From a virus: a stretch of DNA of 30,816 nucleotides. Positions 1 through 30,816 of this stretch are shown piece by piece. The stretch's first letter is position 1; each line of letters starts with the position of its first letter. Location: positions 1 to 30,816 of IMG/VR virus record IMGVR_UViG_3300032156_001461. One strand, written 5' to 3'. Under the pieces are notes generated by a model. It worked only from the letters and a program-made list of their open reading frames with translations. It searched no databases and was not told the origin of the DNA. Both the position numbers and the translations under genes were made by a program.

Positions 1-2
1 AT

Positions 3-266
3 ACATTTGCTCATGCCATAGGTTATATTGAAAATGGAGTTCCAATTGCTGTAGCTGGATGGGTATTAGCTTATGTAGATAAAATTTATCCAGCAGGAAC
101 AGCCTTAACTACAGATGACAATGGAAATTTAACTAAAATGCAAAGATGGGAAGTTATGATGTTTCCAGAACGAATAGTGGCTATTTATCAATATAAAGAA
201 ATTTCTTTAATATGGGGTCCAAATAATACGCAAGTAAATGGAAGACATTGGGTTAAAGTTAAATAA
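3..266 (+). CDS. C-terminal end of a tail-fibre/appendage protein with peptidase_G2-like chaperone end (partial)
   Basis: An open frame enters from the left edge and stops at TAA 264-266, giving 87 visible residues. The text around PIAVAGWVLAYVD, the segment MMFPERIVAIY and the final NGRHWVKVK match, from memory, the C-terminal end of peptidase_G2 (intramolecular chaperone) proteins of phage tail appendages and prophages. These often end in a 'YPERIVGTV ... W ... VNGRIWIKVK' pattern. In that family the C-terminal domain helps the fibre trimerise and can then be cleaved off. The catalytic part would lie upstream of the window, so autoproteolysis cannot be judged. The position directly before the accessory operon suggests that operon sits in the tail-fibre region. 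Confidence 0.65.
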   Translation, partial: TFAHAIGYIENGVPIAVAGWVLAYVDKIYPAGTALTTDDNGNLTKMQRWEVMMFPERIVAIYQYKEISLIWGPNNTQVNGRHWVKVK

Positions 267-285
267 GAAAATAAATAACTTAGAA

Positions 286-301
286 AGAACAAATTTAAAA
301 T
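286..301 (+). promoter_or_regulatory. Weak copy of the phage late-promoter-like motif
   Basis: AGAACAAATTTAAAAT lies between the tail-protein stop and the transporter gene. It matches the AGAACAAA half of the strong copies exactly, but has TTTAAAAT where they have TATAAA. It lies only 15-30 bases from the chosen start codon at 316, so the transcript leader would be very short. Confidence 0.4.
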
Positions 302-315
302 GAATGGAGAACTAT

Positions 316-1308
316 ATGCAGGGTATGCTCTCAGTTTTTTTATCATTAATTATTTTCTCGTTAGAAGCTTGGCAAAGAGGATTAGTAACACTTTCTAAAT
401 CAAATATGGTTCCTGATTTTTTTAACTCTTCAGTTGCAATGTATTTCACAGTTGTAGCTTCAACAATCTTTATTATGGGACTTCTGTTAGATAATACTAG
501 TGCAAAAAAATCTATTCTTATTGGAACCATAATTGGCGTTGTTGGAATACTATTGACTCCGTATACAATATATGGATATGGGGTAGTATTTGGTATAGCA
601 GCTGCTTTAATGAAGTTAATTCCATTCTCATCTCCATTAAAGATTTCTACAGGAAATTATGATGGGCTTCTGGTTACTCCACAAGCAGCATCAAAACAAT
701 TGGGTGGCGCATTCTGCATGTTAGTTCTTGGAACGTTTATTATAATGTGGGGTCTTCCTACAACAACAATACTTATTTCTTCATTATTTTGTATTGCTGG
801 TATTGGTTCTTATTTCCTTATACCAAATGTAAAAATAGAAGGATGGAAAATTAATATATTCAAACAACTTTCTATTGATTGGCGATTTTGGTTAATGATG
901 ATTTACTTCTTTTTTATGAGTGGAATTTTTTATGTTGTAGTATCTTCATTTATACCAGCATTAAAAAAGGTTGGTTTTTCAAATGAAGCGTCAATATATA
1001 TGATTGGAATTAGTTATATTGTAAGTGCTATTTTAAAAGTTGGTTCATCATGGTTAGGTGATAAATTTGGCCATTGGATTATGATGACAATTGGAACAAT
1101 TGGAATGTCTTTGTGTTATTTTATCTTACAATACAATCCGGTTTTAGCTGTATGGTTATTTGCTCCATTTTCAACAATGCATACAGCAAACTATTGGGTG
1201 CAATGTAAACAACTTTGGGGACCAAAATATATTGCTACTGTTCTTGGATTAGGATATGTAGCAATGTATATTGGTGCTGGAGTTCTTTACGGAAGGTGGT
1301 CAATATGA
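316..1308 (+). CDS. MFS-type membrane transporter
   Basis: Major facilitator superfamily permease, predicted in the host inner membrane. Hydrophobic segments run through nearly the whole 330 residues (about 10-11 membrane spans). The two diagnostic loop motifs are visible: GLLLDNTSAKK at about 55-65 and WLGDKFGHW at about 246-254, corresponding to the G-x-x-x-D-x-x-(x)-[KR] loop after spans 2 and 8. Typical family members have about 400 residues and 12 spans, so this one is short at the C-terminus. ATG 316 is chosen because GGAGA (306-310) sits six bases upstream; ATG 304 has no ribosome site. The stop overlaps the next start (ATGA at 1305). The substrate cannot be read from the sequence. In an operon of peptide-modifying enzymes, export of a product is one guess and uptake of a precursor is another. 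Confidence 0.8.
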   Translation: MQGMLSVFLSLIIFSLEAWQRGLVTLSKSNMVPDFFNSSVAMYFTVVASTIFIMGLLLDNTSAKKSILIGTIIGVVGILLTPYTIYGYGVVFGIAAALMKLIPFSSPLKISTGNYDGLLVTPQAASKQLGGAFCMLVLGTFIIMWGLPTTTILISSLFCIAGIGSYFLIPNVKIEGWKINIFKQLSIDWRFWLMMIYFFFMSGIFYVVVSSFIPALKKVGFSNEASIYMIGISYIVSAILKVGSSWLGDKFGHWIMMTIGTIGMSLCYFILQYNPVLAVWLFAPFSTMHTANYWVQCKQLWGPKYIATVLGLGYVAMYIGAGVLYGRWSI

Positions 1309-2105
1309 AAGAATTAATTTATTCCTTAGATGATTTACGAGAAATAACTGCTGGTAATATTAATAAACGTTTAGGTATTTGGGTAGTTGGTTCTCATATT
1401 CATAATGGTCATTTAAAGTGTTTAGAAACTGTTAGAAATCAATCAGATTTTGTTTTAGGTGTTTATTTATCTAATTGGTATGCTATGGTTAAAAAGGTTT
1501 ATGGAGTTGCATTACAAAAAGATAAAGAATTTCAATTTGAAACTCTAGATGAAGTTTATAAACTTTCTGATTCGACGTTGGTTCTCTCTGGTAATTATCT
1601 ACCATATGGATCGAGTGATGGACGGATAGCGGATTTATTATACTCAGAGCTTCCAAACTATTGTTTACCAATTTGGATGACAGAAGACGACCAATATATG
1701 GGTTCATTAAGGTCAGGCCAAATGTTTGTATACGTAATTAGGTCAGTATATCCATTTACAGAAATTGCTGGTAGTATAAAAGATCCATGGAAACCATATA
1801 CAGCAAGGTGGTGTTTAGAAAATCAAAAATTTACATATACTATGATTGATCCGGAAACTGACGAATATGGAAACTGCTATTCTTCTCATTTTATTGAGTG
1901 GCAGAGAAACCAAAACTTTAGAATAACATTTCCAATTTTAGAGAAAGGAATGACTAGTATAGAGGATGTTAATTACTACCTACAGTCTAAAGATATTTTA
2001 GGAATTACAGCTGAAACTTTACATTATAATGATGAATATAAGTATTTATATTCTCGTTTGAGATATGGTGAATTTTTTTGGAATGAGGCGAGATATGTTG
2101 GATAA
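1305..2105 (+). CDS. PanC-like nucleotidylyltransferase/ligase (divergent)
   Basis: A 266-residue protein. Residues 24-37 hold a beta strand followed by HIHNGHL, the HxGH ATP-binding signature of the HIGH-type nucleotidylyltransferase superfamily. Near the C-terminal third, D-E-Y-G-N-C-Y-S-S resembles the 'R-E-x-D-G-L-A-x-S-S-R-N' block of pantothenate synthetase. Together these make a distant relative of PanC, which adenylates an acid and joins it to an amine, the best reading. A related gene two positions downstream (3252-4127) keeps more of the PanC motifs. The start at ATG 1305 has GGAAGGTGG (1291-1299) and overlaps the transporter stop (ATGA). The frame is open back to 1215, but nothing there looks like a better start. 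The real substrate is unknown, and a plain cytidylyl- or adenylyltransferase is possible. Confidence 0.55.
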   Translation: MKELIYSLDDLREITAGNINKRLGIWVVGSHIHNGHLKCLETVRNQSDFVLGVYLSNWYAMVKKVYGVALQKDKEFQFETLDEVYKLSDSTLVLSGNYLPYGSSDGRIADLLYSELPNYCLPIWMTEDDQYMGSLRSGQMFVYVIRSVYPFTEIAGSIKDPWKPYTARWCLENQKFTYTMIDPETDEYGNCYSSHFIEWQRNQNFRITFPILEKGMTSIEDVNYYLQSKDILGITAETLHYNDEYKYLYSRLRYGEFFWNEARYVG

Positions 2106-3240
2106 TGTATTTGTTATGTTTCATAAAGATTCTCCAACGTTGTTTGATGTGTCAAATAATTTTCATTTATTTCAAAATGGTTTTTCTCATACTTGGAGTG
2201 AATGCAAAAAACGTGGGGATCTTTTATGGATTAAACATGGTGATGAACTTCCAGTTACTAAAGGTAATATTTTTGTTAGTACTTGGTATAAAGAAGATGC
2301 TATAGAAGCAGAGAGATGGGCCAGAAATAACCAAAATTTAAAAGTGATAATTGGAGGTCCATTATTAACACATTATAATATAAATCTTGGAAAAGATTTA
2401 CTAAATTTCAAACAGATAAAATTTTCTTCTATTGAAGATATTTTTGCCTTTGATTCCAAATGGGGTTTAGAGGTTTTAAAAGATTATGATAGTATCGGAT
2501 ACTCATTTGGAGTTGTAAAAGGAATAGGATGTTATTGGGGTAAGTGTTATTATTGTAAATATCATCATAAACCAGAATATAGAAAATTTGAAGAGATTCC
2601 AATTATTGATTATCCAGGCCACAAATATATTTGGTTACATACATTTTCTATTGAACCAAAAATGATTAGACAAATATATTCTAGGTTACCAGAAAGAAAT
2701 GATGTAAGTTATATGACTTATATGCGAGCTGATAAATCAATTTTAGATTCATTAAAATTTGCTTTTAAAAGAATAAAAGCTCCAACATCAAATTTACTAT
2801 TTGATTTAGGAATAGAAGTTCCAACTAATAGGATGCTTAAATGGATGAGAAAAGGTTCTTCTGTTGAAGAATATCTTGAGTTAATAGAGTTTTTAAGTAA
2901 GAATAATTGTAGGATGCATTTTAATCTCATGACCGATTGGCCTAATCTAATTGAGGATGATGTAAAAAATATTGAAATTTTTCTTGAGAAACTTAAGTTA
3001 ATAGATGGATATGAAAATATCACAGCTAATTTGTATCCTTTACAAGTAGTATATGACAGACCGTTTATGGTTGAATTTGGTGATAATCTTGTTAAAGAAA
3101 AAAATCCTTTTTGGGATATAGATATTTTTCATCCTATTTTAACTAGCAGACAAAGAGAAATAAATGATTCAATAAGAACTCTTTATAGTAATTTTAATTT
3201 TCTTCATTTTGAAGATTTTACTGGAAGACCATTATTTTAA
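2095..3240 (+). CDS. Radical SAM enzyme with B12-binding-like N-terminal region
   Basis: A 381-residue protein. Residues 146-154 read CYWGKCYYC, a cysteine triad with CX4CX2C spacing rather than the usual CX3CX2C. A 'GCxWG...CxxC' form is, from memory, typical of B12-binding radical SAM enzymes that mature RiPPs. The first about 130 residues end in a strand followed by IIGGP (85-89), as in the Rossmann-like cobalamin-binding domain, although no DxHxxG cobalamin-ligand motif is visible, so B12 use is uncertain. Expected chemistry is methylation or another radical modification of a peptide or small molecule. ATG 2095 is preferred over 2065 because GAGG (2085-2088) is six bases upstream. It overlaps the previous gene by 11 bases. 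Next gene follows after a GGAGG ribosome site. Confidence 0.65.
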   Translation: MLDNVFVMFHKDSPTLFDVSNNFHLFQNGFSHTWSECKKRGDLLWIKHGDELPVTKGNIFVSTWYKEDAIEAERWARNNQNLKVIIGGPLLTHYNINLGKDLLNFKQIKFSSIEDIFAFDSKWGLEVLKDYDSIGYSFGVVKGIGCYWGKCYYCKYHHKPEYRKFEEIPIIDYPGHKYIWLHTFSIEPKMIRQIYSRLPERNDVSYMTYMRADKSILDSLKFAFKRIKAPTSNLLFDLGIEVPTNRMLKWMRKGSSVEEYLELIEFLSKNNCRMHFNLMTDWPNLIEDDVKNIEIFLEKLKLIDGYENITANLYPLQVVYDRPFMVEFGDNLVKEKNPFWDIDIFHPILTSRQREINDSIRTLYSNFNFLHFEDFTGRPLF

Positions 3241-3251
3241 TGGAGGAATAA

Positions 3252-4127
3252 ATGCAAACGTTAATAACATGCGCAGCATTAAAAACAGCATGCGGATCAA
3301 ATACAATAGCACAAACTGGTTTCCTTCGAAAAGGAACTAATCAATTACATAGTGGTCATCTTGCTTGCATTAATGCATGTAAATCTGCTGCACAAAAATC
3401 TGTAGTATCTTTCTTTCCACATGAAGAAATTGTAAACTGGTTATATGGAACAACAATACCTATTCCAACAACTTGGGATCAAACATATTGTACAAATTTC
3501 TGTGAAACAAATGGAGTTGATATTGTATTTATTCCTACATTTACAGAAGTAAGAAATACATTTTTTCAAGGAATACTACCAATAAATATAAATAATACAG
3601 TAAACAATATAATTGTAGTAAAAGGATATGGTGGATATAAAGGAAAATTTTTCGATTATATAATTGCAATGGAATATCTAAGAAAACAACGAAATTTGTA
3701 TCCAAAACACTTTGCAATTTTCTCAGTTAAAGAAGGATATCAAGCATTTGCAAGAAAAAACTATTATGAAACAGAATTAAGTATTCCTTGTATTTTAGTA
3801 GATATGACATATCGTCCAGATGGTCTTCCGGAATCATCAACATATTCAAATATGATACAAGCAGATATTGATATCCTTGCGCAAATGTATAATACTATGA
3901 CATCTAAAACCTATGATTATTTAGATGCATTAAATGATTATACAACTTTAACAAACGAACTAAATTCTTTTGACACAAAACCAGTAAAAACAGTATATAT
4001 AGATTATATTAGAATTTGGAAACAAGGAATTATTGGAACAAATAAAATTCTTTTAGAAGCGTCAATATTTCTTAATAATATTACTACATTAGAAAGTCTA
4101 ATAGTTATCAAGGAGCATGGTGTATGA
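3252..4127 (+). CDS. Pantothenate synthetase (PanC)-like ATP-dependent ligase
   Basis: A 291-residue protein with a chain of PanC-type motifs in order. H33-S-G-H36 corresponds to the HxGH ATP site. SVVSFFP at about 50-56 corresponds to 'VVSIFVNP', and GVDIVFIPT at 88-96 to 'GVDxVFAPT'. FSVKEGYQ with K160, E161 and Q164 corresponds to 'FGEKDxQQ'. RPDGLPESS at 188-196 corresponds to 'RExDGLAxSSRN'. The arginine of SSRN is replaced (SSTY) and the pantoate-side residues differ, so the fold and the adenylation step look conserved while the substrate has probably changed. PanC couples a carboxylate to an amine through an acyl-adenylate. Here an amide-forming or acyl-activating step on a peptide or small molecule is a reasonable inference. 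GGAGG (3242-3246) precedes the start, and the stop overlaps the radical SAM gene (ATGA at 4124). Confidence 0.7.
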   Translation: MQTLITCAALKTACGSNTIAQTGFLRKGTNQLHSGHLACINACKSAAQKSVVSFFPHEEIVNWLYGTTIPIPTTWDQTYCTNFCETNGVDIVFIPTFTEVRNTFFQGILPININNTVNNIIVVKGYGGYKGKFFDYIIAMEYLRKQRNLYPKHFAIFSVKEGYQAFARKNYYETELSIPCILVDMTYRPDGLPESSTYSNMIQADIDILAQMYNTMTSKTYDYLDALNDYTTLTNELNSFDTKPVKTVYIDYIRIWKQGIIGTNKILLEASIFLNNITTLESLIVIKEHGV

Positions 4128-5485
4128 TTAATCAATATTTTAAGTTTCCAGTTATTGAAGCGGTTGAATTATTTTCTGCAGGATTTTGTAACTTAAATTG
4201 TACTTATTGTTATATTCCAAAAACTCCAATGTTAAAAGAAATTCATCAAAATATAATTAAAAAAATAGAAAGTGGACAATTTTTAAAAGAATTACAAGAA
4301 ATTTATGGAAATGATTTAACTTCAATTGCTCACTGGGGAACTGAACCAACATTAACAATTCGACAGTTTAAAAATTTTTATAATGAAGCAGTAAAAACTT
4401 TTCCAAAACTAAAAAATATTTCTCTATCATCAAACTTTATGACAAATCCATCTAATTTAGTTACGTTTCTAACAGAAGATTTAACAACAGAAAGACCATT
4501 AGAAATAAAAATACAAGTATCTTTAGATGGGCCTGACTGGATAACAGAAAAGAATAGAGGAACTAATACAACAAAACTAATTATGAACCATGTGATAGAA
4601 GCTACAAAAGAAATTAGTTCAAAAAACAAAGTGCATAATATCCATTTTCATCTAAAACCAACAATTGGCAACGACGATATTTCTACATTATCAAATCTTA
4701 ATAAACTTTCTGAATATTATCAATTTTTTGATGACTTTGTTACAAAATGGTTAGAACAAATTAGTGATAAGAAAACTACTATTTCTAATAATTGTGATCC
4801 AACTGTTGTACTACCATATAATTATACAACAGAAGATGGTATTAATTTTAGTAATTTGATAAAAAATCAGGTGTGTCTTCAACAGAATAAATATAAAAGT
4901 ATTCCGTTACCGGAATCAAATTATTATCAACGAATAAAAGGAAAACTACCATTTTTTAAAGAATTTTTTACAAAACAAAAAATGTTTACATGCTCTTCTG
5001 GCGATTCAATGATTGGCCTTGGTGACAGATCATTTGGAATTCACGCATGTCATAGAACATTTTTTATTGATCACCCACATTATGAAAAGTCAGCAGAACA
5101 ACATCAATTAGACGAACTTACAATGAACGGACTTAAATTAGGACGAAATAAATTATTACTACAAATAAATAGATGCAATTCAACAGATAATCTTTCTGTA
5201 ATAAAAATGTTATATAACAATAGAACCTCAAATGATTTTACTAAACATAAACACTCAATTGGTGTAGCAATGGCAATAGAACTAGCAAAATGTGGACAAA
5301 TTTCAAAATGTTATACAAACGAAAATTTAGCTTATCTTCTAGCTATATTAGTACAAACGACTGATTGTCCAATGGACAATATTGTAACTGCAGGTAGTTC
5401 ACTAATACCTTCATTATCAATGTATCGTCTTTTTGGAAACGGAACTGCAGAGAATATTTTTTCAAGATTATTAAGGAGAATGTAA
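4124..5485 (+). CDS. Radical SAM enzyme, partial SPASM-like C-terminal region
   Basis: A 453-residue protein. C22-NLN-C26-TY-C29 is a canonical CX3CX2C [4Fe-4S]/SAM motif, and HWGTEP at about 70-75 fills the place of the GGEP SAM-binding strand. C290 (TCSSGDS) and C309 (HACHR) lie in the layout seen at the start of SPASM domains ('C..G...i...G....C'). A full auxiliary cluster ligand set (CxxCx5CxxxC) is not seen at the C-terminus; only scattered cysteines follow. It probably modifies a peptide, and the nearest candidates are the two repeat proteins downstream. Start ATG 4124 has AAGGAG upstream and overlaps the previous stop. A paralogous enzyme lies at 6784, on the other side of the repeat proteins. 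Confidence 0.8.
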   Translation: MINQYFKFPVIEAVELFSAGFCNLNCTYCYIPKTPMLKEIHQNIIKKIESGQFLKELQEIYGNDLTSIAHWGTEPTLTIRQFKNFYNEAVKTFPKLKNISLSSNFMTNPSNLVTFLTEDLTTERPLEIKIQVSLDGPDWITEKNRGTNTTKLIMNHVIEATKEISSKNKVHNIHFHLKPTIGNDDISTLSNLNKLSEYYQFFDDFVTKWLEQISDKKTTISNNCDPTVVLPYNYTTEDGINFSNLIKNQVCLQQNKYKSIPLPESNYYQRIKGKLPFFKEFFTKQKMFTCSSGDSMIGLGDRSFGIHACHRTFFIDHPHYEKSAEQHQLDELTMNGLKLGRNKLLLQINRCNSTDNLSVIKMLYNNRTSNDFTKHKHSIGVAMAIELAKCGQISKCYTNENLAYLLAILVQTTDCPMDNIVTAGSSLIPSLSMYRLFGNGTAENIFSRLLRRM

Positions 5486-5970
5486 TGGATACAGAAGAGT
5501 TATTTAAAAAATTATATAAATATATAGATTCATATGAATCAACATATACAATACAGTCTAAGTATAAAGTCAAATTTCATGAATCTATTTCTTTAATGAA
5601 ATCTCATATTGATATCTTAACACAAGACAAAACAATAGAAAATTTTGATTCTACGAAAATACCAGAAATTATTGAAGAATGTATAACTTATTTAAATATA
5701 GTGGTATCAGAAAATAAAGTTAATGAAGAACTAAAGCAATTTTGTTTAGACTATTCTTTTTTAACTGGTAATTGGAATCAAAACGTATTAAAAAGTAATT
5801 CATTAAATTCAAAAATTCAATATATGTTACGAGTGATAAATAATGCATTAACTTTGGATGACAGTTTAAGTATTCTAAAACATTTAAATAACAAACTAGA
5901 AAAACAATTAAATTGGAGACCGCCAGCATTTAAATTAAGTGATCATTATTATAATCTTCTAAAGGAATAA
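5485..5970 (+). CDS. Small alpha-helical accessory protein, copy 1
   Basis: A 161-residue protein of unknown family, predicted mostly helical. Its C-terminal half matches the protein at 8738-9214. Both have NWNQN (about residue 96), similarly spaced helices, then NWxPPA, then a Y-rich end finishing in L-x-KE. So the operon carries two copies, each near one of the two SPASM-type radical SAM genes. The stop-start overlap with the upstream enzyme (TAATG, 5483-5487) suggests translational coupling to it. A role as substrate-presenting or chaperone partner of the enzyme is inference from position and duplication only. No RRE-like winged-helix pattern could be recognised by eye. Confidence 0.6.
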   Translation: MDTEELFKKLYKYIDSYESTYTIQSKYKVKFHESISLMKSHIDILTQDKTIENFDSTKIPEIIEECITYLNIVVSENKVNEELKQFCLDYSFLTGNWNQNVLKSNSLNSKIQYMLRVINNALTLDDSLSILKHLNNKLEKQLNWRPPAFKLSDHYYNLLKE

Positions 5971-5974
5971 AAAT

Positions 5975-6397
5975 ATGGCCTTTGCATGGACAGCAGTTGC
6001 GGTGGGTTCTATATTTACAGCCGCTCATTATAACCAAGTTAAAACAAACACAGATACGCTGTGCAGTAATTTGGGTATAGCAAATTATGGATGGACTCTA
6101 TTTCCAGTTTCTACTGGAACAGATAGATTCGATTATAATGATACTGCAGAACTAAGACTAGCCCTAGATTATGTAAAAGATAACAATGTATGTGTTTCAA
6201 ACAATGCAAATAAAGATACAACTGTAGATAGTGATCAACACACCGGATATTATACTGATAAAGATACAACTGTAGACAGTGATCAACATACCGGATATTA
6301 TACTGATAAAGATACAACTGTAGACAGTGATCAGCATACATCATATAATTCAGGAACAAATGTATCTGCCAATTCAGGTCAAAATACAGGAGTTTAA
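5975..6397 (+). CDS. Repeat protein / candidate modified substrate 1
   Basis: A 140-residue protein. Residues 1-75 contain two copies of a tail-fibre-like module: an aromatic W, then a V-x-x-G-(T/S) turn, then a helix (AHYNQVKTNTDTL and AELRLALDYV). This resembles the 'FxWTxxxVxxGTxIxAxHxxELRxxID' modules found, from memory, in phage and bacterial surface proteins. After DNNVC comes a Thr/Asp/Tyr-rich tail with three 16-residue repeats (KDTTVDSDQHTGYYTD; the third is altered at its end). The repeats hold no cysteine. It lies between two radical SAM enzymes. It is either a RiPP-like precursor (folded leader plus repeated core) or a short virion fibre protein that is modified; the sequence alone cannot decide. 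Confidence 0.7.
   Translation: MAFAWTAVAVGSIFTAAHYNQVKTNTDTLCSNLGIANYGWTLFPVSTGTDRFDYNDTAELRLALDYVKDNNVCVSNNANKDTTVDSDQHTGYYTDKDTTVDSDQHTGYYTDKDTTVDSDQHTSYNSGTNVSANSGQNTGV
6212..6355 (+). repeat. Three tandem 48-bp repeats coding 16-residue units
   Basis: In-frame copies start at 6212, 6260 and 6308. Copies 1 and 2 differ at only a few synonymous positions (gat/gac, cac/cat). Copy 3 diverges after the QH codons. The unit encodes K-D-T-T-V-D-S-D-Q-H-T-G-Y-Y-T-D. The near identity at DNA level points to recent duplication. Confidence 0.95.
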
Positions 6398-6402
6398 ATA
6401 AA

Positions 6403-6774
6403 ATGGGATTTGTATGGGGAGCTTTAGCGGTTGGAAATAAAGTTTTATGGGCACCAAGCGTTCAATTAAGAGAGATGGAAGATAATGCAGATTGGTTAAA
6501 CGACAATCAAGCAAATAGAACTTATAACGCAACTATTGATGCTGTAGCTGATCTAGGAGAAGATGGTACTTTAAATACATCTGTTGATGCTGTAGCTGAT
6601 CTAGGAGAAGATGGTACTTTAAATACATCTGTTGATGCAACTGCTGATATAGGAGAGGATGGATCTTTACTAGTGGGTTACATGAGCGGTTATAATTCAC
6701 CAGTTTATGGTACAAACTGGGCGGCAAACAATCCTTCAAACTATCCTACTTACTGTGCATGTAATGGAAAATAA
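6403..6774 (+). CDS. Repeat protein / candidate modified substrate 2
   Basis: A 123-residue protein. The N-terminus (MGFVWGALAVGNKVLWAPSVQLREMEDNADWLNDN) aligns by eye with the first module of the preceding protein (MAFAWTAVAVGSIFTAAHYNQVKTNTDTLCSN): shared F-x-W-x-A-x-AVG, then Q and a helix ending in N. It is followed by three 16-residue repeats (DAVADLGEDGTLNTSV, the third altered) and a Tyr/Asn/Gly/Cys-rich end (YCACNGK). The repeat length is the same 16 residues as in its neighbour and both contain T-x-V-D, but the rest of the unit differs. GGAG (6390-6393) serves the start. It probably belongs to the same substrate class as the preceding gene, and is the immediate upstream neighbour of the SPASM enzyme. 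Confidence 0.7.
   Translation: MGFVWGALAVGNKVLWAPSVQLREMEDNADWLNDNQANRTYNATIDAVADLGEDGTLNTSVDAVADLGEDGTLNTSVDATADIGEDGSLLVGYMSGYNSPVYGTNWAANNPSNYPTYCACNGK
6538..6675 (+). repeat. Three tandem 48-bp repeats coding 16-residue units
   Basis: In-frame copies start at 6538, 6586 and 6634. Copies 1 and 2 are identical over 48 bases; copy 3 has diverged (ATADIGEDGSL). The unit encodes D-A-V-A-D-L-G-E-D-G-T-L-N-T-S-V. The unit length equals that of the repeats in the gene just upstream, although the sequence is different. Confidence 0.95.
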
Positions 6775-6783
6775 GGAGAATAG

Positions 6784-8100
6784 ATGAATAATCAAGACAA
6801 TGAATTAATAGAAAGTATTTTAAATAGAACTTTCTTTGAATCATGGAAAAATCAAAAATATTTAGAAGATCCTTATAAATATGGAAATTATTCAGAATTA
6901 GAATTACAAGTAACTGCAGCTTGTGATTTAGAATGTAAATATTGCTATTATGCAAAATATTCAAAAGATTTATATCCAGCAAAAATATCAAAACCAAAAA
7001 CAGTTTTAACTAATTTAGATATTATTCTTCAATGGTTAGGAAAAAATTCTCTATACCCAAAGATTTCTCTTTTTTCTGGAGAACTTTTTTCTACAAAACT
7101 AGGTTTCCAGGTTTTAAATAAAGTAATTAACTGGCATATTGAAAATAAAATAAACAACGGACAAATTGTAATTCCTACAAATTTTACATTCATATTTGAC
7201 AAAGAAAAAACAAGACGAATTGAATTCTTTTTAATGAAAGCTGCTATACATAAAATAAAGATTCATTTAAGTGCGTCAGTAGATGGTAAATATTGTGATG
7301 ATAATAGACCATTAAGAAATAAGACAATTAGAGCAGATGAATATTATGATGATTTATTTAAATTTTGTAAAAAATGGAATTTTACATTTCATCCAATGAT
7401 CTATAGTGAAAAGATAGAAAAATGGATAGATAATTTTTTATGGTTTCAAGAAAATTTTGAAAAATATGATATAGATTGGAAATCATTATATTTATTAGAA
7501 GTAAGAAATAAAGAATGGACAAAACAACAATTAAAAGAATTTTATAAATTTATTCGTTTTGTAGTTAAATGGAGTTATGAAAAATCAGGATTATCAAAAG
7601 AAGAATTTCCAAAATTCACTTTTCAAAATAAATTATTTAATCTATTTAGCATGTTCTCAACTACAGGTAGAGGAATTGGATGTTCAATACAATCAACTAT
7701 GCAATTAAGATTAGGCGATTTAACAACAACTTTATGTCATAGAAATTCTTATAAAGAATTAAATCTATTTAAATTTAAAACTGAAAACAATACTATTACA
7801 GGAATTGAAGCAATTAATGTACCTATGTTAATCACAATGTTTTCAACAAAAAGTTCAAATTTTCCATTTTGTGAACATTGTTCAATTAAAGAATTATGTA
7901 GTGGACAATGTTTAGGATCTATGTATGAAATAAATAAAGATAATTTTATTGTAATACCTACTGTATGTGCTTTAGAACATATAAAGGTTGCAGCAATACT
8001 TGACCAATTAAAAGAATTAGATCTATTTCAATATTTTTATAATTTCTCTATACCAAAAAGAGATAGTTTAAAAGTTTACGATAAAGAAATGAGAAGGTAA
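6784..8100 (+). CDS. Radical SAM/SPASM peptide-modifying enzyme
   Basis: A 438-residue protein. C47-DLE-C51-KY-C54 is the radical SAM cluster motif, and SGELF at about 99-103 takes the GGEP position. Near the C-terminus C363-x2-C366-x5-C372-x3-C376-x18-C395 is a SPASM auxiliary-cluster pattern (CX2CX5CX3C plus a later Cys), preceded by a 'GCSIQS...GDLTTTLCHRN' segment that normally supplies further cluster ligands. SPASM enzymes such as anSME and sactionine or epimerase RiPP enzymes act on peptides and proteins. AAGGAG precedes the ATG, ten bases after the repeat protein, so the two are almost certainly cotranslated. The best candidate substrates are the two repeat proteins. The exact chemistry (crosslink, epimerisation, oxidation) cannot be told. 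Confidence 0.85.
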   Translation: MNNQDNELIESILNRTFFESWKNQKYLEDPYKYGNYSELELQVTAACDLECKYCYYAKYSKDLYPAKISKPKTVLTNLDIILQWLGKNSLYPKISLFSGELFSTKLGFQVLNKVINWHIENKINNGQIVIPTNFTFIFDKEKTRRIEFFLMKAAIHKIKIHLSASVDGKYCDDNRPLRNKTIRADEYYDDLFKFCKKWNFTFHPMIYSEKIEKWIDNFLWFQENFEKYDIDWKSLYLLEVRNKEWTKQQLKEFYKFIRFVVKWSYEKSGLSKEEFPKFTFQNKLFNLFSMFSTTGRGIGCSIQSTMQLRLGDLTTTLCHRNSYKELNLFKFKTENNTITGIEAINVPMLITMFSTKSSNFPFCEHCSIKELCSGQCLGSMYEINKDNFIVIPTVCALEHIKVAAILDQLKELDLFQYFYNFSIPKRDSLKVYDKEMRR

Positions 8101-8105
8101 ATTTT

Positions 8106-8741
8106 ATGAATACTATTTATACTTTTGGAGATTCTCATTGTTGTTTTCCATGGGGAGTATTTAACGAAGAAACGAATCAATTTGAGATAAAAACACCAAA
8201 TGTAGTTGTTCCTTTTGACCATGTAATTGGTATACCACAAACTATGTATGAGTTTGGTTTGAGTCGGAAGATTATAGTTGATGATATTCCTGAAGAAGAT
8301 ATAGCTTGTTTTTGTTGGGGAGAAATAGATTGTAGATGTCATATTTATAATCATCAGCCTTGGAAAGAAACAATTGAAAATGTTGTAAAAGAGTATTTAA
8401 CGACTATTCGAGTGAATTCTAAAATACATTCTAAAATATGGATCTTCAATGTGGTACCACCTCTTCAAGAAAGAGATCGAATTGATAGATGGTATGGATC
8501 GCAAAATCAAAAAGTTCCATTTATAGGAACAGACGATGAACGTCTTTCATATGCAAAATATATGAATCAACTTCTTAAAGAATCAGAATTTACTTTTATA
8601 GATATTTGGGATAAGTATTGTAATAAAGATGGATTTCTTATTAAAGAATTAAGTGATGGTAGTGTGCATATTGCAGATAATCGATATTTAGTTGAATGGA
8701 TAAATCAATATAAATTAGGAAATATAGGGGAAAAATCATGA
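8106..8741 (+). CDS. SGNH/GDSL-type hydrolase
   Basis: A 211-residue protein. G8-D9-S10-H11 is the block I nucleophile, W-G72-E-I-D-C-R the block II glycine, N115 (FNVVPP) the block III asparagine, and D184/H188 (DGSVHI) the likely catalytic dyad, with one residue more than the usual DxxH spacing. The GDSH plus GEIDxR form is known from a phage and bacterial branch of the SGNH family, members of which are esterases or acyltransferases. No signal peptide is seen, so it should act in the cytoplasm. In this operon it could remove or transfer an acyl group from a modified product. It ends in an ATGA overlap with the next gene (8738). Confidence 0.7.
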   Translation: MNTIYTFGDSHCCFPWGVFNEETNQFEIKTPNVVVPFDHVIGIPQTMYEFGLSRKIIVDDIPEEDIACFCWGEIDCRCHIYNHQPWKETIENVVKEYLTTIRVNSKIHSKIWIFNVVPPLQERDRIDRWYGSQNQKVPFIGTDDERLSYAKYMNQLLKESEFTFIDIWDKYCNKDGFLIKELSDGSVHIADNRYLVEWINQYKLGNIGEKS

Positions 8742-9214
8742 ATCTTAAAGAAACAATGTGTTATCTTTCACAACAATTGGAAAAACAGCCATCACCTTTT
8801 GAAGAACATCAAATCTTAGAAGATTGTTTTAAAATGATAGAACAAGATATTAATCTATTAGAATCACTTGAAACTTCGTCAAATGATTTTATAGAACGTG
8901 ATATTGAATTAGTAAATAAATCATTATTTATCTTAATTAAATATCTTCTAACAGGAACTCTAGGAAAAGAAACTACAACATTTATAGAAAATATGTCACA
9001 ATTTATATTTAATTGGAATCAAAATATTTCTAAGATACAAACCATTGACCTTTTAACGAAATTAATATTTCAACATATTAATGCAATTGAACAAATAAAT
9101 ATTACAATTTCAACTCTTCAAAAAACAATGGCTATATATCAAGATCTTAGAAACTGGATGCCACCTGCTTATGATATAGCAAAAGTGTATTTTGATGAAC
9201 TTATGAAAGAATAA
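8738..9214 (+). CDS. Small alpha-helical accessory protein, copy 2
   Basis: A 158-residue helical protein, paralogous to 5485-5970 over the C-terminal 70 residues: FNWNQN, then a helical stretch of nearly equal length, then NWMPPAYDIAKVYFDELMKE against NWRPPAFKLSDHYYNLLKE. The N-terminal halves are only loosely similar. It is the last gene of the operon, coupled to the hydrolase gene by an ATGA overlap. The duplication suggests one copy per enzyme-substrate module. No known family recognised. Confidence 0.6.
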   Translation: MNLKETMCYLSQQLEKQPSPFEEHQILEDCFKMIEQDINLLESLETSSNDFIERDIELVNKSLFILIKYLLTGTLGKETTTFIENMSQFIFNWNQNISKIQTIDLLTKLIFQHINAIEQINITISTLQKTMAIYQDLRNWMPPAYDIAKVYFDELMKE

Positions 9215-9220
9215 GAATCA

Positions 9221-9244
9221 TTTTTTCAAAGAACAAATAAATAA
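9221..9244 (+). promoter_or_regulatory. Weak copy of the phage late-promoter-like motif
   Basis: AAAGAACAAATAAATAATAA shares AGAACAAA with the strong copies and has an ATAAATAA stretch in place of TATAAAT. It lies about 25 bases before the start of the first virion gene, the same distance as the strong copies, and marks the end of the accessory operon. Confidence 0.45.
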
Positions 9245-9267
9245 TAACACAATAAGGGAGACACCAA

Positions 9268-9783
9268 ATGCTTGGAGTAGTGAACCAGCAAGTAGAAGAA
9301 AGTTTTTCTGTATATAGCGAATGTAGCGGGTTTATTTCTGGTATTGATAGTACTGCCTTTACGTCGTTGGTATATGATCCAACTGGAACAGAAGTATCTG
9401 GAATTGTAGGGAATGGGTTTGTTGAGTTGGGAAATGGAAATTATAAGTATCTATTTACTCCAACTTCTATTGGTGATTGGTATGTAGGTGTTATTCATCC
9501 AGTATATTTCCCTTGGGGTAAATTTGATGAAGTTCAGGTTTATACTGCTGACTTGACAATGATTTATCGAGATGTTGTTAGAACTCTTGGTTTATCACAT
9601 TCTAATATTTTTATTGACCAAACCGTATATGATTCATTTGGAAACTTAATTGGTGCAAGAGTAAGAATTTATTCAGATGCTTTATCAGTTGGAACCAATG
9701 TTAATATTATTGAAACTTATAAAATTGATGTTGATTCTTCAGAACTTGGTAAATTTAATTATTGGAAACAATTGGTAACATAA
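9268..9783 (+). CDS. Virion/tail protein (Ig-like plus GLSHxNIxID module)
   Basis: A 171-residue protein. The first about 90 residues look like a beta-sandwich (VYDPTGTEV, GNGNYKYLFTP, IGDWYVGV). The last part carries 'TLGLSHSNIFIDQTVYDSFGNLIGARVRIY', a pattern that I recall from phage tail and virion proteins. The start has AAGGGAG seven bases upstream. It begins the structural gene series that follows the accessory operon. Structural role is likely, exact position in the virion unknown. Confidence 0.55.
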   Translation: MLGVVNQQVEESFSVYSECSGFISGIDSTAFTSLVYDPTGTEVSGIVGNGFVELGNGNYKYLFTPTSIGDWYVGVIHPVYFPWGKFDEVQVYTADLTMIYRDVVRTLGLSHSNIFIDQTVYDSFGNLIGARVRIYSDALSVGTNVNIIETYKIDVDSSELGKFNYWKQLVT

Positions 9784-9784
9784 T

Positions 9785-10210
9785 ATGAGATTAAGTTCAT
9801 ATTTAAACTTTATTCAAGAGTTTAAAATTAAAGAAGTTAATACGATGTTATTTAATACATATAGAAAAAATCTATGGTCAAGAAGTTTAGATATTATTGA
9901 AGGGCAAATAGTAAAATTACCTTTTATTGAAGAAGGATATATTTGGGGATCGTTTGTTACTAAAAAACCAAAACCCAATGATGTTGATTTGATTTGTAAA
10001 GTTGATCCAGAAAAAGTTAATATTGTTTTTAGACCCGCAAATAATATAAAAGAAATAGAGGCAAGAAAAGGATTTTTTTCAGAAGATTTAAACACATGGG
10101 TAGATGTTATTTTTGTTGATGGAATTAACTCACTTTATAATTACTACTTTAATTTACATAAGAAAAAATATCCTGGTTCTAAACCAATTAAGATATTTGG
10201 AGAAATCTAG
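9785..10210 (+). CDS. Minimal nucleotidyltransferase-fold protein
   Basis: A 141-residue protein. Residues around 55-72 read GSFVTKKPKPNDVDLICKV, the G-S-x(9)-D-x-D signature of polymerase-beta-like nucleotidyltransferases, and WVDVIFVD at about 105-112 supplies the third acidic strand residue. It starts one base after the preceding stop, with only a weak ribosome site (GGTAA). The internal ATG at 9845 has no better one. Substrate unknown. Such small enzymes occur as toxin or antitoxin partners and as RNA- or protein-modifying enzymes, but no partner domain is seen next to it. Confidence 0.55.
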   Translation: MRLSSYLNFIQEFKIKEVNTMLFNTYRKNLWSRSLDIIEGQIVKLPFIEEGYIWGSFVTKKPKPNDVDLICKVDPEKVNIVFRPANNIKEIEARKGFFSEDLNTWVDVIFVDGINSLYNYYFNLHKKKYPGSKPIKIFGEI

Positions 10211-10417
10211 ATGTCAATTGAAATAGCTACACTTGGTAAATTTAGAGGTGTTGGTTTTGGAGTTGGTGGTGGAGGAGGTGCACCTCCTATTCATGCAATT
10301 GCTGAGGAATCTGAGTTGCCTCCGTGGAAAGTAACTGTTAATAAAGTTTATTTTGAAGATTTATCTACTCAAGTGAATATCGAAATAAAAATCTTAGGAG
10401 GTGTTATAATAACATAA
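10211..10417 (+). CDS. Small glycine-rich protein
   Basis: A 68-residue protein with a FGVGGGGGAPP tract at about residues 16-27 followed by a short beta-rich end (VTVNKVYFEDL, VNIEIKILGG). It follows the preceding stop without a gap and has GGAGA nine bases upstream, so it is probably translated. No family recognised; a minor virion component would fit its position. Confidence 0.5.
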   Translation: MSIEIATLGKFRGVGFGVGGGGGAPPIHAIAEESELPPWKVTVNKVYFEDLSTQVNIEIKILGGVIIT

Positions 10418-10420
10418 GAG

Positions 10421-10442
10421 TTTTTAGAACAAAATATAAATA
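10421..10442 (+). promoter_or_regulatory. Late-promoter-like motif
   Basis: TTTTTAGAACAAAATATAAA followed by TAG. The TATAAATA octamer equals the T4 late promoter -10 element, and the upstream TTTTAGAACAAAA is shared with the other copies. It stands about 25 bases before the next start codon. Confidence 0.65.
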
Positions 10443-10464
10443 GAAATAAAAAGAGGAAAATCAT

Positions 10465-11163
10465 ATGTTATATTTAAAACCTAGTGAGGAAAAGAAACTA
10501 ACCTTTGAAGTAGATATTAATGGAGTGGAAACAAGTAATTTAAAAGGTTATGTCAGATTTGAACTATATGGAGCCGAATATGGTTTTCCTGCGGAAATTG
10601 AAAGAAATAAAATTACTGCAACAATTCCTCCGTTGACTGAAGTTGTTAAAAGAAATATTGAATCTGGTACAGTAATTGTTGTTAGATTAGAGATGTTTAC
10701 AGATAAATATTATTTTAGTCCTTGGTCTGGAGAAGTAAAATTTAGTAATCCAATGGATATTAAAGCAAAATTAAAAGAAGATGAAACTCCAGGAATTAAA
10801 ACAAAATTAGTCACATCTGAAATTGAGGAATCAAAGTTATCTAAAAAAGGAAGTATAGATAAAGAAAAATCTTTAGAATCTAAAGATATAAGAGGAATTA
10901 TGCACGAAGTATTAACCGAAATGGTTCCTACCAAAAAGAAAAAAGTCTCTGAATCCACGAAAAAAGAAAAAGAAGCAGTTACTAAAGAATATATTAGAAA
11001 TATTACAGAAGCAGGAATAATTAAATATATTGAAAAAGCTGGATCTAAGAACAAAGATATTCAAAGGATAATTTTAGAACAAGCAAGAACAGCTGCTCAA
11101 TCTAATGATAATTTCAAGATATTAAAAGAAGTTGTTAAGATAATGCAAAAGAAAAGGGGATAA
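10465..11163 (+). CDS. Virion-type protein, beta domain plus charged helical tail
   Basis: A 232-residue protein. Residues 1-95 alternate beta strands (LKGYVRFELYGAEYGFPAEI, YYFSPWSGEVKF). Residues 115-180 are Lys/Glu/Ser-rich and probably flexible, and the end (about 175-232) is helical and basic. The layout suggests a virion or assembly protein. I cannot match it to a named T4 gene. AGAGG is ten bases before the ATG and a promoter-like motif lies just upstream, so this gene starts a transcription unit. Confidence 0.5.
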   Translation: MLYLKPSEEKKLTFEVDINGVETSNLKGYVRFELYGAEYGFPAEIERNKITATIPPLTEVVKRNIESGTVIVVRLEMFTDKYYFSPWSGEVKFSNPMDIKAKLKEDETPGIKTKLVTSEIEESKLSKKGSIDKEKSLESKDIRGIMHEVLTEMVPTKKKKVSESTKKEKEAVTKEYIRNITEAGIIKYIEKAGSKNKDIQRIILEQARTAAQSNDNFKILKEVVKIMQKKRG

Positions 11164-11168
11164 ATATT

Positions 11169-11531
11169 ATGGCCGGATCAGACGATCTACCACCGAAAGT
11201 TCCCGTAGAAGAAGATAAAAATAATTTTGAATATTCGCACAAACAAAAAGAGCATACAGATATGAATCCACAAAACGTTATTCCTCAAAATGGGAATATT
11301 GCAAGAGTTGCGTGGAAAAATAGAAGAAGAATGGCATGGATTTCATTAATATCAATATTGGTTGTAACCTTGTTAGTTTTCTTTGTTGTTCCAGAACATA
11401 GACTTAAACTTTTAAGCGATGTAATAACTTGGTTCTATTTTACTATGGCCTCAATTGTAGGCGGTTATATGGGGTTTACTACATGGGCACATATAAGCGA
11501 CCAAAAAGGAAAAGGCGGATATGGCAGATAA
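11169..11531 (+). CDS. Small membrane protein, possible holin
   Basis: A 120-residue protein with a soluble, acidic N-terminus (1-50), a basic stretch (WKNRRRMAW) and two hydrophobic segments (about 57-76 and 86-107) joined by a short charged loop. Size and topology fit a phage holin or antiholin, and the next gene is a DUF5675-like domain often found near lysis genes. The stop overlaps the next start by 11 bases. The lysis role is inferred from topology and neighbours. Confidence 0.45.
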   Translation: MAGSDDLPPKVPVEEDKNNFEYSHKQKEHTDMNPQNVIPQNGNIARVAWKNRRRMAWISLISILVVTLLVFFVVPEHRLKLLSDVITWFYFTMASIVGGYMGFTTWAHISDQKGKGGYGR

Positions 11532-11985
11532 TGGGAATGGAAATGGCAATGGAAACGGGACTGGTCAAAATGTTGCTATTTTGACACGTTTTGCAATGTC
11601 AGACCAAGGAACAGAAGGTCAATTAATTACAGAAGGATTTTCATGTTTTACTTTAGAACTTCCTTGGAGAGATAATGAAAAAGGAATATCCTGTATCCCA
11701 CCTGGTGAATATCAAGCAATAATTACCAAAACTAATAGATATGGATTAGTTTATTGGTTACCAAAAGTAGATGGAAGAACCAGTATTCTAATTCATTGGG
11801 GCAATTATGCAGGAGATCCAATAAAAGGTTTAAAAACTCATTCAATGGGTTGTATTCTATTAGGAAAATTACTTGGATTTTTAGGAGGGCAAAGAGCGGT
11901 ATTAAATTCAAGAGTTGCTGTATCTCAATTTATATCAGCTATGAATTATGAACCGTTTATTTTGAAGGTTCTGGAGGGAATTTAA
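11521..11985 (+). CDS. DUF5675-like protein, possible cell-wall/lysis-associated enzyme
   Basis: A 154-residue protein. After an Asn-Gly repeat tract (residues 3-14, coded by a simple ATGGAA-like DNA repeat) come the blocks LTRFAMSDQGTEGQL, FTLELPWRDNEKGISCIPPGEYQ, GRTSILIHWGNYAGD and SMGCILLGK. These are the pattern of the DUF5675 family ('tlE.pw..N...sCIP.G.Y ... IH.GN ... GCi..G'). The conserved His and Cys (IHWGN, MGCIL) could form a catalytic pair, which fits speculation that the family is hydrolase- or transpeptidase-like. It is flanked by two membrane proteins, so a lysis cassette is plausible. Confidence 0.6.
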   Translation: MADNGNGNGNGNGTGQNVAILTRFAMSDQGTEGQLITEGFSCFTLELPWRDNEKGISCIPPGEYQAIITKTNRYGLVYWLPKVDGRTSILIHWGNYAGDPIKGLKTHSMGCILLGKLLGFLGGQRAVLNSRVAVSQFISAMNYEPFILKVLEGI

Positions 11986-12612
11986 ATGTTAATAGAAACT
12001 ATATTAGGTGGATTAACAGGAATAATTGGCACAGCACTTACAAGTATAATGAATTTTAAAACTCAAAAACTGAAAAATGAACATGAGATAGCTATGATAA
12101 GAGCACAAACAGCTGCTATGATCGAAGAGTCGAAAGCTCAAATTGAAATAACTAAAACCAGGATTGAAGGGGCCATAGAATTAGCAGATGCGGATGCATA
12201 TATTCAAAGCATAAAGGAAGGAAATAAGTCTATATTTAATGATAAGTGGATAGATAATTTATTTGCTGTTCAAGGAAAAATGAGATATATTGCTATTCCA
12301 ACCGCAGTATTAATTGCGTTTTTATTTGGTTTAATTGAATGGTTAAAACAATTTATGCGTCCTGGTTTAACAGCTTACTTGGTTATTATGACTTCATGGA
12401 TAACTTTAGTTGCAAAAGATATTTTAGAAAAAGCTGGGATTGGAGTTCAGAATGGAATAACCGGACCTCAAGCTTATGAAATATTTATTCAAGTTATTGG
12501 AATAATTATTTATCTTACTGTAAGTTGTGTAACATGGTGGTTTGGAGATAGAAGAGTAGCTAAATTTCTTATGAGATTGGATGACGGAAATTCTAAAACT
12601 AGTAAAAAATAG
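11986..12612 (+). CDS. Membrane protein with coiled coil, holin-like
   Basis: A 208-residue protein. A Gly-rich N-terminal hydrophobic stretch (1-22) is followed by an amphipathic helix or coiled coil (about 25-78, rich in Ala/Glu/Lys/Ile). Then come membrane spans at about 99-117, 127-145 and 163-186, and a basic C-terminus. The layout recalls three-span phage holins with an N-terminal helical region. It starts directly after the DUF5675-like gene with a GGAGGG ribosome site. Alternative: a structural membrane-interacting protein. Confidence 0.45.
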   Translation: MLIETILGGLTGIIGTALTSIMNFKTQKLKNEHEIAMIRAQTAAMIEESKAQIEITKTRIEGAIELADADAYIQSIKEGNKSIFNDKWIDNLFAVQGKMRYIAIPTAVLIAFLFGLIEWLKQFMRPGLTAYLVIMTSWITLVAKDILEKAGIGVQNGITGPQAYEIFIQVIGIIIYLTVSCVTWWFGDRRVAKFLMRLDDGNSKTSKK

Positions 12613-12625
12613 AAAGGTTAAATGA

Positions 12626-13210
12626 ATGGTGAATTATAAAGAAAAGATAATAAATATATTACAGAAGAATTTAACGGAAAAAGGATTTAAACTTTGGAAT
12701 GGAATAAATAAAATCTTACCAGACATATGGAATAAACCAACATCATCTACTGGAAAGTACCATAAAAAACTAAATGGTGAAATTCCAACTCAAGCTGAGC
12801 ACGTTTATGAGATGTTATATTCAGCAATAAAAGTAATAAGGTTATTTAATATTGAGCTTAATACTATTGAGACTGATAAAATATTACTTGCTATAGCTCT
12901 TCATGACTCATTAAAATATGGAGAATTAGGAAATAGAAAATTTGCTGATAATGGTCATGATAGAGATGCTGCAAATATGATTGCAGAAAATAAAGGTACA
13001 TTTCTAAAAATTTTTACTGAAGAACAATATAAAGTTTTAGAAGAATCTGTTAGATTTCATTCTGGAAAATGGAGTACAGAATGTTCTAAAGATCCAAATT
13101 TTACATTTAAGAATTTTAATCCAGAAACTATGTTTGTTCATGTTCTGGATATGCTAAGTTCGGAGGATTGTTTAAAAACGGATATAAACTATGACCAACC
13201 CAATATGTAA
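12626..13210 (+). CDS. HD-domain phosphohydrolase-like protein
   Basis: A 194-residue protein. H59 (QAEHVYEM), H93-D94 (ALHDSLKYG), H111 (NGHDRDAA) and D175 (VHVLDML) follow the H...HD...H...D order of HD metal-dependent phosphohydrolases, acting on nucleotides or cyclic nucleotides. H145 (VRFHSGKW) is a further conserved-looking residue. AAAGG lies eight bases before ATG 12626. Its end overlaps the next gene by 20 bases. It sits in a structural operon, so nucleotide-pool or anti-signalling roles are possible; there is nothing to identify the substrate. Confidence 0.65.
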   Translation: MVNYKEKIINILQKNLTEKGFKLWNGINKILPDIWNKPTSSTGKYHKKLNGEIPTQAEHVYEMLYSAIKVIRLFNIELNTIETDKILLAIALHDSLKYGELGNRKFADNGHDRDAANMIAENKGTFLKIFTEEQYKVLEESVRFHSGKWSTECSKDPNFTFKNFNPETMFVHVLDMLSSEDCLKTDINYDQPNM

Positions 13211-13877
13211 AGCACCACCATTAGCATCAGTTATTCTGGTGCCTGAATTGCAACACTGGTTTAACCAGTTTGTTGTTAATTCTGAAGTCAATAAAAATTT
13301 CATTCCATTTCCCGTTGATATAGCATTATTATATCTTGGCCAAAACTCTTTTATTGAACTTTTATTTAATGATAACTACTCAAAGCATTCCTACGAATAT
13401 AGATATAAGCAAGAAACAAATTCTCTTTGTATCCCAAGACAAGTATTTATGAGAATCATGTTATATCCAAGTGCTGCAAAGTATTTGATTTTGGATCCAA
13501 CTGGAAATAACGTTTTTAATTTACAACAAGATGATTTTACTCTTTTAGATGCTTTATTAGAATATAGAGATGAAACATCTGTGACTATAGTGGATACAAC
13601 TGGCGTTGCAATATTTGATTCTACTACGTCAATTTTATATGCTCATTATGATTCTCTTTCGACCAATCTTTCAAAAATGCTTTATTTGTATCTAGATTTG
13701 ATGGTTAATGGAAACTTTCAAAGATATGATAATTTAACTTTAATATCTAATGAAACGTTATTGGATTGTTGTTTTGAGGCCTATCTTATAGAACAGTATT
13801 ATAATTTTATGAGCCATAGAGTGCCTTCGTTAATCTACACGCCACCATATGGAGGAGCGGGAACTTGTTTACCATAA
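13191..13877 (+). CDS. Unknown virion-region protein
   Basis: A 228-residue protein of mixed alpha/beta composition, rich in Tyr, Leu and Asn, without motifs that I recognise. It overlaps the HD gene at its start and the tail protein I-like gene at its end, which implies coordinated translation with the latter. The ribosome site before ATG 13191 is weak (ACGGAT). A baseplate or tail-tip role is inferred from the neighbour only. Confidence 0.5.
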   Translation: MTNPICKAPPLASVILVPELQHWFNQFVVNSEVNKNFIPFPVDIALLYLGQNSFIELLFNDNYSKHSYEYRYKQETNSLCIPRQVFMRIMLYPSAAKYLILDPTGNNVFNLQQDDFTLLDALLEYRDETSVTIVDTTGVAIFDSTTSILYAHYDSLSTNLSKMLYLYLDLMVNGNFQRYDNLTLISNETLLDCCFEAYLIEQYYNFMSHRVPSLIYTPPYGGAGTCLP

Positions 13878-15685
13878 ATGATTATTGGAAAATTTTAGAA
13901 GTTATTCAAGGAGAAACTGTTGAAGATGTAACGAAAGCAGTAGAGGCAATTGCAAACTCAGAGAAGGCAGTATCTGATAGTTATTTTTCAAATATAATAG
14001 ATCAGGTTGCATATATTACAGACGACTATAATAGGTTTAGAAATTTTCTTAGAGATTGGTATGCAAGTTTTAGAACAATAGCTACAGTTCAAACCCAAAT
14101 AACAGATGTTTACTCAATGCCAAATAATCAACTTGATGAGTTATTTCAAAGCTTTGGATATAACTATTCATCTATGTTGAGAGATCCTGTTACAAATGAA
14201 CCACTTTTACAAAAAGTGAATTTCTTTTTAGATTTAGTAAATTTATATAAAATAAAAGGTTCTCCAGAAACTTTAGTTAGGGTCTTACAATACTATGGTT
14301 TTACTGAAGTAGATGTATATGAATATCAACTTCAATTTGATAATAGACCAAATAAAGATTCTAATGATTTAGTATTCAAAGGTAATATAGTAGCGGGAAC
14401 TAGTGGAGACAAAAGTCCTCTTTTTCTTCCTTATGATGAACTTACTATTGGTGATCCGCATTGGTTATATACAGAAAACCAAATACGAACTTTATTTACG
14501 ACAAATAAAATTAACTTTCCTTCAACTTCACCTTATTTTTCAGTAAAGCCAATTTTTGATGAAACAACTACTTATTTAGCAATTGCGTTATTAAGCAGGA
14601 TAATTCAAGATCAGTATTTCGATTGGCAAAGTACTACTATTGTCCCTATTAAAAATGCTATGGCGACAATTACTGGAGATAAGGTTTCAATACTAGCTTT
14701 ATATTTAGCTTGTATTCAAACATTTAATAGAGAATGGTATACTGGTGTTCCTGATATGGGAAACTTTTTATGTTATGATGGAACAATGACAATAGTTACT
14801 GATATTATTGACCAGTATAATGCTATTACAGGAAAACCAAGTAGTAGAGCAGATCAAAAAGTAAAACTATCTCAATATTATGATTTATTTACTAGAGAAG
14901 ATCCAAGAAACTTTTTACAAAATACAACTGATGCCGAAACAATATTGGCTATTCTAGATCCTACGTTTTCGGCAAATCTAAATTCAGTAGCTGAAATAAA
15001 TCCAATTATTCTTGCCAGCTTACTTTCTGATTTAGGTAACTGGGTACGAAGTAATTTAAGCTTTGGATTTATGAATATTAGTTATGCTATATTTGGAATA
15101 AGTGCTCTGTATGCATTATTAAAAGATGTAATTGAATTTTTCAAACCTTATAGAGCAAGACTTGTCCCATTAGAAATGCTAGAATTTAGAAGTAGATTAG
15201 AGAATACAATTATTATTGAAGACGAATTAGATACAATTGATATTTTATTTGATTTTTATGATTATTGTACTGGTGATAGTGCTCCTTGTTGTAGTGATCC
15301 TACTTTAATATGTCCTGACTCTACTGACGCATTACAATATTATTCAAGAGATACCTATGATTGTGGTTCATATTATGATATAGGTATTGTTGTTGATCGA
15401 GACCCATTTATTGAATATTTTGATAACTATAGAGATTCTCTTGTTTGTAGTTTTCAAAACACTGATAGTACTGCGATTGTCACTTCAGAAGTAGTTGAAG
15501 ACTCTACGGCAGTTTATACATACTATCAGAGTGGTGGTTTTGCTAAATTTGATGATGGTGGTGTATTTGATTGTACTACAGGTTTTGATTTAGTATTTAT
15601 TGATATTATTCCAGCATCTACATTATTACTTGAAGATGGTGGAGAATTGCTTCAAGAAAACGGTGATCATATTTTTGTATTCTAG
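13865..15685 (+). CDS. Baseplate/tail protein, P2 gpI-like N-terminal region, TTG start
   Basis: A 606-residue protein. Around residues 80-155 it reads PNNQLDELFQSFGY ... FLDLVNLYKIKGSPETLVRVLQYYGF. This is the layout of phage tail protein I (P2 gpI family): 'P..L..la...g ... ..+lyr.KGT...l...l..lG'. The rest is large and unassigned; residues 455-490 are Cys-rich (YDYCTGDSAPCCSDPTLIC). No ATG fits the beginning. TTG 13865, with GGAGGAG at 13851-13857 and seven bases of spacing, is the best start, and it lies inside the end of the preceding gene. The protein probably belongs to the baseplate or fibre attachment region. Confidence 0.55.
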   Translation: MFTINDYWKILEVIQGETVEDVTKAVEAIANSEKAVSDSYFSNIIDQVAYITDDYNRFRNFLRDWYASFRTIATVQTQITDVYSMPNNQLDELFQSFGYNYSSMLRDPVTNEPLLQKVNFFLDLVNLYKIKGSPETLVRVLQYYGFTEVDVYEYQLQFDNRPNKDSNDLVFKGNIVAGTSGDKSPLFLPYDELTIGDPHWLYTENQIRTLFTTNKINFPSTSPYFSVKPIFDETTTYLAIALLSRIIQDQYFDWQSTTIVPIKNAMATITGDKVSILALYLACIQTFNREWYTGVPDMGNFLCYDGTMTIVTDIIDQYNAITGKPSSRADQKVKLSQYYDLFTREDPRNFLQNTTDAETILAILDPTFSANLNSVAEINPIILASLLSDLGNWVRSNLSFGFMNISYAIFGISALYALLKDVIEFFKPYRARLVPLEMLEFRSRLENTIIIEDELDTIDILFDFYDYCTGDSAPCCSDPTLICPDSTDALQYYSRDTYDCGSYYDIGIVVDRDPFIEYFDNYRDSLVCSFQNTDSTAIVTSEVVEDSTAVYTYYQSGGFAKFDDGGVFDCTTGFDLVFIDIIPASTLLLEDGGELLQENGDHIFVF

Positions 15686-15749
15686 TTTATTTCCTACCAT
15701 ATATATCCTACCTAGAAAAAAACTTATTCATATTAGGTCTGTTTCTTAT

Positions 15750-15769
15750 ATAAAACATATGGGTTTTAT
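15750..15769 (+). terminator. Weak AT-rich hairpin, possible terminator
   Basis: ATAAAAC and GTTTTAT form a 7-bp stem around a 6-base loop, followed by TTAAATTAATT. It lies between a stop codon and the next promoter motif. The stem is weak and there is no long T run. Confidence 0.25.
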
Positions 15770-15775
15770 TTAAAT

Positions 15776-15798
15776 TAATTGAGAACAAAATATAAATT
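15776..15798 (+). promoter_or_regulatory. Late-promoter-like motif
   Basis: AATTGAGAACAAAATATAAATT keeps the GAACAAAATATAAAT core. It is about 30 bases before the chosen start of the metallophosphoesterase gene. Confidence 0.6.
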
Positions 15799-15826
15799 GA
15801 TTTTCATTCTTAATAGGAGGACATAT

Positions 15827-17053
15827 ATGCCTGGACGTTTATTATATCCTGGTCTGATTGAGTTTGTAAAAAAATGTATTGAAGGAAAATTATCAGTAAA
15901 AGAGATATATGATGTAGCAGTATCTAAATTTACTTATGACAAAGATTTAGCAACATTTAGAAGATATGTTTATACTATAAAAAGAAGATATTTAGATTCA
16001 ATTGACCATTCCGATATTAAAAAACAAATAACAAAAGATGAAGCATTTATTTCAGTATTAGAAAGACGCAAAATTATTTCTAGAGATGAAATGTGTGATT
16101 TATTAGAATGTTCATTTGATGAAGTATGCGATTTAATTGGATTTTATAGAAATCAAGGATATGAAATATTAATCGATGAAAGAAATATTATTTTAAGTAC
16201 ACAAATTGCTTCGCAGGGAATACAATTTAAAAGTCCATTGGAAAAGACAGAAATTATTTTTGGTGTTGCTTCAGATCTACATATCGGATCAAAAGAAGTT
16301 CAATTAACGGCATTAAATGAGTTTTGTGAAATATGTAGAAAAAAAGGAGTTAAATATATCTTTGTTCCTGGAGATGTTTTTGCTGGATACAAAGTATTTG
16401 CAGGTCAGGAATATGAAGTTTATGCTATGACTGCAGAAGAGCAGGAAGAGTCAGCTATTGTTAATTTACCTACTGGATTTGAATGGTATATGATGGGTGG
16501 AAATCATGACTATTCATTTATTAAGAAAGGTGGAGGTCATAATCCTTTATTAGCATTGGAAAATAAAAGAGAAGACGTTCATTATTTAGGTTTTGATGAT
16601 GTTGATGTTCCAATTCTTGAAGGAGTTGATATGAAGATGTGGCATCCATCAGGAGGTGTGCCATATGCTCTATCATATAGATTGCAAAAAGCAGTTGAGC
16701 AAATTGCTTATTCAGAATTAGCAAAAATGACTTGGAATAAAAAAGAAGCTCCGAGTATAAGATTCTTGCTAGCTGGCCATATTCATACACAAGTTCAAGC
16801 AATGATTGGTTCAATTTTTGCAGCTCAATGCGGAACGTTTGAAGCACAAAATTCATATTTAAAACGTCATGGATTACATCCAACAGTTGGTGGTTATGTT
16901 ATTAAAGCAGACTTAAGGAAAAAAGATGGAATGATTTTAAATCATGATGCAAAATATTACTTATTTCCAGATGTAATTAGAGAAGATTGGAAAAATTATA
17001 AACATTTTGTTGAGGGAAAAGAAAAAATAAAACCAATTTTCAATGGAAAATAG
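15827..17053 (+). CDS. Calcineurin-like metallophosphoesterase with N-terminal helical domain
   Basis: A 408-residue protein. The four metal-site motifs are present and in order: D150-L-H152, G182-D-V-F185, G225-N-H-D228 and G317-H-I-H320. The first about 130 residues are helical and look like two small helix-turn-helix-type units (KLSVKEIYDVAVSKF; SRDEMCDLLECSFDEVCDLIGFYRNQG), so nucleic-acid binding or oligomerisation is possible. ATG 15827 with AGGAGG at 15815-15820 is chosen; a longer frame from 15779 would start inside the promoter motif. Substrate (DNA end, nucleotide or phosphoprotein) is not readable. Confidence 0.8.
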   Translation: MPGRLLYPGLIEFVKKCIEGKLSVKEIYDVAVSKFTYDKDLATFRRYVYTIKRRYLDSIDHSDIKKQITKDEAFISVLERRKIISRDEMCDLLECSFDEVCDLIGFYRNQGYEILIDERNIILSTQIASQGIQFKSPLEKTEIIFGVASDLHIGSKEVQLTALNEFCEICRKKGVKYIFVPGDVFAGYKVFAGQEYEVYAMTAEEQEESAIVNLPTGFEWYMMGGNHDYSFIKKGGGHNPLLALENKREDVHYLGFDDVDVPILEGVDMKMWHPSGGVPYALSYRLQKAVEQIAYSELAKMTWNKKEAPSIRFLLAGHIHTQVQAMIGSIFAAQCGTFEAQNSYLKRHGLHPTVGGYVIKADLRKKDGMILNHDAKYYLFPDVIREDWKNYKHFVEGKEKIKPIFNGK

Positions 17054-17083
17054 AACAAAAAAATAGCTACATGTACTACCCCA

Positions 17084-17131
17084 GCAGACTTTAAGAAAAT
17101 CTTAGGGTTTAGTCTGCACCCTATAAGGAGG
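17084..17131 (+). promoter_or_regulatory. Structured 5' leader with alternative hairpins over the ribosome site
   Basis: GCAGACT (17084-17090) pairs with AGTCTGC (17111-17117) and encloses TAAGA-AAA-TCTTA (17092-17104). TAGGGT (17103-17108) can instead pair with ACCCTA (17118-17123), two bases before AAGGAGG (17125-17131). The loop of the second stem holds the 3' arm of the first, so the two are either alternatives or a pseudoknot. It could regulate translation of the gene at 17138. Confidence 0.45.
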
Positions 17132-17137
17132 TGTCGT

Positions 17138-17974
17138 ATGACATATAAGAATAGTTTAGTAGTAGAAGTAAAGTATAATGGTAAAATATTAAGAGTACGT
17201 GATGATACAGTTACGTTGCCTTTTGGAAGTGAGTATTCACTCCTTCTAAAGAATCTTAACTCAAAAAGAGCATGTGTTAAGATTTCAATTGATGGTCAAG
17301 ATGTTTTAGATTCAACTTCATTAGTTCTTTCTCCAAATGAAACAACTGAGTTACAGGGTTTCTTACGTAATAATATTGCTACTAATAAATTTAAATTTAT
17401 TCAAAAAACAAAAGAAATCCAGGAACATAGGGGAGATAATATTGATGATGGTTTAATAAGAGTTGAGTTTGCATTTGAAGAACCAGTTATTCAAAGAAAT
17501 ATTATAAAAGATTATGACTGGCCTCATAGAAGAGATATCATTTGGGAACATCACCACCATCATTATTATTCACCATTTAGATATGATTATTATAATAATC
17601 CAAGTATCTATTATTGCTCAAGTCTTGGAGCAAATACTGGAGATAGTGTAAAAGCTACATCTGAAAATGTTAGTTATAATGCTAATCTAGTCTCAAATCA
17701 AGTACAAAATCTTCCAGTTGAAAATTTTGCTCCAAATCAAGATGAAGGAATAACAGTTAAAGGTAGTGAAATAAATCAACAATTCAACTATACTAGTATT
17801 GGAACTCTTTCACAAGCAGAAGTTATTATTATCAAGTTAAGAGGTGAAACCATAAAAGGGGAACTAGTGCAAAAACCAGTTACTGTTGCAACAAAACTAA
17901 TTTGCAAAACCTGTGGTAGAACACACTCTTCATCATTGAAGTTTTGTTCAAACTGCGGAACATTTTTAGAATAG
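17138..17974 (+). CDS. Virion-type protein with C-terminal zinc ribbon
   Basis: A 278-residue protein. The N-terminal 85 residues form a beta domain (SLLLKNLNSKRACVKISIDGQDVLD ... LQGFLRNN) like a domain that I recall from phage and bacterial proteins with 'VxISVDGxxVLxG'. The middle is rich in His, Tyr and Asn, with a run of five His at about 137-141. The end is a zinc ribbon: C256-x2-C259-x10-C270-x2-C273. AAGGAGG seven bases before the ATG is one of the strongest ribosome sites in the window, within a hairpin-rich leader. A bidirectional terminator follows the stop. Confidence 0.55.
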   Translation: MTYKNSLVVEVKYNGKILRVRDDTVTLPFGSEYSLLLKNLNSKRACVKISIDGQDVLDSTSLVLSPNETTELQGFLRNNIATNKFKFIQKTKEIQEHRGDNIDDGLIRVEFAFEEPVIQRNIIKDYDWPHRRDIIWEHHHHHYYSPFRYDYYNNPSIYYCSSLGANTGDSVKATSENVSYNANLVSNQVQNLPVENFAPNQDEGITVKGSEINQQFNYTSIGTLSQAEVIIIKLRGETIKGELVQKPVTVATKLICKTCGRTHSSSLKFCSNCGTFLE

Positions 17975-17995
17975 AAGCAAAAAAATAATTACTAA

Positions 17996-18028
17996 AAAAT
18001 GAGGGTCGGTTCAGCTGACCCTCATTTT
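17996..18028. terminator. Bidirectional intrinsic terminator
   Basis: AAAATGAGGGTC (17996-18007) and GACCCTCATTTT (18017-18028) form a perfect 12-bp stem around a 9-base loop. A/T runs on the two sides allow termination in both directions, between the converging genes 17138-17974 and 18033-18536. Confidence 0.9.
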
Positions 18029-18032
18029 ACCG

Positions 18033-18536
18033 CTACAGGGAGTTAAAGATCTCCCTCACTTTTTTCCGCGATCCAGGTCCGCCCTGGTTGTTAATATTTG
18101 CGATTTCAACAATCGTTCTCTCAAGCAGAGCGTTTCGATCAATGAGGAGTTGGCAATCATGTCTTAGCGCCTCCACCTCATTCTTTTTTCTGGCAAGTTC
18201 CTCTTCGTTCCTAAGGAACTTACTATCCCATATCAGAGATACAAATCTGGCAGGAGTGAGCTTTAGCTGGATCTCCAGATGTCCTGGCATAACCCGAGGT
18301 TCAATCTCCTCCCGTGTCACTAGAGAAAGTGACTTGATACTATATCCCGTGTCCTTATGGGGGATTCCTAGATCTTCTGCCTCATATGCTGTAAGGCGTA
18401 ATGCGCACCCACTGAAGGTAATTGTGTCACCCTTGGATTCCCTTAGCTCTTTTTCGACGCCCAATCTTCTTGCAAAGTTAAGAGCTTCGACTCCAGCCAA
18501 ATACCGCCCATCCATGGATAGCATATCAATATACAT
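18033..18536 (-). CDS. Unknown protein in a GC-richer insert
   Basis: A 167-residue minus-strand protein. The first about 90 residues are mixed alpha/beta (DMLSMDGRYLAGVEALNFARRLG; GDTITFSGCALRLTAYEAEDLGIP). Residues 108-150 form a heptad-rich helix or coiled coil (LRNEEELARKKNEVEALRHDCQLLIDRNALLERTI). A strong ribosome site (AAAGGGAGGAAAT on its strand) directly precedes the ATG. Hand-counted GC over 18061-18360 is about 46%, against roughly 20-30% in sampled lines elsewhere, so the gene was probably acquired from another genome. It is oriented against its neighbours and ends at a bidirectional terminator. No function recognised. Confidence 0.65.
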   Translation of the reverse strand: MYIDMLSMDGRYLAGVEALNFARRLGVEKELRESKGDTITFSGCALRLTAYEAEDLGIPHKDTGYSIKSLSLVTREEIEPRVMPGHLEIQLKLTPARFVSLIWDSKFLRNEEELARKKNEVEALRHDCQLLIDRNALLERTIVEIANINNQGGPGSRKKVREIFNSL

Positions 18537-18727
18537 ATTTCCTCCCTTTGCTAGAATTTTTCATCTAGCGGTGGTTTGAAACTGCTCTCTATCAGCTTGT
18601 TCATTAGGCCAGCTTACTGCCTTTCAGTTGGGTGAGAACATGAGACCCAAAGTTAAAAACATCTTACTTCAATAATTGATATATATAATAAATTAATCTT
18701 TCTATATACTAATACTTGAAACTTTTA
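18537..18727 (-). other. Leader and probable promoter region of the minus-strand insert
   Basis: About 190 bases without a gene. The part next to the coding region keeps the higher GC content. It contains a small hairpin (GCTAGA/TCTAGC around an 8-base AT loop, about 18551-18570) just before the ribosome site. Farther out (18665-18720) it turns very AT-rich, where a minus-strand promoter could lie. I could not fix clear -35/-10 boxes. Confidence 0.35.
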
Positions 18728-18744
18728 AGAACAAAATATAAATT
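18724..18744 (+). promoter_or_regulatory. Late-promoter-like motif
   Basis: TTTTAAGAACAAAATATAAATT is nearly identical to the copies near 10430 and 15783. It ends at the out-of-place ATG 18745, which therefore cannot be the start codon of the transcript's gene. The chosen start lies 28 bases downstream. Confidence 0.65.
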
Positions 18745-18771
18745 ATGTGCGATTTTAACAAGGATTCATCT

Positions 18772-19461
18772 ATGGATAAGAAAAATATAAAAACTACTGA
18801 AATTGTAGTAAAAGAAATGTATGGAGACAACTGTTTTGGTGACTCGATGAAACCAGGAGGAGGAGGTAAAAGAGGTCCAAAAGGTTTCGTTGAAGTTTAT
18901 GAAGTTCAACCAAACGGTGAAAAAGTTCTTGTTTCAAAATCCAATTTAGTATTATATCTTGGTAGAGAATGGGTTGCGCAACGAATCATGAATTTAAACA
19001 ACCCAAATGTTACTCCAACAAAAGATGAGATTTTATACTGGTTTGGATTAGGAGAAGGTGGGGTTGATCCAGCAGACCCGCTAGATCCAATTGCACCAAT
19101 AATTACAGATACAGATTTATATTCTAGATTAATGATTAATACTACTGACGCATCATGTGCTGATTATCATGTTTCTGGAGTTGGTTATCCAGATACCGGC
19201 TATTACAAAAAATATTTTGATTCAGTTGAATTTGAACAAGATAATCTAAATGATGATAAATGGCTAGTTATAAAAATAACATTTACTGTTGGTGTTGATG
19301 ATGCAAATGGCAGTTTACTAAGTGAAGCGGGATTATTTTCAGCAGAATCAGATTCAGGAGGTTATCCTGGACCGTTTAGTATTTTTGCAAGAGTTACATT
19401 TCCAACTATAATTAAATCAGATGATAGACAATTGATATTTAGATGGTATTTATTTGTATAA
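18772..19461 (+). CDS. Virion/tail structural protein
   Basis: A 229-residue protein. LVLYLGREWVAQRIM (about 58-72), YWFGLGEGGVDP (about 88-99) and a late block LLSEAGLFSAESDSGGYPGPFSIFARVTFPTIIKSDDRQLIFRWYLFV follow a pattern that I recall from phage tail proteins: 'N.lvn.G+e.la..l ... i.yiglG.G ... eaGLf ... lfAr..f..i.K...'. The N-terminus is Gly- and Lys-rich (KPGGGGKRGPKG). ATG 18772 with AAGGA seven bases upstream is chosen over ATG 18745, which would lie at or before the expected transcription start. Confidence 0.6.
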   Translation: MDKKNIKTTEIVVKEMYGDNCFGDSMKPGGGGKRGPKGFVEVYEVQPNGEKVLVSKSNLVLYLGREWVAQRIMNLNNPNVTPTKDEILYWFGLGEGGVDPADPLDPIAPIITDTDLYSRLMINTTDASCADYHVSGVGYPDTGYYKKYFDSVEFEQDNLNDDKWLVIKITFTVGVDDANGSLLSEAGLFSAESDSGGYPGPFSIFARVTFPTIIKSDDRQLIFRWYLFV

Positions 19462-19576
19462 GGATTTTTTATATTTAAAACATTTGAAAGGAGATCGCGA
19501 ATTTAACCTGGAGAGAAAGGAAGATATTCAATAAAGTTAAGATTTTAGAGAAACTAAATGTGGAGGAAAATTCAGC
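19462..19576 (+). other. Leader of the sheath gene with unused ribosome-site-like segments
   Basis: About 115 bases contain GAAAGGAG (19486-19493), TGGAGAG and AAAGGAAG segments with no usable ATG behind them. A TTTTAGAGAAACTAAAT element (about 19543-19559) loosely resembles the late motif. The sheath gene uses the last GGAGG (19562-19566). Confidence 0.4.
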
Positions 19577-21541
19577 ATGGCTACAAACGTATCTCCGGGC
19601 GTATATACGAAGATAATTGATTTATCAGCATTCGTTCAAGCTGCCCCAGCGACAATTGGCTTCATTACTTCTATAACAGAGAAAGGTGAAGACAACGTTT
19701 TAAAATTTGTTGGTTCTAGATCAGATTTAATTAGTGAGTTTGGTGAACCAAATATTACAACTTATGGTAAAAGTTATGGTCAAGGATTATATTGTGCATA
19801 TAACTTTTTAGGTGAGTCAGGAGCTCTATATTTCTTGAGAGTTCTTCCAGATGACGCAGCTTTTGCAAACATGAGAATTGATGCATTATTTGGAACAACA
19901 GATACATCTGCTGCATTTCAAGTTACTTCAATTTCAAGTATAAATACAAAAGCAGAACTAAAAACAAATTTAGCAGATATTCCACCAACTCAACATCCAT
20001 TGTGTTTCCTTTATCCAATTGGAAGAGGACAATATTACAATAAATTATCTTTAAGATTAACCGAAGTTGCAAATCCATTACTTGATGGAGTTTATGTTCT
20101 AGATTTATATGAAAAGCAATCAGATGGTGATGATGTTATTATTGAATCATTCCAAGTATCTTTTGATCCAACATCAAGAGATTTAGCAGGAGATTCATTA
20201 TTTATTGGTGATGTTCTTGCTATGTATTCTAGTGTTTTAAGAGCAGAAATGCAATTAACAAATGAAGCATATTCACCTGGTTATTTTAAAGTTGTTCATA
20301 TTTACGATAAGAATGTTGGTTCAGTAACTGCCGATATTGGTTCTGGAACAGCAGAAATTACAGACAATAAACAAGATTTTTCAACTTGGGATAAACAACC
20401 AGAAACAGGTTATGCTAATTATGTTGTTATTGCAAAAGATGCAAAAGGTGTAGAAATTTGGGGTTGGTTAGGTTCATCAACCGGTTATACAGATAATGCA
20501 GGATGTAATGTTTTTAATATAAGAGATTTAAGTACAGCTACACGAGCATGGAATGGTAATACTACAGATTTTGATGTTAACTCAGAAATTGTTTATACAA
20601 TTAAAGAAGCTTATGGTAGTGTTGCAGATGCTTTTACTTCTGCTGAACCAGTTCCATTAAAAAGAGGTAGTGATGGTAGTTTACTAGATTCAGTGGGTAA
20701 TCTTGACCCATCAGAAGCTACAACTTTATTAGCTCAAGGTTATGCTGGAATAATCGACGATACAGTTTTAGATACTGAAAATATTTATTATACTTTAGTA
20801 TTTGACTGCGGTTATCCAACAGATGTTAAAACACAAATTAGCACTCTTGTTCAAACAAGAAGGGACTGTGTTGGTATTCTTGATAATGGAGATAACTCTT
20901 CTGTTAATAATGCTTTAGCAAAAAGAAATACGGATCATACATTTAATACTTTTTATCTAGCAATATATGAATGTTATAATAAAGTGTTCGATGCATTTAC
21001 TGGTCAAGATGTTTGGTTCTCACCGATTTATCATATATCATATCTTGCTCCAAGAAATGATAGTGTAGCAGAACCTTGGTTTGCAATCGCTGGTTATAAT
21101 AGAGCAGCAATTGACACAATTAAAGACTTGAGATTCAATCCAAGATTGGGTCAAAGAGATCAACTATACAGAAAACAACTAAACCCAATAGTTAAATTTA
21201 ACCCAGGATATGTAGTCTGGGGTCAATTGACAACTCAAGCAAAACCAAGTGCATTACAAGACCTAAATATTGTTAGATTAGTACTTTATGTTAAGAGAGC
21301 ATTTGAAGACTTCTGTAAGTTCTTTATTTTTGAACAAAATGATGAAATTACTTGGGGTCAAGTATCAGCACAACTAGTTGCATTCCTAGAAAATATTAAG
21401 AGTAGAAGAGGTCTATATAGTTACTCAGTAGAAGTTGGAGCTTCAGATTATGAAAAGAAAACAAAGAAATTTCATATTAATATTATTCTACAACCAACAA
21501 GAGTTGTTGAACAAATTGAACTAAACTTCTATATTCAATAA
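19577..21541 (+). CDS. Tail sheath protein (T4 gp18-like)
   Basis: A 654-residue contractile tail sheath subunit, close to the 659 of T4 gp18. The N-terminus MATNVSPGVYTKIIDLSAFVQAAPATIGFI is the typical sheath beginning ('SPGVYxxEID.S'), and GDDNVLKF-like text up to the YFLRVLP segment belongs to the conserved sheath core. The C-terminal 150 residues (NIVRLVLYVKRAFEDFCKFFIFEQND ... LYSYSVEVGASDYEKKTKKFHINIILQPTRVVEQIELNFYI) are the conserved sheath C-domain that wraps the tube. It shows the phage has a contractile tail. GGAGG is ten bases upstream. The tube gene is not next to it, because a minus-strand cassette lies between. Confidence 0.92.
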   Translation: MATNVSPGVYTKIIDLSAFVQAAPATIGFITSITEKGEDNVLKFVGSRSDLISEFGEPNITTYGKSYGQGLYCAYNFLGESGALYFLRVLPDDAAFANMRIDALFGTTDTSAAFQVTSISSINTKAELKTNLADIPPTQHPLCFLYPIGRGQYYNKLSLRLTEVANPLLDGVYVLDLYEKQSDGDDVIIESFQVSFDPTSRDLAGDSLFIGDVLAMYSSVLRAEMQLTNEAYSPGYFKVVHIYDKNVGSVTADIGSGTAEITDNKQDFSTWDKQPETGYANYVVIAKDAKGVEIWGWLGSSTGYTDNAGCNVFNIRDLSTATRAWNGNTTDFDVNSEIVYTIKEAYGSVADAFTSAEPVPLKRGSDGSLLDSVGNLDPSEATTLLAQGYAGIIDDTVLDTENIYYTLVFDCGYPTDVKTQISTLVQTRRDCVGILDNGDNSSVNNALAKRNTDHTFNTFYLAIYECYNKVFDAFTGQDVWFSPIYHISYLAPRNDSVAEPWFAIAGYNRAAIDTIKDLRFNPRLGQRDQLYRKQLNPIVKFNPGYVVWGQLTTQAKPSALQDLNIVRLVLYVKRAFEDFCKFFIFEQNDEITWGQVSAQLVAFLENIKSRRGLYSYSVEVGASDYEKKTKKFHINIILQPTRVVEQIELNFYIQ

Positions 21542-21549
21542 TAAATACA

Positions 21550-21592
21550 AAAAAATTGGCCACTTTGAGTAAATCTTAGTGGCCAATTTTTT
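21550..21592. terminator. Bidirectional intrinsic terminator
   Basis: AAAAAATTGGCCACT (21550-21564) and AGTGGCCAATTTTTT (21578-21592) form a perfect 15-bp stem around a 13-base loop, with A and T tracts on the two sides. It ends the sheath transcript on the plus strand and the cassette on the minus strand; its last bases touch the stop codon of the minus-strand gene. Confidence 0.92.
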
Positions 21593-22055
21593 ACGTTGAT
21601 TTTTCTAATTTTATAATCCTTTCAAGATATTTTTCTATAAGGTCTGTATCATTAATCATCGCAAAGATGTTAAAAGTAATAAATCTTATTACACTACATT
21701 TGCTTTTTAGCATATGTACTACATTAAAATATGAGTCAGAATAGTTTGGTAGTTTATGTACTACTAAACCCAGTTGATCCAGACTGTCTAAAAGAATTGC
21801 AATTGTTAAATTAGGTTCTTTATATACTTCAATCGTTGAATTATATATTACAGAATCCATTGTGAAATAAGGTGAATTTATTAGAAGGTTTATTGTATCT
21901 TCTGTTTGTTTACAATTTATTTCTTCTCTTGGGCTAATATATTTGTATATATCGAAATCTTTTGGAACCGCTATTATAGATATAAGAGCAATACTTCTTC
22001 CATCTGCTGAAGTAGATATTATTTCATCACCTTCTCTAAAATATTCTTTTTCCAT
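21591..22055 (-). CDS. Unknown protein of the minus-strand radical SAM cassette
   Basis: A 154-residue protein with mixed alpha/beta composition (SIALISIIAVPKDFDIYKYI; LTIAILLDSLDQLGLVVHKLP) and no recognised motif. It is the last gene of the cassette. Its start codon shares one base with the stop of the gene before it (TAATG), so its translation is probably coupled to that gene. Confidence 0.55.
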   Translation of the reverse strand: MEKEYFREGDEIISTSADGRSIALISIIAVPKDFDIYKYISPREEINCKQTEDTINLLINSPYFTMDSVIYNSTIEVYKEPNLTIAILLDSLDQLGLVVHKLPNYSDSYFNVVHMLKSKCSVIRFITFNIFAMINDTDLIEKYLERIIKLEKST

Positions 22056-22570
22056 TAGTGATGACTCACTCTTGTATGGTTAAGTTTATGGAATATGTTT
22101 CCATGTTCCATATCTCCTTGTCCATCTTCATCACCATATCGGAAAACATATAGATATTTTCCTTTATGGTCTTCAGCAAAATATTTTGCTTTTTCTAAAG
22201 CTTGTATCTGTCTTTGCAAGTCTTCCTGATCGTAATATGCGTCAGACCATCTTCGATTTTTACGAAGATCTTCTATGCTTATTCCTTTTTCTTTTGCAAA
22301 CTTTTTTTCTGTAAGATGATAATCGTGATAAACTCCATCAACATACCCAGCCGTTAATTCCTTAGTTAATTTTTCAAGAATATATTTATTATCTGGTGAA
22401 ATTTTCTTAACTTTTCTATCTTGACTTTGAGCATCTCTGAAAATAATTTTACAATGAGCTTCTTCCTTTATAAATTCTTTTACATATTGCAAAGTTTTTA
22501 TTCTTTTTGGAAATGCAACAAGAAAATCTGATGAACTTGAGTTTGTAATAAAATCGGTTATGATTTTCAT
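22055..22570 (-). CDS. Protein with N-terminal 'DFITNSSSSDF' motif
   Basis: A 171-residue protein. It begins MKIITDFITNSSSSDFLVAF. I recall an N-terminal 'DFVTNSSSSSFxV' motif as a recurring feature of otherwise unrelated proteins in bacteria (often Firmicutes) and phages, with no assigned function. The rest is charged and helical (about 80-135) with a C-terminal YLYVFRYGDEDGQGDMEHGN segment. It lies two genes after a radical SAM enzyme, so the Ser-rich N-terminus could be a modification tag or recognition sequence; this is speculation. GGAGG is six bases before the ATG on the minus strand. Confidence 0.6.
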   Translation of the reverse strand: MKIITDFITNSSSSDFLVAFPKRIKTLQYVKEFIKEEAHCKIIFRDAQSQDRKVKKISPDNKYILEKLTKELTAGYVDGVYHDYHLTEKKFAKEKGISIEDLRKNRRWSDAYYDQEDLQRQIQALEKAKYFAEDHKGKYLYVFRYGDEDGQGDMEHGNIFHKLNHTRVSHH

Positions 22571-22571
22571 T

Positions 22572-22922
22572 TTAACCTCCGGTTAGTTTCTGATATATGC
22601 GATATCTATGAAGAAGAATAATAAAGTAAAGAATAAATCCAATAGATGCAAAATAATAAGCAAGAATTGAAATTACAAAATTGAAACCAATTAGAATAAA
22701 AGCAGTAATCATCATGTGACCAGTTAAACCAGCCTTGATATTTCGCAGATTCATTCCTGTCGGAATAAAGATTATAAAAACATAAAATGATTTTAAAATT
22801 ATGTCTTGTGAATAGGATAATAATATTGTTCCAATTATTATAGATAAAACTAATAATCCAATTTCAAATCCTGTTACTGATGGGAATTGAATTCTAGAAG
22901 AAAACGGGGCATTTTGTTGCAT
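22572..22922 (-). CDS. Small multi-span membrane protein
   Basis: A 116-residue protein with hydrophobic segments at about 18-36, 42-58, 68-84 and 86-104 and a basic C-terminus (HRYRIYQKLTGG). There are no transport motifs. It overlaps the end of the upstream radical SAM gene by 29 bases in another frame, starting at ATG in AAAAAAATGC. Function unknown; a membrane partner of the cassette is a guess. Confidence 0.55.
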   Translation of the reverse strand: MQQNAPFSSRIQFPSVTGFEIGLLVLSIIIGTILLSYSQDIILKSFYVFIIFIPTGMNLRNIKAGLTGHMMITAFILIGFNFVISILAYYFASIGFILYFIILLHRYRIYQKLTGG

Positions 22923-23886
22923 TTTTTTCTAACCTTTCTCTTACGAAAAGAAATGGGGTTGATTTATTCCACACATCTGCTATACTACTTGTTATACCTA
23001 CCTCAAATTTGGAGTTAGCAAAACTGCAAGGAAGAGCATTCATTGATGGATTAATATACATTGAAAATCTAGACGCTTCACATGAGCGTAAAATAGGTTT
23101 ATATTCATCAAGAATTTCTTTTGAGACATTATTCATAATATGGTTTGCGAAGCAACTATCAACTCCAACCTTTGTTTTTACATCTTTAACAAATAGTAAT
23201 TCAGAAATAACTGAAATTTGTTCTGGCGTTGGAATTAATTGTGTCATATCTTTTCCTTTTCCTTGAGGTTTAAATAATAAAATTACAACAGCATTTATTT
23301 GTTTGATATCTAATTTACCTTTCCATGGATTATTTCCAGAAAGTAAATTTGCTAATTTTTCATAGTTTTGATAAGTAAATATTGTGTGAATATTAGTTAA
23401 AATGTCAGAATTTGTAAATTTATTTATTGCTGTATAGGTAAATGGTTTATCATAGTCACTCACAGCGACTGCTCCACAAAGTTTTGAAATTTCAACTTCT
23501 TTTTCAGTTAGTCCTTTTCCACTAGTGGAGTAGTTCGGAACAACTTTATTTTTTCTACAATATTCAAGAATCTCTTTAAATTTTGGATGTTTGTTTGGGT
23601 CACCTCTTCCTCCTAAAGCAACTTGAGGAGTATGATCTTTTACCTCATCAATAATTCTTTTAAAATTATCTAAACTCATATGGTTTTCTTTCTTACTTCC
23701 TTGATAACAAAAATTGCAGTTGTTGTTACAGTGACCCATAATTCCAATGTCTAATAAGCTTGGAAATTCTAAAACTTTAGGATCTGGATTTCCATTCAAA
23801 CCCTGTATAATTTGTAATCCTGTTTTGGAATTAAATAAAATAAAATATTTGTCTCCAACTACTAACTTGTCAAATTTTAATTCCAT
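22894..23886 (-). CDS. Radical SAM enzyme, short SPASM-like end
   Basis: A 330-residue protein. C53-NNN-C57-NF-C60 is the CX3CX2C cluster motif, and LGGRGDP at 91-97 is the SAM-binding 'GGxGxP' strand. The C-terminal part has SCEASRFSMYINPSMNALPCSFAN and a final KCPVFF. These cysteines lie where SPASM-type domains bind an auxiliary cluster, but the protein stops just where further cysteines would be expected, inside the start of the next gene. A short natural form or a C-terminal truncation are both possible. It differs from the three enzymes at 2095-8100 in orientation and promoter. GGAG on the minus strand is a few bases before the start. Confidence 0.8.
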   Translation of the reverse strand: MELKFDKLVVGDKYFILFNSKTGLQIIQGLNGNPDPKVLEFPSLLDIGIMGHCNNNCNFCYQGSKKENHMSLDNFKRIIDEVKDHTPQVALGGRGDPNKHPKFKEILEYCRKNKVVPNYSTSGKGLTEKEVEISKLCGAVAVSDYDKPFTYTAINKFTNSDILTNIHTIFTYQNYEKLANLLSGNNPWKGKLDIKQINAVVILLFKPQGKGKDMTQLIPTPEQISVISELLFVKDVKTKVGVDSCFANHIMNNVSKEILDEYKPILRSCEASRFSMYINPSMNALPCSFANSKFEVGITSSIADVWNKSTPFLFVRERLEKNATKCPVFF

Positions 23887-23925
23887 AACTCTCCTTTAAA
23901 AAAATACAATTCACACTATTAGTTA

Positions 23926-23954
23926 TTAATATATATACTTTCTTTTGTTTACAA
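23926..23954 (-). promoter_or_regulatory. Sigma70-like promoter of the minus-strand cassette
   Basis: On the minus strand TTGTAA (-35, plus coordinates 23949-23954) and TATTAA (-10, 23926-23931) are separated by 17 bases. The predicted transcript would begin about 30 bases before the radical SAM start codon. The cassette would thus be read by host polymerase, unlike the late-motif genes around it. Confidence 0.5.
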
Positions 23955-23965
23955 TATGATAGAAC

Positions 23966-23985
23966 TTTTAGAACAAAATATAAAC
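23966..23985 (+). promoter_or_regulatory. Late-promoter-like motif
   Basis: CTTTTAGAACAAAATATAAA is one of the best copies in the window. It lies immediately after the divergent minus-strand promoter and about 22 bases before the HAD gene start. Confidence 0.65.
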
Positions 23986-24006
23986 TAAGGTCTGGATGGT
24001 TTCTAA

Positions 24007-24507
24007 ATGAAAAGAGAATCATTTTTTCCAATGGACTCGTTCCCAGCTTTCGGCAAAAGAACTCTTTTGCGAACTATATATCCAAAAGTAGTTCAAGCAG
24101 GAAATGATGGACTGGAAGAAGATAAAGAATATAGAAAAAGAGTAATGATTGATTTAGATGGAACTATCCATAAATATTCTCAAGGTTATTTAGATGGTAG
24201 TTTATACGATGGTCCATTTGAAGGGGCAAGAAAAGTTATAGATTTCTTGAGAAATATTGGTTATGAAATTGTAATTTTTACTACAAGAGCATCAGAAGAA
24301 AATGCGATGCAATTTAATTATGATTTAGATGAAGAAATTGATAAGATTAAGGATTGGTTAATAAAATACGATATTTATTTTGATCGGATAACTGCAGAAA
24401 AACTACCTGCAGATTTTTACATTGATGATAAGGCAATAAATATCCCAAATGGAGATTGGGATACAGTATTATATGTTATCAAGAAGAGGATAGAGTATAA
24501 AGAATAG
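24007..24507 (+). CDS. HAD-family phosphatase
   Basis: A 166-residue protein. VMIDLDGTIH (residues 47-56) is the DxDGT nucleophile motif I, IFTTRASE (about 94-101) is motif II with its Thr, and DFYIDDKAI (about 137-145) supplies the acidic motif III/IV. This is a small cap-less HAD phosphohydrolase, with an extra N-terminal segment of 45 residues. The ribosome site before ATG 24007 is weak (AAGG at 23987-23990). It follows a promoter motif and precedes the tail tube gene. Substrate unknown; nucleotides or sugar phosphates are usual. Confidence 0.75.
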   Translation: MKRESFFPMDSFPAFGKRTLLRTIYPKVVQAGNDGLEEDKEYRKRVMIDLDGTIHKYSQGYLDGSLYDGPFEGARKVIDFLRNIGYEIVIFTTRASEENAMQFNYDLDEEIDKIKDWLIKYDIYFDRITAEKLPADFYIDDKAINIPNGDWDTVLYVIKKRIEYKE

Positions 24508-24521
24508 GAGGTAGAACTAAA

Positions 24522-25250
24522 ATGAAATATGCATTTGCGCAACTAGCAAGTAATATTGCTACAAGAAAATTTGGAGGAACTAACGTTGGGGTTGCGGACC
24601 CCTATGTTACTGGTTATCATTATATTTGGTTTGAAAGTCTTCCTGCGGGAATTATTCAATATGCTAAAAGTGGAAATTCTTTACTTTCCAATATTAACGA
24701 TATTCAAAAAGTTCTTTCTGCTACTTGTTTGAGTGTTACGCCTCCAGGTGGAACTCTTAATACAGTAGAATTTACTGGACTTGGTGGAATCAAATGGGCA
24801 GTTCCTGGAAATATCGACTATGGTAATGAAGTTTCAATTAAGTTCTTTGAATTTAATAAAACTCCATTATTAGATATTATGCATGGTTGGGTAAAAATGA
24901 TTAGAGACTATAGAGTTGGTGTATCCAACTTGACAGATGGAGAAGATGGAAGTGGATATACAAAGAAAACTTATGCATCTCTATTATATTACTGGACCAC
25001 TGCACCAGATGGCTTCACAGTAGAATATCATGCTTGTTATGATGGAGTATTTCCAAAGAAAGATCCTCAAGATTTATTTGGAAGCGATGTTGAAACAGTT
25101 GGAAGGTTAGATATAGAAATTCCTTTCAATGTGGATTATATATGGCATGAGGATTGGACTTTAAGAAAGTGTCAAACATTAGCTAATAACTTTGCTGATG
25201 CTATCAAAAGCGTTAAGGAATATGGTAAAACTCAATCAGGAGGAGCATAA
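24522..25250 (+). CDS. Probable tail tube protein (T4 gp19-like)
   Basis: A 242-residue protein. It has a beta-rich body with segments GGTLNTVEFTGLGGIKWAVPGNIDYGNEVSIKFFEFNKTPLLDIMHGWVKMIRDYR, like the tube proteins of myoviruses, in which a domain interacts with neighbours in the hexameric ring ('n.l.v.f.E.....l..i..W....'). It is longer than T4 gp19 (163 residues). It lies downstream of the sheath, separated only by the inserted cassette and the HAD gene, and directly before the tail assembly gene. AGGAGG is present, with rather wide spacing. Confidence 0.65.
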   Translation: MKYAFAQLASNIATRKFGGTNVGVADPYVTGYHYIWFESLPAGIIQYAKSGNSLLSNINDIQKVLSATCLSVTPPGGTLNTVEFTGLGGIKWAVPGNIDYGNEVSIKFFEFNKTPLLDIMHGWVKMIRDYRVGVSNLTDGEDGSGYTKKTYASLLYYWTTAPDGFTVEYHACYDGVFPKKDPQDLFGSDVETVGRLDIEIPFNVDYIWHEDWTLRKCQTLANNFADAIKSVKEYGKTQSGGA

Positions 25251-25254
25251 CAAA

Positions 25255-25275
25255 TTTTTAGAATCTCTATAATAG
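25255..25275 (+). promoter_or_regulatory. Possible degenerate late-promoter-like motif
   Basis: TTTTTAGAATCTCTATAATAG shares TTTTTAGAA with the strong copies, then a 4-base gap (5 in the others) and TATAATA. Its distance to the next ATG (24 bases) equals that of the good copies. It could also be a short hairpin (CTCTA/TAGAG). Confidence 0.35.
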
Positions 25276-25297
25276 AGTAGAATGAAAGGAGGTAGAA

Positions 25298-26089
25298 ATG
25301 TTTACATCGTTTAATCTTAAGTATCCCGAATACGAGGTGATAACACCACAAACAAATTTGTCATTTACTCTTCGCTCACTTACTGTTCAAGAAGAGGAAC
25401 ATTTAAAAGGTAGTTTTATGACTCCAAATAGAATTGCCGAACATTTGAATAAATGTTTATTTGATGCTATAGTTTCAAGACCAGAAAAAATTACAAATTA
25501 TGATATATTTTTAAGAAGTATTAGTTTAAAAGATAGAGATGTTTTAATTTATGGTTTATTTCATATAACTTATGAAGAAATTCGAAACTATCAAGTTAAA
25601 TGTACTGGATGTAGTAAAGAGTATCCTATTACAGTTGAAATTTCAAAAACTTTTAACTTTAATAAATATCCTGGTCAAGATATTTTACAAGAAAAACTAA
25701 AAGTAGAATTGCCTGTATCCAAAGGTGTTTCAGCGTATGTAAAACAACCATCGTTATTTGATGAATTTGTTGCTGTAAAAGAACTTAGTGGAAGACCTGG
25801 CATAAATTTGGATACTATTACTGAAATTTTAATTATAGATAGATTTGAGCAAGATATTGAAAAACAAGTTTCTCCATTTATAGTCAACGATCGTTTAGAT
25901 ATTCTTGACGCATATTTATCTTTACCTGCGAGAGACAAGAGAGCTATATTTAGCGCTTATGAAGATAATTTTGGAAAATATGGAATTTCTTTAAAAATGA
26001 AAAGCTATTGCCAATTTTGTGGTAAAGATGAAATTTTTGACATTGACTTAGTGGAAAGCTTTTTTCGTTCACTGTATTCAGCCAGATGA
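25298..26089 (+). CDS. T4 gp26-like baseplate / tail assembly protein (zero-frame product)
   Basis: A 263-residue protein. After a beta-strand start (ITPQTNLSFTLRSLTVQEEEHLKG) comes a helical region ('NKCLFDAIVS ... FLRSISLKDRDVLIYGLFHITYEEI'). Then comes a split zinc site: C102-x2-C105 and C238-x2-C241. This arrangement resembles the T4-type baseplate protein family (gp26). The gene sits between tube and gp25 genes. Its last codons overlap an open frame in +1 that continues for 76 codons; see the entry at 26067. The product may thus be made in two lengths, as tail assembly chaperones are in many phages. AAAGGAGG precedes the start. Confidence 0.6.
   Translation: MFTSFNLKYPEYEVITPQTNLSFTLRSLTVQEEEHLKGSFMTPNRIAEHLNKCLFDAIVSRPEKITNYDIFLRSISLKDRDVLIYGLFHITYEEIRNYQVKCTGCSKEYPITVEISKTFNFNKYPGQDILQEKLKVELPVSKGVSAYVKQPSLFDEFVAVKELSGRPGINLDTITEILIIDRFEQDIEKQVSPFIVNDRLDILDAYLSLPARDKRAIFSAYEDNFGKYGISLKMKSYCQFCGKDEIFDIDLVESFFRSLYSAR
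26060..26066 (+). other. Candidate +1 ribosomal frameshift site (TTTTTTC)
   Basis: In the zero frame the codons are AGC TTT TTT CGT. A shift of the phenylalanine tRNA from TTT to TTC (26064-26066), giving TTC GTT, moves reading into the open +1 frame at 26067. The zero frame ends only 23 bases later (TGA 26087-26089), and no ribosome site or ATG opens the downstream frame. A homopolymer sequencing error would look the same. Confidence 0.5.
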
Positions 26090-26294
26090 AGTTGATAAAT
26101 TCCGAACTCATTTTGCTGAAGACATCTATATTTGTATGGAACTTAGTAGACAATCTTACAGTGATACAATGCTAATGCCGTATAAAAGAATGATTGACTA
26201 CTTAAAGTGGAAAACAAAATTAGAGGAAGAAAAAAATAAAAAGTTTGAAGAAGCTTCACTAAAAAAAGGAAAACATGGCAAATCTATTAGATAG
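26067..26294 (+). CDS. Frameshift extension, gp51/T-like tail assembly part
   Basis: An open frame of 75 codons begins in the +1 phase within the end of the preceding gene and ends at TAG 26292-26294, overlapping the gp25-like gene by 20 bases. The encoded text (VHCIQPDEVDKFRTHFAEDIYICMELSRQ ... MPYKRMIDYLKWKTKLEEEKNKKFEEA) is charged and helical, with codon use like real phage genes. The first ATG (26136) has no ribosome site. It fits the C-terminal part of a fused, frameshift-made protein (gpG-T type), here perhaps the gp26-gp51 pair. No family match can be run here. Confidence 0.55.
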   Translation, partial: VHCIQPDEVDKFRTHFAEDIYICMELSRQSYSDTMLMPYKRMIDYLKWKTKLEEEKNKKFEEASLKKGKHGKSIR

Positions 26295-26712
26295 ATTCAA
26301 TACAGCTGTAGTAGGAGCAAGAGGAAAAATTGCGGACTATTTGCCAAGAGTTGGTGTTAGTGGAGATTTTAAACGAGTTACTGATATAGAAACTATTTTA
26401 AATTCATGGACAAATATTTTGGTTACTCCTACTAGATCATATCTTTGGGATCCTGTTTATGGTAGCGATCTCTACAAAATGGTTTTCGACCCAGCCGATG
26501 AGGTGACTATTGAAAAAATAAAACAAGAGGTATATGATAAGTTGACCAGATATGATGATCGAGCTTCTATTACAAATATTGATGTTTTATTTGGTAATAA
26601 TTCTAAAACATTTACCGTTAATATTTCAGCTACATATAAAGATAAACCTGCCAACCTCTCGGTTGTAATTGATGAATCTGTATACTTTAAATTTTTTGAT
26701 TCAACTACTTGA
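26275..26712 (+). CDS. Baseplate wedge protein, gp25-like
   Basis: A 145-residue protein. DIETILNSWTNILVTPTRSYLWDPVYGSDLYKMVFDP (about 37-73) followed by a helix (TIEKIKQEVYDKLTRYDDRASITNIDV) and the ending SATYKDKPANLSVVIDES matches the gp25 family of T4-like and contractile injection systems ('i.l.l.T..ger.m.p.fGs.l...lFe'). gp25 forms part of the conserved inner baseplate wedge that starts sheath assembly together with gp6 and gp53. It starts inside the end of the frameshift frame. Confidence 0.8.
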   Translation: MANLLDRFNTAVVGARGKIADYLPRVGVSGDFKRVTDIETILNSWTNILVTPTRSYLWDPVYGSDLYKMVFDPADEVTIEKIKQEVYDKLTRYDDRASITNIDVLFGNNSKTFTVNISATYKDKPANLSVVIDESVYFKFFDSTT

Positions 26713-26726
26713 TGGAGACTTGCATT

Positions 26727-27917
26727 ATGGATGAGTTAACTAAACAACTTATTACAGAAGCGTCAAGAGATTTCTTGACCGATATTGTTCTTGATAGTCC
26801 TTTATTATATGAAAAACTGACTTTTAAAGAACATAATGAGTTATTAGAGTTCGTTGTAAATATTAAGTATGAGGATGTATGTTCTGTATTAAGTGAAGAT
26901 ATAAAAGCTTTTGAGGGTAAGTTTAAAAGATATTTAAAATATGGTTTAGCTGGTATAGTTTCTATGATTTCTGGTTTTGGTCTTACTGGCCCAATGTTTG
27001 CTTTATATATGTTTAGAAAAGCAAGCGACCCATGTGAACAATCATGTATAACAAAATTTCCTCTTAGTAGACAAAAAAAGATTTGTAAATTAAGATGTCA
27101 ACATGCGGCCACTAGAAAGATTATAGCTGAATTAAGGGGCGAAATTACCAGATGTAATGAATTTCCTAATCCTCAAAAATGTGGCCAAAAATTACAAAAA
27201 ATATATATTACATGGGCAAGAAGATTTCAAGAACTTACCGTAAAATTAAGACAAGCAGAAGCTGGTCTTGGAGAGAAAACAGATTTAGATATTTATGCAA
27301 CCAGACTGATAGAGAATCTAGGATTAAGCAAACAAAAAGTTTTAAAAATAATAGAAGAAGATTCCTTCATTAGAAAATCTTTAGTTTTTAAAGATCAGTT
27401 GCTATTGTATGAAGCAATAAAGAATGTAAAGGAACAACAATTTAGAGTAGATCCAGATATAGCAAAAGCAGACGAAAAAGACCCAACAAAATCATCTAAT
27501 TGGAATAATGCTATTGAACTTGTTTTAGCTGCCGCTTCTCTACCAATACCAATACCAGGATTAACTATAGTTGTATTATATATTTTTAGAAAACTTACTG
27601 ATAAATGTTTAAGATTATGTATTCAACAACGAAAATATTCTCATGACTTATGCTATGCACAATGTAGATATAACTCTTGCAAGAAAGCTGTTCAAATTTT
27701 GGAAATGAATGTTAAGAAATGTGTAAGAGATGAAAAACCAAAGAAATGTTATAAGAAGGTTTTTAAATTATTAGAAAAATGGAAACAAGATGAGGTAGAA
27801 TTTAAAATCAAGTATGAAACAGCTTTAGCTGGTGAAAAACAAAGATTTGAAGAATTAAAGAGAAAAGAAGAGGAGAAGAAAAGAGAGGAACAACAAAAAG
27901 CTCAGGGACAACAATAA
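26727..27917 (+). CDS. Cys-rich membrane protein with internal duplication (structural region)
   Basis: A 396-residue protein made of two similar halves. Each half has a helical part with a DS...K-L-x-F-K...LL.E...N pattern, then a Gly/Pro hydrophobic segment (about 74-96 and 265-286), then (Y)xFRKxxDxC and a set of cysteines. Half 1 spacing: C103-x3-C107-x12-C120-x3-C124-x18-C143-x8-C152. Half 2: C294-x3-C298-x10-C309-x3-C313-x18-C332-x8-C341. A Lys/Glu-rich coiled tail closes it (about 350-396). The conserved spacing shows a tandem duplication with disulfides or metal sites. The function is unknown; membrane contact during infection is a guess. Start ATG 26727 is chosen because GGAG (26714-26717) precedes it; TTG 26709 and ATG 26712 have none. 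Confidence 0.6.
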   Translation: MDELTKQLITEASRDFLTDIVLDSPLLYEKLTFKEHNELLEFVVNIKYEDVCSVLSEDIKAFEGKFKRYLKYGLAGIVSMISGFGLTGPMFALYMFRKASDPCEQSCITKFPLSRQKKICKLRCQHAATRKIIAELRGEITRCNEFPNPQKCGQKLQKIYITWARRFQELTVKLRQAEAGLGEKTDLDIYATRLIENLGLSKQKVLKIIEEDSFIRKSLVFKDQLLLYEAIKNVKEQQFRVDPDIAKADEKDPTKSSNWNNAIELVLAAASLPIPIPGLTIVVLYIFRKLTDKCLRLCIQQRKYSHDLCYAQCRYNSCKKAVQILEMNVKKCVRDEKPKKCYKKVFKLLEKWKQDEVEFKIKYETALAGEKQRFEELKRKEEEKKREEQQKAQGQQ

Positions 27918-28561
27918 TGCAAAAATATGAACGACTTTATTACTATATTCATGAGTATCAAAGTCTACTATACGATTTCTATAGCAAAAGTGCAATTCCA
28001 TTTCTAGTTACTTATTTAAATTTTGATATGGAAAATATTAATTGGGAAGATGAAAAATTATTTGGTGGACCGTATGAATGGGGTGGAGAATATTCAATGG
28101 GTTTAAAAAGAAATAAAATTCTTCTTTTACCTGTATTCTTTATTGAAGAATATTCTACTGTATTTGATGCTCAAGATATTGGATATATTAAACTTAATGA
28201 AAGTAGCTGTGTTATTCCAAGTGTTTATGGAATTGTTCCATACCCTCATGATGTATTAAAATTAGAGCAATCTTATATGAGACCTGTAAATGATATATAT
28301 CCATCATTTAGAATAGTTGGTGTTGAAATCTTACCAAATACAGATCGAAGATTCTGGAAACTTAAAATAGAAACAGCTTCTTTACCATTTACGGAATATG
28401 AAAAACATGTAACTAATGTGTATTCATATGTTGATTATGACAAGAAAATTCATACTTTAGAAGATTCACAATTCATGGCTAAACTACTTTCAAAGAATGA
28501 AGAGTTACGATGTGATTTAAAAGCTTTATTTGATGAAAGATCTGGATTTTACTATATATAA
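27917..28561 (+). CDS. Baseplate-region protein, unassigned
   Basis: A 214-residue protein, rich in Tyr, Phe and Leu, with a mixed fold (NINWEDEKLFGGPYEWGGEYSMGL; LPVFFIEEYSTVFDAQDIGYIKL). It shares one base with the preceding stop (TAATG at 27915-27919) and is followed 14 bases later by the gp6-like gene. By gene order it might be the gp53 equivalent (T4 gp53 has 196 residues), but I see no decisive motif. Confidence 0.5.
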   Translation: MQKYERLYYYIHEYQSLLYDFYSKSAIPFLVTYLNFDMENINWEDEKLFGGPYEWGGEYSMGLKRNKILLLPVFFIEEYSTVFDAQDIGYIKLNESSCVIPSVYGIVPYPHDVLKLEQSYMRPVNDIYPSFRIVGVEILPNTDRRFWKLKIETASLPFTEYEKHVTNVYSYVDYDKKIHTLEDSQFMAKLLSKNEELRCDLKALFDERSGFYYI

Positions 28562-28574
28562 AAGGATATAAAGG

Positions 28575-30816
28575 ATGGCAGAGACACAATTATCTAGTCA
28601 GATATACCTATCACGTGAGTCTATTAGAAGACAAATTTCCGAAGAAGTTAAAACTTATTTAGAGTTAGAAAATGTAGATCTTACGAAATCATCATTTTTA
28701 ACTTTTTTAATTGATATAGTTTCTACATTAACAGGAAACTTACTATTCTATCAATTATCAACGTATCGCGAATTTTTCTTAACAAAAGCCCAACTCCCAG
28801 AATCAATTTTGAATTTAGCTGCCTTTTTAGGATATAATACAGTAGAAGCAATAGCTTCTGTTGTAAACGTATTAATAACAGTACCATTTGGTTTTGATGA
28901 TCCTTCGGCAGTATTTACAATTCCAGAAGGTTTTACATTTTCAGCTGATAATGAAATAGATTTTAAAACATATTACACAACTACTATTACTGTAACCAAT
29001 AATGCAAATGTTACAGTTCTTTATCAGGAAGCAAATAGAAGATTTAATCTACCTGTAGATATTGCTACAGATGGAGAGAGTTTTAGTTTTGCTCTTCCAT
29101 TAAGACAGCAAGGTAGCACTATTCAAGAATTTCAAATTGATAGCGATACTAGAGAATATCAATTTGTAATTCTTGACGTTCCAGTTGATGGACAGGTATC
29201 AAGTATTGTAGTTGAAATTCGAGAACCAGGAAATCCTGGATATACTATATGGGATGAATTTCAAAGTTTATATTTAATGTCAACAACCGATAAAGGATTT
29301 GTTTCAAGACGTACTGATACTGGAAGAAGATTAACATTTGGTAATGATTTAATTGGGGTTCAACCAGCTCCAGGATCCACAGTTAGAGTAACATCTTATA
29401 TTACAAAAGGTTCAGAGGGTAATGTTATTGCTGGTTCTATCAGAACTGGTGAAAGAATTTATCTAACAACGTTCGCTGGTGTAAGGCAAGTAGTTAATTA
29501 TGAAGTAATAAATACAACTCCTGCTTTTGGTGGAGAAGATGAAGAATCATTAGAAGAAGTTAGATCAAATTCCATAAAATCAATTACTACTTTAGAAAGA
29601 TTAGTAACGGAAAATGACTATAAAAATATTAACTTAGTAATTCCTCCTTTACCATTAGCTCAAAATTCTTTACCTGTATTGAAAAGGTCTGATCTTCAAG
29701 TTAATGAAATTGAATTATTTAGCGGAATTCTTTATGGTGCCTCAACAGAAGAAGTAGATAATCTAGTTCCTATGAGAAATATATATGTAAATGTACCAGC
29801 AGGTACACTCAGTATTCCAAGAGGAACTATTATATCATTAGGAGATTATGAATATTATACAATATTTGATCTAACTATTGAGGAATTAAATTCTGTTGCT
29901 TACTATAAATATATAATTTATGAAATTTCATTAATTCCTGCATTAGAAACAAGTTACGCATCAACTTATGATATTTATGCTGATAGTCTTATAATTTATA
30001 AATCAGGTGTAGATGGAAAATTTAAATTACAGTATAAATCTACAGAAGTAGATGCCTCTCTTTGTACATGTGAAATGATAATTGAATCTAGTGGTTCTAT
30101 CAAAAATATGACAAATATTAATGATGGAACAAGTAGTTATTTTATTTACTCGTTTAGTCCATATACAGATATTCCATCAGATGAGCAAATAGCTGAATTT
30201 ACAATATATAATCCAAGTGGAGATCCTGTATCAAAATATAGAAATAATTTTACATTTACAAGAACGTTAGATACATTTATGCGTTCAAATGTACTTGGGG
30301 ACGGAACCTCATTAATTGTATATGATATTCCTGTAATAGAAAAAGAGTATTACGACGGTATTGATAAACGTCAATTTGAATTGATTATTTTGCAAAGTAT
30401 TGTTACACAAATGGATTTATCTGATAGACGAATGCTAACAGATTTTACAAATATAAAATTTACAAATACTCATGGAATTTTAGAAAATATTAAATACAAT
30501 CCCGCAACTAGAAGCGATGTTATAGATATAATAAATACTTTACCAGTATCGCCTTCAGTTGGTGACAGATATATTTATACTGCTCAAGGTGATAATCAAG
30601 ATGCTATAATACGATGCATTGATGCAACTAATGTGTCTTTCTATTATGAACAACCATCTATTGATACAATTGTTTACGTAACTAATTTGACTGAGAAATA
30701 TATTTATTCAGAAAGAGGATGGATTACTATTCCTAATTATACAATTCCACTTGATATTGAAGTTGAAGTATTTAGAGAACCTACATTTAGTGGAACATTA
30801 TCTGACATGGTTACTA
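28575..30816 (+). CDS. Baseplate wedge protein, gp6-like (partial, runs off right edge)
   Basis: Open from ATG 28575 to the window end: 747 complete codons, no stop. The N-terminal text RRQISEEVKTYLELENVDLTKSSFLTFLIDIVSTLTGNLLFYQLSTYREFFLTKAQLPESILNLAAFLGY is the conserved start of T4 gp6-type wedge proteins (a 'fL..LI...S.L..N..FY.S...+E.FL..A..p.S.......LGY' pattern). The middle (RRTDTGRRLTFGNDLIGVQPAPGSTVRVTSYITKGSEGN) is the baseplate-J-like core. T4 gp6 has 660 residues, so this protein is longer than T4's. AAAGGA lies eight bases before the start. It forms the iris-like inner baseplate ring with the neighbouring gp25-like protein. Confidence 0.85.
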   Translation, partial: MAETQLSSQIYLSRESIRRQISEEVKTYLELENVDLTKSSFLTFLIDIVSTLTGNLLFYQLSTYREFFLTKAQLPESILNLAAFLGYNTVEAIASVVNVLITVPFGFDDPSAVFTIPEGFTFSADNEIDFKTYYTTTITVTNNANVTVLYQEANRRFNLPVDIATDGESFSFALPLRQQGSTIQEFQIDSDTREYQFVILDVPVDGQVSSIVVEIREPGNPGYTIWDEFQSLYLMSTTDKGFVSRRTDTGRRLTFGNDLIGVQPAPGSTVRVTSYITKGSEGNVIAGSIRTGERIYLTTFAGVRQVVNYEVINTTPAFGGEDEESLEEVRSNSIKSITTLERLVTENDYKNINLVIPPLPLAQNSLPVLKRSDLQVNEIELFSGILYGASTEEVDNLVPMRNIYVNVPAGTLSIPRGTIISLGDYEYYTIFDLTIEELNSVAYYKYIIYEISLIPALETSYASTYDIYADSLIIYKSGVDGKFKLQYKSTEVDASLCTCEMIIESSGSIKNMTNINDGTSSYFIYSFSPYTDIPSDEQIAEFTIYNPSGDPVSKYRNNFTFTRTLDTFMRSNVLGDGTSLIVYDIPVIEKEYYDGIDKRQFELIILQSIVTQMDLSDRRMLTDFTNIKFTNTHGILENIKYNPATRSDVIDIINTLPVSPSVGDRYIYTAQGDNQDAIIRCIDATNVSFYYEQPSIDTIVYVTNLTEKYIYSERGWITIPNYTIPLDIEVEVFREPTFSGTLSDMVT

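Follow-up and report, generated by a model that had tools for sequence, protein, structure and literature searches.

A five-gene phage cassette pairing two radical SAM enzymes with hypervariable tetrapeptide-repeat proteins beside tail-fibre genes

In the His-Xaa-Ser system, Haft and Basu reportedly described HxsA, HxsB, HxsC and HxsD as a cluster in which a repeat protein is joined by two distinct radical SAM/SPASM maturases and a small helper, and HxsB and HxsC are named as putative maturases of the His-Xaa-Ser motif (PMC9062424). In TvgA/TvgB (TVGG repeat; cyclopropylglycine), a tetrapeptide-repeat precursor is repeatedly modified by a radical SAM enzyme (PMC9062424). The diversity of phage adhesins is usually ascribed to recombination, domain swapping and diversity-generating retroelements, and virion proteins are seldom regarded as substrates of dedicated phage-encoded radical enzymes; no virion protein matured by a radical SAM enzyme is known to us from earlier work.

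We analysed a stretch of 30,816 nucleotides (the window) from the IMG/VR virus record IMGVR_UViG_3300032156_001461. A preliminary description, made from the sequence alone, had reported eleven tightly packed plus-strand genes at 304-9214, beside a tail-fibre-like gene and inside a phage structural region. These claims held: all eleven ORFs were found, packed as reported (ATGA overlaps within the cassette at 1305, 4124 and 8738, and TAATG at 5485), and the surroundings are a contractile-tail structural region with Pfam matches to sheath (PF04984/PF17482) and gp25 (PF04965). An HMM of the window and L002 copies of the tail-fibre-like gene matches the fibre of locus L014 (2e-52), this L014 relative matches tail-fibre PHROGs, and relatives also lie upstream of the cassette in L002 and L014. 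The features are:

3..266, plus strand: tail-fibre-like gene, C-terminal portion only; the 5' end lies beyond the contig edge
304..1308, plus strand: MFS permease, accessory (PF07690, 4.7e-14)
1305..2105, plus strand: protein with an HxGH nucleotidyltransferase-like motif ("PanC1"), accessory; ATG at 1305 within the ATGA overlap
2065..3240, plus strand: radical SAM protein with CX4CX2C, possibly cobalamin-type, accessory; start may be 2095
3252..4127, plus strand: PanC-like ligase PanC2, accessory (PF02569, 4.5e-7)
4124..5485, plus strand: rSAM-A, core radical SAM enzyme; Cx3Cx2C and, towards the C terminus, three further invariant Cys
5485..5970, plus strand: helical protein A, core (NWN...PPAFELSxHYL motif); family in 31/36 loci
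5975..6397, plus strand: repeat protein 1; N-terminal domain in two copies (1-72), then the conserved Cys73 and the tetrad repeats
6403..6774, plus strand: repeat protein 2; one copy of the N-terminal domain, with tetrad repeats after it
6784..8100, plus strand: rSAM-B, core radical SAM/SPASM enzyme; complete seven-Cys SPASM set
8106..8741, plus strand: SGNH-like protein, accessory; GDS and DxxH motifs only
8738..9214, plus strand: helical protein B, paralogue of helical protein A

The eleven genes had been presented as a unit, which we correct here: the conserved unit is a five-gene core of repeat 1, repeat 2, rSAM-A, rSAM-B and helical protein, and the MFS, PanC-like, SGNH-like and additional radical SAM genes are accessories specific to particular lineages. 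The MFS permease held as identified (PF07690, 52.5 bits vs a gathering score of 33.4); it is 40% identical to the L002 copy, the only other one found by the viral scan. Of two reported PanC-like ligases, only PanC2 held (PF02569, 29.7 bits vs a gathering score of 20.7), and we call it PanC-like rather than PanC because its homologues in L002, L014 and L073 score under that threshold; the viral scan found it in this small clade (window, L002, L014 and L073) alone. The protein at 1305-2105 is unconfirmed and rests on its HxGH motif only: Pfam, NCBIfam and PDB searches returned nothing for it, and its profile is not similar to that of PanC2 (hhalign probability 0.3%); it was found in the window phage and one other only (L002 8299-9087, 30% identity). 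Of three reported radical SAM enzymes, two are supported as SPASM-type peptide maturases by profile matches far under the curated cut-off, and one of these (rSAM-B) does have the full SPASM cysteine set. The third, at 2065-3240, has the reported CX4CX2C motif and was seen in the window phage only; it had weak matches only (TIGR04014, B12-type radical SAM, 5.2e-6; PhpK family, 1.8e-4) and no B12-binding domain was matched in Pfam. The SGNH hydrolase is weaker than stated, on a motif basis only, with no Pfam or NCBIfam match and a match to phrog_13881 of unknown function (1.9e-4). The two repeat proteins, with tandem units in each gene, and the two paralogous helical proteins were upheld. An M24 metallopeptidase adjoins the L073 copy.

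The core was found in 36 loci, of which 33 are on distinct viral contigs and 3 on MAG contigs, a recurrence which far exceeds chance, and the heart of the finding is smaller and far more widespread than the preliminary description could see. Single-sequence scans of viral contigs were too narrow (none with rSAM-B, one locus with rSAM-A) and the family was opened by two-sequence and then nine-sequence profiles; weak genome-contig matches (L050-L072, 21-34% identity and mostly partial) and L085/L086 were excluded as generic radical SAM proteins. The carriers are contractile-tailed phages, other tailed phages and recoded phages, and in the three recoded phages (recoded stop codons) the module stays open solely in their own code. 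The loci usually lie directly downstream of tail-fibre genes, and gene set and order are conserved. Both rSAM-A and rSAM-B are present in every locus (36/36), adjacent in 35 and with one gene between them in L049, and the two enzymes co-evolve (mirror-tree r = 0.84 for their distances in 35 loci; permutation maximum 0.40). The helical protein was detected by HMM in 31/36 loci, and an ORF with a tetrad score >17 was present in 31/36 loci (maximum among shuffled ORFs, 10.9; best ORF outside the module, 15.6). A score >25 was reached by 53 ORFs, none of them further than about 1.7 kb from the radical SAM enzymes. The module is rare in cellular genomes, and it was not found in the isolate phages and plasmids searched, where distant Campylobacter phage radical SAM proteins in a different neighbourhood were found instead. 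Two 'Bacteriophage' records with weak matches only were left uninspected in the isolate-phage search.

In the repeat proteins, a conserved N-terminal domain leads into a strict tetrapeptide repeat, [SATG][TSG][YVDH][DNY]. Log-likelihood rose from -16060 to -13567 at K=4, with almost no gain at K=3, 5 or 7, and in 40/40 proteins the repeat keeps a fixed register relative to the conserved Cys, slipping 12 times in 4,658 residues. The tetrad tracts have a superperiod of 8/16; both window repeat genes contain 3 x 48 nt tandem units and their proteins have identity z-scores of 11.7 and 11.5 at lag 16. The exceptions are L039, which has a 9-residue period, and repeat 2 of L047, which has a 3-residue period. 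Repeat proteins reach 505 aa, and two contain lectin-like Laminin_G_3 domains (3e-16 and 8e-15). Hypervariability is confined to the repeats, with enzymes and N-terminal domains up to 93% identical: between L010 and L082 identity is 87% for rSAM-B and 93/80% for the N-terminal domains vs 34/30% for the repeats, where the shuffled-tetrad baseline is 32%. Tetrad positions 2 and 3 are very variable across members, too much so for any single known side-chain chemistry to fit them all, and universal cyclophane chemistry was set aside, as aromatic residues are almost absent from the L002 repeats.

For the repeats, a gp5-like octad beta-helix (PF22178, E 0.02) was dropped, the true unit being 4 with small-small-bulky-bulky residues. 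A fold search of repeat protein 1 against viral models gave nothing significant, the N-terminal domain had weak matches only in PHROGs and Pfam (phrog_25353, unknown function, 8.4e-4), and its identification as a known virion domain was supported by none of the fold, PHROGs and Pfam searches. The unmodified repeats were modelled without structure (pLDDT about 33), which is not interpretable.

It is possible that the target of the radical SAM pair is a different virion protein, such as the tail fibre encoded upstream, or some component of the host, and that the repeats are unmodified disordered spacers or display proteins which merely travel with the enzyme pair. In favour of this, L025 and L049 retain both enzymes with no repeat protein detected nearby; taken together with the periods in L039 and L047, these loci mean that the enzymes may have broader or other targets. 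However, tetrad ORFs are near-universally adjacent to the enzymes and exclusive to the module, and the genes upstream vary greatly from locus to locus, whereas the repeats and the enzymes remain together. We consider this explanation unlikely.

The catalytic cysteines of both core enzymes and the SPASM cysteines of rSAM-B are intact. C22, C26, C29, C290, C309 and C415 of rSAM-A are kept in 35/35 homologues; beyond Cx3Cx2C it has just the last three as further invariant cysteines, which do not decide between SPASM and twitch type. In rSAM-B, Cx3Cx2C and C300, C318, C363, C366, C372, C376 and C395 are kept in 36/36 homologues, and the SPASM model TIGR04085 matches 5/9 members. The closest NCBIfam models and PDB structures to rSAM-A are peptide maturases, and a PDB sequence search with rSAM-B found peptide-modifying radical SAM structures at 4e-10 to 9e-10. 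PapB was matched at 1e-12 (4124-5485) and 8e-14 (6784-8100), both far under the curated cut-off. It should be noted that the window proteins met none of the curated NCBIfam peptide maturase cut-offs (PapB, GrrM, HxsB, YhhB and others), the best scores being 51.6 bits vs 340 for PapB, 44.8 vs 310 for GrrM and 29.5 vs 370 for HxsB.

A metabolic explanation would be that the radical SAM, PanC-like and MFS genes are auxiliary metabolic genes which raise host pantothenate/CoA metabolism, their late-region position being fortuitous. The PanC family match at 3252-4127 and the MFS permease are consistent with this. However, PanC and MFS are limited to one small clade, and the core enzymes score with peptide maturases rather than metabolic enzymes and are missing from almost every cellular genome searched, which makes this reading very unlikely.

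Helical protein A was modelled by AlphaFold as all-helical (pLDDT 90), with no significant match in a fold search against the PDB, which gave no support to a winged-helix RiPP recognition element; no recognisable recognition element was found in the system. A true RiPP pathway, in which repeat precursors are modified, cleaved and exported as bioactive or signalling peptides in infection or lysogeny, would account for the SPASM maturases and repeat precursors, which are typical of RiPPs, and for the MFS permease of the window and the metallopeptidase beside the L073 copy. Against this, the core has no transporter or protease alongside it in most loci (MFS is in two phages only), the products reach 505 aa, some with lectin-like domains, and the location is downstream of tail-fibre genes. 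We regard such a pathway as improbable.

We favour the reading, to which we give a probability of roughly 0.62, that the phage encodes SPASM-type enzymes which modify hypervariable adhesion fibres associated with its tail. That the enzymes act on the repeats, the virion location, the adhesion role and the chemistry are all inferred, with no mass spectrum and no virion proteomics. Under this proposal, two short tail-associated proteins would be made, each anchored by its N-terminal domain to the tail-fibre complex and bearing a long hydrophilic tract in which tetrapeptides recur in a locked register. The two enzymes, rSAM-A and rSAM-B, would move along the tract and install carbon-centred modifications, which may be intrachain crosslinks or epimerised residues (chemistry unknown), probably assisted by the helical protein as a substrate-binding partner or chaperone. 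The otherwise unstructured repeat would become a rigid, protease-resistant, sequence-variable rod or solenoid, serving as a tail adhesin. In the clade of the window, the PanC-like, extra radical SAM, MFS and SGNH-like genes may add further decoration or provide a building block.

The preliminary description had inferred a phage-borne, RiPP-like system which modifies short virion or secreted repeat proteins. Such a system is supported, with the modification itself undemonstrated; a virion (adhesion) role is better supported than a secreted one, and "RiPP-like" holds by analogy only (no protease, most loci without an exporter, products to about 500 aa). Two tests it had proposed were run and neither refuted it: the enzymes group with peptide-modifying SPASM enzymes rather than housekeeping pathways, and co-occurrence of repeat proteins with enzymes is near-universal. 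A bolder reading, which we could as readily see fail as succeed, is that two dedicated radical SAM enzymes turn register-locked tetrapeptide tracts into crosslinked or D-residue-containing rods for host recognition, a tolerant scaffold whose sequence could change almost without limit under an unchanged fold and unchanged enzymes.

If this bolder reading is true, the product would be a hypervariable adhesin encoded by a virus and made post-translationally, and, to our knowledge, the first virion protein matured by radical SAM enzymes. The conserved gene set, carried by many uncultivated bacterial viruses, suggests that they chemically remodel some of the machinery with which they recognise hosts, in a manner not described before. 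The conserved cassette in 33 viral contigs suggests an unstudied tail-protein maturation step, probably in anaerobic settings. It offers dozens of enzymes naturally paired with candidate substrates that follow a simple tetrad code, useful for studying how SPASM enzymes act on extended repeats and for producing stiff peptide rods that resist proteases, and function candidates for viral-metagenome families labelled merely 'radical SAM' or 'hypothetical'.

No curated family covers the system, and no paper describing it was found in the literature searched, which leaves out many subscription papers and all preprints. The radical SAM proteins of Campylobacter phages (CP220 type) are essentially the sole phage-isolate matches to rSAM-B (21-25% identity), but they lack rSAM-A and a repeat or helical partner. 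The PapB-type ranthipeptide and GrrM/YhhB/AmcB cyclophane maturases are the nearest curated models for both enzymes and belong to the same superfamily, the likeness including the SPASM cysteines for rSAM-B; however, the best window matches are 38-52 bits vs cut-offs of 310-445, and the phage substrates are long and virion-type, with few Cys and often few aromatic residues. TvgA/TvgB has in common with the phage core a tetrapeptide repeat and a radical SAM enzyme, but it is bacterial and has one enzyme plus a dioxygenase and peptidase/transporters, whereas the phage repeats differ from TVGG and in many cases contain no Val. Among known kinds, the His-Xaa-Ser system with its paired maturases comes closest. 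Unlike that system, the phage core lies beside tail-fibre genes, has another helper, scores far below the HxsB cut-off and has repeats which are tetrads (rarely 3- or 9-residue units) and not His-Xaa-Ser tripeptides; some of the phage enzymes weakly match the HxsB model, at 3.1e-7 for the window rSAM-A and 5e-10 at best for rSAM-B.

The window, a 30,816-base IMG/VR viral contig, carries a contractile-tail gene set, and the preliminary description had placed in it a RiPP-like radical SAM/PanC/transport operon inferred to act on repeat proteins. Its eleven plus-strand genes at 304-9214, with overlapping stop and start codons, were confirmed, as were the MFS permease (profile match 4.7e-14), the second claimed "PanC" (PanC2, 4.5e-7) and two of the radical SAM enzymes (rSAM-A and rSAM-B), which both match SPASM-type peptide maturases. 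A further claimed radical SAM gene gave a weak, cobalamin-type match, and the first "PanC" (PanC1) and the "SGNH" protein were supported at motif level only.

Genes of the window referred to in the text
1305-2105 (+), PanC1 (motif level only)
2065-3240 (+), radical SAM gene, weak cobalamin-type match
3252-4127 (+), PanC2, PanC-like ligase
4124-5485 (+), rSAM-A
6784-8100 (+), rSAM-B
19577-21541, sheath (PF04984/PF17482)
26275-26712, gp25

A DUF6932/nucleotidyltransferase-like protein (9785-10210; PF22014, 5.4e-9) is encoded shortly past the cassette, and a fourth radical SAM gene (22894-23886, minus strand; PF04055, 3.6e-9) lies outside the core beside three small genes.

Profile scans with growing alignments, after collapsing of duplicate contigs, yielded 36 distinct loci, of which 33 are on viral contigs (the window counted) and three on MAG contigs. 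rSAM-A and rSAM-B were neighbours in all 36, with L049, on a Peptococcaceae MAG contig, alone having one gene in between. The distance matrices of the two enzymes were correlated (r = 0.84 across 35 loci; permutation maximum 0.40), and the pair therefore travels together. The helical protein was detected by HMM in 31 loci; of the other five, L006 runs off its contig, and L039, L042, L048 and L049 have a short gene where the helical gene would be. The commonest order was repeat, repeat, rSAM-A, rSAM-B, helical; in the window's clade (the window and contigs L002, L014 and L073) it was rSAM-A, helical, repeat, repeat, rSAM-B, helical, and in L020, L022 and L041 the repeats are downstream. In viral scans the MFS gene turned up in no contig other than the window and L002, and PanC2 was confined to the window's clade; we therefore regard both as accessories.

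Some copies look fragmented because the phages are recoded: the module is open in L041 and L033 when TAG is read as Gln and in L034 when TGA is read as Trp, and only in those codes. Among cellular genomes, three strong loci were found in a collection with one genome per species, and the module occurred in 1/300 and 1/25 genomes related to two MAG hosts. L048 appears to be a prophage, with tail genes upstream and a lysozyme-like gene (by eye) downstream. Individual loci showed further features: the intervening gene of L049 (6139-7632, minus strand) is copper-amine-oxidase-N-like and transglutaminase-like by eye; rSAM-A of L044 lies in two overlapping ORFs (2955-4311; frameshift or sequencing error); an M24 metallopeptidase (15364-16107; PF00557, 3.8e-35) immediately follows PanC2 in L073; and a ClpP-like protease gene (13349-13930, by eye) lies 3' of the cassette in L014.

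The rSAM-A scan recovered another phage that carries this operon, L002 (contig GC 49%; terminase/portal-like head region, judged by eye). Its order is that of the window (fibre, MFS, PanC1, PanC2, rSAM-A, helical, repeat 1, repeat 2, rSAM-B, helical), and its enzymes and permease are 25-51% identical to the window's at the protein level. Neither the CX4CX2C radical SAM nor the SGNH-like gene is present in its operon, and the L002 repeat proteins (390 and 368 aa) are far longer than the window's.

rSAM-A keeps Cx3Cx2C and three further Cys in 35/35 full sequences, and rSAM-B keeps Cx3Cx2C and seven SPASM Cys in 36/36. The closest curated models were the PapB, GrrM/OscB, YhhB, AmcB, SCIFF and HxsB maturases, although the window's two enzymes approached no curated maturase model's cut-off; the closest solved structures were peptide-modifying radical SAM enzymes and sulfatase maturases. 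A radical SAM protein of a phage isolate, Campylobacter phage CP220 (L013, 6983-8086), has ~21-25% identity to rSAM-B and is encoded near a portal gene and a nucleotidylyltransferase-domain gene.

We infer that the repeat proteins are the enzymes' substrates. Common to them is an N-terminal domain (MxFxWTxxIxxGxxIxxxxxNEIRxNxD; present twice in repeat protein 1) which closes with a conserved Cys and is followed by the repeat tract. Circular hidden Markov models showed a strict period of 4: log-likelihood rose from -16060 with one state to -13567 with four, whereas three-, five- and seven-state models stayed at about -16000. The tetrad consensus is [S A T G][T S G][Y V D H][D N Y]. Register position 3 holds the conserved Cys in 40/40 proteins, and register slips number 12 per 4,658 residues. 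All 53 ORFs with a tetrad score >25 lay no more than ~1.7 kb from the enzymes; shuffled and unrelated ORFs scored at most 10.9 and 15.6, respectively. Tetrads alternate, with lags 8, 16 and 24 above tetrad-shuffled controls and lag 16 strongest (z = 8.6, window and L002 left out), which could fit a solenoid whose coils hold four tetrads each. In the window this alternation is seen as three 48-nt tandem units in each repeat gene. Other substrate candidates have periods of 9 residues (L039, 7561-8565; z 11.9) or 3 residues (L047 repeat 2, 1689-2102; z 5.2), and no repeat periodicity was detected near the module in L025 and L049.

In the AlphaFold model the helical protein is a bundle made up entirely of helices (pLDDT 90), with no significant PDB match. 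For repeat protein 1 the N-terminal domain is predicted confidently (pLDDT 83-93), but the tract behind it has pLDDT about 33; the tract may be disordered or may fold only once modified, which the model cannot discriminate.

The repeats vary far more than the machinery. Loci L010 and L082 are 87% identical in rSAM-B and 93% and 80% in the N-terminal domains, whereas their repeats are 34% and 30% identical, the level after tetrad shuffling (32%); other pairs show the same contrast, although the closest remaining pairs retain 43-51% identity in the repeats. Classifiable upstream genes were tail fibres, central tail fibre J or DUF2793 fibre proteins, and in two repeat proteins a Laminin_G_3/concanavalin-like domain precedes the tetrads (3e-16 and 8e-15). 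Variable repeats, constant machinery and a tail-fibre setting are, we infer, the appearance expected of a variable receptor-binding tail part. Group 1 glycosyltransferases lie directly 3' of the module in L024 (11879-12865) and L020 (13084-14082) and might further decorate the repeat proteins; glycosyltransferase-like genes were also seen by eye in L009, L080 and L041.

Our favoured reading, inferred and held with moderate confidence (probability ~0.62), is that rSAM-A and rSAM-B would modify, and so mature, the tail-associated repeat proteins with the helical protein as their partner. Tetrad positions 2 and 3 carry highly variable side chains, so the chemistry would be backbone-centred (epimerisation), directed at the small residues or a crosslinking in which both enzymes tolerate many side chains; each is possible and we make no choice among the three. 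More speculatively, the extra radical SAM, PanC-like, MFS and SGNH-like proteins of the window's clade may attach methyl, acyl or amide groups, or bring in the building block.

The bacterial His-Xaa-Ser system has a similar architecture, in which a small helper and two distinct radical SAM maturases accompany a repeat protein, and TvgA/TvgB (PMC9062424) is the sole precedent found for repeated modification of a tetrapeptide. Nothing matching the cassette families, phage setting or tail-fibre association was found in NCBIfam, Pfam, PHROGs, PDB or the literature searched. We therefore class the system as radical SAM maturation of repeat proteins, which is known, turned to virion proteins, an apparent use which we infer and which would be new.
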